Shown here one piece after another: positions 1 through 64,000 of a stretch of DNA of 64,000 bases. This DNA is from Desulfovibrio sp. MES5 (lineage in GTDB: Bacteria; Desulfobacterota; Desulfovibrionia; Desulfovibrionales; Desulfovibrionaceae). Location of the stretch: contig NZ_MJUZ01000015.1 of NCBI RefSeq assembly GCF_002237645.1, forward strand, positions 1-64,000. The letters run 5' to 3'. A program made the position numbers and the translations under genes. The notes under the pieces were generated by a model. That model was not told the DNA's origin. It did not search any database and worked only from the letters and a program-made list of their open reading frames with translations. Every line of letters starts with the position of its first letter. The stretch's first letter is position 1.

Positions 1-10
1 ATGTGCGTCA

Positions 11-335
11 TTTCAAAGATTATCTGGTCTGAGTACCGGTAACTTTGAAAAAGTTACCGGGCTCTAACGCTGTACGAGAGTGCAGCGCGCCACAGCGTGG
101 CGTGTATTCTGCCGGAAATCGCATTTTCGGCAGAATGACACTTTGAACTGTGCATCATTTCAAAGATTATCTGGTCTGAGTACCGGTAACTTTGAAAAAG
201 TTACCGGGCTCTAACGCTGCACGAGAGTGCAGCGCGCCACAGCGTGGCGTGTATTCTGCCGGAAATCGCATTTTCGGCCGAATGAGACTTTGAACTGTGC
301 ATCATTTCAAAGATTATCTGGTCTGAGTACCGGTA
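11..335 (+). repeat. 147-bp multi-hairpin tandem repeat
   Basis: Two full units (11-157 and 158-304) and the start of a third (305-335) repeat with an exact 147-bp period and few substitutions. Each unit holds successive inverted repeats. The first has arms CCGGTAACTTT and AAAGTTACCGG (36-60 and 183-207). The second has arms GCTGCAC and GTGCAGC. The third has arms CGCCAC and GTGGCG. The fourth has arms ATTCTGCCG and CGGCAGAAT. The fifth has arms CTTTGAA and TTCAAAG and spans the unit junction. No convincing coding frame is present. Related copies lie near 62.1 kb and, inverted, near 63.5 kb. The array sits directly 3' of the acetyltransferase gene, whose stop lies in the degenerate third copy. 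Confidence 0.9.
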
Positions 336-356
336 TACGTAAAAAGGGTACACGCT

Positions 357-1013
357 CTATGGCCGCCGCCATCGCATATGCAGCAGCGGGTACGGGCGAC
401 CCTGCCCGTCCACGGGAGAACGCCCCGTCACCACAAAACCCATGTGTTCATAAAAAGCCAGGGCGGCGGGGTTCTGCTCATTGACGTCAAGGGTCAGTGT
501 CGCGCCTTCCGCCATGGCTCGCTGCCGCGCATGACCAAGAAGCCTCTTGCCGATGCCGAGGCCGAAATATTCCGGCTCCACAAACAGCATTTCTATCTGC
601 GGCCAGTTGCAGCCCATAAATCCGACCGGACGGAACGCATCCGCGCGAGGCACATCTGGTCCAAGCACATCTGGACCAAGCACATATGGGCCGGGTGTAT
701 CCGGGGGAAAGGCATTGCGCCGGGGCTGGTTCACCGCGCCTTCAGGTTTTGCGCCCGTGTTGTCAGGGATACCGGCCTCTGGCGCTTTTGGGCTGGAATG
801 GCCGTATTCCGCCACCCACAGTTCTTCCACGCCAGGCAGATATTCCTGCAAGATGGCAGCGTACAATTCGTCCACGGCCTGCGGCGTGAGAAAGTGGTGT
901 GTTGCGACAACGCTGCGCTTCCAAAGGTCGGCCAGGGCGGCATGGTCAGCGGTCACGGCGCGGCGCAAGTGCGGCACTGCACCGGCAGTGGGCGTATGGG
1001 GGTGCTGTTGCAT
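357..1013 (-). CDS. GNAT family N-acetyltransferase
   Basis: A 218-residue cytoplasmic acetyltransferase of the GNAT fold, expected to move an acetyl group from acetyl-CoA to an unidentified amine. The C-terminal half carries the usual signature: IEMLFVEPEYFGLGIGKRLL (acetyl-CoA loop, G-x-G-I-G-K), then LDVNEQNPAALAFYEHMGF. The start at 1013 is chosen because AGGA lies about eight bases upstream and the N-acetyltransferase homology begins soon after; longer in-frame starts reach 1142 but add unrelated sequence. A Gly/Pro/Asp/Val-rich insertion made by three 15-bp repeats interrupts the middle of the domain. It lies downstream of tamB and is separated from it by a terminator-like hairpin. The substrate cannot be inferred. 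Confidence 0.82.
   Translation of the reverse strand: MQQHPHTPTAGAVPHLRRAVTADHAALADLWKRSVVATHHFLTPQAVDELYAAILQEYLPGVEELWVAEYGHSSPKAPEAGIPDNTGAKPEGAVNQPRRNAFPPDTPGPYVLGPDVLGPDVPRADAFRPVGFMGCNWPQIEMLFVEPEYFGLGIGKRLLGHARQRAMAEGATLTLDVNEQNPAALAFYEHMGFVVTGRSPVDGQGRPYPLLHMRWRRP
650..694 (+). repeat. 15-bp in-frame repeat in the GNAT gene
   Basis: Three adjoining 15-bp units (650-664, 665-679, 680-694), based on GCACATCTGGTCCAA, encode on the minus strand a five-residue repeat around GPDVL within the acetyltransferase. The unit length is a multiple of three, so copy-number change would keep the frame. Confidence 0.8.
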
Positions 1014-1357
1014 GTGTGTTGTCCTGAAGTCTTGAGAAAAAACAGCCTGCCGCCGCGTTGTGACCATTTTTGTTCTGATCATTCCCATTCCGGCCATGGC
1101 CTCACGGTTACTCATGAGGGCGCAGACTCTCGCCAGGTGCAAGGCCTACCGCAGCGCCGTATGAGGCGTCAAGCCGCGCTGTGGCAACAGCGCGCCGTAG
1201 CTGCGCGCGGCGTTACGCCGCCGCGTGTCAGGACTGTCAAGTTGGGCAGATACCCATTGCGGTGGTGTGCTGTGTGGAAGGCGCTGTATCCCTTCCCGCA
1301 GATCCGAAACCTCGCCCTGGTACACTAAAAAACAGTAAAAGTTTTGGGGGGAGGGGG

Positions 1358-1400
1358 TGTGGGGGAGGAGACCCTTTTACAAAAGGGTCCCTCCCCCACA
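1358..1400 (-). repeat. Conserved 3' hairpin repeat, terminator-like (tamB)
   Basis: Read on the minus strand this is a stem of about 20 bp with one bulge (arms beginning TGTGGGGGAGGGACCCTTTT and its complement). It lies 22 bases after the tamB stop and is followed by a C-rich run and TTTTACTGTTTTTT. The same sequence recurs 3' of livF, leuB and trmFO, always in gene sense. It probably ends tamA-tamB transcription. The remainder of the 1014-1422 gap shows no gene; it holds the start region of the acetyltransferase gene. Confidence 0.8.
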
Positions 1401-1422
1401 AAGCCTTTCAATTCTACCAGCT

Positions 1423-4400
1423 CTAATAATTGTACTTCCAGCGTATGCCGCCCCAGGTGCTCTGCTGTTCGGAGCGCAGTTCCAGGCTGGTGCGAGGCGT
1501 GATTTCAAGCTGTATGATAAAGGCCGTGCTGCCCTGCTTCATGCCCTGCTGTACGCCTACGTAGATGATGTCAGTGATGTATTTGCCCATTTCCACCGAC
1601 GTGCCGGCGCCCATGCCCTCATCTTCGGACTGGCCGCCAGAGGCAGTGCCTGGGGTGGAGTTCAGCCGCAGCACATCTACGCCCAGCGCCTTGCGGGTCA
1701 GGTCAAAGATGCCGCCGCCACCGGAGCCAAAGCCCGCGAGCTGGGCCACCGCTCCGGCAAGCCGCAGGTTTTCCAACCGCCCAAGTTCGTTGGTGCTTTT
1801 GCCAAAAAGAATCTGGGCCAGGATTTCGTCTCTGGGCATTTCCGGTTCACTGCTCAAGGTCAGTTTCATCTTGCGCACTGTGCCAGATATGGTCACATAG
1901 GACGTAAGGTTGGGCGTTTCGTTGGAAAGCTTGATGTCCAGCAGGGGGTTGCTCAGGGCTCCCCCGGCAAAGGTGATGGTGCCGCGCGAGAGCTTGAAAA
2001 CCTTGGTCAGGAAATCAAAGGTCCCTTTGACCGCCGTGATTTGCCCCGTGATCTGCGGGTCTTCAGGGGTGCCGGTTACCAGCAGGTCGGCTTTCCATTC
2101 ACTGGTAAGCCCGTGCCCTTCCACAAAGAAGCGGCCCGGAATCACAATATTCAGGTTCAGGCTGCCCTGGGCGGCGGGTTTTTCAGCGGCGGCTTGCTGC
2201 GCAACCTGTGAAGGGTCGGGCGCTTCCGTGATGGGCAGGGTGGTGACGCTGCCGCCCACGGCCAGCTTGTTAAGCAGTATAAGCCCCTGGTTGACGATGA
2301 TCTTGCCAGCCACCTGCGGGGCGGCGGCACTGCCGGTCACGCCCGCTTCGCCTGAAAGTTCGATGCGTATGTCGCGGCGGCTCAGGGGTCGCAGATGGTC
2401 GATTGTGGTCTTGATGTCCAGCCTGCTGCCGTCAAGGCTGGCGAATCCGGCCACGCGCAATTTGCCGCCAAGACCGCCGGAGGCGTCGAGTTCCAGTCGG
2501 GCCACGCCGGGCAAGCCACCCTGTTTTTTGCCGGAACCGCCGCCGCGCCCTTCCTCAAGGTTGAGGCGCAGGTTGATATTGGTCAGCAGCACGCCCTGGA
2601 GCAGGTTTTCATACTTGCCCTTATCCACCAGAACGGCTCCCTTGGCGGAAGGGGCAGCCAGGGTGCCGTCCAGATCAACGTTTACGGCCACGTTGCCAGC
2701 AAAGCGCTGATCCGCGATGGGCAGCAGGGACCAGAGCGGCCCGGCGGCTCCTTTCCAGCGAACCTGCCCGCGCAGGGGGCCCTGCATGTTGGGCTGGGGC
2801 AGGCCGTCCTTGCCGAAAAGCAGGGGCAGGCGCACTTCAAGCCGGGCTTCACTGCCGCCCAACGCCTGAACGCTTTCCTTGTCCATATCCAGTCGGGCCA
2901 CAAGGCTGCCGCTGGAGCCGCCGCTTGCCTCAATGCGGCCAGTGAGCCCCACATTGAGGGGCTTCAACGGGCTACTGGGGATGCGCAACTGCCGGACGCC
3001 AAGGCGGAAATTGCCGCCGGGCTGCGAGGGGCTGCCCGTAAGGCGGGCCTGCGCTTCTACCGTGCCTTCGGGCAGGGCGGGCACAAATTTTTTCCACGGG
3101 GTGAGGGCGAGCCCTTCAAGGTCAAGACGCACGTCCATCTTGTTCTGCCCAAGAAATGCCTGGGCGCGCAGCCTGCCGCCGGGAACAAGGCGGATGTCCA
3201 GTCCTTTCAGGTCAAGCCCGGCATCGCCGTAGCGCAGGGCAGCTCCCGGCGCTGCGCGGAAGCCGAGGTCGCGTCCGCTCACATGGGCCTCAAGCCTTTG
3301 CACCTGCACAAGGCCCGGCTGCCAGCGCGCGTTGACGTTGGCGGCCACTGAGCCGCTCGTTTCAACACTGGCGTCCAGAGGGCCGCTGAGAGCACCATTG
3401 GCACGCACCTTGACGCCGAGGGACAGATCACCCTGACGAACATTGCCTAGGTCTATGCGCGCGGCCAGACTGCCCGGCCCGAAAACGTCCTTGAGCGCAA
3501 GCTCGCCAGCAAGATTGCGCAGGGTAAGGGGGGCGCTGGCCCCGGCGCTGTAGCTCAGGCGGGGCACGTTGAAGCGCAGTTCGGCCTTCTGGCTGTAGCG
3601 CTGCGCCGGTTCCGCCGTGGCGGACGCGGGCGCGGCAGGGCTGCCGGAAACAGCAGGCGTTGCGGGCGGGTTTTCGCTGGCAGACTGCGAGGGCTTGGCG
3701 GCCTGGACGGCGCTGTGCCCGTTCTGGTCATTGGGGGCGGCGGTGTTGCTGGCTGCAGTGGTCACGGCTACTCGGTCGGCCCGCAGTTCAAGGCTCAGGG
3801 CAGCTTCGCCGTCAAGGCGCGCGCCCGGCACAAGAGTGGAAAGCGCCGCCCAGTCGGCCACGCGCACATCTATCTTGCCGTCGCAGGCGGGCATGGAGCC
3901 TGGGGGCAGACTGGCCGTCACCTGACCGGCGGCTGCAAGCCCAAGGGCGTTGAGGCGTAGATTGCGCAGGCCAGCCTGCAACATGTCTTCCTCACCCCGG
4001 CCCGCAAAAATCTGGCTTTCCAGGCTCAGGGGCTGACCGTCCCATCGGCCGCTCACGTCCAGTTGCACCGTGAGTTCTGGTCTTTTGGCCGAGGCGGCTT
4101 TTGGGGGCGCATCTTCGGCCTGTGTGGCAGTTTTATTGGGCGCGGCGTCTGCACGCTGTGCGGTACTTTCACCCGGCGCGGCGTCGGGGGCTTTGGTGGG
4201 CGCGGCTGCCGGGGCGGTCGGAGCGGCATTTGGGGCGGCAATGTCCTGTTTGTGGTCCTGAACCACCATGAGAGCTTCCTGCCAGTTCAGCGGGGCCGCG
4301 CCAAGGTGCACAACTGCCTGTTCAAGCTTGTGCGTGCCCATGCGCAGGTCGGCGCATTCCACACGCAGGGTAAGGTCAGGGGCGGCCAAGGGCCCGGCGG

Positions 4401-6720
4401 CGGTGAGGCGCACTGTGGCAGGGGCGGCCAGCATGTCCAGCGGATCAGCGCTTTCTTTGGTAGTGGCGGCCTGGGCAGCGGTCTGAGCGGGAGGCTGGAC
4501 GGCAGCCTGCGCAGCGGTTGCGGGCGTGCTTTTGGAGGGAGCAATGCTGATCTGCAAGTCCACATCCAGAGGGCCTGAAAGCCACGATGATCCCTGCGGG
4601 GAAGTTTTTTGCGACGGTGCGGTTTGCAATGGCGCAGCGTGTGAAGGCACGGCCTGCGTGGGTGCGGACTGTAGGGCTGCGGTCTGTGAAGGCGCATCTT
4701 GCGGTGATGCGGCCTGTTGTGCTGTTGCGGCCTGCGGGGGCGTACTCTGCTGTGTTGTTGCGGCCTGTGAAGATGGCGCTTGCGGGGTAGCGGTTTGCGC
4801 AGGGGCAGTCGACGGAGTTCCGGCCTGAGCAGGCTTCGCCAATGGTGACGCGGCCCGTGAAACTGCGCCGTGCTGTACAGCGCCCCCGGCAGGCGCGGCG
4901 GGCGTGCTTTGCCAAAAGGCATGCCCTGCCGTGGACAGCGGGCCAGCCTGAATGGAGAATTTGTTCAGGCCCACACGGGCGACGGTGGCCATGGCCTCCG
5001 GCGAACCCGGAGCGCCGGGTTTTTCGGGGGCTTCCACCTCCGCACCCAAAGCCAGCGAAATTCTGGCTCCACCGCCGAGCAACGTTGCCAGAGGGCCGGA
5101 GGCGGCATTTGCAGAGGTGTTGTCCACGCCCTGCGCGGGGGCTGCGGTGGTCACGGCAGTGGCGGGCGTGGGGGGCGTAGCGGCTGTGCCAGAAGCGGTG
5201 TTGGCCGTCGCGGGTGTGCTGCTGGCGGTTGCGCTTGTGGCGGCAGGGGTGGGTACAGTGGCTGTGGAGGCCGACGTAGCCTGACCAGCCTGTGCGTCCG
5301 CTCCGGCGGACGGGGCTGTGCGGGCGGCGTCCCCGGCATGTCCGGCAGGCAGTACCGTGGCTTCAAGCGTGCTGTCCACGGTCAGCGCCAGAGTTGAGGG
5401 CGAAACTGTTCCCGATCGGCGCGGGGTGAAATTCATTTCAAGGCGCGCTTCAAGGCCACCGCTGGGTACGCCGGTCAGGGGCAGAGGGGCGTCGTTTACG
5501 CCGTGGGCTGTCAGCAGGACTGTGAGATTGCCCCCCGTGCTTCCGGCCTTGAGGCTGGCTGCAACATTGGCCAGAAAATAACTGTCTGTGCGGAGGCTGG
5601 CATCGGGCAAACTGGCATCGGGCAAACTGGCTGCGGGCAGAGCCGCAGTGGGCGACGCTTCACCCTTGGCCACATCAGGAGTACTGGTGGCATCAGGAAT
5701 TACGGCGGTTGCAGCAGTTCCGGCAGCATTAGGGGTTCCGGGGGCGGGTGCGCCCGACATGTCCTGCCGGGCGGCGCTTTTGGCCGCGCCATGTTCTGCC
5801 GCGCCCGCGTTCTGGCCCTCAGCCGCACTGTTTCCGCTCCCGGCCGCCAGAGTATTGGTCGGAGTTTTGGCCGGGGTATTGGCAGAGGCGTCTGCCGAGG
5901 CATTGGCCGAAACATCGGGTTTGGCGTCTGCCGAGGCATCGGGCTTGGCGTCTGCCTTCGCATCTGTCCTGACATTGGCTGTGGTCCCGGCTGGCGGCAG
6001 TGCGCCAAGCAGGCTTGCAGGAAGCTGCGCATCCACAACGGCCACCCTGTCCAGAAGCACATCGGGCAGCCAGCCCGGCAAGGCGCTGATGGTACGCACG
6101 GTCTCGCCAAGCATTTCACGCAGCGACGCTTCCGTGAGCGGCGGCGAAGGGGGCTCGGGGGCAGACGGAGGCAGCTCGGGCAGGCGCAAGAGGCGTGCTC
6201 CGTTGCTGGTCAGTTCGGCAATGCGCATACGCCCCGGCAGGGCGGCCCAGTCCCAGACAAAGGTGTTCTGCGGCGCTTCAAGCCACAGGCCGTAGGCGTC
6301 GGCGAGTTCCACGCCCGCCTGCACTCTGAAGGGCAGAGCGCCCGAAAGGCTCGTCAAGCGGATATGCAGGCCGCTTTTTTCCGCAGAAGCGGCCAGAACG
6401 GCATTGACCTCATCCTTGATCCAGGCCTGGACGTTTTCATTGCGCAAGGCCAGCAGCACGCCAGCCAGAAAGAACAGCAGCAAAAGCAGCAGAAAGACCA
6501 GCCCGCGCCAGACCGCAGCCCAGATGCGGGCCGCCAGGCCCCGGTGTTTATCGTTCCCGCCGGGGCCCTGAGGCGTGCCCGTGCCAGCGCCAGCCACGCC
6601 AGAGGCGGCCGCGTCGGACGCCGTTACGCTGGATGGCGTTACGTCGGAAGCCCCGGTCCCGGCCCTGGAGCCGTCCGCCGTGGCGTCAGTCTGCGCGGGA
6701 TGTGTGGGTGCGCTCGTCAT
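1423..6720 (-). CDS. tamB: TamB-like translocation and assembly module protein
   Basis: A 1765-residue inner-membrane-anchored periplasmic protein of the TamB/DUF490 (AsmA-like) family, which with TamA helps insert outer-membrane proteins or move lipids. Residues about 63-90 form one membrane anchor (VFLLLLLLFFLAGVLLAL). A long repetitive beta region follows, and the conserved TamB domain occupies roughly the last 370 residues, with 'FLTKVFKLSRGTITFAGG' and 'DEILAQILFGKSTNELGRLE'. The start overlaps the tamA stop (ATGA), so the two are translationally coupled. Unusual are two long low-complexity stretches rich in Ala, Thr, Ser, Pro, Gln and Asp (roughly residues 235-370 and 470-930), which make it longer than typical family members. 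They are probably disordered linkers. Confidence 0.9.
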   Translation of the reverse strand: MTSAPTHPAQTDATADGSRAGTGASDVTPSSVTASDAAASGVAGAGTGTPQGPGGNDKHRGLAARIWAAVWRGLVFLLLLLLFFLAGVLLALRNENVQAWIKDEVNAVLAASAEKSGLHIRLTSLSGALPFRVQAGVELADAYGLWLEAPQNTFVWDWAALPGRMRIAELTSNGARLLRLPELPPSAPEPPSPPLTEASLREMLGETVRTISALPGWLPDVLLDRVAVVDAQLPASLLGALPPAGTTANVRTDAKADAKPDASADAKPDVSANASADASANTPAKTPTNTLAAGSGNSAAEGQNAGAAEHGAAKSAARQDMSGAPAPGTPNAAGTAATAVIPDATSTPDVAKGEASPTAALPAASLPDASLPDASLRTDSYFLANVAASLKAGSTGGNLTVLLTAHGVNDAPLPLTGVPSGGLEARLEMNFTPRRSGTVSPSTLALTVDSTLEATVLPAGHAGDAARTAPSAGADAQAGQATSASTATVPTPAATSATASSTPATANTASGTAATPPTPATAVTTAAPAQGVDNTSANAASGPLATLLGGGARISLALGAEVEAPEKPGAPGSPEAMATVARVGLNKFSIQAGPLSTAGHAFWQSTPAAPAGGAVQHGAVSRAASPLAKPAQAGTPSTAPAQTATPQAPSSQAATTQQSTPPQAATAQQAASPQDAPSQTAALQSAPTQAVPSHAAPLQTAPSQKTSPQGSSWLSGPLDVDLQISIAPSKSTPATAAQAAVQPPAQTAAQAATTKESADPLDMLAAPATVRLTAAGPLAAPDLTLRVECADLRMGTHKLEQAVVHLGAAPLNWQEALMVVQDHKQDIAAPNAAPTAPAAAPTKAPDAAPGESTAQRADAAPNKTATQAEDAPPKAASAKRPELTVQLDVSGRWDGQPLSLESQIFAGRGEEDMLQAGLRNLRLNALGLAAAGQVTASLPPGSMPACDGKIDVRVADWAALSTLVPGARLDGEAALSLELRADRVAVTTAASNTAAPNDQNGHSAVQAAKPSQSASENPPATPAVSGSPAAPASATAEPAQRYSQKAELRFNVPRLSYSAGASAPLTLRNLAGELALKDVFGPGSLAARIDLGNVRQGDLSLGVKVRANGALSGPLDASVETSGSVAANVNARWQPGLVQVQRLEAHVSGRDLGFRAAPGAALRYGDAGLDLKGLDIRLVPGGRLRAQAFLGQNKMDVRLDLEGLALTPWKKFVPALPEGTVEAQARLTGSPSQPGGNFRLGVRQLRIPSSPLKPLNVGLTGRIEASGGSSGSLVARLDMDKESVQALGGSEARLEVRLPLLFGKDGLPQPNMQGPLRGQVRWKGAAGPLWSLLPIADQRFAGNVAVNVDLDGTLAAPSAKGAVLVDKGKYENLLQGVLLTNINLRLNLEEGRGGGSGKKQGGLPGVARLELDASGGLGGKLRVAGFASLDGSRLDIKTTIDHLRPLSRRDIRIELSGEAGVTGSAAAPQVAGKIIVNQGLILLNKLAVGGSVTTLPITEAPDPSQVAQQAAAEKPAAQGSLNLNIVIPGRFFVEGHGLTSEWKADLLVTGTPEDPQITGQITAVKGTFDFLTKVFKLSRGTITFAGGALSNPLLDIKLSNETPNLTSYVTISGTVRKMKLTLSSEPEMPRDEILAQILFGKSTNELGRLENLRLAGAVAQLAGFGSGGGGIFDLTRKALGVDVLRLNSTPGTASGGQSEDEGMGAGTSVEMGKYITDIIYVGVQQGMKQGSTAFIIQLEITPRTSLELRSEQQSTWGGIRWKYNY

Positions 6721-8777
6721 CAGAAGGACTGCCCTATGCTCACGTAGATTTGTATGGGGGGATCGCCGTCCCTTGGTTGCAGGGGCGTGGCCACGTCCAG
6801 CCGCAGCGGTCCGATGGGCGTGAAATAGCGCAGACCAATGCCCGCGCCCCAGTCCATATCGCCCAGGATGCGGGGCACTTCGTCCCTGTAGACCATGCCG
6901 CCGTCCAGAAAGGGAACAATGCCCACATCATCGGTAATCTTGTAGCGCGCCTCCAGGCTGATTTCCTGAAAAGACCGCCCGCCCAGGGGATCGCCGTTTT
7001 TGTCCTCCGGCCCCACAGACTGGTAGGGATAGCCGCGCACCGACCCCGCGCCGCCAGCGTAGTAGCGCAGGCTGCCGGGAATATTGCGCAGGGCCGCGCC
7101 GGACATGGCCCCTGCCTCAACCCTGCCCGCCATGATCAGCTTGTCGTCGGGCCGCCCGTCTTTGTGGAAGGGCGCGTAGTAGCCGCTGGCTTCCAGCGAA
7201 CCGGCCATGACAGTAAAGCTTTCGCCGTAAAAACCTGTGTAGGGATTGGCTTTGACGGTGATTTCCGAACCGCGCGTGGGATTGAGAATATTATTGCGGC
7301 TGTCGCGCCGCACGCTGGCCTTGGGGCCAATGTAGCCGTAAAACTGTTCGGAGTTGTCGTTTTCCTTGATGGAGCCGCTCTGGCCCCCGGCCCCGAGGCT
7401 GGCCCACCAGAAGCGCGAGACGCGCCGCTCCAGCGCCGCAGAAACGCTGCCTGCCGTGCTTTTGTATGCCTCTGTATTTTCGCGCAGGGCCGAGGCGGAC
7501 GCCAGCAAACGCTGTTCGCGCACAAGAAAGGCGGGTTTTTCAAATGCCGCCTTGATGCCTTGAACCTGTGTGGCGATGGGGGCGCTGACCACGAGCTTTT
7601 CCCCATTGTCGAAAAGGTTGCGGTGTTCCCAGAAGCCTTCCACGCCGAGGCCCGTATCCGTGTCATACCGGGCGCTGCCGCCAACGGAACGGAAGGGCAG
7701 TTCGGCCACGGTCACTTCCAGAGGCAGCACGGGCACGCCGTCCTTGCTTCTGGTGGGAGCGCCGTTGGCAGCGGCGTCATTCTTGGCCAGCAGCTCTTCC
7801 TGCGGGCGTATCTCCACAGAGCGGAAGAGTCCCAGCCCGCGCAGGTTGTTGGCGTAATCGTCCATCAGCTCGGCGTCCCACGGCTCCTCGCCGGGAACCC
7901 AGGGGGCGAGCCTTTGCAGGTAGGCTGCGTTGACGCCCTCGTTGCCCTTCACGTCAATGCGCCCCATGAGGGCAGGCGGGCCGGGATCAATGGTGATGTC
8001 GGCGTTGACCTCGCGTTTTTCGCGGTCAAGGGTGTAGCGCGACTGGGTCACTGAGGCCAGGGGGTAGCCCTGTGTGCGCAGTTTTTCCGGCAGATCTTCA
8101 ACGGCGCTCAGCAGGGAGTCGGCCACCACGGGTTTGCCTACGGCGACCCCCGGCAGGGTTGCAGGAAAGGACGGCGGCGGCAGGGTTACTGTTTCCAGAC
8201 CCCAAAACCCCACTTCACGCTCACGGGTCTTGAAATAGCCGGGCACATCGGGCGGCGGGTCGTAACTTACGTTGGCGCGGCCCAGCGTGTAGCGCGGCCC
8301 GGCCGTAAGGGTGAGGGTCACGCGCACGGGCTTGGCTTCTTCGTCCAAGCTGAAGTCCGCTGTGCCCTCATAGTAGCATTGGGAGTGCAGAAGTTTGACC
8401 GCTGTTTCCACATCGGCGCGGGCGCGGCGTTCCAGGGCCAGCATGCTGTCGGGCGGCTCCTTGGCAAGCTGCTCCAGCTGACTCACGGACTTCATCTTGC
8501 CTTCAAGGGAGGATGGCCCGTTCTTGACCTTGATGCGAAGGGCATAGGGCACAGGATCCCCACGCCATGCGGCTTCAAGGGATTCCTGCTCTTTTTGCTC
8601 GTGGGGATCCTCAGTCTTTGCCGAAAGCAGGCCGCAGCCGGAAAGCTGCAGTAAGAGCAGCAGCGCGCAAAGAGCGCGTAGCGGCGCTAGCCAGGGGTCT
8701 GCGTGTTCGCCGGAGGGGTTTGGAGCATGGTGGGGCCGTGCGGGCCGCAGGATTTTTATGCTGAATACACTGCACAT
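6720..8777 (-). CDS. tamA: TamA-like outer-membrane assembly protein, possible lipoprotein
   Basis: A 685-residue BamA/TamA-family (Omp85) protein. POTRA-like repeats occupy about residues 60-360, followed by a 16-strand surface-antigen barrel (about 366-685) that ends in the C-terminal Phe expected for an outer-membrane barrel. Its partner tamB follows with an ATGA overlap. Residues 31-52 hold a hydrophobic segment ending in LSGC (Cys48), a good lipobox; ordinary TamA is not a lipoprotein, but the Bacteroidetes variant TamL is. The start is uncertain: the ATG at 8777 lacks a clear Shine-Dalgarno, yet no other ATG, GTG or TTG lies between it and the hydrophobic segment. Confidence 0.88.
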   Translation of the reverse strand: MCSVFSIKILRPARPHHAPNPSGEHADPWLAPLRALCALLLLLQLSGCGLLSAKTEDPHEQKEQESLEAAWRGDPVPYALRIKVKNGPSSLEGKMKSVSQLEQLAKEPPDSMLALERRARADVETAVKLLHSQCYYEGTADFSLDEEAKPVRVTLTLTAGPRYTLGRANVSYDPPPDVPGYFKTREREVGFWGLETVTLPPPSFPATLPGVAVGKPVVADSLLSAVEDLPEKLRTQGYPLASVTQSRYTLDREKREVNADITIDPGPPALMGRIDVKGNEGVNAAYLQRLAPWVPGEEPWDAELMDDYANNLRGLGLFRSVEIRPQEELLAKNDAAANGAPTRSKDGVPVLPLEVTVAELPFRSVGGSARYDTDTGLGVEGFWEHRNLFDNGEKLVVSAPIATQVQGIKAAFEKPAFLVREQRLLASASALRENTEAYKSTAGSVSAALERRVSRFWWASLGAGGQSGSIKENDNSEQFYGYIGPKASVRRDSRNNILNPTRGSEITVKANPYTGFYGESFTVMAGSLEASGYYAPFHKDGRPDDKLIMAGRVEAGAMSGAALRNIPGSLRYYAGGAGSVRGYPYQSVGPEDKNGDPLGGRSFQEISLEARYKITDDVGIVPFLDGGMVYRDEVPRILGDMDWGAGIGLRYFTPIGPLRLDVATPLQPRDGDPPIQIYVSIGQSF

Positions 8778-8986
8778 GCGTAACGATACGCTGTATGGTT
8801 TTTCTTAGCAAGAAACATTCGCATATTGTGGTCTTTTTATGAGCAATATTGCTTGGCTACAGGATCCCCCCCTGAGCCTTGCTTGGCAAAATGTCAGCCC
8901 CCTGCTACTACTTGTATCGTGCCCGGCGTTGTGTGGCCGCGCCGTTGTCACTCACGTTTCGGCTGCAATTTTTATGGAGAACAAAC

Positions 8987-9334
8987 ATGAACTACGATCT
9001 TTGTCTGCACATAGACAGCAAGGAATCTGCCATCCTGAAGCTGGTTCTGATGAACGCGGCCAACTACATCAAGGCCTTGCCCAATGAACGCTATCAGCTG
9101 GTGGTGGTGGCCAATGGCCCTTCCGCAGCCCAGTTTCACAAGAGTAATGAAGAATTCCGCGCCATAGCCGCGCCGCTTCAGGAACAGGGTTTGCGCATTC
9201 GGGTTTGCGCCAATGCCCTGGCCAACAGCAACATGACGCCCGAAGACCTCTGGCCCGGCTGCGACGTCGTGCCTGCCGGACTGGTCGAAATAGTACGCCT
9301 GCAACGTGAAGGCTTTGCCTACATCAAGCCCTAG
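8987..9334 (+). CDS. DsrE-like small cytoplasmic protein
   Basis: A 115-residue protein resembling the DsrE/DsrF-like fold: an N-terminal strand (MNYDLCLHIDS), then a helix (KLVLMNAANYIKALP), a strand (YQLVVVANGPS), and RIRVCANALANSNMTPEDLWP, whose single Cys and 'NALANSNM' element are typical of the family. Related proteins act in sulfur relay or are uncharacterised. The start at 8987 follows GGAG seven bases upstream; longer in-frame starts add unrelated residues. It is divergent from tamA and 242 bp ahead of thiM, with a structured repeat between. A role in sulfur trafficking is a family-level inference. Confidence 0.7.
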   Translation: MNYDLCLHIDSKESAILKLVLMNAANYIKALPNERYQLVVVANGPSAAQFHKSNEEFRAIAAPLQEQGLRIRVCANALANSNMTPEDLWPGCDVVPAGLVEIVRLQREGFAYIKP

Positions 9335-9343
9335 AGGGCGGAT

Positions 9344-9446
9344 GCGGGAGCAGACGTCCGCCGAGGAGGCGTAAGCGCAATTTATTTGTGCTGTTAAGCG
9401 CCGGAGCGGGCGTCTTGAAAGCATTGAGAATGGATATTCTCAATGC
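9344..9446 (+). repeat. Dispersed intergenic repeat with hairpin
   Basis: The segment 9344-9422 matches 32372-32460 closely, with shared blocks GAGCAG, GGCGTAAGCGC, TTTATTTG, GCGCCG, AGCG and TTGAAA in the same order. It continues into a perfect 11-bp hairpin at 9421-9446 (arms GCATTGAGAAT and ATTCTCAATGC, loop GGAT). No gene is seen between 9335 and 9576, and I find no thiamine pyrophosphate riboswitch signature ahead of thiM. Confidence 0.75.
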
Positions 9447-9576
9447 GAAAATGCTCTGGACAGGGTCGCCTCCGTAGTCGGCGGCAGAGCGCGCTCAGGG
9501 CAGCCCGTGGCGTTTTTCGCCCCTGTGCGGCGTATGTCTGCGCACGGGGGGCCGGCTGTGCCGGAAGGAGAAGTGC

Positions 9577-10410
9577 ATGAGATTCTTTGCGGATATTCTG
9601 GATACCGTGCGGCGGCGCGGCCCTGTGGTGCACTGCATTACAAACTACGTCACCGTGAACGACTGCGCCAACATAATCCTGGCCGCTGGCGGGTCGCCCA
9701 TAATGGCTGACGACATTGCTGAAGTGGAAGATGTGGCGACTCTGGCGCAGGCTCTGGTCATCAATATCGGCACGCTCAACAGCCGCACCGTTGAGGCTAT
9801 GATTGTTGCGGGCAGGCGCGCCAACAGTCTGGGACGGCCAGTGGTGCTTGATCCTGTGGGCGCGGGCGCTACGGCCCTGCGTAACAGCTCTTTGCAAAGC
9901 CTGTTGCGTGAAGTGCGTTTTGCGGCCATCAGGGGCAATGCTTCAGAAATTGGTTTTCTGGCTGGAGAGGACGCCAGAGCCAGAGGCGTGGACGCCGAGG
10001 ACGCCTCTCTTGTCACCGAGGGCAACCTCACGGGCGCGTGCGACATGGCCCGGCGGCTGAGCGACCGTACGGGGGCCGTGGTGGTGATCAGCGGAGCCAT
10101 AGATATTGTGGCCCATGCCCAGGGGGTATGGACGGTACGCAACGGACACCCGCTCATGGCGCGCATCACGGGCTCGGGCTGCATGTCGGCAGCCATCATC
10201 GGCTGCTGTCTTGGGGCTGCGCCCGACGAAGCGCCCCAGGCGTGTCTGTGCGCTGTAAGCAGCATGGGCGTGGCAGGAGAAATTGCCGCTGAAACTATGG
10301 TGGTTGGCGTCGGGGGCGGCACAGGCAGCTACCGCGCTCTGCTGATGGACGCCATGAGCATGCTTGACGGGCCAACGCTCACCTGCCGTGCCAACGTGAA
10401 AAACGTGTAG
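9577..10410 (+). CDS. thiM: Hydroxyethylthiazole kinase
   Basis: A 277-residue ThiM that phosphorylates 4-methyl-5-(2-hydroxyethyl)thiazole with ATP in the thiamine salvage pathway; a cytoplasmic enzyme of the ribokinase superfamily. Seen in the sequence are VHCITNYVTVNDCANIILAA at 18-37, DPVGAGAT at 92-99, and the catalytic loop TGSGC ending at Cys202. Length is typical. The start follows GGAAGGAG at a good distance. It stands alone, without thiD or thiE beside it, which fits salvage rather than de novo synthesis. A strong hairpin terminator lies about 155 bp downstream. Confidence 0.95.
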   Translation: MRFFADILDTVRRRGPVVHCITNYVTVNDCANIILAAGGSPIMADDIAEVEDVATLAQALVINIGTLNSRTVEAMIVAGRRANSLGRPVVLDPVGAGATALRNSSLQSLLREVRFAAIRGNASEIGFLAGEDARARGVDAEDASLVTEGNLTGACDMARRLSDRTGAVVVISGAIDIVAHAQGVWTVRNGHPLMARITGSGCMSAAIIGCCLGAAPDEAPQACLCAVSSMGVAGEIAAETMVVGVGGGTGSYRALLMDAMSMLDGPTLTCRANVKNV

Positions 10411-10564
10411 CCGCAGCGGGCGGCATTGACAATGCCGGTCTGCCCCTGTTGCTTTCTGTGCCCGTATGTCTCAGACGAACAATCTTTTGAAGCAGCATGC
10501 TTCAAGCCTTTCAACATAATGATGCTGCAGCGACGTCGTAAGAAAAGTCGTAACACGCTGCAAT

Positions 10565-10596
10565 GAAAGCGGGCCGCCTTTGGGCGGCCCGCTTTC
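10565..10596. terminator. Bidirectional terminator between convergent genes
   Basis: A perfect 14-bp stem (arms GAAAGCGGGCCGCC and GGCGGCCCGCTTTC) with a 4-base loop lies between thiM (plus) and the glycogen synthase-phosphorylase gene (minus). Its AAAG/CTTT edges suit either direction. The rest of 10411-10752 shows nothing else recognisable. Confidence 0.75.
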
Positions 10597-10752
10597 TGTC
10601 AGAAGGGTTTTAACGCAGCATAAGCCACTACTATTATGGCGGGTAGTTACGCAGCCGCTATACCAAGATAGAATTAAGAGTGTTAGACAGTGCCATCACC
10701 CCGCCGACATGCCGGTCGGCTGTGCCCGCCTGTGACCGCCTGTGACCGCGAC

Positions 10753-13700
10753 CTATGCCCACAGGACGAGGCCCGTTTCAAGCGGCGAGGCCAGGTCTTT
10801 ATGGAAGGGCATGACGCGAATGCCATAGCGGTACTGTCCGCTGTGCGTCGGTATGTAGGTGGCCGCATAGGTTTTGCCGCCATTGCCATTGTCTGAGTTG
10901 CGAGGCTCAAGCCGCAGTATTTCGGGTTTGTCGATGAAGTTGCCGTCAATAAGCGCGCGGCCAATAACAAGCTGGGCCAGGATTTCTTCGGGCTGCATTT
11001 CGCCAATGTGGATATGCAGACGGACGCTCACGGGGTCGCCGCAGATCATTGTATTGTTTTCCACGCCGCTGATGAGCATCTCCTCCACCTTGACGGTGCC
11101 GAACCGGGCGGGCAGGTCTTTTGCCCAGGCGGCCAGCTGGCGGCAGGCGGCCCAGTCGTTTTCAGCCAGCATGTTGCGGCGGCGCGCCGCCCGCAGGTAG
11201 TACTGGCGGATGTAGTCGTTGAGCATGCGGTTGCTGCTGTACATGGCGGTAAGGCTTTTGAGGGAGCGCTTGGCCATGGCGATCCACTGGGCGGGCAGGC
11301 CGTTCTGGTTGCGTTCAAAGTACAGGGGCAGCACGGCATTTTCCAGCAGGCCGTACAGGGATTCCGCGTCAATGTAGTCGTTCTGCTCGCTGCTGGGCAG
11401 TTCATTGGTGACTACGGGGCCGATGGTCCAGCCGTTTTGCCTGTTGTAGCCCTCGCACCACCAGCCGTCCGAGATGCTCAGGTTCACGCCGCCGTTGACG
11501 GGCAGTTTCATGCCGCTGGTGCCCGAAGCCTCGTGGGGACGGCGGGGCGTGTTGAGCCAGACGTCGCAGCCCTGCGACATGAGCCTCGACACGGCCAGAC
11601 TGTAGTTTTCAAGAAAGAAGATGCGCCCCAGAAAACGTTCGTCCTGGCACATGCGCATGACTTCCTGGATGAGGTTTATGCCTGCCTCATCCGCAGGATG
11701 CGCCTTGCCGGAAAAGACCAGAACCACAGGGCGGTCGGGATTGTTGAGAATGCGCGCCAGACGGTCGGGATCGGCAAAGAGCAGGGTGGCGCGCTTGTAG
11801 GGCGCAAACCGCCGGGCAAAGCCGATAATGAGTGTTTCGGGCTTGAGCAGAGCTTCCATATTCTTGCGGGTGACGGGGTCCAGCTTGAAGCGCTGGGCAA
11901 AGACGGGAACCCGCTTGCGCAGGGCGTCAAGCAGCGCCTCCTTCTGGTTCTGGCGGGCGGCCCAAAAGGCGTCGTCGGGGATTTCGTCCACCTTGTCCCA
12001 TGTGCCGGCGCCGGGCTGGGACTGCATCCAGCCGGAGCCAAGGTATTTGAGCAGCAGTTCATGCATCCAGCTGCCCACGTAGGAGGGGGTGTGCACGCCG
12101 TTGGTGACGTGTCCTATGGGCGTTTCCGCCGTGGGCAGGCCCTTCCACAACTTGTTCCACATGTGGCGCGAAACAACGCCGTGCAGGCGACTGACGCCGT
12201 TGGCCCAGCAGGAAAGGCGCAGGGCCAGCACGGTCATTTCAAAGGCCTGGCTGTCGCCGCCCTCGATCTGCCCCAGTGCGGTGAACTGCTGCCATGAAAG
12301 GTTGAGGCTTTGCGCCATGCCGGTGAAATAGCGGCCCATAAGTTCGAGAGAGAAGGATTCGTTGCCCGCCGATACGGGGGTGTGGGTGGTAAAGAGCGTG
12401 TTGGAGCGCACGCGCGTCATTGCTTCGTCATAGTCCATGCCCTGGGTCATGCAGTCGCGCACCCTTTCAAGAGCCATAAAGGCCGAATGCCCTTCATTCA
12501 TGTGATACACGCTGGGGATGATGTCCAGGGTACGCAGAAGGCGCATGCCGCCCTGACCCAGCAGGATTTCCTGCAGCAGCCGTGTTTCGCGGTTGGCTTC
12601 ATAGAGGCGGTCTGTGATGCGGCGGTCTTCATCGGTATTGCGGGGAGTGTCCGTATCCATAAGGTAGAGCGCCACCCGGCCTACCTGCAGCCGCCACACA
12701 CGGGCAAAGAGAATGCGCCCTGGCAGTTCCAGCTGCACATAAATGTCTTCTCCGAAGGCATCGTGCACCTGCTTTATGGGCATCTGGGCAAAGTTGTTGA
12801 CGGGATACTGCGCCACCTGGCGGCCATTGGAGTCGATCTCCTGCATGAAGTAGCCGCTCTTGTAGAGCAGGCCTATGCCCACCAGAGGCAGGGCCATGTC
12901 CGAAGCGGACTTGAGATGGTCGCCTGAAAGAACGCCAAGGCCGCCGGAATAGATGGGTATGGACTCGCTGAGCCCGTATTCCGTAGAAAAGTAGACAATG
13001 GGGTGTTCTGGCGTCACGTCCTGGCTGAGGGAGCGGATGGGTTCGGCCATATAGGCGTCAAAGCTCTCCATTACCTTGTGGTACATGTCCATGTATTCTT
13101 CGTTGGCCATGAGCTCCTTGAAGCGGGCGGGCCATGCCTCTTCAAGCATCCTCAGCGGATTGCGGCAGGCTTCCCACAACTGGGGGTTCAGGGCCATGAA
13201 AAGGGCCTTGGCGTAGTCGTGCCAGCACCACCAGATGTTCTGGGCAAGTTCGCGCAGGCGGGCAAGCTCGCGGGGCACTTCGGCCACAGCCATGATGGGC
13301 CGCAGAAAGGGCGTGGCCGAGCAGGAGGCCGTGAGCACCCGCGTGAGCGCGCCGTGGCCTGCGTCGTGATCGGCGCGGGTTTCAGATTTGGTAAGAGCGA
13401 TATGAAAAGCCTTCAGGTAGTTATCGAAAAAATAACTCCAGGATGTTTTTTCGGCCAGGGCGCGGGCGTAGCCGCGCCAGGTGTGCAGGTCTTCGGCAGG
13501 GCAGGCGGCGGCAACAAGTACTTTTTCGTGCAGCACATTGGCGCTCTGCTCAAAGTTCATGCCGCGCCGGGGCATGACGTACACGCCCCTGTGATCCATG
13601 CCCGCTTGCTTCATCTGTTCCCTGGCCCACATGCCGAAGCCCGAAAGGTCGGTAGTGAGAGTGGGCACGGCCCAGGCAGCGCTTTCCTGCGGCGTATAGC

Positions 13701-15009
13701 CCCAGGGCTCGTACCAGGAGGGGAAGAAACCCACGTCGCAGGCAGCAAGGATTTCTTCGTAGGGCATATTCAAAAAGCCGTCGTGCCCGTCGAGCATGGC
13801 GGGCACAAAGATTACCTTGATGCGCCGTTCCGGCCTGTTGTTGAGCCCGAGACGGCGGCAGGCGTTGATAATGGGATCCTGCGGGGCATTCCACACATAG
13901 TGGGTGCAGATGAAGGGCTGGCCGTTGTCCGTGTCTGCCGGGTCGCCGGACACAGCCGCTGGGTTGACGCCCGTGTGGCCGCCCATAACCATGCAGAGAA
14001 CAAGAATGGAAGTGTCCGTGCCGGACAGGTTGCGGTCGGCCTGGGCCAGGGCGTCCAGAAAAATGTCCACGCCCTTGTTGTGCATCTCGTAGCGGCCTGA
14101 AATGATGAAAATGCGGGTGTGCTCCGGCAGGGGGCCGCGCAAGAAGCGCCCTGCGGCTTCCATTATCTTTGCCCTCGTGGCCGAAGGCACGCTGCGGTCT
14201 TCGGAATAATCGGGTATGACGCGCAGATCCAGACCGTTGGTGGTGATGACGTCGGGCTGGCGGCCCAGAAATACCGTGGATTCCTCGCCGGTGATGGGGC
14301 TCACGGTGGTAAAGGCGTCGGCCTCGCGCGCGGCTGTGCTCTCCATGGACCATTTGGCCGTGATGTTCAGCGCCGCCGCCTCGTTGGCCGGGTTGATGTT
14401 GCGCATGTTGGTGTAGATGTCGCGGCCAGTGGCGGCCAGGGCGCGGCCAAGCATGGTGGCGTGGGTGGTAAAGACCGTGCCCACCCCCGGCGCGAGCTTT
14501 TTGACAGTGAGCAGGCCTGCCGCGCACATCCATTCGTGAAAAAGGGCCACGCTGTGCCCCTGCATGGGCTCCACCCGTCTTTCGTGCACGGCGGCGATGA
14601 CTTCACCGCAGGTGGCGGCGAACATGACGGGCTCAATATAGTCCCACCCGCCGGAAAGGGAGTCCACGCCGTAGTTTTTCCACATTTCAAAAAGCAGCTG
14701 GTTGCTGGCATAGCGCTTGTCAAACTCCACCAGTATGACCTTGGGGCGTCCGGGGATGTTCCAGCGGCCCAGACGGCATTTGAGGTCGCGGGTGGCAAGG
14801 CCTATGCGCAGTGAATCCCAGGCGTGCTCGTCGGTTTCTTCAAAGCCGGGGTTCTCTTTCAGGGCCGGGCCCAGAAGAAAGTAGTCTTCACCGAAATGTT
14901 CCACGGCCTGAAGCGCCTTGCTGGTGACGACAGAGTGAATGCCGCCCACCTTGTTGCATACTTCCCAGCTCACTTCAAACAGGGTTACCAGGGAGGAATT
15001 GAAGTCCAT
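10753..15009 (-). CDS. Fused GT3 glycogen synthase and GT35 alpha-glucan phosphorylase
   Basis: A 1418-residue fusion. Residues 1-560 resemble the eukaryotic-type GT3 glycogen synthase: FEVSWEVCNKVGGI near the N-terminus, LFHEWMCAAGLL, FTTHATMLGRAL, and the retaining E-x7-E motif EPWGYTPQE (Glu434, Glu442). From about residue 573 begins an alpha-glucan phosphorylase of the DUF3417/GT35 type (ELAQNIWWCWHDYAKALF, FSTEYGLSESIPIYSGGLG), with the pyridoxal-phosphate Lys at 1168 in HEASGTSGMKLPVNGG. It is expected to extend glycogen from a sugar nucleotide and to degrade it with phosphate, so both opposing steps sit on one chain. It is last in a four-gene minus-strand glycogen cluster. Confidence 0.9.
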   Translation of the reverse strand: MDFNSSLVTLFEVSWEVCNKVGGIHSVVTSKALQAVEHFGEDYFLLGPALKENPGFEETDEHAWDSLRIGLATRDLKCRLGRWNIPGRPKVILVEFDKRYASNQLLFEMWKNYGVDSLSGGWDYIEPVMFAATCGEVIAAVHERRVEPMQGHSVALFHEWMCAAGLLTVKKLAPGVGTVFTTHATMLGRALAATGRDIYTNMRNINPANEAAALNITAKWSMESTAAREADAFTTVSPITGEESTVFLGRQPDVITTNGLDLRVIPDYSEDRSVPSATRAKIMEAAGRFLRGPLPEHTRIFIISGRYEMHNKGVDIFLDALAQADRNLSGTDTSILVLCMVMGGHTGVNPAAVSGDPADTDNGQPFICTHYVWNAPQDPIINACRRLGLNNRPERRIKVIFVPAMLDGHDGFLNMPYEEILAACDVGFFPSWYEPWGYTPQESAAWAVPTLTTDLSGFGMWAREQMKQAGMDHRGVYVMPRRGMNFEQSANVLHEKVLVAAACPAEDLHTWRGYARALAEKTSWSYFFDNYLKAFHIALTKSETRADHDAGHGALTRVLTASCSATPFLRPIMAVAEVPRELARLRELAQNIWWCWHDYAKALFMALNPQLWEACRNPLRMLEEAWPARFKELMANEEYMDMYHKVMESFDAYMAEPIRSLSQDVTPEHPIVYFSTEYGLSESIPIYSGGLGVLSGDHLKSASDMALPLVGIGLLYKSGYFMQEIDSNGRQVAQYPVNNFAQMPIKQVHDAFGEDIYVQLELPGRILFARVWRLQVGRVALYLMDTDTPRNTDEDRRITDRLYEANRETRLLQEILLGQGGMRLLRTLDIIPSVYHMNEGHSAFMALERVRDCMTQGMDYDEAMTRVRSNTLFTTHTPVSAGNESFSLELMGRYFTGMAQSLNLSWQQFTALGQIEGGDSQAFEMTVLALRLSCWANGVSRLHGVVSRHMWNKLWKGLPTAETPIGHVTNGVHTPSYVGSWMHELLLKYLGSGWMQSQPGAGTWDKVDEIPDDAFWAARQNQKEALLDALRKRVPVFAQRFKLDPVTRKNMEALLKPETLIIGFARRFAPYKRATLLFADPDRLARILNNPDRPVVLVFSGKAHPADEAGINLIQEVMRMCQDERFLGRIFFLENYSLAVSRLMSQGCDVWLNTPRRPHEASGTSGMKLPVNGGVNLSISDGWWCEGYNRQNGWTIGPVVTNELPSSEQNDYIDAESLYGLLENAVLPLYFERNQNGLPAQWIAMAKRSLKSLTAMYSSNRMLNDYIRQYYLRAARRRNMLAENDWAACRQLAAWAKDLPARFGTVKVEEMLISGVENNTMICGDPVSVRLHIHIGEMQPEEILAQLVIGRALIDGNFIDKPEILRLEPRNSDNGNGGKTYAATYIPTHSGQYRYGIRVMPFHKDLASPLETGLVLWA

Positions 15010-15265
15010 GTCATCTCCTTGCTCAAGATATCAGTAAGGGCCGTAACTGTGGGGAGTGGCCCCATCGTGTTGGAGTATCCGCTTCAGGGCAGTTTCGCAG
15101 ATCATGCTGCGGCCAGCCGTAAGGCTTATCCGTCGCCCGACGGCTGCCGCGTGAAAGCGCCCTGGCGGGGGGCGTGCAGACGCTCGCCGTGAAGGCGCAA
15201 CTGCGGGGCAGATGCGCGGCTACGCGCCCTTGCAGGCGCGCCGTCGCCCTGGCGAGAGCGTGTTA

Positions 15266-16717
15266 TCAAGGCTGATCCGCTCCTGCGGGCGAAGCGGCGG
15301 GCTTTTTTTCTTTTGTGGCGGCCCCGGCCTTTGCGCTGGCTTTATTGCCCGGCGTTTGTTTTTTGTCAGCCACTGTTTTCTCGCCTGGCGCAGCTTTTTT
15401 GCCTGGCGCAGTTTTCTTGACGGGGGCTTTTTCCGCAGTTTTGGGCTGCGCCTTGCGGCTTTGGCCTGTACGGCGTTTTGCAGGAGCGTCTTTCGCCGGG
15501 GCTGCCTTCGCCGGGGCAGGAATCTTTTGCGGTTCTTCAACGACCTTGAGGCGCATTTCAAAGTCCGCCAGCACGTTCATGAACGTGATGTAGGCGTCAT
15601 AGGGGCTGCCGAACGGGCTTGGCCTGTCCGGGGCTTCGCTGGAGAACCACTTGGTGGACATGTGGCGGAAGTGGTCGGCGGTCTGCAACCTGTCGAAATC
15701 ATGGCGCAGTTCTGCCGATCCGCTGCGATCCACCCGAGAGGCCAGGGCGTAGAGGGCGTGTATGGCGTCTTTTTGCATGTCGTTGCCAAGCCACGCGGTG
15801 AGATCGCCGCTCTCGTCTTCCCAGGATATGAACTGGGGAATATCCATATTTCCGACAGGATTGAACTTTTTTACCGCCATGGCGGGCGTGGCGAAGTGAA
15901 AATCCTTGCGGGCCAGCAGGGCCTCCGGCAGGGCTTCCATAAAGTCAAAGATGCCCGAGTCCTTGCTGTGTCGCAGACCAAAGACGTGATAGTCATTGAT
16001 AATATTGATGATGTCGGCTGCATCGGCCAAGCCGTGGCACCAGGAAGCGAAGGTGTCGGCCGTGAGGGGCCATGCGGGCCATGCCGTGTCGGAAAAGCGC
16101 AGGCCTATATCGTTGGAAAGGCTGGTGTTGCGCAGCAGCAGGCCAAGCCCCGGCGCGCTGGCAGGCTGGTACAGGTAGTTGGCGCTGCGCCAGCCCAGCA
16201 CCTGATCCGTGCCCTCGGCCAGCACGGCCTTGAAGCCGAGTTCTGCCACCGCGACGGCGAGATCGTTGTTGTACACGCATTCCGTATGCTTGAAGGTCAC
16301 GGGCTTGACGCCGAAGAGCTTTTTCAGGCGGGCCGTCTGTGCCTGCACCTGACGGTCAAACTCCTGGCGGGAATAGAGAAAGGCCAGGGAATGCGGCGCG
16401 GTCTCGGCCACAAATTCCACGCAGCCTGTTTGCGCCAGGGCCGTAAAGCTTTCAAGCACTTCAGGAACGTACTGTTCAAAGAGGTCAAGAGCCGTGCCCG
16501 AAATGGCGTAGGACACGCGAAAGTCCTTGCCGTAGCGGCGGATGAGCTTGAGCATGAGCTCATTGGCGGGCAGGTAGCACAGACGGGCCGCGCGCAGCAT
16601 GGCGTCGCAGTTGTGGTCGTCGTCTTCATAGATGGAATTCTGGCCCATATCAAAAACCGTATAGCGGCGTAGCTGATAAGGTTCGTGAACCTCATAGCAC
16701 AGGCATATGGCTGTCAT
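15266..16717 (-). CDS. GH57 alpha-amylase-like protein with basic tail
   Basis: A 483-residue glycoside hydrolase family 57 protein. The N-terminus MTAICLCYEVHEPYQLRRY and 'CYLPANELMLKLI' are typical. The nucleophile motif HTECVYNND places the catalytic Glu at 146. In motif four the aligned acid Asp is kept (Asp242, in NDYHVFGLRH), but the surrounding residues differ from the common DYETFGEHQ, so activity or specificity may be altered. From about residue 400 to the end is a Lys/Ala/Pro tail resembling histone H1 or AlgP tails. The start at 16717 overlaps the stop of the preceding glycosyltransferase gene (ATGA) and follows GGAGG; longer starts are unlikely. Confidence 0.88.
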   Translation of the reverse strand: MTAICLCYEVHEPYQLRRYTVFDMGQNSIYEDDDHNCDAMLRAARLCYLPANELMLKLIRRYGKDFRVSYAISGTALDLFEQYVPEVLESFTALAQTGCVEFVAETAPHSLAFLYSRQEFDRQVQAQTARLKKLFGVKPVTFKHTECVYNNDLAVAVAELGFKAVLAEGTDQVLGWRSANYLYQPASAPGLGLLLRNTSLSNDIGLRFSDTAWPAWPLTADTFASWCHGLADAADIINIINDYHVFGLRHSKDSGIFDFMEALPEALLARKDFHFATPAMAVKKFNPVGNMDIPQFISWEDESGDLTAWLGNDMQKDAIHALYALASRVDRSGSAELRHDFDRLQTADHFRHMSTKWFSSEAPDRPSPFGSPYDAYITFMNVLADFEMRLKVVEEPQKIPAPAKAAPAKDAPAKRRTGQSRKAQPKTAEKAPVKKTAPGKKAAPGEKTVADKKQTPGNKASAKAGAATKEKKPAASPAGADQP

Positions 16718-18072
16718 TGGCGACCTCCGTGTACGTTGTGGTAAATGGCCAGCAACTGGTCGGCGGCATTTTCCCAACGGATGGACTTCATTTCTTCGCG
16801 GCAGTTTTTAACAAGTTCCGCCGCGAGGCAGGGATAGCGCAGGACGGCGCAGATTTTGTCCGCCATGTCGCGGGTATCCCAGAAATCGGCTTTAAGGGCG
16901 TGATCCAGCACTTCGGATACGCCCGATTGGCGTGAGAGCAGCACGGGAACGTCGTAGAGCATGGCCTCAAGAGGCGTTATGCCGAACGGCTCGGAAACGG
17001 ACGGCATGACGTACAGATCGCTGAGGGCAAACATGCGGTCCACTTCTTCGCCCTGCAGAAAACCGGCAAAGTGAAAGCGGCTGCCCATGCGCAACTGGCC
17101 AGCCCGGCGGATGAGACGTGGCAGCATGTCGCCGCTGCCAGCCATGAAAAACCGCACGTTGGGGATTTTTTGCAGCACCAGCCGTGCGGCTTCCATGAAA
17201 TATTCCGGCCCTTTCTGAAAGGTGACGCGGCCCAGAAAAAGCACGCGCTTTTCGTGCCGGATGCGCGGCGGGATGGGATAATGGCGCTGGGCCTCGTGAC
17301 GGGCCACGGCGTTGTGCACGACCATGACCTTTTCAGGGGGTATGCCGTAACGTTCGACGACGGTTCTGCGGGTCAGGCGGCTCACGGCCACCACAACATC
17401 GGCGGCCAGCATCCCCGCCCGTTCGATGCCCGCCACCTGCTCGTTGATGTCGCTTCCACTGCGGTCGTATTCGGTGGCGTGAATGTGGACGACAAGGGGT
17501 TTGCCCGTGAGGGTTTTGGCCAGCATGCCCGCGGGATAGGTCATCCAGTCATGGGCGTGGATGACGTCGAAGTCTTCCTGAACAGCCAGAGCTGCGGAGA
17601 GGCGGCTGTAGCGCAGCACCTCGTCCATAAGGCTGGGGCCGTATCCGCCTTGCAGCGAATAGGTGAATGTTTGGGATTGACGGAATTCTTCCTCTCCCGC
17701 CTGACGTTGCGCCAGGCAATACGGCGCTTCCGCGCAGGCGCGGCCGCTGAGACGGCCCAGCGCGCCAACGTAATCCTGCGGGGTAAGATAGGGCATGAGC
17801 GGACTGTCCACTGGCAGGCAGCGTATGCCGTTGCGCCAGACTTCCTGTTGCGCCCAGTCCATGCGCTGTATCAGGTCTTCAGTGATGGGAGTTCCGGATG
17901 CCGAACGCAGGCGCAGAAATTCTCCCCGTCCCTTGCTGTCGTCGATACGGGGCAGTACAAAGATTATTTCCGCTCCCCTGCGGGCCAGGGCCTGGGTCAT
18001 GCCAAAGCAGGCTGTGCCCAGACCTCCGCTGATGTGAGGCGGGAACTCCCAGCCGAACATAAGCACTCGCAT
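16714..18072 (-). CDS. GT4-family glycosyltransferase, glycogen-associated
   Basis: A 452-residue GT-B glycosyltransferase. The N-terminal domain begins MRVLMFGWEFPPHISGGLGT, the glycine loop of the glycogen/starch-synthase-like group. The C-terminal domain carries VLFLGRVTFQKGPEYFMEAA and the retaining E-x7-E motif EPFGITPLE. Within a glycogen cluster it probably makes or primes an alpha-1,4-glucan, or makes maltose-1-phosphate-like intermediates; donor and acceptor are not determinable. It overlaps the GH57 gene by four bases, implying translational coupling. A possible TATAAT box at 18309-18314 (minus strand) lies about 240 bp upstream. Confidence 0.88.
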   Translation of the reverse strand: MRVLMFGWEFPPHISGGLGTACFGMTQALARRGAEIIFVLPRIDDSKGRGEFLRLRSASGTPITEDLIQRMDWAQQEVWRNGIRCLPVDSPLMPYLTPQDYVGALGRLSGRACAEAPYCLAQRQAGEEEFRQSQTFTYSLQGGYGPSLMDEVLRYSRLSAALAVQEDFDVIHAHDWMTYPAGMLAKTLTGKPLVVHIHATEYDRSGSDINEQVAGIERAGMLAADVVVAVSRLTRRTVVERYGIPPEKVMVVHNAVARHEAQRHYPIPPRIRHEKRVLFLGRVTFQKGPEYFMEAARLVLQKIPNVRFFMAGSGDMLPRLIRRAGQLRMGSRFHFAGFLQGEEVDRMFALSDLYVMPSVSEPFGITPLEAMLYDVPVLLSRQSGVSEVLDHALKADFWDTRDMADKICAVLRYPCLAAELVKNCREEMKSIRWENAADQLLAIYHNVHGGRQ

Positions 18073-18480
18073 GTATTCTCCCTCATGCGGCGGGGTCCTC
18101 CCGCCGGATTCAGCGACCGTTCACACCGGCCGCACAACTTTTTCCTCCGCTCCTGTTTGGACTTTTCACTTTGATATTCGTGCCTGACGGCGAAGCAGGG
18201 GGCGGCCGCGCAGGCATGGTTTTGCTGGCTGTTTATTCGGGCCGCGTGGCAACCTGCGGTACTGCCCGGCTTGCCGGGCACGCCTTGGGCAGTTTTGCGG
18301 CGCGAACCATTATAAAAATCTGCTATAACAATCCGGCATAACAGCTCAGGCTGGCAGAAACACAGTTTCAACGGCTCTCTGCCACGGCGAAAACCTGTTC
18401 CCGTAGCCAGGCACGTTCAGGCGGCAGCCCTTAGGCCATGTGGCCTGACGGTTTGCCGCAGCATTGCCAGTGAAGCTGCC
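18073..18480 (-). other. Intergenic region within the glycogen cluster
   Basis: No supported gene lies in these 408 bp. A small inverted repeat (arms TGCCCGGC and GCCGGGCA, 18263-18280) and a minus-strand TATAAT-like box at 18309-18314 are visible, but no good -35 at standard spacing. The gap suggests the three downstream genes may have their own promoter. Confidence 0.4.
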
Positions 18481-20634
18481 CTAGCCGGACGATCCTTCCT
18501 CCGGTGTGGCGACCGGCGCGCACGAGTGATGTTTTTTGCAGCCTTCCAAATTCATGCTCACGCGGCAGACCCCCGCCGTATCGCCAATGACGGGGTGGGC
18601 CATGCGGTGGGCCGCCAGTTTCTGCCAGCGCTCGTAGACTGCGGGCGCGGCTTTTTGCAGCCGCAGCAAAAGACGCAGGCACTCGGCCACACTCCAGGCC
18701 TGGGCGATGCAGCCATTGGGTTTGTACGGGGGCGATCCGTCAAAAACTTCAGAAATGCTGCCCAGACCCGCCTGGGAAATATGGTCGCAGTAGAGCGGCG
18801 TGAGCGTGTCCAGAAGCGCCATGGCAGCGCCGTCCACATCCCAGGCCGTGCGCAGCAGGGCGTCCGCGTAGTGCCCGAGAAGCCAGGGCCAGACCGTACC
18901 CTGGTGGTAGGCCGCGTCCCGGCTGGCCGGGCCGCCGTCGTACCGTCCCTTGTAGTGCAGGTCGTCCGGGGCCAGAGTGCGCAGCCCATAAGGCGTGAGC
19001 AGTTTGTTGCGCACGCACTCCACCACCTGGGGCTGATAGTCTTCAGACAGCACGGGATGGGGCAGGGAGACCGCGAAAATCTGGTTGGGCCGCACGCTGG
19101 CGTCGAGTTTGCCGTTCTGCCAGACGTCGCCAAGGTAGCCCCCGCCGCCGTAAACCCAGAAGCGCTGGAAAAATGCCGTGCGCATGCGGCGCAAAAGCAT
19201 GTCGCCCGCAAGGGGCTCTTCGCCAAAGCGCGCGGCGAGCTGGTCCGCAAAGGCCAGGGTGTTGTACCAGAGGGCATTGATTTCAACAGGGCAGCCCTGC
19301 CGGGGCGTCACAGGGGCATTGTCGGCCTGCGCGTCCATCCATGTGAGCTGGCTGTGGGCGTTGCCTGCGTGCAGCAGGCCCTCTGCGTCCACGTGTATGT
19401 CCAGCTGTCTGGCCCTGCCCGCGCCCGCGCGGTAGCCCGAAATGACCGCCTTCAGCGCGGGCCAGGCATTTTCACGCACCCAGGCGAGATGCCCGGCGTC
19501 AACCTCAAGGCAGCTTTGCAGCGCAAAGGCGTACCACAGGGCGGCGTCCACGGAATTGTATGCATGGTTGCCCTGCGGCGAAAACATATTGGGGATAAGC
19601 CCGTCTTCGACATGTCTGCCCATTTCGGCCAGAACGCGCAGGCCAAAATCCGTACGGCCAGCATGAAAGGTCAGGCCCGGCAGGCTGATGAGCGTGTCGC
19701 GGCCCCAGGCGTCAAACCAGTGGTAGCCCGCCAGCACCTCGGGCCTCCCCGACGGGGATTCGATGCAGAACTGACGCCCGACCTGGCCGAGGTGCCCCGT
19801 GAGTCCGATGCTGGCCTTGTGGGCCTTGGCGCGTTCGCGGCTGGCGGCATCCCACATCTGGTGCAGGTCCTGCCTGCAGGGATGCGTCCCCGCTGCCAGA
19901 TAGACGCAGCTTTCCGCGCCGTCGGCAAGGGGGGGCATGCCCACGTCCAGCACGCCCGGCATAAAGAGGTCTTCGCTGTAGGGAAAGCCGCGCTCGCGTT
20001 CTTCAAGGTATTCCACATTGCGGCACCAGTCTGGGCGGGGCGTGAAAGAATGACGCTGGCTTGTCTGGCACTGTATGTAGAGCGTGGGCAGGCCTTCATA
20101 GGGGGTGATGCTGAAGCCGTCTGACAATGGGGTGGTTTCTGAGCGCAGGTCGGGATTGGCGTGGGTAAGCTTATGAAAATTGCGGTAGGCCAGCAGGGGG
20201 CGCAGGCGTAGCGTCAGCGGCGGCACGGGAGTTGGCCCGCGCACGCTGAAGCGCATCAGGAGCAGGCTTTCACCCCGGACAAGCTGGACTTCACGGCACA
20301 GGCGCACGTCGCCGACGCGGTAAACGCACTGGGGCCACTGGTCCAGGCGGAAGGCCTCAAGGTAGTCGTGCCCGTGGGGATAGAGCGTGCCGGGATGCTG
20401 GCGTGTGGAAAGCGTAAATTCCTTGCCGCCGCCCATGATGGACTCTTCAAGGGCGGAGAGCAGCACGTGGCGGCCATAGGGCGTATTGACCGTAAGCAGG
20501 CCATGGTATTTCCGCGTATTGCAGCAAAGGATGGTGCTGCTGGCGTAGTCGCCAAGGCCATTGGTGAGCAGCCATTCCTTGCGCAACGCTCTGCGGGTGT
20601 TCTGGCAGGCGGCTTTGTCAAAGCTGAACCGCAT
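18481..20634 (-). CDS. Glycogen debranching enzyme (amylo-alpha-1,6-glucosidase)
   Basis: A 717-residue bacterial glycogen debranching enzyme of the GDE_N/GDE_C type. It acts on alpha-1,6 branch points of glycogen, presumably in the cytoplasm. The N-terminal part has 'TNGLGDYASSTILCCNTRKYHGLL', and the C-terminal (alpha/alpha)6 barrel has 'AGYHWFDAWGRDTLISLPGL', 'PNQIFAVSLPHPVLSEDYQP' and 'GTVWPWLLGHYADAL', all hallmarks of the family. The start at 20634 follows AGGGAGG six bases away; the open frame continues further upstream without family-like sequence. It is the first gene of the glycogen cluster in transcription order and is divergent from livK. Confidence 0.92.
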   Translation of the reverse strand: MRFSFDKAACQNTRRALRKEWLLTNGLGDYASSTILCCNTRKYHGLLTVNTPYGRHVLLSALEESIMGGGKEFTLSTRQHPGTLYPHGHDYLEAFRLDQWPQCVYRVGDVRLCREVQLVRGESLLLMRFSVRGPTPVPPLTLRLRPLLAYRNFHKLTHANPDLRSETTPLSDGFSITPYEGLPTLYIQCQTSQRHSFTPRPDWCRNVEYLEERERGFPYSEDLFMPGVLDVGMPPLADGAESCVYLAAGTHPCRQDLHQMWDAASRERAKAHKASIGLTGHLGQVGRQFCIESPSGRPEVLAGYHWFDAWGRDTLISLPGLTFHAGRTDFGLRVLAEMGRHVEDGLIPNMFSPQGNHAYNSVDAALWYAFALQSCLEVDAGHLAWVRENAWPALKAVISGYRAGAGRARQLDIHVDAEGLLHAGNAHSQLTWMDAQADNAPVTPRQGCPVEINALWYNTLAFADQLAARFGEEPLAGDMLLRRMRTAFFQRFWVYGGGGYLGDVWQNGKLDASVRPNQIFAVSLPHPVLSEDYQPQVVECVRNKLLTPYGLRTLAPDDLHYKGRYDGGPASRDAAYHQGTVWPWLLGHYADALLRTAWDVDGAAMALLDTLTPLYCDHISQAGLGSISEVFDGSPPYKPNGCIAQAWSVAECLRLLLRLQKAAPAVYERWQKLAAHRMAHPVIGDTAGVCRVSMNLEGCKKHHSCAPVATPEEGSSG

Positions 20635-21600
20635 ACAGCCTCCCTGGCGGTACGGGTGCTTATGGGAAGAGCGCTGCGTGAGGCGAGGAGGGGTGGTGAG
20701 GTCGCAGCGGGCCTGTGTGAGACTGCTGAAGGTGTGGAACCGGGAGGCAAAGAGAACCGCGCGGGCCGGGCGGAAAGAATGCTTGCGGCAGCGCTCCGTC
20801 ATGCGGCGCCTTTGAATCGCCATAAGCAAGTTTCTGCCCGAAGCACGGTTGCGGCGCACGCCGCGTACAGGGCGACTGCACCTTTCCTGCCTCTTTGGCA
20901 TTTATCGTACCGCATGTTTTTATATCTGTCGAGTTTTACAGCTTTGCTTCAGAATTGTGGCAGAGTGCATACAGGCGGGATCGCCAGTGCGTGGCCGTTT
21001 ATTTGCGCTATTTTTCGTCCGGAGCGGACAGGGTTTGCGCATATACATTTGCAACGCTTAAGCCGCGTCTTTGTGGCGCGCAGCAGCCCAAATTGATTGG
21101 GTTTATGTCGTATTCAGGGGGCGATTGCCCGAGGGTCGGCCTGCGTGCTGCAAAATGAAAGGCCCGTCAGGGCGGATTGCCGGAAGAACAGGCATCTCCC
21201 AAGAGTTGCGCCGTCGGGATTGTTACGGCTGGGTGTGCCATGGCTGTTGCGGCGCACAGTTTCGTGGCAAGGGGCCGCGCATTGCGGCCTGCGCGTTTTT
21301 ACCACGCAACAAAGGCTACGATGCCCGTTTCGCCTGCCTCGCCTGCCGTGTCCCTCTCCTCCGTGCTGATCAGGGCTCCGCGCCCGTCACGCTGTCACGT
21401 CCGTTACTCCCGTCATGTTGGCGCGCGCAGCAGGGGACGCCCCCAAAAGCGCCGTCCGTGTTCTCTGAGACATCCCGGAAGGGCATTCCCGATTGTATCA
21501 GCAGGGATTACGGGCAAAAAATCTGGGCTTTTTCTTTTTGGCGTTTTAGGGTATGCTATTTCGTTACTATCATCATCGCACAACGGACGGGGGATTTTTT
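20635..21600. other. Long divergent intergenic region
   Basis: This 966-bp gap separates the divergent debranching enzyme gene and livK. Open frames inside it have no family-like features and overlap each other, so I call no gene. A small inverted repeat (CCCAA, five bases, TTGGG) lies near 21088-21102, and a TATGCT box near 21552 could serve livK. Nothing else is recognised. Confidence 0.5.
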
Positions 21601-22722
21601 ATGAAAGCACTTGGTCGTTTGCTTGGGGCTCTGACCCTCACCTTGCTGGTGCCTGTGGCGGCTCTTGCCGGGGACGTCAAAATCGGCCTCATGTGCCCGC
21701 TTACGGGTAAATGGGCCTCTGAAGGGCAGGACATGAAGAACATCGTCAGTCTGCTGGCTGACGAGGTGAATGCCAAGGGCGGCATTAATGGCCGCCAGGT
21801 CAAGATTGTGGTGGAAGACGACGCGGGCGACCCGCGTACCGCCGCGCTGGCCGCGCAAAAACTGGCTTCGGCCGGAGTGGTGGCCGTTATCGGCACCTAT
21901 GGCTCCGCTGTTACCGAAGCAAGCCAGAACATTCTGGATGAAGCCCAGCTGGTGCAGATAGGCACGGGCTCCACCAGCGTGCGCCTGACGGAAAAGGGCC
22001 TGCCCCTTTTCTTCCGCACCTGTCCTCGTGACGACGCGCAGGGCCGCGCTGCCGCTGCCGCCATTGTGAAGGGCGGCTACAAGGCTGTGGCGCTGCTGCA
22101 CGACAACTCCTCCTATGCCAAGGGTCTGGCCGAAGAAACCAAGGCCGCTCTGGACAAGGACGGCGTCAAGGTGGTCTTTTATGACGCTCTTACCCCCGGA
22201 GAGCGCGATTACACGGCCATTCTGACCAAGCTCAAGTCTGCCAAGCCCGACCTCGTGTTCTTTACCGGCTACTATCCTGAAACGGGCATGCTGCTGCGCC
22301 AGAAAAAGGAAATGGGCTGGCCCGTGCCCATGATGGGTGGCGATGCCGCCAACCATCAGGATCTCGTAAAGATTGCGGGCAATGAGGCGGCGGAAGGTTA
22401 TTTCTTCATCAGCCCGCCCCTGCCGCAGGATATGGACACCGCCGAGGCCAAGGCTTTTCTTGACGCCTTCAAGGCCAAGTACAACACCGTGCCCGTTTCT
22501 GTGTGGGCCGTGCTGGCTGGCGACGCCTTCAAGGTTATCGAAGCGGCCCTTGCCGCCGGCAATGACAAGCCTGAAGCCATCGCCGCATGGCTGAAAAACC
22601 TCAAGGGCATGCCCGGCCTTTCCGGCAGCCTTGGGTTTGACGCCAAGGGCGACCGCGTGGGCGAGTTCTACCGCACCTATGTGGTTGACGGTAAGGGCGT
22701 ATTTATCTTGCAGCCCAAGTAA
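21601..22722 (+). CDS. livK: Branched-chain amino acid ABC transporter, substrate-binding protein
   Basis: A 373-residue periplasmic binding protein of the LivJ/LivK (Peripla_BP_6) family, which captures leucine, isoleucine, valine or related amino acids for the LivHMGF permease. Residues 1-23 are a signal peptide ending AALA before GDVKIGLMCPLTG, a typical mature start. 'NGRQVKIVVEDDAGDP' and 'AVIGTYGSAVTEASQ' follow. The start at 21601 is preceded by GGGGGA. It is first in livKHMGF, all on the same strand. The exact ligand cannot be read from sequence. Confidence 0.93.
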   Translation: MKALGRLLGALTLTLLVPVAALAGDVKIGLMCPLTGKWASEGQDMKNIVSLLADEVNAKGGINGRQVKIVVEDDAGDPRTAALAAQKLASAGVVAVIGTYGSAVTEASQNILDEAQLVQIGTGSTSVRLTEKGLPLFFRTCPRDDAQGRAAAAAIVKGGYKAVALLHDNSSYAKGLAEETKAALDKDGVKVVFYDALTPGERDYTAILTKLKSAKPDLVFFTGYYPETGMLLRQKKEMGWPVPMMGGDAANHQDLVKIAGNEAAEGYFFISPPLPQDMDTAEAKAFLDAFKAKYNTVPVSVWAVLAGDAFKVIEAALAAGNDKPEAIAAWLKNLKGMPGLSGSLGFDAKGDRVGEFYRTYVVDGKGVFILQPK

Positions 22723-22929
22723 ACTGGCCGTACAGTGTGCCCCGCGCCTGCGTTTCAGCGGCGCGAAAGCAGTTAATACGTAATCAACGCCCGTGGCGGC
22801 GGCCCGGTTTTTCCGGCCCGCCGCCCGGATGCGCAAATGGGAGCCGACCTGTGCGGCTCCAGCGGCGGAATCGCGCTCTTACCGGCGAGCCTCCCCGGCT
22901 GCCGGAGCGTGGCAAGGGTACAACGCTTT

Positions 22930-23835
22930 ATGGAACAGTTTTTACAACAGCTTTTGAACGGTCTTGCCGTGGGCGGTATCTATGCCCTGGTGGCCCTGGG
23001 ATACACGATGGTGTACGGCGTGCTGAAGCTTATCAACTTCGCGCACGGCGACCTGTTCACCATTGGGGCCTACCTTGGTCTGACCCTGCTTGTGAGCTGC
23101 AATTTTTCAGGCATGCTCAGCCCCATGCTGGCTGTGCTGGCCGTCTTTGTCATGGTCGCCCTGCTGGTCGCCATTATCGGCTTTCTTCTGGAGCGTACGG
23201 CTTACCGTCCCTTGCGGAAGGCAAACCGCCTTTCCGCCGTGGTTTCGGCCCTTGGGGCCTCCATATTTTTTCAGAACGCCATCATGCTCATCTATGGCGC
23301 GCGCTTTTACGTCTACCCCGACTACCTCAGGCCCGACTTTACGGTGCACCTGTTCGGCCTGGCCGTTCCCGGGGTGCGCCTGCTGGTCATTGCGGCCAGC
23401 GTCATCCTCATGCTTGGCCTCTGGGCCTTTATCCAGCGTTCGCGCACCGGCGCGGCCATTCGCGCTGTGGCCATTGACCCCGGCGCGGCGCAGCTTATGG
23501 GCATCAACGTGGACCGCATCATCAGCCTGGTCTTTCTTATTGGGCCGGGGCTTGGCGGCGCGGCCGGGCTTATGGTGGGCATCTACTACGGGCAGATCGA
23601 CTTTACCATGGGCTGGACTTACGGCCTCAAGGCCTTTACCGCCGCCATCCTGGGCGGCATAGGCAATATTCCCGGAGCCATGATAGGCGGGCTTTTGCTG
23701 GGCGTTATCGAAGCCCTGGCAGCAGGCTATATAGCCATTGCATGGAAGGACGCCATTGCCTTTTTTGTGCTTATTCTCATTCTTATCATCCGCCCCACGG
23801 GCATTCTGGGCGAGCGCACGGCGGACAAGCTATGA
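22930..23835 (+). CDS. livH: Branched-chain amino acid ABC transporter, LivH permease
   Basis: A 301-residue inner-membrane permease with about eight hydrophobic segments. The N-terminus MEQFLQQLLNGLAVGGIYAL and the segment 'MVYGVLKLINFAHGDLF' are the standard LivH signature. The start at 22930 is chosen over longer in-frame options because the family begins here; AAGGGT lies about ten bases upstream. Its stop overlaps the start of livM. It forms the membrane channel with LivM. Confidence 0.95.
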   Translation: MEQFLQQLLNGLAVGGIYALVALGYTMVYGVLKLINFAHGDLFTIGAYLGLTLLVSCNFSGMLSPMLAVLAVFVMVALLVAIIGFLLERTAYRPLRKANRLSAVVSALGASIFFQNAIMLIYGARFYVYPDYLRPDFTVHLFGLAVPGVRLLVIAASVILMLGLWAFIQRSRTGAAIRAVAIDPGAAQLMGINVDRIISLVFLIGPGLGGAAGLMVGIYYGQIDFTMGWTYGLKAFTAAILGGIGNIPGAMIGGLLLGVIEALAAGYIAIAWKDAIAFFVLILILIIRPTGILGERTADKL

Positions 23836-24881
23836 GAACAGAGCCCATCCGCATTGCCGTCAGGGTCGCTCTGGCGGCTGTCATCTGCGCGCTGCCCCTC
23901 TTCAGCAACGCCTACTGGACAGACGTGTGCGTGAGCATCGGCCTTTACGCGCTGCTTTCGCTGTCGCTCAACGTCATTCTTGGGCAGGCGGGCATCTTTC
24001 ATATGGGGCACGCGGCCTTTTTTGCCGTGGGCGCGTACGTTACCGCCATACTGAACACCCTCTGCCACTGGCCCATATTCTGGACCATGCCCATTGCCGG
24101 GGCAGCGGCGGCCCTCTTTGCCCTGCTGGTGGCGCGGCCCATCATCCACCTGCGCGGCGACTATCTGCTGATCGTCACCATAGGCATTGTGGAAATTGTG
24201 CGCATAGCCCTTATCAACGACGTTTTCGGCCTCACGGGCGGGGCCAACGGCATTTTCGGCATCAGCCGCCCCAGCTTTTTCGGCTTCAAGATAGTCAAGG
24301 GCATACAGTTTTACTATCTGGTGTGGGGCATGGTGGCCGTAAGCCTACTGCTTTTCTACGGCCTGTGGCATTCACGCTTTGGCCGCGCGCTGAACTACAT
24401 CAAGGAAGACGACGTGGCCGCCGAAGGCTGCGGGGTGAACGTCACCCACTACAAGCTCATGGCCTTTGTGCTGGGCGCGTTCTGGGCGGGCATGGCTGGT
24501 ACGCTCTATGCCGCGAAAATGACGACCATTTCGCCGGAATCTTTCAGCTTTATGGAATCCGTCATTATTTTTGCGGTGGTCATCCTTTCGGGCGGGAGCC
24601 AGATTGGCGTGCTCATCAGCGCCTTTCTCTTCATCGGCCTGCCGGAGCTGCTGCGTGAGTTTTCCAATGCGCGCATGCTTATTTTCGGCCTGGCCATGAT
24701 GATCATGATGGTGTGGCGTCCCCAGGGGCTGCTGCCCCCGCGCCGCCGCCGCTACCCTGTGAAATCACTGGCGGAAAACGGAACCGACGACGGTTCCGGG
24801 TCTGGCCCCGGCAGCCCGGAGGCTGGATCTGCCGTTGCTGCTGAAGGCGGCGTACAGGCCGCTGGCGGGAGGCCCGCATGA
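23832..24881 (+). CDS. livM: Branched-chain amino acid ABC transporter, LivM permease
   Basis: A 349-residue inner-membrane permease that pairs with LivH. Recognisable are 'SLSLNVILGQAGIFHMGHAAFF' spread over the second and third membrane segments, 'LRGDYLLIVTIGIVEIVRI', and 'FWAGMAGTLYA'. The C-terminus has a hydrophilic Gly/Ala/Ser-rich extension of about 35 residues. The start overlaps the livH stop (ATGA), and the stop overlaps the livG start, indicating coupled translation. Confidence 0.95.
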   Translation: MRTEPIRIAVRVALAAVICALPLFSNAYWTDVCVSIGLYALLSLSLNVILGQAGIFHMGHAAFFAVGAYVTAILNTLCHWPIFWTMPIAGAAAALFALLVARPIIHLRGDYLLIVTIGIVEIVRIALINDVFGLTGGANGIFGISRPSFFGFKIVKGIQFYYLVWGMVAVSLLLFYGLWHSRFGRALNYIKEDDVAAEGCGVNVTHYKLMAFVLGAFWAGMAGTLYAAKMTTISPESFSFMESVIIFAVVILSGGSQIGVLISAFLFIGLPELLREFSNARMLIFGLAMMIMMVWRPQGLLPPRRRRYPVKSLAENGTDDGSGSGPGSPEAGSAVAAEGGVQAAGGRPA

Positions 24882-25648
24882 GTCTTTTGCGCTTGCAGGA
24901 ACTTACCAAAATTTTCGGCGGTCTGGTGGCTGTCAACGACCTGACCTTCAGCGTGGAGGCGGGCAGCGTGGTGGGGCTCATCGGCCCCAACGGCGCGGGC
25001 AAGACCACGGTATTCAACTGCATCACGGGCAACTACACGCCCGAGAAAGGCCGCATCTTTTTTGACGGCGAGCCCGTGGCCGGGCTGCGCCCCCACAAGG
25101 TTGTGGAGTTGGGCATAGCCCGCACATTTCAGAGCATCCGCCTGTTCGGCAAGCTGTCAGTGCTGGAAAACGTCCTGGCCGGGCGGCATTGCCGCATGAA
25201 GTCGGGCATGCTGTCCTGCATGCTGCATTTGCCCTGGCAGCGCCGCGAAGAGCGCGAGGCCGTGGCCCGCTGTATGGAAGAACTGCGTTTTGTGGGCCTG
25301 GCTGACCGCCATACCGAGGCCGCCGGGGGGCTTTCTTACGGCAACCAGCGGCTGCTCGAAATCGCCCGCGCCCTGGCCTCAGACCCGCGCCTGCTCATTC
25401 TTGACGAGCCCGCTGGCGGCATGAACGACCAGGAGACCGCCGCGCTTGTGAATACCATTGCGGCCATCCGCGATAGGGGCATTACCGTGCTGCTCATCGA
25501 GCATGACATGCGCCTGGTCATGAAAATTTGTGAAAAACTGGTGGTGCTGGAACACGGCACCATGATCGCCCAGGGCGAGCCGGAGGCCGTGCGCCGCAAT
25601 CCGGCTGTGGTTGAAGCCTACCTGGGCGTAGAAGACGAGAAGTGGTAA
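24878..25648 (+). CDS. livG: Branched-chain amino acid ABC transporter, LivG ATPase
   Basis: A 256-residue cytoplasmic ATP-binding subunit. It has Walker A GPNGAGKT, the LivG feature 'GIARTFQSIRLFGKLSVLEN', the signature LSYGNQRLLEIARAL, and Walker B RLLILDEPAGG followed by the switch His in IEHDM. It drives uptake with LivF. The start overlaps livM by four bases and livF follows after three. Confidence 0.95.
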   Translation: MSLLRLQELTKIFGGLVAVNDLTFSVEAGSVVGLIGPNGAGKTTVFNCITGNYTPEKGRIFFDGEPVAGLRPHKVVELGIARTFQSIRLFGKLSVLENVLAGRHCRMKSGMLSCMLHLPWQRREEREAVARCMEELRFVGLADRHTEAAGGLSYGNQRLLEIARALASDPRLLILDEPAGGMNDQETAALVNTIAAIRDRGITVLLIEHDMRLVMKICEKLVVLEHGTMIAQGEPEAVRRNPAVVEAYLGVEDEKW

Positions 25649-25651
25649 GCC

Positions 25652-26362
25652 ATGTCCCTGCTGCAACTGTCGAACATACGGGTTAGCTACGGCAGCGTCG
25701 AAGTGCTGCACGGCATCGACCTGCGGGTGGAAGAGGGCGAGATCGTCACCATTCTCGGAGCCAACGGCGCTGGCAAAAGCACCACGCTGCTTTCCATCAG
25801 CGGCCTTGTGCGACCCTCGTCTGGCGAGATTCTTTTTGACGGGCAGGATCTGCTGCGTCTGCCAAGCCACAAGGTCGTGGGTCTGGGCATTGCCCAGTCG
25901 CCCGAAGGACGGCGCGTTTTCGGCATTATGAGCGTGCTTGAAAACCTGCGGCTCGGGGCCTTCTGCATTGAGGACAAGGCCCGCAAGGAACGCACCCTTG
26001 AATGGATATTCGACCTTTTTCCGCGCCTGCTTGAACGCAAGGACCAGCTTGCCGGCACGCTTTCGGGCGGCGAGCAGCAGATGCTGGCCATAGGCCGGGC
26101 GCTCATGGCCGAACCGCGCCTCCTGCTGCTTGACGAACCTTCCCTGGGGCTGGCGCCCCTGCTGGTGCGCTCCATCTTCGAGACCGTGCGGGCCATCAAC
26201 AAGCGCGGCGTCACGGTGCTGCTGGTGGAGCAGAACGCCCGCGCCGCCCTCAAGCTGGCATCGCGCGGCTATGTGCTGGAAGTGGGCAAGGTTGTTATGG
26301 AAGACAAGGCTCAGAGCCTGCTTAACAATGCCAGCGTGCGCGAGGCATACCTCGGCGGATAG
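25652..26362 (+). CDS. livF: Branched-chain amino acid ABC transporter, LivF ATPase
   Basis: A 236-residue ATP-binding subunit. Seen are Walker A GANGAGKS, 'GIAQSPEGRRVFGIMSVLEN' (the LivF-type sequence), signature LSGGEQQMLAIGRAL, Walker B RLLLLDEPSLGLAP and the switch region VEQNA. It is the last gene of livKHMGF; a conserved GC-rich hairpin 65 bp downstream probably ends the transcript. Confidence 0.95.
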   Translation: MSLLQLSNIRVSYGSVEVLHGIDLRVEEGEIVTILGANGAGKSTTLLSISGLVRPSSGEILFDGQDLLRLPSHKVVGLGIAQSPEGRRVFGIMSVLENLRLGAFCIEDKARKERTLEWIFDLFPRLLERKDQLAGTLSGGEQQMLAIGRALMAEPRLLLLDEPSLGLAPLLVRSIFETVRAINKRGVTVLLVEQNARAALKLASRGYVLEVGKVVMEDKAQSLLNNASVREAYLGG

Positions 26363-26426
26363 GGCTGCGCGCGCATGGTTGCTCGTTGCCGCGTGCTGTG
26401 CGTGGCGCTTCTTTTTGAAATGTTTT

Positions 26427-26467
26427 GTGGGGGAGGGACCCTTTTGCAAAAGGGTCTCCTCCCCCAC
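26427..26467 (+). repeat. Conserved 3' hairpin repeat, terminator-like (livF)
   Basis: The core has arms GTGGGGGAGGGACCCTTTT and the complementary AAAAGGGTCTCCTCCCCCAC. It is nearly identical to the elements after leuB and tamB and is preceded by the same flank GAAATGTTTT. It lies between the convergent livF and mipA genes, oriented with livF. Confidence 0.85.
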
Positions 26468-26499
26468 GCAGCACTTCAAAGTAACACTACAACGCTACA

Positions 26500-27330
26500 T
26501 CAAAAGGCGTACAGCAAGCCAGCGCTGAAGGAGTATGTTGTGGTGCGTTCCACCATGGGGCTGTCGGTAATCTCGTTGCCGAGAAAAAGCGCCTTGGCAT
26601 TGGCAACGGCGCTCCAGTCCTCGGTGAGGATGACCCGCATGGTCAGCCCGGCATAGGGCGAAAACGCGCTTTCGGGGCTGTATTCCTTGAAGCCGCTGGC
26701 GCGGGATTCACTGGAACTGATGCTGTAGTAATAGTCGTTATAGTTGGTGTCCGTCCACTGCACGCCCACGGCGGGCGCGATCATGACGTTTTCAAACCGC
26801 ACGGGGTAGGCGTAGGCGACGTCGGCCTTGATGCCGTTGTTGACGCCCAGGATGTCTGTGGACACCGTGGCGGACGCCTGGCCGTAGAGCGTGCGCAGCG
26901 TATAGTTCAGCCCGGCCATAAGCGTGGAATACCTGTCGTCCAGACGCTTCATCCTGCTGTTGTCGCTCCAGGATGCGTAGAAGTTCTGGGGCAGGTAGGA
27001 CAGCTGGATGTTGAACTCCTGATAGTGATCCCTGTACACGTGCACGCCGCCGTCAAGGCCGCGCAGGTACAGCCACTTGCCCTCATAGCCAATAAGGGGA
27101 AGCGGAGAACCGAGGGAGTCGATGCCCTTGTATTCCGACGTGCGCAGGCTTGCGCCGAGGCCGGTGTTGAAGCCCCATTTGTCGCCCTGGGCGGCCGCGT
27201 CAGCGGGGTTTTCCTCCCAGGCTTCCTGAGCCGGAGCGGCAAAGGACGCGCCGGGGGTATAGATCAGCAGAGTCAGCAGGGCCAGCAACGTCAATGAGGC
27301 CAGCCCGCCGAGGTTAACACGTTTTTTCAT
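26500..27330 (-). CDS. MipA/OmpV family outer-membrane protein
   Basis: A 276-residue outer-membrane beta-barrel protein of the MipA/OmpV family; some members scaffold murein enzymes, others are of unknown role. Residues 1-33 are a signal peptide ending SFAAPA. The mature part has the family opening 'WGFNTGLGASLRTSEYKG' and alternating aromatic strands, and ends in YAF, an outer-membrane C-terminal pattern. The ATG at 27330 is chosen over the adjoining TTG at 27333 because AAGGTGG is correctly spaced from it. It follows pgk by nine bases and so may be cotranscribed. Confidence 0.83.
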   Translation of the reverse strand: MKKRVNLGGLASLTLLALLTLLIYTPGASFAAPAQEAWEENPADAAAQGDKWGFNTGLGASLRTSEYKGIDSLGSPLPLIGYEGKWLYLRGLDGGVHVYRDHYQEFNIQLSYLPQNFYASWSDNSRMKRLDDRYSTLMAGLNYTLRTLYGQASATVSTDILGVNNGIKADVAYAYPVRFENVMIAPAVGVQWTDTNYNDYYYSISSSESRASGFKEYSPESAFSPYAGLTMRVILTEDWSAVANAKALFLGNEITDSPMVERTTTYSFSAGLLYAF

Positions 27331-27339
27331 CAAACCACC

Positions 27340-28509
27340 TTAGCCCCGGTCCTCCAGGGCAGCCACCGAAGGCAGTTTTTTGCCTTCAAGCAGCTCAAGA
27401 GACGCGCCGCCGCCTGTGGAAATATAACCCATGCGGTCGGCAAGTCCGTATTTTTCCACGGCAGCCACACTGTCGCCGCCGCCAACGACCACAAAGGCCT
27501 TGGAATTGCCAAGATATTCGGCCAGGGCCTTGGTGCCGTCCCCAAAGGGCTCGGTTTCGAACGCGCCCACGGGGCCGTTCCACACCACAGTGGCGGCCTT
27601 GGCCAGATACTTTTCATAGAGTGTCAGGGTTTCGGGGCCCACGTCCAGAATCATCTGGTCGCCGGGCACGTCGCCCACGGCGTGCAGCGAGGCCCGCTGG
27701 CCAGGGGCCAGTTCCTCGGCGGTAATCACGTCCACGGGCAGGGGAAGTTCCTTGTTGAGGTTCTTGGCCTGTTCCATAACCTTTTTGGCTTCAGGCACCA
27801 GCTCTTCTTCGCACAGAGACTTGCCCACCATGTAGCCAGCCGCCGCAAGGAACGTATTGGCAATGCCGCCGCCCACGATAAGCACATCCACCGTGTTCAG
27901 CAGATTCTCGAGCAGGCCGATCTTGGTGGAAACCTTGGCTCCGCCGATAATGGCGACCAGAGGGCGGGCGGGATTGTCGAGCACTTTTTCAAAGGCTTTC
28001 AGTTCTGCCTGAAGCAGGGGCCCGGCGCACGCCACCTTGGCGGCGCGTACCGCGCCTTCGGTGGAGGCATGGGCGCGGTGTGCGGCGCCAAAGGCGTCCA
28101 TCACATACACGTCGCCAAGGCCTGCCAGTTTTTCCGCAAGCTGGGGATCATTCTTTTTTTCGCCAGCCAGAAAACGCACGTTTTCCAGCAGAACCACCTG
28201 ACCGGGCTGCACCTTGGCTTCGTCCAGAGTTTTGGCCAGCGTCACGGGCTGACCAAGCTGCTTTTCAAGGCAGGCGGCCACAGGGGCCAGTGAAAACTGC
28301 TCGTCATACTGCCCTTCGGTGGGGCGGCCCAGGTGCGAAAGCAGAATGACGCCCGCGCCTTTTTCCAGCGCCAGTTTGATGGTGGGCAGGGCAGCGCGGA
28401 TGCGCTTGTCATTGGTGACCTCGCCGTTCTTCATAGGCACATTGAGGTCTTCGCGGATAACAACGGTTTTGCCTGTGAGGTCCAGGTCCTGCATGTTCTT
28501 TATAGGCAT
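27340..28509 (-). CDS. pgk: Phosphoglycerate kinase
   Basis: A 389-residue cytosolic glycolytic enzyme that interconverts 1,3-bisphosphoglycerate plus ADP and 3-phosphoglycerate plus ATP. Seen are [19 protein letters not shown] near the N-terminus, '[11 protein letters not shown]', '[19 protein letters not shown]' and the C-terminal nucleotide region '[16 protein letters not shown]' with '[17 protein letters not shown]'. The start at 28509 follows AGGGAG; a longer frame to 28551 adds residues not seen in the family. It lies between tkt and mipA on the same strand. Confidence 0.97.
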
Positions 28510-28622
28510 AGCGCGCTCCCTTTGTTGCTTGCAGATATTTCGTTGAGGCAACCGGCCCAGAGGGCCATGCGTGCGGAAGGCGCGGGGAACAGGCTAAAGC
28601 CCGGCCCCCGCGCGAAACAGCG

Positions 28623-30623
28623 TTAAATGCGGCCCATGAGGGTGCGGGCCTTTTCCAGAGCGTTGGCGACGGTAAAGCCGAGGCGCTCGAAAACCACTTT
28701 GCCGGGGGCGGATGCGCCAAAGCCTTCCATACCGATGACTGCGCCGTCCAGCCCCACGTATTTGCCCCACCAGTCGCTGGCGGCGGCCTCAATGGCCAGA
28801 CGGGCGCGTACCGCGCGCGGCAGCACGCTTTCTTTGTATTCGGCGCTCTGGGCGTCAAACACTTCAGCGCAGGGCATGGACACGACGCGCGCCTTGCGGC
28901 CGTCGGCGGCGAGCTGTTCGGCGGTTTCAAGGGCCAGGCCCACTTCGGAGCCGGTGGCCATGATGATGATTTCGGGCGTGCCTTCGCAGTCGCGCAGCAC
29001 GTACCCGCCACGGGCAATGGCCGCCACCTGCGCCTCGCTGCGCTGGCAGAAGGGCAGGTTCTGGCGTGAAAGGGACAGGCCGGAAGGCGTGTGGACGCTT
29101 TCCAGCGCGCAGACCCAGGCCGCGGCGGTTTCCACAGCGTCGCAGGGCCGCCAGAGGTTGAAATTGGGCATAAGCCGCAGCATGCCAAGCTGTTCCACGG
29201 GCTGGTGCGTGGGGCCGTCTTCGCCCACGCCGATGGAGTCGTGGGTCAGCACCCAGATTACACGGATGCCCATGATGGACGCAAGGCGCAGGGCGTTCTT
29301 GGCCTGATCGGCAAAGGCCAGGAATGTTCCGGCGTAGGGAATGAAGCCGCCGTGCAGGGCAAGGCCGTTCATGATGGCGCTCATGCCGAATTCGCGCACG
29401 CCGTAGGAAATGTAGTTGCCCGTATGTTCCTTCACGTCCATATGCACGGAGGAAGACGTAAGCGTGCCCACAGAGCCGGTGAGGTCGGCGGAGCCGCCCG
29501 CCAGTTCCGGCAGGCGCGGCACAAGGTATTCAAGCGTTTTTTTGGAGGCAACGCGGGTGGCGATGCTTTCGCCCTTGCTGATGGCATCCTGCAAGGCTCC
29601 GGCGGCTATGGCGGCCCAGTCGGCGGGCAGCTGGCCCTGCATGCGACGGGTCAGCTCGGCGGCCAGTTCGGGATGCGCTTTCGCATAGGCGTCAAAACGC
29701 GCGTTCCACGCGGCTTCGGCGGCTTTGCCCGCGTCGTGGGCATTCCAGGCCGTGTAGATATCCTGGGGGACGGTAAAGGGCGCTTCGTGCCAGCCAAGGG
29801 CATCGCGCGTGGCGGCAATGCCGTCTTCACCCAGAGGGGAGCCGTGGCAGGAGGCCGAATCCGCCTTGGGGGAGCCAAAGCCGATATGGGTATGGCAGAT
29901 GATAAGGCTGGGGCGTGAAGTGTCGGATTTGGCCTCGGCCAGGGCCTTGTCCAGTGCAGCGGCGTCGTGCCCGTCCACAGGGCCGATGACCTGCCAGTTG
30001 TAGGCGCGGTAGCGGGCGGCCACATCCTCGTTGAACCATCCGTCGATCTTGCCGTCAATGGAGATGCCGTTGGCGTCGTACATGACAATGAGCTTGCCGA
30101 GGCCCCAGGTGCCTGCCAGGGAGCAGGCCTCGTGCGACACGCCTTCCATAAGGCAGCCGTCGCCCAAAAAGGCGTAGGTGTGGTGATCCACCACCGTATG
30201 CTCGGGCGTATTGAACTGGGCGGCCAGCATGCTTTCGGCCAGGGCGAAGCCCACGGCGGACGCAATGCCCTGCCCCAGGGGGCCCGTGGTCATTTCAATG
30301 CCAAGGTGCGGTTCGTATTCGGGATGCCCGGCGGTTTTGGCCCCCCACTGGCGGAAATTGCGCAGCTCGTCCATGGGCAGATCGTAGCCCGTGAGGTGCA
30401 GCAGAGCGTAAAGCAGCATGGAGGCATGCCCGTTGGACAGGATAAAGCGGTCGCGGTTGAACCACAGGGGATTGGCGGGATTGTGCCTGAATCCGTGCCG
30501 CCAGAGGGCCTCGGCCATATCGGCCATGCCGAGGGGTGCGCCGGGGTGGCCGGAGCGGGCTTTTTCAATGGCGTCCATGGCAAGGGCGCGGATGGCGTTG
30601 GCGCACTGTCTACGGGTAGGCAT
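28623..30623 (-). CDS. tkt: Transketolase
   Basis: A 666-residue thiamine-diphosphate enzyme of the non-oxidative pentose phosphate pathway, moving two-carbon units between sugar phosphates. Features: 'KARSGHPGAPLGMADMAEAL', the cofactor motif beginning GDGCLMEGVSHEA with its Asn-containing end YDANGISIDG, 'AGTFLAFADQAKNALRLASI', and 'VLTHDSIGVGEDGPTHQPVE'. Two nearby ATGs exist; 30623 is preferred since AGAGGA lies six bases before it but abuts the one at 30629. It starts ten bases after the rpe stop. Confidence 0.97.
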   Translation of the reverse strand: MPTRRQCANAIRALAMDAIEKARSGHPGAPLGMADMAEALWRHGFRHNPANPLWFNRDRFILSNGHASMLLYALLHLTGYDLPMDELRNFRQWGAKTAGHPEYEPHLGIEMTTGPLGQGIASAVGFALAESMLAAQFNTPEHTVVDHHTYAFLGDGCLMEGVSHEACSLAGTWGLGKLIVMYDANGISIDGKIDGWFNEDVAARYRAYNWQVIGPVDGHDAAALDKALAEAKSDTSRPSLIICHTHIGFGSPKADSASCHGSPLGEDGIAATRDALGWHEAPFTVPQDIYTAWNAHDAGKAAEAAWNARFDAYAKAHPELAAELTRRMQGQLPADWAAIAAGALQDAISKGESIATRVASKKTLEYLVPRLPELAGGSADLTGSVGTLTSSSVHMDVKEHTGNYISYGVREFGMSAIMNGLALHGGFIPYAGTFLAFADQAKNALRLASIMGIRVIWVLTHDSIGVGEDGPTHQPVEQLGMLRLMPNFNLWRPCDAVETAAAWVCALESVHTPSGLSLSRQNLPFCQRSEAQVAAIARGGYVLRDCEGTPEIIIMATGSEVGLALETAEQLAADGRKARVVSMPCAEVFDAQSAEYKESVLPRAVRARLAIEAAASDWWGKYVGLDGAVIGMEGFGASAPGKVVFERLGFTVANALEKARTLMGRI

Positions 30624-30633
30624 GATCATTCCT

Positions 30634-31362
30634 CTATTTTTGCTTGGGATGGGTATCGGCTGAAGGCTGGCGCAGGGCGGCAGCCCGAACGGCGGGGCGT
30701 GGTTCGTATCCGGCCAGGGGAGCCATAAAGGCGGCCAGGCGCGCATCGTAGGGTTTGTGCCCGAAAAAGGCTGAGCCCGACACAAGAACGTCGGCCCCGG
30801 CTTCCACCAGGCGGGCCGTGTTTTCGGGGCATACGCCGCCGTCCACCTGAATGAGCACGTCCTCGCCGCCACAGGCGTCCAGCAGACGGCGGGCAGAGCG
30901 GATTTTGTCAAAGGTGGCCGGAATGAACGCCTGGCCGGAAAAACCGGGGTTGACGCTCATGATAAGCAGCATGTCCATATCATTGACGAGCCAGCGTATG
31001 GCGCCCAGGTCCGTGCCTGGGTTCAGGGCCACGCCCGCCTTGCAGCCCATGTCGCGTATGGCCGAAAGGGTGCGCTGCGGGTGGCGGTCGGCCTCGGCAT
31101 GGATGACCAGCATGTCGGCACCAGCGTCTCTGAAGTCGCGGATGTAGCGGGAAGGGTCTTCCACCATGAGGTGCACGTCAAAAAAAAGCCCGCTGCCAGG
31201 CCTGAGAGCCTTGATCAGCGGGGGACCAAAGGTAATGTTGGGCACATAGGCGCCGTCCATCACGTCTAGGTGCAGCCAGGTGACTCCGGCGGCTTCAAGA
31301 GCGTGCAGCTCTTCGGCCAGACGCGAAAAATCGGCGGAAAGCAGCGAAGGTGATAGAATCAT
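30634..31362 (-). CDS. rpe: Ribulose-phosphate 3-epimerase
   Basis: A 242-residue TIM-barrel metalloenzyme that interconverts ribulose-5-phosphate and xylulose-5-phosphate. Clear motifs are LSPSLLSADFSRLAEEL, 'WLHLDVMDGAYVPNITFGP', 'FDVHLMVEDPSRYI', 'MSVNPGFSGQAF' and 'IQVDGGVCPENTARL', which contain the metal-binding His and Asp residues. A C-terminal extension of about 25 residues is unusual. It is upstream of tkt with a ten-base gap, so pentose phosphate enzymes are coupled here. Its own Shine-Dalgarno is weak. Confidence 0.96.
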   Translation of the reverse strand: MILSPSLLSADFSRLAEELHALEAAGVTWLHLDVMDGAYVPNITFGPPLIKALRPGSGLFFDVHLMVEDPSRYIRDFRDAGADMLVIHAEADRHPQRTLSAIRDMGCKAGVALNPGTDLGAIRWLVNDMDMLLIMSVNPGFSGQAFIPATFDKIRSARRLLDACGGEDVLIQVDGGVCPENTARLVEAGADVLVSGSAFFGHKPYDARLAAFMAPLAGYEPRPAVRAAALRQPSADTHPKQK

Positions 31363-31802
31363 GGGGGTATTCTGTTTGTTTTTACGAAGGCGGAGTCTTG
31401 GCGATTCCTGCCGTCCGTGGTTGCCGCCTGTTCTTTGGCCGCAAGCGGTTGAAAGACATCCTGCGGGGCAAGCGCGTCCTGCGGGGCAGCCCTGGTTTCA
31501 GGATATCTGCCGGGCAGGTCGGATGCACGCTCCCGTGCCCATTTTTTGAAACCTCAGTCCCACTGCGAGCCGCACAGACCGGAAAAGTACGGTCTTCCGC
31601 GCCACAGGTTCTGCAGCCTTTGCCCGGTGGCCTGCGAGGTTGTGAACACGCGGCCAGGGGCCGCGCTGGCGGAAGCGCGCATACTTTGCGCTCTCATGCC
31701 CGCGCTGTTGTTAATCTTGCAGCTTTGGCCGCCGTTGAGCTTGCAGTTCCAGGGGAGCACCGATTAAAGAGCCTCCTGAAAACGCGCAGTTGTTTCGTTT
31801 CC
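31363..31802. other. Long intergenic region, possible structured RNA
   Basis: No coding frame is convincing in this 440-bp gap between merR and rpe. Distant segments pair: ACTGCGAGC (near 31562) with GCTTGCAGT (near 31738), enclosing about 180 bases that include a perfect hairpin (arms CGCGGCC and GGCCGCG). A minus-strand TTTAAT box lies at 31763-31768. This could be a structured RNA of 6S-like size, but no sequence hallmark confirms that. Confidence 0.2.
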
Positions 31803-32156
31803 CTAGCCGCCGTTGAGCAGGCGGCGCACCGCCGTCAGCTCCCGTTTGAGCATGCGCATGAAGTCCGGGTCAGGCACGGCGGCCACCCGTTCCGGCAGAC
31901 TTTCGTCCACCACGGCGCTGCCCTGCAGCACGCGGCGCGCGCCTTCAATGGTCATGCCCTGTTCGTGCAGCAATTGCTGTATGCGTCGCAAAAGCCCCAC
32001 ATGCTCCTCGGTGTACAGGCGCTGCCCCTTACCCGTGCGCAAAGGCGCCAACTGGGGAAATTCCGTTTCCCAGAAGCGCAGCACATGGGTTTTGAGGTTG
32101 AGCAGTTCCGCAACTTCACCGATGCGGTAGGTTTTTTCGTCGTTGTGGTCCGACAT
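31803..32156 (-). CDS. MerR-family transcriptional regulator
   Basis: A 117-residue MerR-type DNA-binding protein. The winged helix-turn-helix covers residues about 8-75: TYRIGEVAELLNLKTHVLRF, then WETEFPQLAPLRTGKGQRLY and EEHVGLLRRIQQLLHEQGMT. The C-terminal part is short and has no obvious metal or drug-binding domain, as in the MerR genes often found next to pheT. The start at 32156 has a purine-rich AGGGGG upstream. Its target is unknown. Confidence 0.88.
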   Translation of the reverse strand: MSDHNDEKTYRIGEVAELLNLKTHVLRFWETEFPQLAPLRTGKGQRLYTEEHVGLLRRIQQLLHEQGMTIEGARRVLQGSAVVDESLPERVAAVPDPDFMRMLKRELTAVRRLLNGG

Positions 32157-32371
32157 GGGGCCCCCTGACGTCCTCCAGAGCATTTTTCTGCATACGGTGC
32201 AGCGACGTTACGCGTCATTGGCGCGCAAGCGCCAAACGCCGGAAACATGGCCTCCATGCTCCGGCAGGCGAAAAAACAGTGGCGCGTACGGCGGGGCCAC
32301 GCCCTCGCAACGGCACGACGCCGTTAAACGACGGTGCAGAGCATTTTCATTTTGAAATTGCTCTGGCGGCC

Positions 32372-32460
32372 GCGTGAGCAGTCGCCCGCAACGAAGGCGT
32401 AAGCGCCTTTATTTGCACTTTTATGCGCCGAAGCGAGCGAGCCGTAATCTTTGAAAATGC
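32372..32460 (+). repeat. Dispersed intergenic repeat, second copy
   Basis: This matches 9344-9422 in block order (GAGCAG, GGCGTAAGCGC, TTTATTTG, GCGCCG, AGCG, TTGAAA). It lies 3' of pheT in the 32157-32482 gap. A flanking hairpin at about 32340-32365 has arms AGAGCA and TGCTCT. No gene is seen in the gap. Confidence 0.75.
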
Positions 32461-32482
32461 CAGTTCTCAAAGGTAATCTGCT

Positions 32483-34888
32483 CTATATTCTGACGCCCAG
32501 CGTCGCTGCCAGAGACTGTGCCACTTTTTCCCTTTCCTTGTCCACTTCCGCGTCCTTGAGGGTGCGGTCTGCGTGGCGGAACGTCAGGCGGAAAGTGAGG
32601 TTGCGCACGGCCTCCTGACCTTCGGCGGCCTTGGGCTCAAAGCAGTCCACAAGCACGATGTCTTCCAGGAGGGGCAGGCCAAGGCCGCGCACATGGGCCG
32701 CAATGGCGCTGACCGTGAGGCCCTGCGCGGCCATGACCGTGATGTCGCGGCGAACCGGGGGGTACACGGGCAGGGGGCGGAAGCGAACCGTGGCGGCGTC
32801 GTGCAGTTCGCGCAGAATTTCCAGGTTCAGCTCGGCCAGCCAGACGTCTTTGCGGGCGTGGAACTCTTCGGCCATGGCGGGCCTGATCCGGCCCATGACG
32901 CCAACAGCGCGGCCGTCAACCGTGACCTCAACGCAGGGCAGCAGGAAGGGGTGGCCTTCCGCCAGGGCGCATTCCGGCGCGGGCAGGTGCAGGAAGCGCA
33001 GCAGGTTCTCAACAATGCCCTTGATGTCCGCGTAGTCCAGATCGCCTTCGGCCTGGGGCCAGGCAGCGTCAAAGCGCGCGCCGTAGAGCAGCACGCCCAG
33101 CATGCCCGTTTCACGAGCCGTGGTTTCGGAGGTGGCGTCCGACTCAAAGATATTGGCCAGTTCAAAGAGGCGCAGCCCCTGAACCCCCTGGGCCAGGTTG
33201 TTGCGCAGATCGTAGAGCAGGCCGGGAGCCAGGGCGGTGCGCAGGGCGTCCTGCTCCGCAGAAAGGGGATTCATGATGGATATGCGACCCTCGCGCGGCA
33301 GGCTCAGGTGGTCCATATCCTTGTGGCCCACAAAGCTGTAGTTGACGGCTTCGTTGAGGCCAAGGCCAGCGCCCCAGTGCTTGAGGCGCGACCAGAAGCT
33401 GAAGCGCGATTCCGGCTCGCCGGCGCGATCAAGATTGCCGGCCACGGCGGGCAGTTCGGGGGCAATGGTGTCCAGACCGTGCACACGGCCCACTTCTTCC
33501 ACAAGATCGGCCTCGCGGGTGAGGTCGGGCCGCCAGGACGGCTGGCTCACGCGCCACACGTCCGAAGAGGCGTCCACGGTGCAGCCCATGCCGGTAAGCA
33601 CTTTTTCATCAAATTCCGGGGTCAGGTGGACGCCCAGCAGGGCGTCGGCGCGGGCCGGGCGAAAGTCGATGTTTACGGCCTTGAAGGATCGCGGCTCGGA
33701 AATGGAAAGCCCGGGCTGCACTGCGCCGCCGCTGATGGCAGCCATCATGGCGCAGGCGCGGTCCAGCGCCCAGACGCTGCGCTGCTGGTCAATGCCGCGC
33801 TCGAAGCGGTAGGAAGCCTCGGACGAAAGGCCAAGGCGGCGCGACGTTTTGCGGATGGCGCCGGGACGGAACACGGCGCTTTCTAGAAAAACATTGCTGC
33901 TGGCGTCGCCGATTTCGGTATTGAGGCCGCCCATAACGCCAGCCAGAGCCACGGCGCGCGAAGCGTCGCGAATGCAGAGGTCCTGCGCGGTGAGGGTGCG
34001 TTCCTGACCGTCCAGCGTGGTGAACTTTTCGCCTTCTTGCGCGCGGCTGACCTCGATGCGGCCGCCTTCAAGCTTGTCCAGATCAAAAGAGTGCAGGGGC
34101 TGACCGCATTCAAAAAGAATGTAGTTGGTCACATCCACAATATTGGATATGGGGCGAACGCCCACGGAGTGCAGGCGGTGACGCATCTGCATGGGCGAGG
34201 GGCCGATTTTCGCGCCGGTGATGACCCGGCCGGAATAGAGCCAGCAGAGGTCGGGATCTTTAATGTCAATGGGCACGAGGCGCTGGGGCGCGCTTTCGTC
34301 GATCTGCAGGGGCATGGCCGGTATCTGCAAAGGCAGGTCAAAGGCCAGGGCCGTTTCGCGGGCCAGGCCCAGCACAGAAAGGCAGTCCGCCCTGTTGGGC
34401 GTGATGGAAATGTCCAGAACCTCACGGTCCAGCGCCAGCTGGTCCACCAGGGGTTTGCCCACCACAAAACTGTCAGGCAGCACCATAATGCCCGAATGGT
34501 CTTCGGTCAGCCCCAGTTCGCGCTCCGAGCAGATCATGCCGCAGGAGGGCGCGCCGCGCAGCTTGGCCTTCTTGATGACCATGCCGTCGGGCATGACAGT
34601 GCCCACAAGGGCCACAGGAACCTTCTGGCCTTCGGCCACGTTGGGCGCGCCGCACACGATGTCCAGCAGCTCGCCCTGGCCCGCGTCCACCTTGCAGATA
34701 TGCAGATGGTCGGACTCCGGGTGATCCTCACAGGCCGCCACAAGCCCCACCACAATGGAGCTGATGGAATCGTAGGGCCGCCGGATGTCTTCCAGCTCAA
34801 GCCCGAGCATGGTCAGGCGGTCACCCAGAGCTTCAGCCGTGCCTTCGTAAGGCGTAAATTCACGCAGCCAGGAAAGTGAGAGCAGCAT
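32483..34888 (-). CDS. pheT: Phenylalanine--tRNA ligase beta subunit
   Basis: An 801-residue beta subunit of the (alpha-beta)2 enzyme that charges tRNA-Phe. Domains in order: N-terminal EMAP-like tRNA-binding domain (about 40-150), B3/B4 editing domain (about 215-390), B5 domain (about 405-475), the catalytic-like core, and a C-terminal FDX-ACB domain (about 705-800, 'VYPPVRRDITVMAAQGLTV'). The start MLLSLSWLREF at 34888 follows AGGA. It is separated from pheS by a small exported-protein gene, which is unusual. Confidence 0.97.
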   Translation of the reverse strand: MLLSLSWLREFTPYEGTAEALGDRLTMLGLELEDIRRPYDSISSIVVGLVAACEDHPESDHLHICKVDAGQGELLDIVCGAPNVAEGQKVPVALVGTVMPDGMVIKKAKLRGAPSCGMICSERELGLTEDHSGIMVLPDSFVVGKPLVDQLALDREVLDISITPNRADCLSVLGLARETALAFDLPLQIPAMPLQIDESAPQRLVPIDIKDPDLCWLYSGRVITGAKIGPSPMQMRHRLHSVGVRPISNIVDVTNYILFECGQPLHSFDLDKLEGGRIEVSRAQEGEKFTTLDGQERTLTAQDLCIRDASRAVALAGVMGGLNTEIGDASSNVFLESAVFRPGAIRKTSRRLGLSSEASYRFERGIDQQRSVWALDRACAMMAAISGGAVQPGLSISEPRSFKAVNIDFRPARADALLGVHLTPEFDEKVLTGMGCTVDASSDVWRVSQPSWRPDLTREADLVEEVGRVHGLDTIAPELPAVAGNLDRAGEPESRFSFWSRLKHWGAGLGLNEAVNYSFVGHKDMDHLSLPREGRISIMNPLSAEQDALRTALAPGLLYDLRNNLAQGVQGLRLFELANIFESDATSETTARETGMLGVLLYGARFDAAWPQAEGDLDYADIKGIVENLLRFLHLPAPECALAEGHPFLLPCVEVTVDGRAVGVMGRIRPAMAEEFHARKDVWLAELNLEILRELHDAATVRFRPLPVYPPVRRDITVMAAQGLTVSAIAAHVRGLGLPLLEDIVLVDCFEPKAAEGQEAVRNLTFRLTFRHADRTLKDAEVDKEREKVAQSLAATLGVRI

Positions 34889-34996
34889 AGCATGTCCTGT
34901 TAGTGCGGGGCCACGGGCCGCCGCGTTGGGCGTCATTGATGGTGTTCTGTACAAATCTGCGGCCCTGGGGCGCAAGCGCCGTCTGGCCTGTCAGCC

Positions 34997-35473
34997 TTAG
35001 TTGAAACTCCAGGCTGGCGTCGTATCTTTTGGCGTCGGATCCGGCAGGGGGCGGTTATGCTCCTGCACGCCCCTGTTGCCGTAGGCTCCGGGGCCGGGCC
35101 TGCGCTTTGAGGCCTTTTCTTCCGGCTGGGACTCGGTGATGGTGTTGCCGTAGGCATCAGTGTAGCCCATGCCGCCTTCGGCGGTGCGCCCCACATTTTT
35201 GCTCGGCAGGCCTTCCATCGGTTTGGGGCCGCCCGGCGGTTCAATGCCGGATTCGCGCGCACTGAAAGCCGATTTGGCCCAGGCCGCCCCCGAAGCGCCG
35301 TGCATGTCTTGAGCGGGCCAGAGGCCGGGCGCAAGCACAAGAAGCGCCGCCGCCACGAAAGCCAGCACCGGGCCGCGCCGCCACATGCCGCGCCGCAACA
35401 GGCCAGGCAGGCCGCGCGTGGGCGCGGTTTGCCGTCTGGCGGTAGTGCGTGTGGTGTCCGGGCGCGGGAACAT
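34997..35473 (-). CDS. Hypothetical exported protein between pheS and pheT
   Basis: A 158-residue protein I do not recognise. Residues about 32-55 form a hydrophobic signal or anchor segment (VLAFVAAALLVLAPGLWPAQ) after an Arg-rich N-terminus. The remainder is hydrophilic and probably disordered, rich in Gly, Pro and Lys, with 'GMGYTDAYGNTITES'. It starts nine bases after the pheS stop with AGGACT correctly spaced, and pheT begins 108 bp after its stop, so it appears to be part of the pheST transcript. Codon and base composition match the neighbours. No function can be proposed. Confidence 0.7.
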   Translation of the reverse strand: MFPRPDTTRTTARRQTAPTRGLPGLLRRGMWRRGPVLAFVAAALLVLAPGLWPAQDMHGASGAAWAKSAFSARESGIEPPGGPKPMEGLPSKNVGRTAEGGMGYTDAYGNTITESQPEEKASKRRPGPGAYGNRGVQEHNRPLPDPTPKDTTPAWSFN

Positions 35474-35482
35474 AATTGAGTC

Positions 35483-36520
35483 CTAACGGGCGAACTGGCC
35501 CAGAAAGCGGGTGTCGTTCTCAAAAAACATGCGCAAATCGCCGATGCCGTATTTGAGCATGGTCACGCGCTCCACGCCCATGCCAAAGGCAAAGCCGCTG
35601 ACTTCGGGATCATAGCCCACAGCCTCGAACACGGCGGGGTCCACCATGCCGCAGCCGAGAATTTCGACCCAGCCAGTGGTTTTGCACACCCGGCAGGGGG
35701 CGTCGCCAATGTGGCCCTTGCCGCCGCATATGCAGCAGCTTATGTCCACCTCGGCCGAGGGTTCGGTAAAGGGAAAAAAGCTGGGGCGGAAGCGCACCTG
35801 GGTGTCGCCGCCGAAAATGGCGCGCACAAAGGCTGTGAGCGTGCCGCGCAGATGGGCCATGCTGATGCCTTCGCCCACCATGAGGCCTTCAATCTGATGG
35901 AACATGGGGGTATGGGTGAGGTCGCTGTCGCGCCGGTAGACCTTGCCGGGGGCCACCACGGCCAGCGGGGGCTTGCGGTGCAGCATGGTGCGCGCCTGCA
36001 CCGGGGACGTGTGGGTGCGCATGAGCACCTTGTCCGTGATATACAGGGTGTCCTGCATGTCGCGGGCCGGATGCTCCGGCGGCATGTTCAGGGCCTCGAA
36101 GTTGTAATAGTCGATTTCGACTTCCGGGCCGGACACGATTTCAAAGCCAAGGCCTTTAAAGATTTCGCAGATTTCTTCCATCACCAGGGTGGTGGGATGC
36201 AAGGTGCCGCTCCAGGGCGCACGGCCGGGAATGGAGGGGTCAAAGCGCTTGAGAGCTTCGGCCTCGCGTCCGGCTTCCAGGGCCTGTTTGCGGGCATCAA
36301 ACAGCTCGTTGCAGCGCTCTTTGACGCTGTTGGCCGTCTGGCCCACGGCGGGGCGCTGCTCAGGCTCCAGCTTGGGAAGCTGGCTCATGATTTGGGCGAT
36401 TCTGCCCTTGCGGCCCAGAAAGTCCACCCGCAGGGCTTCCAGCCCTTCCAATGAAGAAGCCTGATCCAGACCTTTTTCAAGCTCAGGGACCAGGCCTTCC
36501 AGTGCAGAAATCAGATCCAT
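35483..36520 (-). CDS. pheS: Phenylalanine--tRNA ligase alpha subunit
   Basis: A 345-residue catalytic alpha subunit (class II). An N-terminal coiled-coil (about 1-90, '[20 protein letters not shown]') precedes the catalytic domain with '[12 protein letters not shown]', 'LLRTHTS'-like sequence ([15 protein letters not shown]), '[20 protein letters not shown]', and the C-terminal '[20 protein letters not shown]'. Cys pairs in '[18 protein letters not shown]' suggest a small zinc-like insertion. The start at 36520 has only a weak GGGA. A terminator-like hairpin in its leader may attenuate expression. Confidence 0.97.
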
Positions 36521-36570
36521 ACGGATTCCCAAGGCCGCCTGCGCGGCGCTGACGTTGATAGTGTAAATGT

Positions 36571-36611
36571 AAAAACAAAGGGCGTGGGCAGCGCATCGCA
36601 CCGTCCACGCC
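36571..36611 (-). terminator. Terminator-like hairpin in the pheS leader
   Basis: On the minus strand, a GGCGTGG/CCACGCC stem is followed by CTTTGTTTTT. It lies between rplT and pheS, about 50 bases before the pheS start. It could end the infC-rpmI-rplT transcript partially or act in attenuation; I see no Phe-rich leader peptide before it. Confidence 0.5.
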
Positions 36612-36723
36612 CCGTATAGCATGCATGACCCTGCTCCCGCAAGCCAACCGGCGTACGGAGTTATCCGTACTGGCCAGCGCGGCCTGGAGCCTTGCTCCGG
36701 CGCGGGGAGCGCCAGCTCTGCGC

Positions 36724-37080
36724 TTATTTGCCCAGAGCGGCCTTGGCCAGTTCCACGATCTTGGCGAAGTCGTCTTTCTTGTAGACGGCCAGGTCGGCGA
36801 GAACCTTGCGGTTCAGGTCGATGCCGGCGGTCTTGAGACCGTGCATGAAACGGCTGTAGGAAAGACCGCTCAGGCGGGCGCCAGCGTTGATGCGCAGAAT
36901 CCACAGGGTGCGGAAGTCGCGCTTGCGCAGTTTGCGGCCCACGTAGGCGTACTGGAGCGAACGCTCCACAGCCTCACGGGCGGTACGGTACAAACGGCTG
37001 CGGCCGCCACGGAAACCCTTGGCAGCGGTCAAATATTTTTTGTGACGGCGATGGCCGGCAAGACCTCTCTTGACACGCAT
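36724..37080 (-). CDS. rplT: 50S ribosomal protein L20
   Basis: A 118-residue ribosomal protein L20 that binds 23S rRNA early in large-subunit assembly and often represses its own operon. The whole sequence matches the family: [20 protein letters not shown], '[20 protein letters not shown]', '[20 protein letters not shown]', '[11 protein letters not shown]'. GGAGG precedes the start at 37080. It follows rpmI but with an unusually long 299-bp gap. Confidence 0.98.
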
Positions 37081-37379
37081 GGTGTAACCTCCTTCTCCCA
37101 ACCAGGCGGAGGAATGCCCGTTGGGGGGTGTAAAGATCATATGCCCTCTGGGAGGGGAGCGGATTGAACGTCAGTTGCGGCTCCGCACGCGCCGCGACGC
37201 TTGCGCGTCATAGGATTTTATCAATGCTCCGCAGACTTGAACCCTTGCCGCGCCTTACAAAGAAGGACTTGCGGCATTTCGCCGACGGCGGTGGGGCTTG
37301 CCAGCGCGCGCCCGTCACGGCAGTGCCGTGCGTGGAGCGAGCCGTGGCCGCCTGTGCCGACGGGCGAAAGAACAGGTCT
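37081..37379 (-). other. Unusually long rpmI-rplT spacer
   Basis: The 299 bp between rpmI and rplT hold no coding frame I trust. Several GC-rich inverted repeats are visible (for example CACGCACGGC near 37325 with a partial complement). Genes rpmI and rplT usually lie close together, so the spacer may carry an L20-binding control element or an internal promoter. Confidence 0.4.
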
Positions 37380-37577
37380 TTAGCCGTTGGGCAGCATGCG
37401 GCGCACAGCTTTTTCATTGGTCTGATCCACGGTGGTGGACTGACCAAGACGCATTTTGCGGCTGGCGGCCTTCTTGGTGAGAATGTGGCGCAGGTTCTGG
37501 CGACGACGCTTGAACTTGCCGCTGCCGGTCTGCGAAAAACGCTTGGCGGCGGAACGCCTGGTTTTAATCTTGGGCAT
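37380..37577 (-). CDS. rpmI: 50S ribosomal protein L35
   Basis: A 65-residue ribosomal protein L35: [20 protein letters not shown], '[16 protein letters not shown]', ending near VRRMLPNG, as in the family. AAGGAG precedes the start at 37577. It lies between infC and rplT in the standard order. Confidence 0.98.
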
Positions 37578-37697
37578 GGCGTACTCCTTAACGAAAGCAT
37601 ATACCCGGCATGTCACAGGACGCACCAGGGGAAGGGCATAATGCCCCAAAGCGCCTCGGGGCGCAAGCGGTAATGTCGGTCACCCTGGCAGCAAATG

Positions 37698-38228
37698 CTA
37701 CTTTTTGGGCACCAGCATCATTTGCAGGGTACGGCCTTCGGCGCGGGGTTCCTGATCAACCTTGGCGATGTCAGCCAGGTCCTGCACCACACGCTCCAGA
37801 ATGGCCATGCCGCGATCCTTGTGGACAATTTCGCGGCCCCTGAAGAATACCGTGATTTTACAGCGGTCGCCGTCTTCAAGAAAGCGACGGATGTGGCGGA
37901 CCTTGGTTTCGTAATCGTGGTCGTCCGTTTTGGGGCGAACCTTGATTTCCTTGATCTGCACCACGGTCTGGTTCTTTTTGGCTTCCTGCTTTTTCTTCTG
38001 CTGCTCGTACTTGAATTTGCCGTAGTCCATGACGCGGCAAACAGGCGGCTCCGAGTTGGAAGAAACTTCAACAAGGTCCATGCCCGCTTCTTTAGCCAGG
38101 GCAATGGCCTCATTACGCTGCAAGATGCCAAGCTGCTCGCCATCGGCAGCGATCACGCGCACTTCACGGGCGCGGATCATTTCGTTGCGACGCACGCTGT
38201 CCTGCGGCATGTCGCGGCGGAATCTCAT
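37698..38228 (-). CDS. infC: Translation initiation factor IF-3
   Basis: A 176-residue IF-3 that binds the 30S subunit and checks start-codon selection. The N-domain (about 12-80) has 'IRAREVRVIAADGEQLGILQ' and 'LVEVSSNSEPPVCRVMDYGK'; a basic linker follows, then the C-domain 'VQIKEIKVRPKTDDHDYETK'. The listed start is the ATG at 38228, one base after the thrS stop, but it has no Shine-Dalgarno. An in-frame ATA at 38243 has AAGGAGG eight bases upstream and is probably the real start, adding five residues (MASPN). Confidence 0.96.
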   Translation of the reverse strand: MRFRRDMPQDSVRRNEMIRAREVRVIAADGEQLGILQRNEAIALAKEAGMDLVEVSSNSEPPVCRVMDYGKFKYEQQKKKQEAKKNQTVVQIKEIKVRPKTDDHDYETKVRHIRRFLEDGDRCKITVFFRGREIVHKDRGMAILERVVQDLADIAKVDQEPRAEGRTLQMMLVPKK

Positions 38229-38229
38229 G

Positions 38230-40173
38230 TTAGGCGAAGCTATAGCGCATCCCTCCTTTTTTGAAAGGCTCTTCGGCGTCTGCGCGAATAAGCGCGGCGA
38301 TTTCAGCCACAGACTTGAGCCCCAGGTTATCACCATTGCGCAGGCGCACATTTGCGCCGCCCGCCTGCACTTCCTTTTCTCCTACAACAAGAATGTACGG
38401 CACTTTTGCCAACTGTGCCTCACGCACCTTGAAACCCAGTTTTTCATTGCGCGTGTCTGCCTGGGCACGGATGCCCAGAGCTTTGAGTTCGTCACGCATG
38501 CTGGCGGCGGCTTCGTCGCCAGCGTCGGTCACTGTAAGCAGGCGGGCCTGCTCGGGGGCGAGCCATGTGGGCAGGGCTCCGGCAAAATTCTCCACCAGGA
38601 TGCCGATAAAGCGTTCAAGCGAACCCATGATGGCCCGGTGCACCATGACCGGGCGGTGGCGCTCGCCGTCCTGACCCACATAGGTGAGGTCGAAACGCTC
38701 GGGCAGGGTGAAGTCCACCTGGATGGTAGAACATTGCCATTCGCGGCCAATGCAGTCCAGCAGGCGCACGTCGATTTTGGGGCCGTAAAACGCGCCGTCA
38801 CCCTCATTGATGGTGTAGGGCAGACCGGCTTTTTCCACAGCCTGCACAAGGGCGCTGGTGGCCATCTCCCACGCTTCGTCCGTGCCTATGCTGCTCTCGG
38901 GGCGGGTGGACACGGCCACCTTGTACTCAAAGCCGAAGAGGTGCATCAGGTCGCGGATAAGATGGATGACTTCAAGAATTTCGCCTTCAAGCTGCTCCGG
39001 CGCGCAGATGATGTGCGCGTCGTCCTGCGTGAACTGGCGCACGCGCAAAAGCCCGTGCAGCACGCCGCTTTTTTCGTGGCGGTGCACCACGCCAAGCTCG
39101 AAATAGCGCTGCGGCAGGTCGCGGTAGCTGTGCAGCTCGTTGCCGTAAATGAGCATGTGCGAGATGCAGTTCATCGGCTTGACGCCGTAGGCGTCTTCCT
39201 CAATCTGGGTGAAGTACATGTTCTCGCGATAGTGGTCGTAGTGGCCGGATTTCTGCCACGTTTCCACACGCAGAAGCTGCGGGCCCTGCACGATGTCGTA
39301 CCCGCGCTTGAGGTGCTCCTTGCGCCAGAAGTCCTCAAGAATGGTGCGTATAAGCATGCCCTTGGGCAGCCAGAACACCATGCCGGGGGCCACGTCTTCC
39401 TTGAAGGTGAAAAGCGAAAGTTCGCGTCCCAGCTTGCGGTGGTCGCGGCGTTTGGCTTCTTCCATCATCTTAAGGTAGGCGGCAAGGGCTTTTTCGTCCG
39501 CAAAGGCCGTGCCGTATATGCGGGACAGCATGCGGTTTTTTTCGTCGCCGCGCCAGTAAGCGCCAGCCACGCTCATAAGCTTGGAGGCCTTGGCAAAGCC
39601 CGTGTGCGGCACATGCGGGCCACGGCACAGGTCTGCAAAATCACCGCAGGTATAGACCGACACCGTGTCGGCGTCGATGCCTTCAATGATTTCAACCTTA
39701 TAGTCTTCGCCCATTGACTTGAAGCGCGCCACGGCATCGGCCTTGGACAGCACTTCGTGGGTGAAAGGCTCGCGCGCGTTGGCAATGCGCTGCATTTCAG
39801 CTTCAATGGCGGGAAAATCTTCAGTGGAGAAGGGCTTTTCAACGTCAAAGTCGTAGTAAAAGCCGGTGTCGATGGAAGGCCCGATAGTGACCCTGGCGTT
39901 GGGGAAGAGTTTTTTTACCGCCGCAGCCATGACATGCGCGGTGGAGTGGCGGATCATCTGCAGGCCTTCGGCCGAATCGGCGTACACAGGCTCAAGGCCT
40001 TCGCACCCGGCGGGAACCGGAGAAGAGAGATCAAGCAGGCCCTCAGCGCCGCCAAGCGCGCGGGCAGCCACAACAGCCTTGAACTTTTTGCCGCTCAAGG
40101 CTTTCTGGAGCACGGAGGCCACGCTGTCGCCAGCCTGCCCCTCAACCATTTGCCCTTCCACACGGACTTCCAT
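38230..40173 (-). CDS. thrS: Threonine--tRNA ligase
   Basis: A 647-residue class II synthetase that charges tRNA-Thr and edits serine. Domains in order: N-terminal TGS (1-60), editing domain with HSTAH at 76-80 and the later Cys/His pair, catalytic core (about 245-535, with '[20 protein letters not shown]', '[20 protein letters not shown]' and a motif-three Arg near '[15 protein letters not shown]'), and the C-terminal anticodon-binding domain. AAGGAG precedes the start at 40173. It leads the thrS-infC-rpmI-rplT order. A terminator-like hairpin in its leader suggests attenuation or readthrough from tRNA-Val. Confidence 0.97.
38241..38258 (-). promoter_or_regulatory. infC: Shine-Dalgarno and candidate AUA start of infC
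   Basis: AAGGAGG at 38252-38258 (minus strand, inside the end of thrS) is followed after eight bases by ATA at 38241-38243, in frame with infC. The only nearby ATG in frame is 23 bases from this site. Non-AUG starts on infC are known to mediate IF-3 autoregulation (AUU in E. coli), so AUA here fits. Confidence 0.6.
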
Positions 40174-40221
40174 GAAAAACTCCTTAGCGTCGCCGGGGGC
40201 GCTGTCCGGCCAGACGAAAAG

Positions 40222-40252
40222 CCAAAACAAAATGGGGAGGTAAACCTCCCCA
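40222..40252 (-). terminator. Intrinsic terminator between tRNA-Val and thrS
   Basis: On the minus strand a perfect 8-bp stem (TGGGGAGG, loop TTTA, CCTCCCCA) runs straight into TTTTGTTTT. It is 100 bp past the tRNA-Val end and about 50 bp before thrS. It may end the tRNA transcript or control readthrough into thrS. Confidence 0.8.
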
Positions 40253-40352
40253 CTGCGCCGATACCGGTCATTCGGCCATCTTTCGATAACCTGTGCTATG
40301 GGCGGGGCCAAGGCCGTCCGCCGTTAAGGGGAATCAACCCCAAAGTTTCTTT

Positions 40353-40429
40353 TGGTAGGAACGAACAGACTTGAACTGTTGACCCCTTCCGTGTCAAGGA
40401 AGTGCTCTAGCCACCTGAGCTACGCTCCT
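40353..40429 (-). tRNA. tRNA-Val (GAC)
   Basis: A 77-base cloverleaf including encoded CCA: acceptor AGGAGCG with CGTTCCT, D stem GCTC/GAGC, anticodon stem CTTCC/GGAAG around loop TTGACAC (anticodon GAC), T stem AACAG/CTGTT around TTCAAGT, discriminator A. A strong promoter lies immediately upstream. Confidence 0.97.
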
Positions 40430-40445
40430 ACATGAGGCAGAGGGT

Positions 40446-40474
40446 TATATAGCCACTCCTTACCCGTCCGTCAA
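40446..40474 (-). promoter_or_regulatory. Sigma-70-type promoter of tRNA-Val
   Basis: On the minus strand, TTGACG (40469-40474) and TATATA (40446-40451) are separated by exactly 17 bases. Expected initiation falls about ten bases before the mature tRNA. This is the best promoter match in the window. The rest of 40475-40805 shows no gene; a TTGACG near 40754 on the plus strand could belong to the MOSC gene. Confidence 0.8.
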
Positions 40475-40805
40475 CAATTTTTTTGTGGTTTTTCGCATTT
40501 TATTCGGTCAATCCGCAGTGTTTGGCCTGAGTTACGCTGATGACGTGCACTTGACCATAAGGTGCTCGCTCCGGAAATTCAGATGAAGGCAAATCCTGAT
40601 GTGGGCCAATCCCCTGAACACGTGCACGCGCCGAAAATTCCTCCGCGCGGAGCATGACCGTTGCGGATACGCCAGGATAGAGGTAACTATTCTGTCAAAG
40701 AATGGTGTTCCGGGCGCAAAGCCAGCGCTGCCGCGCATGTGGTCAGTATGCGGCTTGACGTATGGATAGTGACAGGCAATCAGCCTGAAAACATAGGAAA
40801 ATAGT

Positions 40806-41270
40806 ATGGAAATTGGCATGGGAATTGACATGGGAATTATTCGGGCCATCTGCACCAGCGCAAAAAAAGGCACTGCCAAAAAGACCGTTCCGTCAGCCGC
40901 CCTTGTGGTGGATCACGGCATTGAGGGCGACGCGCATGCCGGCAAGTGGCACCGCCAGGTCAGTCTGCTGTCCTGGCAGGCCATTGAGGATTTCAAGGCC
41001 AGGGGAGCCATTGTTTCGCACGGGTGTTTTGGCGAGAACCTTATTGTGGACGGCATCGACTTTGCTTCCCTGCCCGTGGGCACGCGCCTGTCCTGTAACG
41101 AGGTTCTTATGGAAGTGTCGCAGATAGGCAAGGAATGCCACAGCCACTGCCAGATATATCACACCATGGGGGACTGCATCATGCCCCGGCAGGGCGTGTT
41201 CGCCAAGGTTCTGCACGGCGGGCTAGTGCGGCCCGGTGATGCAATGCAGGTCTTGCCCGCCGGGGCGTAA
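40806..41270 (+). CDS. MOSC domain protein
   Basis: A 154-residue stand-alone MOSC domain, a fold linked to molybdenum cofactor sulfuration and metal-sulfur transfer. Seen are 'GIEGDAHAGKWHRQVSLLSW' near the N-terminus, 'GCFGENLIVDGIDFASLPVG', and the C-terminal part with the cysteines CHSHC and DCIMPRQGVFAKVLHGG. AGGA lies seven bases before the start. Small MOSC proteins of this type often accompany molybdopterin enzymes, and moaC lies 7.7 kb away, but no target enzyme is adjacent. Its last codons are the first copy of a tandem repeat that continues past the stop. Confidence 0.88.
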   Translation: MEIGMGIDMGIIRAICTSAKKGTAKKTVPSAALVVDHGIEGDAHAGKWHRQVSLLSWQAIEDFKARGAIVSHGCFGENLIVDGIDFASLPVGTRLSCNEVLMEVSQIGKECHSHCQIYHTMGDCIMPRQGVFAKVLHGGLVRPGDAMQVLPAGA

Positions 41271-41436
41271 ACTGGCGCGGTGCGAAGATGGGATGCTGCG
41301 TTGCCCGCCGGGGCGTAAACTGGCGGGGGCGAAGATGGGATGCTGCGTTGCCCGCTGAGGCGTAAACTGGCGCGGTGCGAAGATGGGATGCTGCGTTGCC
41401 CGCCGGGGCGTAAACTGGCGGGGGGCGAAGATGGGA
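41253..41436 (+). repeat. 47-48-bp minisatellite starting in the MOSC gene end
   Basis: Four units begin at 41253, 41301, 41348 and 41396. Each starts TTGCCCGCYGRGGCGTAAAC and ends with GAAGATGGGAT. Units 1 and 3 share one internal variant and units 2 and 4 another, so a 95-bp dimer has been duplicated. The first unit contains the MOSC stop codon. Confidence 0.9.
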
Positions 41437-41567
41437 TACAAGCGTCGCGTTTGGCGTGTAGGCAGGCGCAAGGTGGTGATGAAGGGCGGTGCTTCCGGGG
41501 CTTAAGCTGGCGCGCGAAGCGGTGTAGAGATTTTTAGCAGCTACGTTTATTAAGCGGCTGTGCAAAG

Positions 41568-41628
41568 CAGCCCTTTTTCCTGCGGCGGAGTGTAGTACAC
41601 TCTCCATATGAAAAAGGGCTGTTTTTTT
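41568..41628 (+). terminator. Long composite terminator
   Basis: Arms CAGCCCTTTTTC (41568-41579) and GAAAAAGGGCTG (41610-41621) enclose an inner perfect hairpin (GAGTGTA, one base, TACACTC) and are followed by seven T. It could end the MOSC transcript or a small RNA within 41437-41628. Between here and 42052, apart from one tiny possible frame, I see no gene. Confidence 0.8.
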
Positions 41629-41719
41629 GTACTTGGTGCAAAGCTCTTCAGAGCCTTTGACATGTTACAAGGTTGAAATGCTCTGCAGTATTGTTTGCCG
41701 AAAGGGCCTGAAACAACCG

Positions 41720-41908
41720 CTATCTGCTTGCTTTGCCAAGCACCAACAGTAATTTTCGAAGCCCCGCATGACCTGTTGAGACAGGACGATGTGCCAGCAG
41801 CAAAGGGGCTGGCGTCATTTCATTTTTCCACTCAATGGTCATAGCTGCGGTCTCATCATGCAAGGGGAAGTTGACATGCCCCTTGAAGTGGCGTTTCTTA
41901 ATTCCCAT
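41720..41908 (-). CDS. Possible small hypothetical protein
   Basis: A 62-residue frame, MGIKKRHFKGHVNF and onward, that I do not recognise. No Shine-Dalgarno precedes it, but a TTGACC box and an imperfect palindrome (ACTAG and CTAGT, 41919-41933) lie just upstream, an arrangement seen at small autoregulated operons. It may equally be spurious or a remnant of a larger gene. Confidence 0.22.
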   Translation of the reverse strand: MGIKKRHFKGHVNFPLHDETAAMTIEWKNEMTPAPLLLAHRPVSTGHAGLRKLLLVLGKASR

Positions 41909-42052
41909 AGTAGACTAGGTCAACTAGTGAGAACATCGTGCGCACTCTCTTGAGGCTGGTTGCTGCCAGAAGCTTGCGGTTGGATTGGTGTCCGCGTGAG
42001 CGCTTCAAGAGGTGTAGGCTTTTGGAGGGGTTTTAAAACAGGAGGGGGCAAC

Positions 42053-43069
42053 GTGGCAGCAAGGAGAAAAATGGCGACAGGCGCGAGCCTTCACGGCATC
42101 TTTTTTGTTCTGACGCTTATGTGCGCCAGCGGACTCTTGATTCTGCTGACGGCAGGCTTGTCCGTGGCAGGCGAAGTCTGGCATGTGGGCACCTGGAAGA
42201 CCGCGCAGACCATACAGCCCTTTTTGTATGAAAAATATGCGGCGTCGACGAATCCTGGCCTCAAGGTTGAAGTGCGCCCCTTCACCAATCCTGCCGATCA
42301 AAAATCCGCACTGCTGGCGGGCAGCCTGGACATGACAGGCACCACGCTGGCGCTGGCCATTCAGGCCGCTTCGCGGGGCGAACCTGTAAAGCTTGTGGCA
42401 ACGCTGGGCAACAAGTGTTCGGCGCTTGTGGTTGCCAAGGATGGGCCCATACAAAGCGCCAGCGACCTCAAGGGCAAGCGCATTGCCTACGTTCCCGGCA
42501 CGATGCACGAAATCTTGTTGCGTGAAGTGTTGCGCCGTGAAGGCATTGACCCTGATCGCGACGTCACGCTCATGCGCATTGATTTTTTTGATATGGGCAC
42601 TGCTCTTGCCAAGGGGAATGTGGACGCCTTTTTATCTGGCGAGCCCTTTCCCACTCAGGCCGTTATGAAGGGATACGGGCGCATTCTGGCCTATCCCTAC
42701 TATGGCGACAGCATAGGAACCATCAATAGCGGCATGCTCATGCGCGAAGACTTTATAAAGGCGCATCCGGATAAGGCCCTGCGGATGGTAGCCGCGCACA
42801 AGACCGCCACACAGGCTTTGACTGCGGACAAAAAACTGTGGCTGGATACGGCGGCCAGCCTGTTCGGCGTCGATAGAGCCCTGCTTGAAGCTTCTGCAGG
42901 AAATATCGAACTGGTTTGGGACATGGACGATGCGTTCATGCGCCAGTTGGCGGCGTTGGGCGCGCGCATGAAAAGCCTCGGCATCATTGCCCGGGAACCG
43001 GATTACGCCAAACTTGTTGACCGCAGTTTTGTAGATGCCCTGCGGGCCGATTCTGTCAATCATGAGTGA
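42053..43069 (+). CDS. NitT/TauT-type ABC transporter, substrate-binding protein
   Basis: A 338-residue periplasmic binding protein of the SsuA/TauA/ThiY-like group. A signal peptide occupies about residues 1-37, ending SVAGE before VWHVGTWKTAQTIQPF. Family motifs include 'GSLDMTGTTLALAIQAASRG' and 'LKGKRIAYVPGTMHEILLRE'. GTG at 42053 is preferred over ATG at 42071: AGGAGG is well placed and the GTG start supplies the Arg/Lys needed at the front of a signal peptide. Both starts have usable ribosome sites. It overlaps the permease gene. Ligand unknown; sulfonates, nitrate or thiamine precursors are family possibilities. Confidence 0.83.
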   Translation: MAARRKMATGASLHGIFFVLTLMCASGLLILLTAGLSVAGEVWHVGTWKTAQTIQPFLYEKYAASTNPGLKVEVRPFTNPADQKSALLAGSLDMTGTTLALAIQAASRGEPVKLVATLGNKCSALVVAKDGPIQSASDLKGKRIAYVPGTMHEILLREVLRREGIDPDRDVTLMRIDFFDMGTALAKGNVDAFLSGEPFPTQAVMKGYGRILAYPYYGDSIGTINSGMLMREDFIKAHPDKALRMVAAHKTATQALTADKKLWLDTAASLFGVDRALLEASAGNIELVWDMDDAFMRQLAALGARMKSLGIIAREPDYAKLVDRSFVDALRADSVNHE

Positions 43070-43838
43070 TGGCAGGGGAGCACGAATCCTGCCCTGGTGC
43101 CTTCCGCTTCTGTTGCTGGCGCTATGGTGGGGAGCCACGGCATTTCGCTTGATACCGGAATGGCTGCTGCCTTCGCCCGTGACGGTGGCGCGCACCCTGC
43201 TCGCATATGTGGCGGGAAGCCCGGCAGTTCCCTATGGCGGACGCTTTTGGGGCGATGCCGCCGCAAGTTTGTGGCGCGTTGCCTGCGGATTCACACTGGC
43301 TGCCGTGCCCGGTCTGATTTTAGGGCTATGGTCGGGCAGAAGCGCCACAGTATCGCGCCTGCTGTCTTTTTCCATCAACGGCATCAAATCCGTTCCCGGC
43401 ATAAGCTGGCTGCCGTTGGCGCTCATCTGGCTGGGAGTGGGCTTTATGACAACCGTCAGCCTTATAGCCCTGGCGGGATTTTTCCCAATATATTTCAGTG
43501 CCGCAGCCGCAGCCGCGTCTGTACCGCAAAATCTGATCAACGCGGGCCGCATGCTCGGTCTTTCCCGCGTGAAGTTGTTTGCCAAGGTGATCTTGCCGTG
43601 GGCCATGCCGCAGGTATGCGCCGGTTTGCGGGTGGCGCTCGGCATGAGTTTTGCCTATCTGGTGCTGGGGGAACTTACAGGTGTGCCGGACGGCCTGGGC
43701 GCGCTTATTATGGATGCCCGTATGAATGGCCGTGTTGACGTGCTTTTGAGCGGCATTGTGCTCATAGCCGTGCTGGGGGGCATTTGTGACGCCCTGCTTG
43801 TCCGGTTTTTATCCAGGCTGCCGGGTGTTGTGCGATGA
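43062..43838 (+). CDS. NitT/TauT-type ABC transporter, permease
   Basis: A 258-residue inner-membrane permease of the SsuC/TauC type, with about six hydrophobic helices, beginning 'ILPWCLPLLLLALWWGATA'. The cytoplasmic loop 'AGRMLGLSRVKLFAKVILPW' is the EAA-type contact for the ATPase. Its ATG at 43062 overlaps the stop of the binding-protein gene by eight bases, and the ATPase gene overlaps its end by four. Confidence 0.9.
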   Translation: MSDGRGARILPWCLPLLLLALWWGATAFRLIPEWLLPSPVTVARTLLAYVAGSPAVPYGGRFWGDAAASLWRVACGFTLAAVPGLILGLWSGRSATVSRLLSFSINGIKSVPGISWLPLALIWLGVGFMTTVSLIALAGFFPIYFSAAAAAASVPQNLINAGRMLGLSRVKLFAKVILPWAMPQVCAGLRVALGMSFAYLVLGELTGVPDGLGALIMDARMNGRVDVLLSGIVLIAVLGGICDALLVRFLSRLPGVVR

Positions 43839-44626
43839 AAGAATATTTCCGTTGCCGGGGCCTGTGGAAAAGTTATGGCGCGCATACTGTTTTGCCCGGC
43901 ATTGATATAGTGCTCGAGCAAGGCTCCATAACTGCGCTCATCGGGGCCAGCGGTTGCGGAAAAAGCACATTTCTGCATGTGGTGGCGGGGTTTGTGCCAA
44001 TGGACGCCGGGGCCATGCTGCTTGAGGGAACCCCCTGTGGTGAACCCGGCCCAGACAGGGTTATGGTGTTTCAGGACGACGCGCTTTTGCCGTGGCTGAA
44101 CGTCAGGGAAAATGTGGAGTTGGGCCTGAAAACTGCCGGGATGGCTCATGCGTTGCGGCAGGAGCGGGTGCGGCACATCCTGATGCAGGTGGGGCTGGAG
44201 CCATGGTCCAATGCCTTGCCTTCGGAACTTTCGGGAGGGATGCGGCAGCGTGTCGCATTGGCGCGCACGTTGGTGCTTCGCCCAAAGCTTTTGCTCCTTG
44301 ACGAACCCTTTGCCGCCCTGGACGCTATCACACGCTCGCGGATGCAGCGCCTGCTGGCGGATCTGCAAATCCAGACTGGCGTTACGGTGCTGCTGGTCAC
44401 GCATGATGTTTCGGAAGCCTGCCTGCTGGCGGATACCATACACCTTATGGGAGCTGAACGCGGTATTGTGGAAACGTGGACGGTTGCAGCGCCGCGCCCC
44501 CGAGACCCCGATGATCCGGCCTTTGCGCAACTGAGGGTGCAAATCCGCGCAAAGCTGGAAGCCCTGGCCGACACCGGAAGAGTTTCGGGCAAAAAGTATA
44601 ACCAGCAACCCATAGGGAACGACTAA
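43835..44626 (+). CDS. NitT/TauT-type ABC transporter, ATP-binding protein
   Basis: A 263-residue ATPase: Walker A GASGCGKS, Q-loop 'VMVFQDDALLPWLNVREN', signature LSGGMRQRVALARTL, Walker B KLLLLDEPFAALDA and the switch His in VTHDVSEA. The C-terminal 20 residues are basic. It ends the three-gene transporter operon, which has ATGA coupling throughout. Confidence 0.92.
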   Translation: MKEYFRCRGLWKSYGAHTVLPGIDIVLEQGSITALIGASGCGKSTFLHVVAGFVPMDAGAMLLEGTPCGEPGPDRVMVFQDDALLPWLNVRENVELGLKTAGMAHALRQERVRHILMQVGLEPWSNALPSELSGGMRQRVALARTLVLRPKLLLLDEPFAALDAITRSRMQRLLADLQIQTGVTVLLVTHDVSEACLLADTIHLMGAERGIVETWTVAAPRPRDPDDPAFAQLRVQIRAKLEALADTGRVSGKKYNQQPIGND

Positions 44627-44772
44627 CTTACAAATGGTATATGCAGAGGGGTAAGGTCACACCTCGGCATCAGCCCTGGTATCGAAAGTTTTGCAGGTAG
44701 TTGGATAGCCTTTTTACGGATGCGTGCTTCACATTGATAGGGATCGCGCTTACGGCAGGTTGCCCTAGAACT

Positions 44773-45627
44773 TTACCATATTGTATCAATTGCACCAATG
44801 CCAGGCGATATTGAAATTTTATTACGAAGCGTTCTATATCCGATGTCGAAAAATGGCGAGGGAAACATAAAAGATACGTCTGCAAGAATACTATTCCCAA
44901 GCCATGCAACTGCATCTGACGTTTTAATCCGCAGCGCAACTTCTACATTTTCAAACATATCAATATTTTCTTTAGCAGGATCTCCAATTCTCCTAGCAAC
45001 TATTCCATGCTGAGCGTGAGGCCGAAGAAACCCGCTATCAACAGCTATTCGCAAATCAATTACTTCGAATAGGTCTTTTGTTCTATAAATACCCCTATCT
45101 ATTTCCTTTTCGATTTCCTCGAATCGCATAATGTAAACGTAAGAATATTCATCTTTACTCAATCGATATTGCTCAAGGTTGATCCCATCAGCTTGGTGTC
45201 TTTTATGAGTAGCAAACCATAGTGCAACCCAAATATTATCAACCAAATCAAGAAAGCGCGTAGGAACACCATAGTGCTGCAGAACTCCCTCAACAGCATG
45301 CTTATTTACACCTCGCATAAATTTATCGTCAACAATAAGACTGTTGACGAATGTTTTTGTATTCATAACTTTTCTGCGAAGCCACAGATCCTTTTTTGAC
45401 TCTTTTACGCCACTGGCTCCTCGAAAAAGATTTGGAATCATTTTACAATAATATGAGGTTTGTCCTCGAAAATAAACAAGGTACTTTGCAGCCAGAGCTC
45501 TTTTAGCATAGCCAATGGCTTGAACTAAAGCTTGGGGGGTTTTAATGTCCACAACCACCTTTTCACCAATTTTGCACCCACTTTCCCAATCAATAGCCAC
45601 CCAGTTTTCCCAATCCAAAATGGACAT
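44773..45627 (-). CDS. FRG-domain protein in an AT-rich patch
   Basis: A 284-residue cytoplasmic protein with an FRG domain, named for its Phe-Arg-Gly motif, seen at 53-55 in YFRGQTSYY and followed by 'VLQHYGVPTRFLDLVDNIWV' (115-134). The domain's biochemical role is unknown; it is frequent in mobile and defence-associated genes. The start at 45627 follows AAGGAG six bases away. Base composition is far lower in G+C than the flanks (two 60-base lines I counted gave 33% and 47%), and it lies next to tRNA-Leu, both signs of recent acquisition. No partner gene is adjacent. Confidence 0.83.
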   Translation of the reverse strand: MSILDWENWVAIDWESGCKIGEKVVVDIKTPQALVQAIGYAKRALAAKYLVYFRGQTSYYCKMIPNLFRGASGVKESKKDLWLRRKVMNTKTFVNSLIVDDKFMRGVNKHAVEGVLQHYGVPTRFLDLVDNIWVALWFATHKRHQADGINLEQYRLSKDEYSYVYIMRFEEIEKEIDRGIYRTKDLFEVIDLRIAVDSGFLRPHAQHGIVARRIGDPAKENIDMFENVEVALRIKTSDAVAWLGNSILADVSFMFPSPFFDIGYRTLRNKISISPGIGAIDTIW

Positions 45628-45676
45628 GCCAGTCTCCTTGTTGTTTTCGAGAGGAGCAAGTTTGGGGCAAGAAGTC

Positions 45677-45714
45677 AAATTCCCGGATTCTTTATTCGAA
45701 GAATCCGGGAATTT
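45677..45714 (-). terminator. Hairpin 3' of tRNA-Leu
   Basis: A perfect 16-bp stem with arms AAATTCCCGGATTCTT and AAGAATCCGGGAATTT and a 6-base loop lies 13 bases past the tRNA-Leu end. Its stem closes in ATTT but only a weak T run follows, so termination is likely but not certain. Confidence 0.65.
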
Positions 45715-45726
45715 CGCTGCTATTGT

Positions 45727-45812
45727 TGGTACCCAGAGCGGGACTCGAACCCGCACAGCCTTTCGGCCCAGGGATTTTAAGTCCCTTGTGTCTACCATTC
45801 CACCATCCGGGC
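45727..45812 (-). tRNA. tRNA-Leu (UAA)
   Basis: An 86-base type II tRNA with encoded CCA: acceptor GCCCGGA with TCTGGGT, anticodon stem AGGGA/TCCCT around CTTAAAA (anticodon TAA), a long variable arm (GGGCCGAAAGGCTGT region), and T arm GCGGG TTCGAGT CCCGC. Its 3' end faces the AT-rich FRG gene. Confidence 0.97.
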
Positions 45813-45886
45813 AGATGTGATTTTGCAAGCGGCTGCCTGAGGCAGTTATTCTTTTTCGCAGGGCGAGATGTTGGCCGGGGCTTCCG

Positions 45887-46288
45887 TCATATGGCGGCTC
45901 CGCCTGTTTTCCAGGTTTTAAGCCCCTGCGGCGGATCAAAGGGAACAGAGCGCTCCTCTTCCTGCCATTGTCCCGTGCGCAGCCAGTATATATGCAGGGA
46001 ATTGAAGTCCTTGTCCAGACACAACAGGCGTCCCCGCACCCCTTCCGGCAGAAGGGTCGCTGTTTCGAAGGCGATTTTGCGGTATACGTAAAGCTTGTGC
46101 GCCTCAAAAACACACTGAAACATGAGCGCGTCGCCCTGCGGCGTGAAGTCCAGGTGGCTGGCTCCCGCACGCAGCAGCAGACTCGTCATTTCGGCAGTAA
46201 GAGCTTCTTCCACTTCCAGCAGAGCCTCATAGGTGAGGTCATCGTCATAGCTGAAGTGGCCAAAAAGTTCGCTGCGGTTTTTGTCCAT
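45887..46288 (-). CDS. Hypothetical protein
   Basis: A 133-residue soluble protein I do not recognise. It is acidic at the N-terminus ('FGHFSYDDDLTYEALLEVEEA'), with predicted alternating strands such as 'DALMFQCVFEAHKLYVYRK', and has no signal peptide or membrane segment. ATG at 46288 (weak AGGC upstream) is preferred over TTG at 46306. Composition matches the chromosome. It lies between tRNA-Leu and the divergent pgpA. No function proposed. Confidence 0.65.
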   Translation of the reverse strand: MDKNRSELFGHFSYDDDLTYEALLEVEEALTAEMTSLLLRAGASHLDFTPQGDALMFQCVFEAHKLYVYRKIAFETATLLPEGVRGRLLCLDKDFNSLHIYWLRTGQWQEEERSVPFDPPQGLKTWKTGGAAI

Positions 46289-46631
46289 TTGTTGCCTATA
46301 CGGCAAAGCGCTTTCTTAGGCAATGCGCGGACGTACTACCGCGTCCGGCAAGGAAAATGCCGATCTCATTGTGCGGTATTTCGCAGGGTTCCGTTCTAGT
46401 CTTGCGCAAAAAAAATGGATAGACTGCGAAGGCGTGCCCGATGCGGCACGCGACCACTGCCTGCCGCCCGCAACTGCCTGCCGTCCGCGCGGCAGGCACG
46501 GGGCTTGCCTCCGCTGCCGGGTGAGATTCTCGTCCGGGCCTGCCTGCGGGGATTCCTGCGCCCGTCTGCCGATGTCTGCGGGGATTTTTGCCGGGGGATT
46601 GTAACCTGTCGTATGCCAGTCTGGAGGATAT

Positions 46632-47102
46632 ATGCGCCTGATGGATCAAATAACCCTGTACTTCTGCCGCCTTGGCGTGGCCGGGCTGGACCCGAAAGCC
46701 CCCGGTACCTGGGGCACGGCCATGGCCTGTCTGCTGGCCCCGTATGTTTTTTTGCCGCTGAATTTCTGGTTGCGGCTGGTCGTGCTGCTCGTGCTGTTCT
46801 TTCTTGGGGCCGTGGCGGCAACCAGGGCGGAAACGCTGCTGGGGCGCAAAGACCCCGGCGAGGTGGTCATTGACGAACTGGTGGGCGTATGGCTGGTGCT
46901 GCTGCCATTCCCCCACCCCAGTTTTTTTATGGTGCTGGCGGCCTTTGTGCTCTTTCGCATCTTTGACATCGCCAAACCCTGGCCGGTCAAGGCTTCGGAG
47001 AACTGGCTGCCCGCAGGCTACGGCGTCATGATAGACGACGTTGTCGCCGGATTATGGGCCTTGCTGTGCCTGGGCGTGCTGGCCTGGATGGGGCTTTCGT
47101 AA
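46632..47102 (+). CDS. pgpA: Phosphatidylglycerophosphatase A
   Basis: A 156-residue inner-membrane enzyme that removes the phosphate from phosphatidylglycerophosphate to give phosphatidylglycerol. Family features are 'GLDPKAPGTWGTAMACLLAP', 'DPGEVVIDELVGVWLVLL' (acidic active-site residues), 'RIFDIAKPWPVKASENWLP' and 'GYGVMIDDVVAGLWALLCL', with four membrane segments. GGAGG precedes the start. It complements the psd and pssA genes 4 kb away in phospholipid synthesis. Confidence 0.94.
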   Translation: MRLMDQITLYFCRLGVAGLDPKAPGTWGTAMACLLAPYVFLPLNFWLRLVVLLVLFFLGAVAATRAETLLGRKDPGEVVIDELVGVWLVLLPFPHPSFFMVLAAFVLFRIFDIAKPWPVKASENWLPAGYGVMIDDVVAGLWALLCLGVLAWMGLS

Positions 47103-47200
47103 AGCGGAGGCAGCCGACTGGCTGCGAAAGAGAAGAGGGGGCGCGGCCACGGGCGGTTCAGCCACGTCAGGTGGCGGTAGAAAAGCCGCCGCGCCCGCTG

Positions 47201-47419
47201 CTACTTCATGCGGTAGGTGATGCGTCCACGCGTGAGGTCGTAGGGCGAAAGCTCAACCTTTACACGGTCGCCGGGAAGGATGCGGATGTAGAATTTGCGC
47301 ATTTTGCCGGAAATATGGGCCAGCACTTCGTGGCCGTTTTCCAGCTCCACGCGGAACATGGCGTTGGGCAGGGCTTCCTGCACCACGCCGTCAACTTCAA
47401 TGGAACCTTCTTTAGCCAT
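47201..47419 (-). CDS. infA: Translation initiation factor IF-1
   Basis: A 72-residue OB-fold protein that occupies the ribosomal A site during initiation. The sequence [20 protein letters not shown], then '[20 protein letters not shown]', '[20 protein letters not shown]' and RITYRMK is standard. GGAG lies before the start. It is a single gene here, convergent with pgpA. Confidence 0.98.
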
Positions 47420-47645
47420 GTGATCTCCGTAAAAAATGTTTGGGATAAACGGCGGTCAGCTTCACAAAAAAGCGGGCAAGTGTCAACCTGCGCGGTTGCT
47501 CACAAACCCGACCATGCGCTTCTTTGCCCGTTGATGCCCATGCAGCCGTGGATATTCACCGGCCACATGGGCATCCGTAATTTTTTCTGGCCTGCACAAA
47601 TCTTTTCAGGATTTTCAGGCTGTTGTTCCGCCAATGCGGGGCGGG

Positions 47646-48539
47646 CTACTTTTTAGGCTTGTTTTTTCCGCTTTTGGGCGTCTTGCCGTTGCCTGAGCCC
47701 GGCCCGGAGCCTCGCCCGGAGTTTGGCCCATCCGGGCGGTTCAGCACCACACGTATGTCGGGTTGCGTAATGGGGGCCTGGCGGCAAAACAGCCACAAGC
47801 CTACAACTATGAGCGGCAGGCAGAGCAACTGCCCCATGGTCAGCCAGCCAAAAGCCAGATAGCCCAGCTGGGCGTCAGGCACGCGCACAAATTCCACCGT
47901 AAAGCGGAACACGCCGTAGCCCATGGCGAACAGGCCGGATACGGTCCCGCGCTTGCGGGGTTTCAGCGAGTAAATCCAGACGATGGTGAAGAGCGTCAGG
48001 CCTTCCAGCAGGGCTTCGTACAACTGGCTGGGATGCCGGGGATAGGGGCCGCCGCTGGGAAAAACGACGCCCCACGGGCTGTCCGTGACCTTGCCCCAGA
48101 GTTCGCCGTTGATATAGTTGCCCAGGCGGCCAAAGAACAGGCCCGGAGGCACCAGCGGGGCCACCAGATCCGAGATGTCCAGAAATGAGCGGTGGCGGGT
48201 ATGCGCAAAGTACCAGAAAGCGCCAAGAACGCCGAGCAGGCCGCCGTGAAAGGACATGCCCCCGTTCCAGATGCGCAGTATCTCCATCGGGTCGGACAGG
48301 TAGACGGGCAGGTCGTAAAAGAGCACGTAGCCCAGGCGGCCGCCCAGAATGATGCCGATCATGACGCAGGTCAGCAGGTCGTCCACATCGGAAGCGCGCC
48401 AGCCAGAATTGGGGCGGGAAGCGCGCCAGCGCCCCAGCCACCAGCCCAGGCCGAAGCCCGCGAGATACATGAGGCCGTACCAGCGCAACTGAAGGTTGCC
48501 GAAACTGAGGGCAACGGGGTCGATATGAGGCAGGGTCAT
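47646..48539 (-). CDS. lgt: Prolipoprotein diacylglyceryl transferase
   Basis: A 297-residue inner-membrane enzyme that adds diacylglycerol from phosphatidylglycerol to the lipobox Cys of prolipoproteins. Family motifs are 'GGRLGYVLFYDLPVYL', 'WNGGMSFHGGLLG' (essential His) and 'FGRLGNYINGELWGKVTD' (essential Arg), among seven helices. The last 30 residues are a basic Gly/Lys/Pro tail. ATG at 48539 overlaps the moaC stop by one base, so longer starts are not supported. The substrate in this window would include the lipoproteins at 50.4 kb and possibly TamA. Confidence 0.95.
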   Translation of the reverse strand: MTLPHIDPVALSFGNLQLRWYGLMYLAGFGLGWWLGRWRASRPNSGWRASDVDDLLTCVMIGIILGGRLGYVLFYDLPVYLSDPMEILRIWNGGMSFHGGLLGVLGAFWYFAHTRHRSFLDISDLVAPLVPPGLFFGRLGNYINGELWGKVTDSPWGVVFPSGGPYPRHPSQLYEALLEGLTLFTIVWIYSLKPRKRGTVSGLFAMGYGVFRFTVEFVRVPDAQLGYLAFGWLTMGQLLCLPLIVVGLWLFCRQAPITQPDIRVVLNRPDGPNSGRGSGPGSGNGKTPKSGKNKPKK

Positions 48540-49027
48540 TAGTCCATGTCCAGTGCGTTGAATTCGCCGCTTTTGCCGCCGCGCTTGTGCAGCAGGCGCA
48601 CCCGGCTGATGACTATATCGCGCTGCACGGCTTTGCACATGTCATAAATGACGGCGGCTGCTGTCTGTGCGGCCACAATGGCCTCCATCTCCACGCCGGT
48701 GTTGCTCACGGTGCGGGTTTCAGCCTCAATGCGGATGCGCGGCGGCATCTGGCTCACCTCAAAGCGTATGTCGGCAAAACTGAGGTTGAGCGGATGACAC
48801 AGGGGGATAAGCTCCCCGACCCGCTTGGCGGCCATGATGCCGCCGATCTTGGCGCAGGTCAGCACATCGCCCTTGGGCAAGGCCACCTTGATCAGCAGTT
48901 CGAGGGTGGCCGGGCTCAGCTCCACAACAGCCTCGGCAATGGCGACGCGCTCGGTGGCGGCCTTGTGTCCTACATCCACCATGGTCACGTTGCCCTGTCC
49001 GTCCAGGTGCGAAAAGTTGGTATCCAT
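48539..49027 (-). CDS. moaC: Cyclic pyranopterin monophosphate synthase
   Basis: A 162-residue MoaC that converts the GTP-derived cyclic intermediate into cyclic pyranopterin monophosphate, the first stable precursor of molybdenum cofactor. Motifs are '[20 protein letters not shown]', '[13 protein letters not shown]' and '[20 protein letters not shown]'. Length is usual. It overlaps lgt by one base; no other moa genes are adjacent. Confidence 0.96.
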
Positions 49028-49129
49028 AGCAATCCTCGGCAGTTCTGGCGTTATTCCGGCATGGGCCGTCCGGCAGCATGCGCGCCGGGGCGTTATGGCG
49101 CGGCAGCAGGCCGCCCGCCGGATAAAATT

Positions 49130-50356
49130 TTAGCGCAACCCCATCAGCCAGTCTCGAAACGGGGGCGGAGAAGGCAGCCTGGGCGCTTGCCAGTGCGAGT
49201 CCTTGCCGCTGTCAGAAAAGCGCAGGCGTTCGCGCACAAGGCGCACGCCGCCGGGATTCTGACCGTCACTCACAAGGGCCGCAGACTGGCCCGGATCGCC
49301 GGGTTCCAGCTCCACCATATATTTGAAAGGAACGTCGGCATGGGGACGGTGGGCAATGATGGCGCGCACGAAGGCGAGATCGCTGCCAAAGCGCAGGTCG
49401 TTAAACAGCGCGTAGGTGAGGCGCGGTCTGGCGGTCGGGCTGTCGCTGCCTGCCACGTTTGCCGCAGCCGGTACGGATAGGGCGCCCCCATCCGTGGGTG
49501 CAAGAGCTTCCGCAGGTTTAAACTCATCTGCGAGCGGGCTTATGACCGGCAGCAGGGTAAAGTCGAAAAAGGCATCAGCCGCGACGGACTGCCGGGCCAA
49601 TTCCGCCAGAAGCTCCGGAGGCGCGGCCCTGTGGGATGATGGGGCGGTATGGGGCTGGCCCAGAGCGTTGAGTCCCTGACTGTGGACGACTTTGCCATCG
49701 GGCCCGTCGGTTTCGTACAAGGCGCGCCAGAACAGGGGGCCAAAGGCGTCGGGCAGCAGCACAACCCGCCGCACCGTCTGCTGTGTGCCTTGGGCTTCGG
49801 CGGCCAGACGGCTTTGGGTCTGGGCCGTGTGCCAGGCATTGAGGCCTATGCACAGCGCCGGATACACAAAAACCCAGGCCAGGGCCAGGCGCATGAGGCC
49901 GCGTTTGGCCCGCCAGCGCAAAACAGCCCAAAGCAGGGGCAGGGTCAGCAAAAGATCAATAATATAGACGGCGTTAAGCCGCACCCTTTCGTGGGAAAAG
50001 GGCAGATATATCATGGTGCCGTAGGTGGTGATGATATCCAGCCAGATGTGCAGAAGCACCATGCCGGTCATGAACAGCCAGACCTTGGGGAAGCTCCAGC
50101 GCCCGGGCGTGGCGGATTTCCACAGGGCGCGCGCCAGCAGCGTCAGCAACAGGCCCAGTAGAGGGGCCGCCGCCAGGGAGTGGGTGATGCCCCTGTGCAG
50201 GAGCAAAAAATCAAGGGGGGTGTGGCAAAAGGCCACGTCAATATCGGGGGCAGCTGCGGCAATGGCGGCCAGCGGCACGGCCCACCGTGTGGCAGGTCGG
50301 CTCGGCATGGACAGCATGGCTACAGCGCCGCTCGCGGCATGTGTAATGGGATCCAT
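49130..50356 (-). CDS. YdjM-like membrane metal-dependent hydrolase
   Basis: A 408-residue inner-membrane protein of the DUF457/YdjM family (putative metal-dependent hydrolase). The N-terminal half has the conserved 'MDPITHAASGAVAM', 'AAAAPDIDVAF', 'LLLHRGITHSLAAAPLLG' and 'LLHIWLDIITTYGTMIYLPF', rich in His and Asp among four to five helices. The C-terminal half (from about 190) looks periplasmic and is family-specific. The natural substrate is not known. Upstream of moaC and downstream of the lipoprotein gene on the same strand. Confidence 0.82.
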   Translation of the reverse strand: MDPITHAASGAVAMLSMPSRPATRWAVPLAAIAAAAPDIDVAFCHTPLDFLLLHRGITHSLAAAPLLGLLLTLLARALWKSATPGRWSFPKVWLFMTGMVLLHIWLDIITTYGTMIYLPFSHERVRLNAVYIIDLLLTLPLLWAVLRWRAKRGLMRLALAWVFVYPALCIGLNAWHTAQTQSRLAAEAQGTQQTVRRVVLLPDAFGPLFWRALYETDGPDGKVVHSQGLNALGQPHTAPSSHRAAPPELLAELARQSVAADAFFDFTLLPVISPLADEFKPAEALAPTDGGALSVPAAANVAGSDSPTARPRLTYALFNDLRFGSDLAFVRAIIAHRPHADVPFKYMVELEPGDPGQSAALVSDGQNPGGVRLVRERLRFSDSGKDSHWQAPRLPSPPPFRDWLMGLR

Positions 50357-50365
50357 AAGTGGCTG

Positions 50366-50716
50366 CTACTGCTTGAAAGGACTGCGTTGTTTGGGCACGG
50401 CTCTGTATGCCGGATCTTCAGGGCTGACGTCCTTGTCCAGGCCATGAATCGCGTTGAACTGCCGCAAACGCCATTGTTGCGTGTTGGCCATGATATCTGG
50501 CCGGTTTTGCAGGTAGAGCAACTGTTGTGTCTTATTGGTGCCCGTGATGGGGTAGCGCATCTGGTCTTCAGCGCGTGCGCTCAAGGGTGGCGCGTCATTC
50601 TCAACGGATGTGCCCTCGCCGACGTCCTTGGGGCCGCACGCCGCCAGCAGGCCTGCAAAGGCAAGACTGCACAGCAGTATACATAGCTTCAGGAGGTGAG
50701 CGAACGAGTTGTTCAT
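50366..50716 (-). CDS. Small lipoprotein
   Basis: A 116-residue protein with a lipoprotein signal: hydrophobic residues 8-26 ending LLAAC (Cys27), then a polar mature part ([20 protein letters not shown]) and a conserved-looking end '[20 protein letters not shown]'. It would be lipidated by Lgt. The ATG at 50716 has only a weak GGCGG site. It lies nine bases before the YdjM-like gene. Function unknown. Confidence 0.72.
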
Positions 50717-50871
50717 ACCGCCAGTATAATCCCGCGCCGTGCATACGGCAAGGGGAGGTTTTTCCGGGCCGGACAGCATGCTTGTGCTTGCCATGCGGCG
50801 GATGTGGGACTATGCTACCGCTTTGTTTGCGCAACTGCGCGGCCAGCCGCGCACTACGAACTGGAGCAGCC

Positions 50872-51519
50872 ATGCGTACCGCCCATTGCGGCATTACCCC
50901 TGAAGGATGGCCCTGCATAGGGCTTACGGGCTTTTCGGCTCTTGTGTTCGCTGTCGTGGGCTGGTGGCCTTTGGCCCTGGTTTTTCTGGCTCTGTGCTGG
51001 TTCAGCATGCATTTTTTCCGCGATCCCGAGCGTGTGACCCCACAGGGACCGGGTCTGGCCATAAGCCCCGCTGACGGCAAGATTATCCGCATCGAGGAAA
51101 AACCCGACCCCTTCAGCGGCGAAAAGCGCCTGTGCATCAGCATCTTTATGAATGTGTTCAGCGTGCATGTGAACCGCTCCCCGGTGGCGTGCACGGTGGA
51201 AGATATACGCTATTTCCCCGGCGCGTTCGTCAACGCCGCCTTTGACAAGGCCGCCACTGACAACGAGCGCTGCGCCTACAGCCTGCGCGACGACAACGGA
51301 AAGCAGTGGACCATGGTCCAGATTGCGGGGCTGGTGGCCCGTCGCATAGTCTGCCGCATGGATATCGGCGACGTTCTTGAACGCGGGCAGCGCTATGGCA
51401 TGATACGTTTTGGTTCTCGAGTTGACCTTTACATGCCTGAAGGGTATGTTGCTGCTGCGCAGTTGGGGCAGCAGGTCTTTGCCGGGCAGTGTGTTGTTGC
51501 CCGCGCGGAACAGGAATAG
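50872..51519 (+). CDS. psd: Phosphatidylserine decarboxylase, short type
   Basis: A 215-residue pyruvoyl enzyme that makes phosphatidylethanolamine from phosphatidylserine. It is the short, archaeal-like class: two membrane segments (about 16-45), '[20 protein letters not shown]', '[20 protein letters not shown]', and the self-cleavage site Gly181-Ser182 in '[16 protein letters not shown]', which yields the pyruvoyl group. GGAG precedes the start at 50872. It directly precedes pssA, so the two sequential steps are adjacent. Confidence 0.94.
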
Positions 51520-51568
51520 GTTTTACGCTCCGCTGCAGAGTACGGTTGAACGGCTGTAATGGTGAAGA

Positions 51569-52330
51569 ATGACCACAGAAAGTAAAAAGCCACGCAAGGG
51601 AGTATACCTCCTGCCGAACATGATCACGACGTTGAGCATGTTTCTTGGCTTTTTGTCTATGGTATGGGCAGGGCAGGGGCGTTTTGAGTCCGCCTGCATG
51701 GCCATATTGCTCTCTGCGGTTATGGACGGCCTGGACGGAAAGGTGGCCCGTCTCACCAACACGGCCAGCGAGTTTGGCGTTCAGTACGACTCTCTCGCGG
51801 ACCTTGTGGCCTTTGGGCTCGCCCCGGCCATGTTGCTCTGGCAGTGGGAACTGCACGACTTCAACCGCATGGGCATTGCGGCGGCTTTTATCTACGCCGC
51901 CTGCGGGGCCTTGCGGTTGGCGCGTTTCAATGTCAGCACCGCCGCGACCGGCAAGCGTTTCTTTATCGGTCTGCCCATTCCGGCGGGCGGCTGCACCATT
52001 GTGACCTTTGTGTTTTTTGCCAGCATGTTTCCCGATGGGTTTCAGCCCATCAAACCCTACCTGGCCCTTTTGCTGGCCGTGGGCGTGGGCGTGTTGATGG
52101 TGAGCCGCGTGCGGTATTTCTCCTTCAAGGAGTATGACTTCCTTCGCGCGCATCCCATACGCACCATGTTGGTGTTCTTGCTTATTTTGTCCTCCGTCGT
52201 GTCCTTTCCGCGCGTCATGGGCTTCGTGCTCTGTGCCGTGTACATTGCCGGTGGCCTCATTTACACCTTTGTCATCCTTCCCCGCCGCGACCGTCAGCTA
52301 CTACGTGCCCTATCGCCTCAGAGCGATTAA
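51569..52330 (+). CDS. pssA: CDP-diacylglycerol--serine O-phosphatidyltransferase
   Basis: A 253-residue inner-membrane enzyme that makes phosphatidylserine. The CDP-alcohol phosphatidyltransferase motif D-G-x2-A-R-x8-G-x3-D-x3-D is complete (Asp56 to Asp78), with six to eight helices after it. Start support is modest (GGTGAAGA). It lies between psd and leuA, an arrangement common in deltaproteobacteria. Confidence 0.95.
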   Translation: MTTESKKPRKGVYLLPNMITTLSMFLGFLSMVWAGQGRFESACMAILLSAVMDGLDGKVARLTNTASEFGVQYDSLADLVAFGLAPAMLLWQWELHDFNRMGIAAAFIYAACGALRLARFNVSTAATGKRFFIGLPIPAGGCTIVTFVFFASMFPDGFQPIKPYLALLLAVGVGVLMVSRVRYFSFKEYDFLRAHPIRTMLVFLLILSSVVSFPRVMGFVLCAVYIAGGLIYTFVILPRRDRQLLRALSPQSD

Positions 52331-52444
52331 GGTTGCGTAACGGTTCGCCGCCCATTGGGCGGAATGACGCTCTCTGGACCGCCGCCCTGAACGGTGGCCG
52401 TTATGCAAGAATATACCCACTTGCCATATCCAGAGGAGATTGTC

Positions 52445-53992
52445 ATGAACAACCGCGTCTATTTTTTCGATACCACCTTGCGTGACGGCGAACAGTCGCC
52501 CGGCGCAACCATGAACTTGCAGGAAAAACTGCGTCTGGCCCATCAGCTTGAGGTGCTTGGCGTGGACATTATGGAAGCGGGCTTTCCCGCCTCCAGCCCC
52601 GGCGATTTTGAATCCGTACAGCGCATCGCGGCCCAGGCCGGCGACATCCAGGTGGCCGGGCTTGCCCGTTGCGTGGCTGGCGATATCGACCGTTGCTGGG
52701 ACGCCATCAAGGTCGCCAAAAATCCGCGCATCCACATCTTCCTTTCCACGTCTCCCTTGCATATGCAGCACAAGCTGCGCAAAGACCCCGCCGATGTGCT
52801 GAAAATGGCCGTGGACGGCGTCAAGCGTTGCGCGCAACATACCAGCAATGTGGAATTTTCCTGCGAGGATTTTTCGCGCTCCGAGCCGGAATTTCTCTGC
52901 CGCGTCGTGGAGGCCGTCATCAATGCCGGAGCCACCACGGTCAACCTGCCTGATACCGTGGGCTATGCGCAGCCAGCCGAATACGCGGCCCTTCTTGATC
53001 ATGTGATCCGCAACACGCCCAACAGCGACAAGGCCGTCTTCAGCGTGCATTGCCACAATGACCTGGGCCTTGCCGTGGCCAACACCCTGGCCGCCTTCAA
53101 GGTTGGCGTGCGCCAGGCCGAGGTGACCCTCAACGGCATAGGCGAGCGCGCCGGCAACGCCTCTCTTGAAGAGATTGTCATGAACCTGCGCGTGCGCCAC
53201 GACTTCTTTGGTCTGGACCACAATATCGTCACCGAGCAGCTCTATCCTTCGTGCCGTCTGCTTTCGATGACCATCGGCCAGCCCATCCCCAACAACAAGG
53301 CTATCGTTGGGGCCAATGCCTTTGCGCACGAATCGGGCATTCATCAGGACGGCATGCTCAAGAACCGCGAAACCTATGAAATCATGACGCCGCAGTCCGT
53401 GGGCCGTACCGAGAGCAATCTTGTCATCGGCAAGCATTCGGGCCGCAATGCCGTGCGCAACAAGTTTGAAAATATGGGCTATACGCTGGACGACGAGCAG
53501 CTCAGCCTCGTGTTTGAGGCCGTGAAGCAGCTGGCCGACCGCAAGAAAACCTTGCATGATGACGACCTCATGGCCCTTGTGCAGGAAGAAGTGTACCGCA
53601 TGCCCGACCGCTTCCGTCTGCGTCATGTGAGCGTGCAGAGTTCCGATGCGGGCGGCGTGCCGCCCACGGCTGCCGTTATTATGGATGTTGACGGCATCGA
53701 GAGCAGCAGCGCGGGTTTTGGCGTGGGGCCGGTGGATGCGCTTTTCAACGTCATTGCCGATATGGTGGGCCGCGAACCGCAGCTTGAGCAGTATGCCATC
53801 AACGCCGTTACCGGCGGTACGGACGCCCTGGGCGAAGTGACCGTGCGCCTGCGCGAAGGCGAATTCAGCGCTGTGGGGCGCGGTACGCACCCTGATATTT
53901 TTGTGGCCAGCGCCAGAGCCTATGTCAATGCGTTGAACCATCTTTTCAAAAAGGAAAAAGAAGGGCCGCGGCTGCATTGTCAGCATGGCTAG
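52445..53992 (+). CDS. leuA: 2-isopropylmalate synthase
   Basis: A 515-residue enzyme condensing acetyl-CoA with 2-oxoisovalerate in the first leucine step. The HMGL-like TIM barrel starts 'FFDTTLRDGEQSPGATM' and holds the metal motif HCHNDLG; 'NAFAHESGIHQDGML' lies in the linker. The C-terminal LeuA dimer domain (about 385-505) has the usual leucine feedback region. GGAG precedes the start at 52445. It follows pssA by 114 bp and precedes leuCDB after a repeat-rich gap. Confidence 0.97.
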   Translation: MNNRVYFFDTTLRDGEQSPGATMNLQEKLRLAHQLEVLGVDIMEAGFPASSPGDFESVQRIAAQAGDIQVAGLARCVAGDIDRCWDAIKVAKNPRIHIFLSTSPLHMQHKLRKDPADVLKMAVDGVKRCAQHTSNVEFSCEDFSRSEPEFLCRVVEAVINAGATTVNLPDTVGYAQPAEYAALLDHVIRNTPNSDKAVFSVHCHNDLGLAVANTLAAFKVGVRQAEVTLNGIGERAGNASLEEIVMNLRVRHDFFGLDHNIVTEQLYPSCRLLSMTIGQPIPNNKAIVGANAFAHESGIHQDGMLKNRETYEIMTPQSVGRTESNLVIGKHSGRNAVRNKFENMGYTLDDEQLSLVFEAVKQLADRKKTLHDDDLMALVQEEVYRMPDRFRLRHVSVQSSDAGGVPPTAAVIMDVDGIESSSAGFGVGPVDALFNVIADMVGREPQLEQYAINAVTGGTDALGEVTVRLREGEFSAVGRGTHPDIFVASARAYVNALNHLFKKEKEGPRLHCQHG

Positions 53993-54319
53993 AGCAGTTT
54001 GCGAATGAAATGAGTTGGCTGCTCTGCAAGGATTTTTCTGAAAATCCTTGCCACGAAATGCGGGCAGGCAGGCTTTTGCCTGTCGTACGCGAGCATTTCA
54101 CGTGTCAAATGCTCCAGCAGTGGCGACTCCCTGGCCTTTTGCCGGGCCGGCGGCCTTTGCGCGCCGCCGTCGCAATGACGCAGCAACGCAGGCCGCCGCC
54201 CGGCAAAGGACGCAACCCGTACTACCGGAGGGCTGGAAGGGCAGGCACTACCGCCTTTTCCATGCCGCCTTCATAAACATTTATCGGTAGAACCGCCTCA
54301 GGATAGAAAGGAGTTCAAC
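53993..54319 (+). repeat. Hairpin-rich gap between leuA and leuC
   Basis: No gene is seen. Three hairpins follow each other: arms GCAAGGATTTT and AAAATCCTTGC (54026-54051), CAGGC and GCCTG (about 54068-54083), and GAGCATTT with AAATGCTC around CACGTGTC (54091-54114). The last resembles the AATGCTC edges of other repeats in the window. Whether leuC is read through from leuA is unclear. Confidence 0.7.
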
Positions 54320-55582
54320 ATGGCTCAAACGCTTGCGCAGAAAATTTTGCAAGCTCATACGGACGAAGCTGTGGAGCAGGACGGGCAGATTGTACAATGC
54401 CGCGTATCCATGGTGCTTGCCAATGACATTACCGGCCCGCTCGCCATCAAGTCCTTTCGCGGCATGGGGGCAAAAAAGGTTTTTGACCGCAGCAAGATTG
54501 CTCTTGTCATGGACCACTTTACCCCGCAAAAGGACATAGATTCCGCCAATCAGGTGCTGATCAGCCGCAAGTTTGCCGAAGAACAGGGTATTGTGCACTA
54601 CTACGAGGGCGGCGACTGCGGCGTGGAACACACCCTGCTGCCCGAACAGGGGCTCGTGGGCCCCGGCGATCTGGTCATCGGGGCCGACAGCCATACCTGC
54701 ACCTACGGCGGCATCGGGGCCTTTGCCACCGGCATGGGCTCCACCGACATTGCGGCGGGCATGGCTCTTGGCGAAACCTGGCTCAAGGTTCCGCCCACCA
54801 TCCGTGTGAATATCAGGGGCCAGATGCCCAAGTGGCTGCGCGGCAAAGACCTTATGCTCATGCTCATCGGCGCCATCGGCGTTGATGGCGCGCTGTACAA
54901 GGCTCTTGAATTCGGCGGCCCCGTGGTGGACGATCTTTCTGTTGAAGGACGCCTCAGCATGGCCAACATGGCCATCGAGGCTGGCGGCAAGGTGGGCCTT
55001 TTTGCCGTGGACGCCAAAACCCGCGCCTACTGCGCCGAGCACAAGCGTCCGGGCGTGCTGGACAACATGGCCGCCGACCACGGCGCGCACTACGACCGCG
55101 TAGTGGATCTGGACGTCACGAACAAGGAGCCTGTGGTGGCCTGTCCGCACCTGCCCTCCAACGTGAAGCCTGTTTCTGAAGTACGCAACACGGCGGTACA
55201 GCAGGTAATCATCGGTTCCTGCACCAATGGCCGCATCAGCGACATGCGCGACGCCGCCGAGATTCTGCGTGGCCGCAAGGTGGACAAGAGCGTGCGCTGC
55301 ATAGTGCTGCCCTCCACGCCCACAGTGTGGAAGCAGTGCCTCAAGGAAGGGCTCATCGAAACCTTTATGGAAGCGGGCTGCATTGTGGGCCCCTGCACCT
55401 GCGGCCCCTGCCTTGGCGGTCACATGGGCATCCTCGGCGACGGCGAACGCGCGGTGGCCACTACCAACCGCAACTTCAAGGGCCGCATGGGCAGCCTGAG
55501 TTCAGAAGTTTACCTGGCCAGTCCTCTGGTGGCCGCTGCCACGGCCGTGACCGGCTTTGTGGCCGGGCCGGATCAGCTGTAG
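54320..55582 (+). CDS. leuC: 3-isopropylmalate dehydratase large subunit
   Basis: A 420-residue iron-sulfur subunit of isopropylmalate isomerase, of the shorter archaeal/HacA-like type. The cluster ligands are seen in 'GSCTNGRISDMRDAAE' and 'CTCGPCLGGHMGIL'; 'GADSHTCTYGGIGAFATGMG' lies earlier. AAGGAG precedes the start. It pairs with leuD 141 bp downstream. Confidence 0.97.
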   Translation: MAQTLAQKILQAHTDEAVEQDGQIVQCRVSMVLANDITGPLAIKSFRGMGAKKVFDRSKIALVMDHFTPQKDIDSANQVLISRKFAEEQGIVHYYEGGDCGVEHTLLPEQGLVGPGDLVIGADSHTCTYGGIGAFATGMGSTDIAAGMALGETWLKVPPTIRVNIRGQMPKWLRGKDLMLMLIGAIGVDGALYKALEFGGPVVDDLSVEGRLSMANMAIEAGGKVGLFAVDAKTRAYCAEHKRPGVLDNMAADHGAHYDRVVDLDVTNKEPVVACPHLPSNVKPVSEVRNTAVQQVIIGSCTNGRISDMRDAAEILRGRKVDKSVRCIVLPSTPTVWKQCLKEGLIETFMEAGCIVGPCTCGPCLGGHMGILGDGERAVATTNRNFKGRMGSLSSEVYLASPLVAAATAVTGFVAGPDQL

Positions 55583-55723
55583 GCAACCTTTATGGCTGCA
55601 TGCCTTGCGGGGCGGCTTCACCGTCAGGCCAAGCCTGCGCCGCACCCGGCTGAGCCAGGGCAGGCCCGTAAGAAACAGAAAAACTCTTCTACGTCACGTT
55701 TTTTGACAGGAAGGATCAGGAAT

Positions 55724-56215
55724 ATGAATTACAAAGGCAAGGCCCACAAAGTGGGCGAGCATATTGATACGGATGCCATCATCCCCGCGCGCTTTCTTGT
55801 GACCACGGATTCCAAGAAACTTGGCGAAAACTGCATGTCCGGTCTTGAGCCAGACTGGGCCAAGCGCGTAAACCCCGGCGACATCATGGTGGCCGGACGC
55901 AACTTTGGCTGCGGTTCCTCGCGCGAGCATGCGCCCATCGCCATTCTGGGCGCGGGCATGCCCGTGGTTATCGGGCACAGCTTTGCCCGCATCTTCTACC
56001 GCAATGCCTTCAACATGGGCCTGCTGCTTATGGAAGTGGGCAATGAAGTAGACAAGATCAACGACGGTGATGAACTGGAAATCGACGCTGCAACGGGAAT
56101 TATCCGCGATCTCACCAATGGCGCGGAAATCACGTGCCCGCCGCTGCCTGCTTCCATGTCCAGAATTCTGGACAAGGGCGGGCTTGTGAACTACGTGAAG
56201 GAAAGAATCGCCTGA
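55724..56215 (+). CDS. leuD: 3-isopropylmalate dehydratase small subunit
   Basis: A 163-residue swivel domain that completes the isomerase active site. Motifs are '[20 protein letters not shown]' and '[20 protein letters not shown]'. Its short length matches the archaeal-type LeuD that goes with this LeuC. The start at 55724 follows AAGGA; a longer in-frame start to 55592 adds unrelated residues. Confidence 0.96.
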
Positions 56216-56397
56216 TCCCCTCCCTCTTTTTCCGTGCCTTATACAGCTCTGGCGGCGGGCATAAGGTCGACGCACTGAAAGATGACGCCTGCGGGAGCCC
56301 TGCCCCGAAAAAGTTCGGGCAGGGCCCCCACCACGAAAAAGCCGCCGCAGAAAAGGCTGAAGTGATACGGCCTGCAACATTGCCACAAGGATATTGC

Positions 56398-57471
56398 ATG
56401 AAAAAGACCATCTGCCTGTTGCCGGGTGACGGCATCGGCCCGGAGATTATCGCTCAGGGCGTTAAGGTTCTGGAAGCCACCGCCGAAAAATTCGGCCACG
56501 AGTTTGTCTTTGAAACCGCCCTCATCGGCGGCGCGGCTATTGACGGCGCGGGCGATCCCCTGCCCGAAGCCACGGTGCAAAAGTGCCGTACCGCTGACGC
56601 CGTGTACCTTGGCGCGGTGGGCGGCCCCAAGTGGGACAACATGACGCCGGAACTGCGGCCGGAAAAAGGCCTTCTGCGCATTCGCAAGGAACTGGGGCTG
56701 TTCGCCAACCTGCGCCCGGCCATGCTGCTGCCTGAATTGGCCGGAGCCTGCCTGCTGCGGCCCGATATCGCAGCCAAGGGGCTTGATCTCATGGTGGTGC
56801 GCGAGCTCACGGGCGACGTCTACTTTGGCGAACCGCGCGGCATTGAGAGCCGCGACGGCCTGCGCACCGGCTATAACACTATGATTTACAACGAAGAAGA
56901 GATTCGCCGTATCGCCTGGGTGGCTTTTGAAACGGCCCGCAAACGCCGCAACAAGGTGTGCTCGGTGGAAAAGAGCAATGTGCTGGAGTGCTCCCGTTTG
57001 TGGAAGGAAGTGGTCATCGAGATGCACCGCGAATACGCTGATGTGGAATTGAGCCATATGTATGTGGACAATGCAGCCATGCAGCTGGTGCGCGACCCCT
57101 CGCAGTTCGACGTGATCCTGACCGGCAATATTTTTGGCGACATCCTTTCGGACGAGGCGTCGGTCATCACCGGTTCTCTGGGCATGCTGCCCTCGGCCTC
57201 CACGGGTGCCGAAGGCCCGGGCCTGTTCGAACCCATCCACGGCTCCGCGCCCGACATCGCGGGACAGGATGTGGCCAATCCGCTGGCCACCATTCTTTCT
57301 GCCGCCATGATGCTGCGTCTGGGCCTTGATATGCCCGAAGAAGCCGATCACATTGAAAAGGCCGTGCGCAAGGCTCTGGCCGACGGTTTCCGCACTGCAG
57401 ACATTATGGAGCCGGGCAAGGAACTGCTGGGCTGCAAGAGCATGGGCGACAAGGTAGTGGAAAGGCTGTAG
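56398..57471 (+). CDS. leuB: 3-isopropylmalate dehydrogenase
   Basis: A 357-residue NAD-dependent decarboxylating dehydrogenase, the third leucine step. It has '[20 protein letters not shown]', '[16 protein letters not shown]', '[20 protein letters not shown]' and '[20 protein letters not shown]'. The start at 56398 follows AAGGA; residues further upstream do not match the family. The gene ends the leu cluster, and the conserved GC-rich hairpin 76 bp later likely terminates it. Confidence 0.97.
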
Positions 57472-57546
57472 CCGTTGGGTCGGCCCTGTGGCGACTATGC
57501 GGGGCGAGTTTATTTGGGTGAGCACAAGTTCATTTTGGAATGTTTT

Positions 57547-57587
57547 GTGGGGGAGGGACCCTTTTGCAAAAGGGTCTCCTCCCCCAC
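57547..57587 (+). repeat. Conserved 3' hairpin repeat, terminator-like (leuB)
   Basis: Nearly identical to the element after livF (arms GTGGGGGAGGGACCCTTTT and its complement), with the same left flank GGAATGTTTT and a right flank of GCCCCCACCCCCTAAAAC then an AT run. Oriented with leuB. Confidence 0.85.
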
Positions 57588-57718
57588 GCCCCCACCCCCT
57601 AAAACTCTTATTATATTTTAGTGCATTACAAGAGTTATTTGCTCTAGCGCAGCAATGGCGCGGCAGATATTCTGCAAAAGTATATTTTCAAGGACACTGC
57701 CTTCACGGCAAGATGCTT

Positions 57719-57757
57719 CAAGCAGAAAGACCCGCAGTATGCGGGTCTTTCTGCTTG
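57719..57757. repeat. Perfect 18-bp hairpin
   Basis: Arms CAAGCAGAAAGACCCGCA and TGCGGGTCTTTCTGCTTG pair perfectly around GTA. The plus-strand continuation is TTGTTGTTGC and includes two copies of TTGTTGCTGTCAG. It may be a terminator or processed RNA. The rest of 57588-58108 holds no recognisable gene; 57980-58035 is a run of G-rich blocks. Confidence 0.75.
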
Positions 57758-58108
57758 TTGTTGCTGTCAGTTGTTGCTGTCAGTTACTACTGTCGGCAAC
57801 TGCAAGAGAAGGGTTGGTTGCGAACACGGTGGGCGTATGTCCACGATGTTGCGTGTCCGCCTCGGCAACCTCCTGTCCCGGCAAGCCTCTCCTCTCTGGC
57901 GACACTGCAACGCGCCGCAAGCGGAACCCGACCCCCAGCGTGTCTGGCTGCAATATCAGGCCGTGGGCAGTTTGGGTGGGAGCTGGAGATTCAGGGGGAG
58001 TCAGGGGAGTAAGGGGAAATCAGGGAAGGCGGGGAGTCAGGGGCGGCCGCGCGCGGGGCCATGACGTCCTCAGGAGTGATGCCTGTCTGCGTTCAGGAAA
58101 ACTGGCGG

Positions 58109-60400
58109 CTATGCCTCTTTTCCCTCGGCCTGGCGCGATTCGCGGGCGTTCTGTTGCTCACTGGCGGTGAGTTCCGCATAAAAGACGCACTGGTTGCGGC
58201 CTCGACGTTTGGCTTCATATGTGGCCATGTCGGCATGCTTGTACAGGTCGGTAAAGGTGTGGCCGTCCGTGGGGTCGCAGGCTATGCCCACGCTGGCGGT
58301 CAGGGCGATGTCGTCCTCGTCATGGTTGCCGCACTGCAGGTGCAGCTGGTTGACAAGCAACGTGGCGCGTTCCCGTATTTTGTGCTGGGGCATGGGTTCA
58401 GTGCAGAACACCAGGAACTCGTCGCCGCCGACGCGACCAACAATGTCCGTACTGCGAAAGTTGCGCCGTATGATCTGGGCCATCTGGTAAATGGCCTTGT
58501 CGCCCACCGCATGGCCGAACTTGTCGTTGATGCTTTTGAAATTGTCAAAATCTATCATGAACATGGCGAAAACATCAGGCCCAATATTGTTGTGCAGGCT
58601 CAAAAAGCGCGAAATGGCCTGTTCCGTGGCGCGCTTGTTATGCATGCCGGTGGCGCTGTCGCGCGTGGCCTGCGTGCGTAGTCGCAGCTCAAGCTGCTTT
58701 TGCTTGTCGATGTCCGTAATGATGCCAATAATATAGATGGGTTTGCCCTGGGCGCTGATGAGGTTTGAAGCTTCGACGCGGTACCAGTGGTACAGGCCGC
58801 TGGCGTCACGCAGGCGCAGTTCCACAAGAACTTTGCTTTTACGCAGATTGTTGTGAACGTTCCTCTGAAAGTCTTTGAGAAGCTCCCTGTCGTCCTCATG
58901 CACGGGAATAAAGCCCGGATCCGCCTCTGGCTCAAGGATGTTGAAAACCTTTCCAAAGGTCTGAATCCACCGGGCGGAGCAGGAAAAATGCCCGCTGATA
59001 AGATTCTGCTCAAAGATGATGATGTCGTGCTGCTCCAGAATAAACTGGTAGCGTTCATCAGAAATGCGCTTGGCCTGAACGGCTTCCTTGTTGTGCGTAA
59101 TGTCGAAAACAATGCTCTGTATGTATGTCTGACTTGGCCCGGCCTGTACAAGCGAACCTTTATGGTACAGCCAGACAAGATTGCCGTTTTTTGCAATGGT
59201 GCGGTATTCCACATCTATGGGAATGCCGGAATCCAGCTGCTGCTGCATGGTGCGCAGCGCATTTTCGCGGTCCGCTTCATAGATGGACAGCGCAAAATTC
59301 TCACCGAAGCGTTGCGTGAATTCTTCTGGCCGGTAGCCAAGCATTTTGAGAAAATTGGGGCTGATAAACTGAAAGGCGCCATGCAGGCTGGAGAACTTGA
59401 TGACGCCCCCGGAAATGCTTGAGATGATGGAGCGGTAATCTTCCTGCTGGCGGTGAATGGTGCGGTTATCCCTTTGCAGGATGATTATGATGAAAATCAG
59501 CACCAGAAGCGCCAGAACAGACATGCGCCAGGCCAGGGCTGTTGTAATGGCGTTCTGCCTGTCAACGAGGCGGCTTACAACTTCTTCCGGCAGCAGAGAA
59601 ACCACCTGCAGACCATATTTTTCAAGGGGGATGTGCGTCAGGTAATAGGCGTGCTCGTCGTCCCTGATGAACCGGTTGGGGCGGTTGTCCGTATCGGCAA
59701 AAACGGCAAGCAGATGCTCCTGCAACGAGGGCGGCAGAACCTTTTCTTTCAGTTGCGGGAACGTTTTTTCAATATCATAGCCAGGAGCAACGGCCCAGAA
59801 CAGCAACCGCCCCCTGTTGTCAAAGACCATGTTGCAGGTCTTGTCGCCAAAGGCTCTTGTGACAAGACTTTTTTTCATGGTAATGCTTTCAAACTCACCC
59901 AGAAGAATGGCTGTAACCTTGCCATCCCGGCTCAAGGGAACAGCAACGGCCAGCTTGCCGCCGTTGCCGTCTGAAATGGCGCCAAAGCTCGCCGCGCCGC
60001 TGAGCGCACGGAGAAACAACTCTTTTTTGTTGGTGCGCTCAAGGTCAAAGGCAGAGCCGCTATCGGAGCAGAAGCCCGTGCCGTCCAGCGCCACCAGGGC
60101 AAATCTTTTAAGGCCTGCGGCGCGTAACAGAGGGGCATAGTACTGCACGCATTTGCTGGGCTGCGTGCAGCTTTCCTGCGCCATGAAGTTGGCTATGCTT
60201 TGCAGTTCGTTGATCTGCAGGTCTATATTCTGTCCGAATTCATCAGCGACACGTTGACTCACTTCTGCCAGACGGGTGGTTATGTCCTGCGACAGATGTC
60301 TGGTCGTTTCTCTGGTGTATTCGCGCACGATCATGAGCAATGTTGCAAAAAACATTGCTATGCAGAGAACGGTTGTGATTGTGTTGCCTGGTTTGGCCAT
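58109..60400 (-). CDS. Diguanylate cyclase with dCache and PAS domains
   Basis: A 763-residue membrane sensor that makes cyclic di-GMP. A first helix at about 8-25 and a second at about 288-308 flank a periplasmic dCache-like sensing domain. Two PAS/PAC modules follow (about 318-435 and 445-570, each ending with 'FDITHNKE'- or 'IITDIDKQ'-type PAC sequence), then GGDEF domain 580-745. The active GGDEF is intact at 658-662 and the inhibitory-site RxxD is present at 649-652 (RSTD), so product inhibition is expected. AGGA precedes the start. The signal sensed is unknown. Confidence 0.94.
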   Translation of the reverse strand: MAKPGNTITTVLCIAMFFATLLMIVREYTRETTRHLSQDITTRLAEVSQRVADEFGQNIDLQINELQSIANFMAQESCTQPSKCVQYYAPLLRAAGLKRFALVALDGTGFCSDSGSAFDLERTNKKELFLRALSGAASFGAISDGNGGKLAVAVPLSRDGKVTAILLGEFESITMKKSLVTRAFGDKTCNMVFDNRGRLLFWAVAPGYDIEKTFPQLKEKVLPPSLQEHLLAVFADTDNRPNRFIRDDEHAYYLTHIPLEKYGLQVVSLLPEEVVSRLVDRQNAITTALAWRMSVLALLVLIFIIIILQRDNRTIHRQQEDYRSIISSISGGVIKFSSLHGAFQFISPNFLKMLGYRPEEFTQRFGENFALSIYEADRENALRTMQQQLDSGIPIDVEYRTIAKNGNLVWLYHKGSLVQAGPSQTYIQSIVFDITHNKEAVQAKRISDERYQFILEQHDIIIFEQNLISGHFSCSARWIQTFGKVFNILEPEADPGFIPVHEDDRELLKDFQRNVHNNLRKSKVLVELRLRDASGLYHWYRVEASNLISAQGKPIYIIGIITDIDKQKQLELRLRTQATRDSATGMHNKRATEQAISRFLSLHNNIGPDVFAMFMIDFDNFKSINDKFGHAVGDKAIYQMAQIIRRNFRSTDIVGRVGGDEFLVFCTEPMPQHKIRERATLLVNQLHLQCGNHDEDDIALTASVGIACDPTDGHTFTDLYKHADMATYEAKRRGRNQCVFYAELTASEQQNARESRQAEGKEA

Positions 60401-60616
60401 GAATATTCCTACGTGATACTAATCGTTTTATGGTACTTTTTTTGCCTGTTAATGGGAAGAGCGCCCGGCCCCTGTGAAAAAATAATCTATCTGCGCGCTG
60501 CGCAGCGTGTTGCACAGCTTTTGCCATGAAGGAGCAAAGGGCCGGCGCGCCCCCTGCTTACTGGGCGCTTGCCATAAGTACGCTTTTCTTAGAAGCTGCC
60601 GGGCAGAGGAGATCAT

Positions 60617-61984
60617 ATGCAGAAATTGTCCGTAGCCCTGGTGGGCGGTGGTCTTGCTGGTTGTGAATGTGCTCTGCGGCTGGCCCGCAGCGGGCACGAA
60701 GTGGTTTTGTTTGAACAAAAGCCTCTCCACCGTTCCCCAGCTCACGTGAATGACAATCTGGCTGAGCTGGTTTGCTCCAACTCGCTGCGGTCAGACGAAC
60801 TGACCTCCGGCGTGGGGCTGCTCAAGGCCGAGATGCGCGCTCTGGGCAGTCGCTTTATGGAGGCGGCCGATGCCTGCCGCGTACCGGCGGGCAAGGCCCT
60901 TGCCGTTGACCGTGAAGCTTTTGCCCGGCAGATGAGCCAGTTGGTGGAGTCGGAGGGCAATATACGCCTTGTACGGCATCAGGTGCAGTCTCTGGATGAC
61001 GCGGTGCTGGACCCTTTTAAGGGAGAAGGGCGCGCCATTGTCGTGGCTGCCGGCCCGATGGCTTCTGAGGGGCTTTCTGCCTCTCTGGCCGGGGTTCTGG
61101 GCGAAAAACACTGCTATTTTTATGACGCCATCGCCCCTATCATCTGGACGCATTCGTTAAATATGGATGTGGTTTTTCGCGCCTCCCGTTATGGCCAGGA
61201 AAACGGCGAGGGCGAAGGTGAGGGCGATTATCTGAACTGTCCCATGAGCCGAGAGGAATATGACGTTTTTTATCAGGCCCTGCTGGACGCCCAAAAAGTG
61301 GCTGCTCATGAATTTGAGCAGGAAAAGCATTTTGAGGGCTGCATGCCAGTGGAGGCCCTGGCAGAGCGCGGCCCCCGCACTCTGACGTTCGGCCCCCTGA
61401 AGCCCGTGGGTTTTGTTGACCCACGCACAGGACGCCGTCCTTGGGCCATTATGCAGCTTCGCGCCGAAAATGCCAACAGTGATACGTGCAATCTTGTGGG
61501 TTGTCAGACCAAACTGACCCAGGGGGAGCAGGCCCGCGTGTTCCGACTGGTGCCAGGGCTGGAAAAGGCGGAATTCGCCCGCTTTGGCAGCATGCACAGA
61601 AATACCTACGTAAACGCGCCTCAGGTGCTGGCCGAGGATTTGTCGCTCAACGTGCTGCCGGGTGTGCACCTTGCCGGACAGATCACCGGGGTGGAGGGCT
61701 ATGTGGAGTCCGCCGCCAGCGGTCTGTGGCTGGCCATGCTGCTGGACGCCCGCGCCCGTGGGCTTGCGCTGCCAAGACCCCCGGCTGAAAGCGCCCTCGG
61801 CGCTCTGATCAATCATTTGCGTACGCCTGCCAAGCGTTTTCAGCCGTCCAACGCCCATTTCGGCCTTATGCCGGAGTTGGGCGAAAGGGCGCGCAAAAAA
61901 GACCGCAAGGCTCTTTACTCCGCCCGCGCTCAGGAAGCCTTCGGTTCGTGGCTTCAGGAGACCAGAGCCGCAGGGTTGGTCTGA
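60617..61984 (+). CDS. trmFO: tRNA (uracil-54,C5)-methyltransferase, folate-dependent
   Basis: A 455-residue FAD-dependent enzyme that methylates U54 of the tRNA T loop using methylenetetrahydrofolate. The N-terminal Rossmann motif VGGGLAGCECALRLARSG, 'CSNSLRSDELTSGVGLLKAE' and 'CNLVGCQTKLTQGEQARVF' are characteristic; the C-terminal 'GQITGVEGYVESAASGLWLA' closes the FAD fold. AGGAG precedes the start. It is divergent from the diguanylate cyclase. Confidence 0.96.
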   Translation: MQKLSVALVGGGLAGCECALRLARSGHEVVLFEQKPLHRSPAHVNDNLAELVCSNSLRSDELTSGVGLLKAEMRALGSRFMEAADACRVPAGKALAVDREAFARQMSQLVESEGNIRLVRHQVQSLDDAVLDPFKGEGRAIVVAAGPMASEGLSASLAGVLGEKHCYFYDAIAPIIWTHSLNMDVVFRASRYGQENGEGEGEGDYLNCPMSREEYDVFYQALLDAQKVAAHEFEQEKHFEGCMPVEALAERGPRTLTFGPLKPVGFVDPRTGRRPWAIMQLRAENANSDTCNLVGCQTKLTQGEQARVFRLVPGLEKAEFARFGSMHRNTYVNAPQVLAEDLSLNVLPGVHLAGQITGVEGYVESAASGLWLAMLLDARARGLALPRPPAESALGALINHLRTPAKRFQPSNAHFGLMPELGERARKKDRKALYSARAQEAFGSWLQETRAAGLV

Positions 61985-62022
61985 GTCTCCCCTGGCTGGA
62001 GCCAGTGCATGTGAAATACCTT

Positions 62023-62063
62023 GTGGAGGAGGGACCTTTTTACAAAAGGGTCCCTCCTTACAC
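62023..62063 (+). repeat. Conserved 3' hairpin repeat, terminator-like (trmFO)
   Basis: A more diverged member of the family seen after tamB, livF and leuB (left arm begins GTGGAGGAGGGACC), with the same GAAAT left flank and ACGCCCCCACCCCCC right flank followed by ATTTTTATATT. Oriented with trmFO. Confidence 0.8.
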
Positions 62064-62094
62064 GCCCCCACCCCCCAATTTTTATATTAGAGCG

Positions 62095-62160
62095 TGGTGA
62101 CTTTACCAAAAATTGTCATGCTCTACCGCTGCACGGGCGTGCAGCGCGCCGCAACGAGGC
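62095..62160 (+). repeat. Partial copy of the multi-hairpin repeat
   Basis: ATGCTCTACCGCTGCACGGG and the following GTGCAGCGCGCCGCAAC match the central part of the 147-bp unit; the GCTGCAC/GTGCAGC hairpin is kept with a different loop. Confidence 0.7.
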
Positions 62161-62277
62161 TTTGATCTGGCCTGGCATAGTCAGCGAGTTTTTTGATTTG
62201 AAGCAGGGGGGGGCAATCGCGCCTTCCATGCGTCGCAACGCTCAAGGCGCATCTGTTCTGCGGCTATAAAAGCGCAC

Positions 62278-62330
62278 GCCGCCCGGCGGTATTCGGGGCT
62301 CTTTGCCTCGATGCCGTCGGGCGGCTGTTT
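62278..62330 (+). terminator. Terminator-like hairpin 3' of the EamA gene
   Basis: Arms GCCGCCCGGCGG and CCGTCGGGCGGC pair with one G-T, enclose a smaller stem, and are followed by TGTTTTGG on the plus strand. It lies between trmFO and the convergent EamA gene. Otherwise the 61985-62379 gap holds only the repeats listed. Confidence 0.6.
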
Positions 62331-62379
62331 TGGCTTGTCAGGGCGCGCAGAGTTTGATCCGCAGCTGATAAATTCAGTT

Positions 62380-63309
62380 TTAAGGGGTCATGTCCTGTTT
62401 TGCGGCCTGGCGCTTGGCCCGCATCAGCTGGATATGGCCTCCCAGCATGATCAGCACCACGGAGGCGGCAATGAGAACAATGCCCAGCAAAAGCGCCAGG
62501 CTGAAAGGCTCGTTGAAAACCAATATGCCCACGATAACGGCGGTGACCGGCTCCAGAACGCCCAACACTGAGGTGAGGGTGGAGCCGATGCGCTGCACGG
62601 CCAGAATAAGGGTGAAGTTGGAAAGCACGGCGGTGATCACGGCCAGCAACAGGGCCAGCGCCAGCTCCTTCCAGCTGCTCAGCAGCTGAAAGCTGCCGGA
62701 AGCCAGCGAATTGACCAGTGAGCAGAGCGCGCCAAAGGCCATAACATAGAATGTCAGCATAAGGCCGGTGATATTGGTGAGGCGCGCTGCATAAATGCTT
62801 GTGATGTAGATGGCGTTGCACACTGCGGAAGTCAGCGCCAGCATGAGGCCAAGGGCGCTTATGCTGGCGGCGTTTCCCGCAGGGCCTCCCGCTGCCGGGG
62901 CTCCATTGCTGAGCAGATATACTCCGCCAATGGCAAGAACCACGGCCACGGCTGTTATCCAGGAAAAACGCTCATGAAAAAAGGCGATCATGATAAGCAT
63001 GACCATGACCGGATAGGAAAATTGCAGCGTGGCCACGACGCCGCTGGGCAGATGCTCGAAAGCCTCAATGAAGAGCAGGGCGGCCAGTGCATACATAAGG
63101 CTCATGCCCGCCAGTTTGAGCAGGTTGCGGCCTGAGGTGTAAAAGCACTCGCCGCGCAGCAGAAGAAAAAGCCCCAGTACGATGGTGGCTATGAAAAAAC
63201 GGTAAAAAAGCACTGTGGCCGGAGAAAGGCCCTGGGCCATGAGCGGCAGGCTGAAAAGGGGGATGAGCCCGAAGGCGGCCGAAGAAAACAGACTGTAAAA
63301 AAAGCCCAT
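62380..63309 (-). CDS. EamA-family (DMT) transporter
   Basis: A 309-residue inner-membrane transporter of the drug/metabolite superfamily with ten helices in two EamA repeats. Seen are 'MGFFYSLFSSAAFGLIPLFS' and 'FIEAFEHLPSGVVATLQFSY' in the first half and 'LAVQRIGSTLTSVLGVLEPV' in the second. AAGGA precedes the start. Cargo cannot be inferred; members export amino acids, metabolites or drugs. Confidence 0.9.
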   Translation of the reverse strand: MGFFYSLFSSAAFGLIPLFSLPLMAQGLSPATVLFYRFFIATIVLGLFLLLRGECFYTSGRNLLKLAGMSLMYALAALLFIEAFEHLPSGVVATLQFSYPVMVMLIMIAFFHERFSWITAVAVVLAIGGVYLLSNGAPAAGGPAGNAASISALGLMLALTSAVCNAIYITSIYAARLTNITGLMLTFYVMAFGALCSLVNSLASGSFQLLSSWKELALALLLAVITAVLSNFTLILAVQRIGSTLTSVLGVLEPVTAVIVGILVFNEPFSLALLLGIVLIAASVVLIMLGGHIQLMRAKRQAAKQDMTP

Positions 63310-63441
63310 GACATCCTTCTTTATGCGCAGGTGCGCGTATCTTGAATAACGAAGAAGGTAAGTTATGGCAATGGTTTGGACGTACGAGAGAAAAAAATGT
63401 TTGTCTGCTTTTTCACATGGTTACCGCACTCGTCGACTGAC

Positions 63442-63478
63442 AAAAAATGGCCCGTTCTGAATTACATCAGAACGGGCC
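63442..63478 (-). terminator. Intrinsic terminator, minus strand
   Basis: On the minus strand a perfect 12-bp stem (GGCCCGTTCTGA, loop of six, TCAGAACGGGCC) is followed by a T6 run. It lies 3' of the RlpA-like gene, beyond a repeat, and 5' of the EamA gene. Confidence 0.85.
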
Positions 63479-63499
63479 GTATGCGAACGGGGTGTCTTC

Positions 63500-63610
63500 A
63501 GATCAGATGAACGTTGAAATGCCTCGTATTTCAACGTTGTCATTCTGCAAGCATGCAATTTGCGGCAGAATCCACGCCATGTTGCGGCGCGCTGCACGCG
63601 TGTGCAGCAT
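63500..63610 (-). repeat. Diverged inverted copy of the multi-hairpin repeat
   Basis: The reverse complement aligns with the 147-bp unit at the left end. The GCTGCAC/GTGCAGC and ATTCTGC/GCAGAAT stems are kept, while the last stem is now AACGTTGAAAT with ATTTCAACGTT (63510-63538), changed on both arms so pairing is preserved. The rest of the 63310-63741 gap shows no gene. Confidence 0.8.
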
Positions 63611-63741
63611 TGGGGCATTAAGCTTACACAAAGATTAAATGCTCAGGAAGTACTGGGCGTCATGCCTGAAAACAGGCCGAAGCTCCCGGTGACGCAGCAT
63701 TATGCCGCGTCAAAATTGCTGGCATGATGATACAGACCGCG

Positions 63742-64000
63742 CTAGCGGGACTGGTCAAGCACCACTTCGGCCTCAGGGTGGGCCTGGCGCAGGGCCTCAT
63801 GCATGGCGGCTGCGTCAGCAAATACGCGGAAGGGCCCGATGCGTTCGTCGCCCATGGCCGCGCTGTAGTGCACGTAGTAGGCCAGATCTGCTTGCAGGGG
63901 GGTGCCGCTCTCATCGCTGACGACTTCAAGCTCCACCTTGCCTACGCCGCGCTTGCCAAGATCAAGCTGCTTGGCTGCGGCAAAGGAAAGGTCGATGATG
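63742..64000 (-). CDS. RlpA-like protein, 3' part
   Basis: The C-terminal part of a gene that continues past the window; 85 codons plus one base are visible before the stop at 63742. The upstream residues IIDLSFAAAKQL followed by VGKVELEVV match the end of the double-psi beta-barrel domain of RlpA-type septal lytic transglycosylases, which cleave naked glycan strands. The last 60 residues ('RIGPFRVFADAAAMHEALRQ') look like a SPOR-like or specific extension. A minus-strand terminator lies 260 bp downstream. Confidence 0.75.
   Translation of the reverse strand, partial: IIDLSFAAAKQLDLGKRGVGKVELEVVSDESGTPLQADLAYYVHYSAAMGDERIGPFRVFADAAAMHEALRQAHPEAEVVLDQSR

Follow-up and report, generated by a model that had tools for sequence, protein, structure and literature searches.

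Introduction

In the textbook account of glycogen metabolism, synthase and phosphorylase are separate enzymes that are regulated oppositely. Other glycogen enzymes are found joined in one chain, and TreS-Mak, GlgB-MalQ, and GlgA-GlgB are such fusions according to part of one source (PMC11046441). In the bacterium P. bryantii, passages of two sources describe the lack of glgC and the use of a UDP-glucose-dependent, eukaryote-like synthase (PMC7935935, PMC4432691). Neither a description of a fusion between a GT3 synthase and a GT35 phosphorylase nor a report of activity for any fused member was found in the open-licence literature searched.

Such a fusion is encoded on the minus strand of the window, the whole 64,000-nucleotide stretch from Desulfovibrio sp. 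MES5 analysed here. Its features are as follows.

10753..15009, minus: fused gene, GT3 glycogen synthase plus GT35 alpha-glucan phosphorylase, 1418 aa in a single unbroken frame
13366..15009, minus: GT3 half, residues 1-548, top matches eukaryotic glycogen synthases
13684..13710, minus: E434-x7-E442 motif of the GT3 half
13276..13365, minus: interdomain linker, approximately residues 549-578
12958..13278, minus: DUF3417, N-terminal part of the TIGR02094-type phosphorylase, residues 578-684 (Pfam)
11194..12999, minus: GT35 catalytic part, residues 671-1272 (TIGR02094)
11506..11508, minus: K1168 within EASGTSGMK, GT35 half
10756..11193, minus: C-terminal extension of the phosphorylase half, residues 1273-1418

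The frame opens with an ATG at 15009, with AAGGAG immediately 5′. The sequence-only reading had proposed a synthase–phosphorylase fusion, and this is borne out by the presence of GT3 and TIGR02094 domains in the one 1418-aa frame; its numbering of E434, E442, and K1168 proved correct in an index check. An assembly artefact or chance read-through is ruled out by the recurrence of long fused frames across many genomes. Plus-strand open reading frames over the gene (e.g., 11008-12297 and 13003-14100) are regarded, by position alone, as shadows.

A synthase half of a short bacterial type

The GT3 half matches Pfam Glycogen_syn (PF05693) in two stretches, the better at residues 12-342, with 324.7 bits (cut-off 27) and E 1.7e-96, against only 31.6 bits for Glyco_transf_5 (PF08323), and the solved chains that it matches at E <0.001 are exclusively eukaryotic glycogen synthases. 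A GT5 (bacterial GlgA) origin is thereby excluded, as the earlier assignment to GT3 had anticipated. A structure model of this half (residues 1-548; pLDDT 91.9, pTM 0.90) has the GT3 fold, matching glycogen synthases at Z 34.7-40 over 526-543 residues; the top 20 matches are human, yeast, and 4qlb glycogen synthases, and the row after them falls at Z 28.1.

The further suggestion that this half resembles the animal and fungal enzymes holds for the family and fails for the subgroup. Both the alignment to the human chain and a comparison of nine short rows with nine of the 21 long bacterial loci show that the insert of the eukaryote-type regulated synthase is missing: the spacing between the GRYE and TH motifs is 55-61 residues in the short rows versus 108-111 in the long ones. 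The R-x-R-I-x-x-R arginine cluster, which we take to be the G6P switch of the eukaryote-type synthase, is present in the human chain and all nine long rows and in none of the nine short rows. In a GT3 tree of 56 fused, two split, and nine of the 21 long rows, the short type separates from the long bacterial GT3s with support of 100. By sequence, the GT3 half is thus of a short bacterial type, distinct from the animal/yeast-like long type.

A phosphorylase half, a linker, and two conserved active sites

The C-terminal half had been read as a pyridoxal phosphate-dependent phosphorylase, and the profiles agree: NCBIfam TIGR02094 matches residues 671-1272 with 809.1 bits (cut-off 191.7), and Pfam Phosphorylase (PF00343) matches with E 2.6e-24. 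K1168 of EASGTSGMK aligns with the lysine of EASGTGNMK in a solved phosphorylase; we take it to be the pyridoxal phosphate lysine, and R1067 and K1072 to be phosphate-site residues.

An AlphaFold model points to two separately folded halves with a flexible linker between them, in which residues 549-574 have pLDDT <50. The model spans residues 1-1200; its low pTM (0.56), like the drop in pLDDT over 1154-1164 and 1179-1200, may stem from its ending at residue 1200.

Seven GT3 and eight GT35 residues were followed through 117 fused proteins, close relatives among them, and all except K20 are retained in at least 115. On the GT3 side, H183, R306, and E442 are present in 117/117, K312 and E434 in 116, and R189 in 115; R306 and K312, which accompany the E-x7-E pair, are presumably the Arg and Lys of the donor site. 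On the GT35 side, N838, E839, H876, R1066, R1067, and K1072 are invariant, and E1160 and K1168 occur in 116/116 rows with a letter there, the remaining row (L032) ending before E1160. K20, of the KVGG motif, is substituted in 14 of the 117. The view that both catalytic sets are intact, put forward for this one protein, therefore extends to the fused proteins at large (E434 116/117, E442 117/117, K1168 116/116). One protein, L123, has E434 changed to D, K312 to R, and R189 to C, so its GT3 half may be dead; its phosphorylase half is intact. In the relatives compared, conservation is equal in the two halves or slightly higher in GT3 (for example, 46.9 vs. 41.1% for GT35 in L064, 52.8 vs. 47.5% in L068).

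Gene cassette and genome context

The fused gene stands last in a GDE-GT4-GH57-fusion cassette, whose other members are listed here.

18481..20901, minus: amylo-alpha-1,6-glucosidase, debranching enzyme (GDE_N + GDE_C)
16714..18072, minus: GT4-type glycosyltransferase
15266..16777, minus: GH57 glycoside hydrolase, likely start ATG at 16717

The likely GH57 start overlaps the GT4 stop as ATGA, and an open reading frame opposite GH57 (15212-16672, plus) is without a Pfam match. Of the 53 named loci with at least 5 kb of upstream sequence, 35 have these three genes ahead of the fusion and on its strand.

In the window's genome we found one GT3, one TIGR02094 match, and one GH57; PF08323 matches only the cassette GT4 and this GT3 half, and no other GT3 or classical GT5 was found there. 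A branching enzyme encoded elsewhere than the cassette has eukaryotic nearest relatives. Among the genome's six nucleotidyltransferases, one scores above the GalU cut-off and none above the GlgC cut-off, and UDP-glucose is therefore the likely sugar donor.

Distribution of the fusion

The call for a phyletic survey was taken up, and the fusion with both active sites preserved proved, by sequence, to occur in at least three bacterial phyla. A set of 61 related genomes, counting that of the window, yields 34 matches, 32 of them in frames of at least 1383 aa and two (617 and 1191 aa) running off contig ends. Three of the 37 genomes from the window's genus lack the fusion, as do all 24 genomes sampled from the order's other genera.

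Larger samples, all of them bacterial, were drawn from Desulfobacterota, Bacteroidota, and Planctomycetota, with at most three candidates scored per genome, such that short GT3s may be missed. In a 395-genome sample of the window's phylum, 19 GT3 matches exceed the cut-off, every one in a frame of 1418-1481 aa; the GT35 half was directly seen in 16 and judged from frame length alone in three. The best 80 of 587 loci in a named scan, which is biased toward full-length matches, are all single fused frames, of which two are truncated where the locus ends on the 3′ side and three extend to its 5′ end; 63 of these 80 are Bacteroidota, and the others Planctomycetota and Desulfobacterota. An evenly drawn set of 345 Bacteroidota genomes shows the fusion to be uncommon: 14 genomes score above cut-off, comprising 11 long unfused, two split, and one fused, the last being the centre genome, picked for being fused. 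Among 343 Planctomycetota genomes, 54 score above cut-off: 16 have a long unfused form, and 32 have frames of at least 1251 aa, classed by frame length alone. In another five the match is interrupted by a contig end or divided between two contigs, one of them (G878) with in-frame stops as well; the last genome has a weak match, and neither half of the window's protein gave a tblastn hit there.

Split forms and their origin

In Bacteroides, Phocaeicola, Parabacteroides, and one Prevotella record, which is not P. bryantii, the halves are two adjacent genes; at six such loci, a stop codon is followed 27-73 bases later by an ATG. Two split records are annotated as glycogen/starch synthase plus glycosyltransferase family 1 and as glycosyltransferase plus glgP, respectively. 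The split rows make up one clade, nested within the fused Bacteroidota, in a joint tree of 43 fused and six split rows, from which we infer that the split is probably a later event in these well-known gut genera. Placing the 37 fused Bacteroidota rows in one clade is rejected (p-AU 2e-5) in a test that compared two trees, used an LG+G4 quick tree, and is weakened by the group having been named after the tree was seen. Given this value, neither two independent fusions nor an ancestral split state is favoured in Bacteroidota. As the family has split at least once, the joint is not essential. In a GT35 tree of 56 fused and two split rows with the top 30 stand-alone loci, 29 of the stand-alone loci group together with support of 99; the remaining one, L233, sits on a long branch whose attachment has support of 42.

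Proposed function and alternatives

We regard as likely a tethered, bifunctional glycogen synthase/phosphorylase working both ways. The GT3 half would lengthen an intracellular alpha-1,4-glucan at its non-reducing ends with glucose taken from UDP-glucose, and the GT35 half, carrying its pyridoxal phosphate on K1168, would use phosphate to release the same glucose as glucose-1-phosphate. The halves are predicted to fold separately on either side of a flexible linker of approximately 26-30 residues, and the tether would fix a 1:1 ratio of both activities on one granule. Net direction would then be set by substrate supply, UDP-glucose versus phosphate; the arginine-cluster switch of the animal and yeast enzymes, being missing, would not be the controller. 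The debranching enzyme, GH57, and GT4 nearby and the branching enzyme elsewhere could complete a glycogen store. A more ambitious version, which we hold only tentatively, is that of a deeply conserved two-headed enzyme whose tethered, opposed sites sense UDP-glucose versus phosphate and run the same polymer end both ways, with regulation independent of phosphorylation or G6P, the Bacteroides/Prevotella arrangement being a later split.

Other assignments of the two halves can be entertained. Both might act mainly in synthesis, the phosphorylase making or extending primers from glucose-1-phosphate and GT3 elongating them, in place of glycogenin. Phosphorylases are reversible, and this one is physically tied to a synthase; however, the cassette debranching enzyme also points to breakdown, and the fusion is the only TIGR02094 match found in the genome, so that the store might be stranded if the fusion did not break it down. 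We consider this unlikely. It is quite improbable that the phosphorylase half alone is enzymatically active and the GT3 half a glucan-binding or regulatory module: the altered residues of L123 fit such a role, whereas, K20 apart, the tested GT3 residues are present in 115-117 of the 117 rows, which span three phyla, the GT3 half is conserved at least as well as its partner in the relatives compared, and the window's genome offers no second GT3 or classical GT5 that was found. That the fusion runs a glycogen cycle for energy spilling or rapid flux control, and not storage, seems very improbable indeed. Parts of one source do report that Fibrobacter cycles glycogen and that P. bryantii spills energy, and mention flux control as a role proposed for some futile cycles; yet the same parts list the P. 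bryantii spilling mechanism as not determined (PMC4432691), and the one Prevotella record studied has the split form.

Comparison with known systems

With its two opposed enzymes in one chain and both sites conserved in at least three phyla, the fusion raises the question of how tethering affects flux, cycling, and granule size. It shares with yeast Gsy2p and human GYS1 the GT3 fold and the E-x7-E and GRYE...NKG motifs, but has only an approximately 20-residue counterpart to what lies between residues 368 and 440 of the human chain, lacks the R-x-R-I-x-x-R cluster, and is joined to GT35. The long stand-alone bacterial GT3s of the Planctomycetota and Bacteroidota samples belong to the same Pfam family, but carry both insert and cluster, match PF05693 in one piece at ~560-710 bits in frames of 607-774 aa, and form a clade separate from the short type at 100. 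The solved TIGR02094 alpha-glucan phosphorylase (GlgP) 9l6i, aligned over residues 573-1406 of the fusion (E 2.7e-181), likewise consists of DUF3417 and a catalytic part, but is a stand-alone chain of 852 aa, not fused; the Prevotella split half matches it very closely, at 1686 bits. The split tandem pairs of Bacteroides, Phocaeicola, Parabacteroides, and Prevotella have both proteins in the order of the fusion, providing a natural comparison for the joined form, and may be the reason that studies in Bacteroides and Prevotella would miss it. TreS-Mak, GlgB-MalQ, and GlgA-GlgB likewise place glycogen enzymes in one chain, but none of these, as presented in part of that source, joins a synthase to a phosphorylase (PMC11046441).

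The fused gene and its catalytic sites

The fused gene joins a GT3 glycogen synthase to a GT35 phosphorylase in one frame and is preceded, on the same strand, by genes for GH57 and GT4 proteins and for a debranching enzyme.

10753-15009, minus strand: GT3-GT35 fused gene, a single open reading frame of 1418 aa
15266-16777, minus strand: GH57 protein of the cassette, overlapping the GT4 gene
16714-18072, minus strand: GT4 protein of the cassette, adjoining and overlapping the GH57 gene

A Shine-Dalgarno-like AAGGAG precedes the ATG of the fused gene. The sequence-only reading had proposed a eukaryotic-type glycogen synthase and a phosphorylase in one chain, and domain searches bear out this pairing: Pfam recovers Glycogen_syn (PF05693, 324.7 bits), DUF3417, and Phosphorylase, and the NCBIfam family TIGR02094 spans residues 671-1272. 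Against solved chains, the N-terminal half yields 12 matches at E up to 0.001, every one named glycogen synthase; the C-terminal half finds 9l6i, an alpha-glucan family phosphorylase, as its top match (831 residues aligned).

The catalytic residues singled out in that reading (E434, E442, and K1168) are correctly numbered and conserved almost throughout the fused relatives. H183, R306, and E442 of the GT3 half are invariant in 117/117 fused rows, K312 and E434 are kept in 116 and R189 in 115 of the 117, and K20 in just 103. In the GT35 half, N838, E839, H876, R1066, R1067, and K1072 are invariant in all 117 rows, as are E1160 and K1168 in the 116 that reach those positions. The roles that we presume for these residues are transferred through alignment to solved enzymes and from general enzymology. 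The fused protein of the related locus L123 (345-4601) has D in place of E434, R in place of K312, and C in place of R189, with its phosphorylase residues intact; it has possibly lost synthase activity.

A distinct type of GT3

Two bacterial GT3 types, separated on the tree with support 100, occur in the samples. The long type is unfused (frames of 607-774 aa) and matches PF05693 in one piece at about 560-710 bits; the short type is that of the fusion. Across nine rows of each type, the long type shares with human glycogen synthase an insert and an arginine-rich stretch, whereas the short type has neither. The claimed animal and fungal likeness of the fused half thus holds for its best solved matches, all glycogen synthases, but not for these two elements. 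In the nine long stand-alone GT3s, which come from loci L159-L179 of the Bacteroidota and Planctomycetota samples, this stretch retains the eukaryotic R-x-R-I-x-x-R cluster, making these proteins candidates for G6P activation.

The AlphaFold model of the GT3 half (pLDDT 91.9, pTM 0.90) has as top structural matches the human and yeast glycogen synthases and 4qlb, which we take to be the C. elegans enzyme (Z 34.7-40; next row 28.1; Foldseek, VIA-align). A model of residues 1-1200, which truncates the phosphorylase half and is poorly predicted near K1168 and the cut end, has a mean pLDDT of 86.1; its low pTM (0.56) and the pLDDT under 50 at residues 549-574 fit a pair of separate domains that are flexibly tethered and share no firm interface. 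Since extra helices make tetramers possible in eukaryotic glycogen synthases, according to a review (PMC11046441), the fused form probably assembles differently.

Pathway context and gene neighborhood

Searches of the genome found GT3, TIGR02094, and GH57 once each. One of its six nucleotidyltransferases passes the GalU cut-off and none of the six passes that of GlgC, and PF08323 matches only the cassette GT4 and the GT3 half; UDP-glucose is therefore the likely sugar donor. The sole GH13 protein (L242, contig C32) is a branching enzyme closest to 4bzy, presumably the human enzyme (E 1.9e-121), and to plant enzymes, with its first match named GlgB at E 1.3e-44. It is thus nearer eukaryotic enzymes than classical GlgB, so that more than one part of the pathway looks eukaryote-like. 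Polyglucose storage is reported for D. gigas (PMC4287179).

An ATGA overlap at 16717-16714 joins GT4 and GH57 and suggests coupled translation. Of 53 named loci whose upstream sequence runs to 5 kb or more, 35 have the debranching enzyme, GT4, and GH57 all upstream on the same strand; five Bacteroidota loci have them downstream instead. With 5 kb on both sides (n = 42), all three are present in 31 loci and none in 9. Across phyla, GT4 and GH57 often accompany each other. No curated NCBIfam model scores either protein above its cut-off; the GT4 protein might start new chains.

Elsewhere in the window, a hydroxyethylthiazole kinase family gene (9577-10410, plus strand) lies directly downstream of the fusion on the opposite strand, adjoining TamB-like (1423-6720, minus) and Omp85-like (6720-8777, minus) genes form an outer-membrane assembly pair, and a branched-chain amino acid type ABC transporter comprises a permease and two ATPases (23742-26362, plus).

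Phyletic range and split forms

The phyletic range of the fusion, which the sequence-only reading had proposed examining, extends to Bacteroidota, Thermodesulfobacteriota, Planctomycetota, and Myxococcota-assigned loci. Matches occur in 34 of 61 related genomes, comprising 34/37 from the window's genus (own genome included) and 0/24 from the remaining genera of its order. The three members of the genus that lack a match have small genomes (1.4-1.6 Mb). In the phylum sample, 19 of 395 genomes exceed the cut-off, 12 in the genus and 7 in five other families; all 19 frames measure 1418-1481 aa, and the GT35 half was directly observed in 16. The best 80 of 587 named loci, a selection favoring full-length matches, are all single fused frames: by record title, 63 from Bacteroidota, 8 from Thermodesulfobacteriota, 3 from Planctomycetota, 3 unplaced, and 3 titled "Deltaproteobacteria" that taxonomy assigns to Myxococcota. 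The closest named relative is a Desulfovibrio sp. MAG (L087; 90% identity in each half), and the window's phylum is taken as Desulfobacterota on this basis. When Bacteroidota were sampled evenly (345 genomes), no fusion was found except in the center genome, chosen because fused; the fusion is thus uncommon and patchy there.

The halves also occur as adjacent genes, with 27-73 bases from stop to following ATG, in two genomes of the Bacteroidota sample (L194, L195) and in records of Bacteroides finegoldii, Parabacteroides distasonis, Phocaeicola massiliensis, and Prevotella sp. oral taxon 299. These four named records come from a plasmid collection, in which none of the other records among 440 that matched covers 80% of the query; at 1.77 Mb, the Prevotella record is doubtfully a plasmid. 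On the joint tree, the six split rows form one clade (support 100) amid fused Bacteroidota, and one change of state suffices. Fused Bacteroidota as a clade of their own were rejected (p-AU 2e-5). Because the outgroup (Planctomycetota, Desulfobacterota) is fused, derivation of the split from the fused form is the simpler reading.

Comparison with known systems

The sequences themselves establish the fusion, its two families, the conservation of both sites, the cassette, and the split forms. For the fused protein we infer activity, donor, direction, and control, and we consider it reasonably probable that it is a working two-way enzyme acting on one polymer. Both halves belong to known families whose split or stand-alone relatives are already routinely named, and half of the system already has structures, given that 9l6i closely matches the phosphorylase half of the split Prevotella pair (1686 bits). 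Since no report of the joined form was found in the open-licence literature, the novelty, as far as that search showed, lies in the joining: the split pair of Bacteroides, Parabacteroides, Phocaeicola, and Prevotella carries the same halves as two adjacent genes, whereas the fusion places them on one chain.
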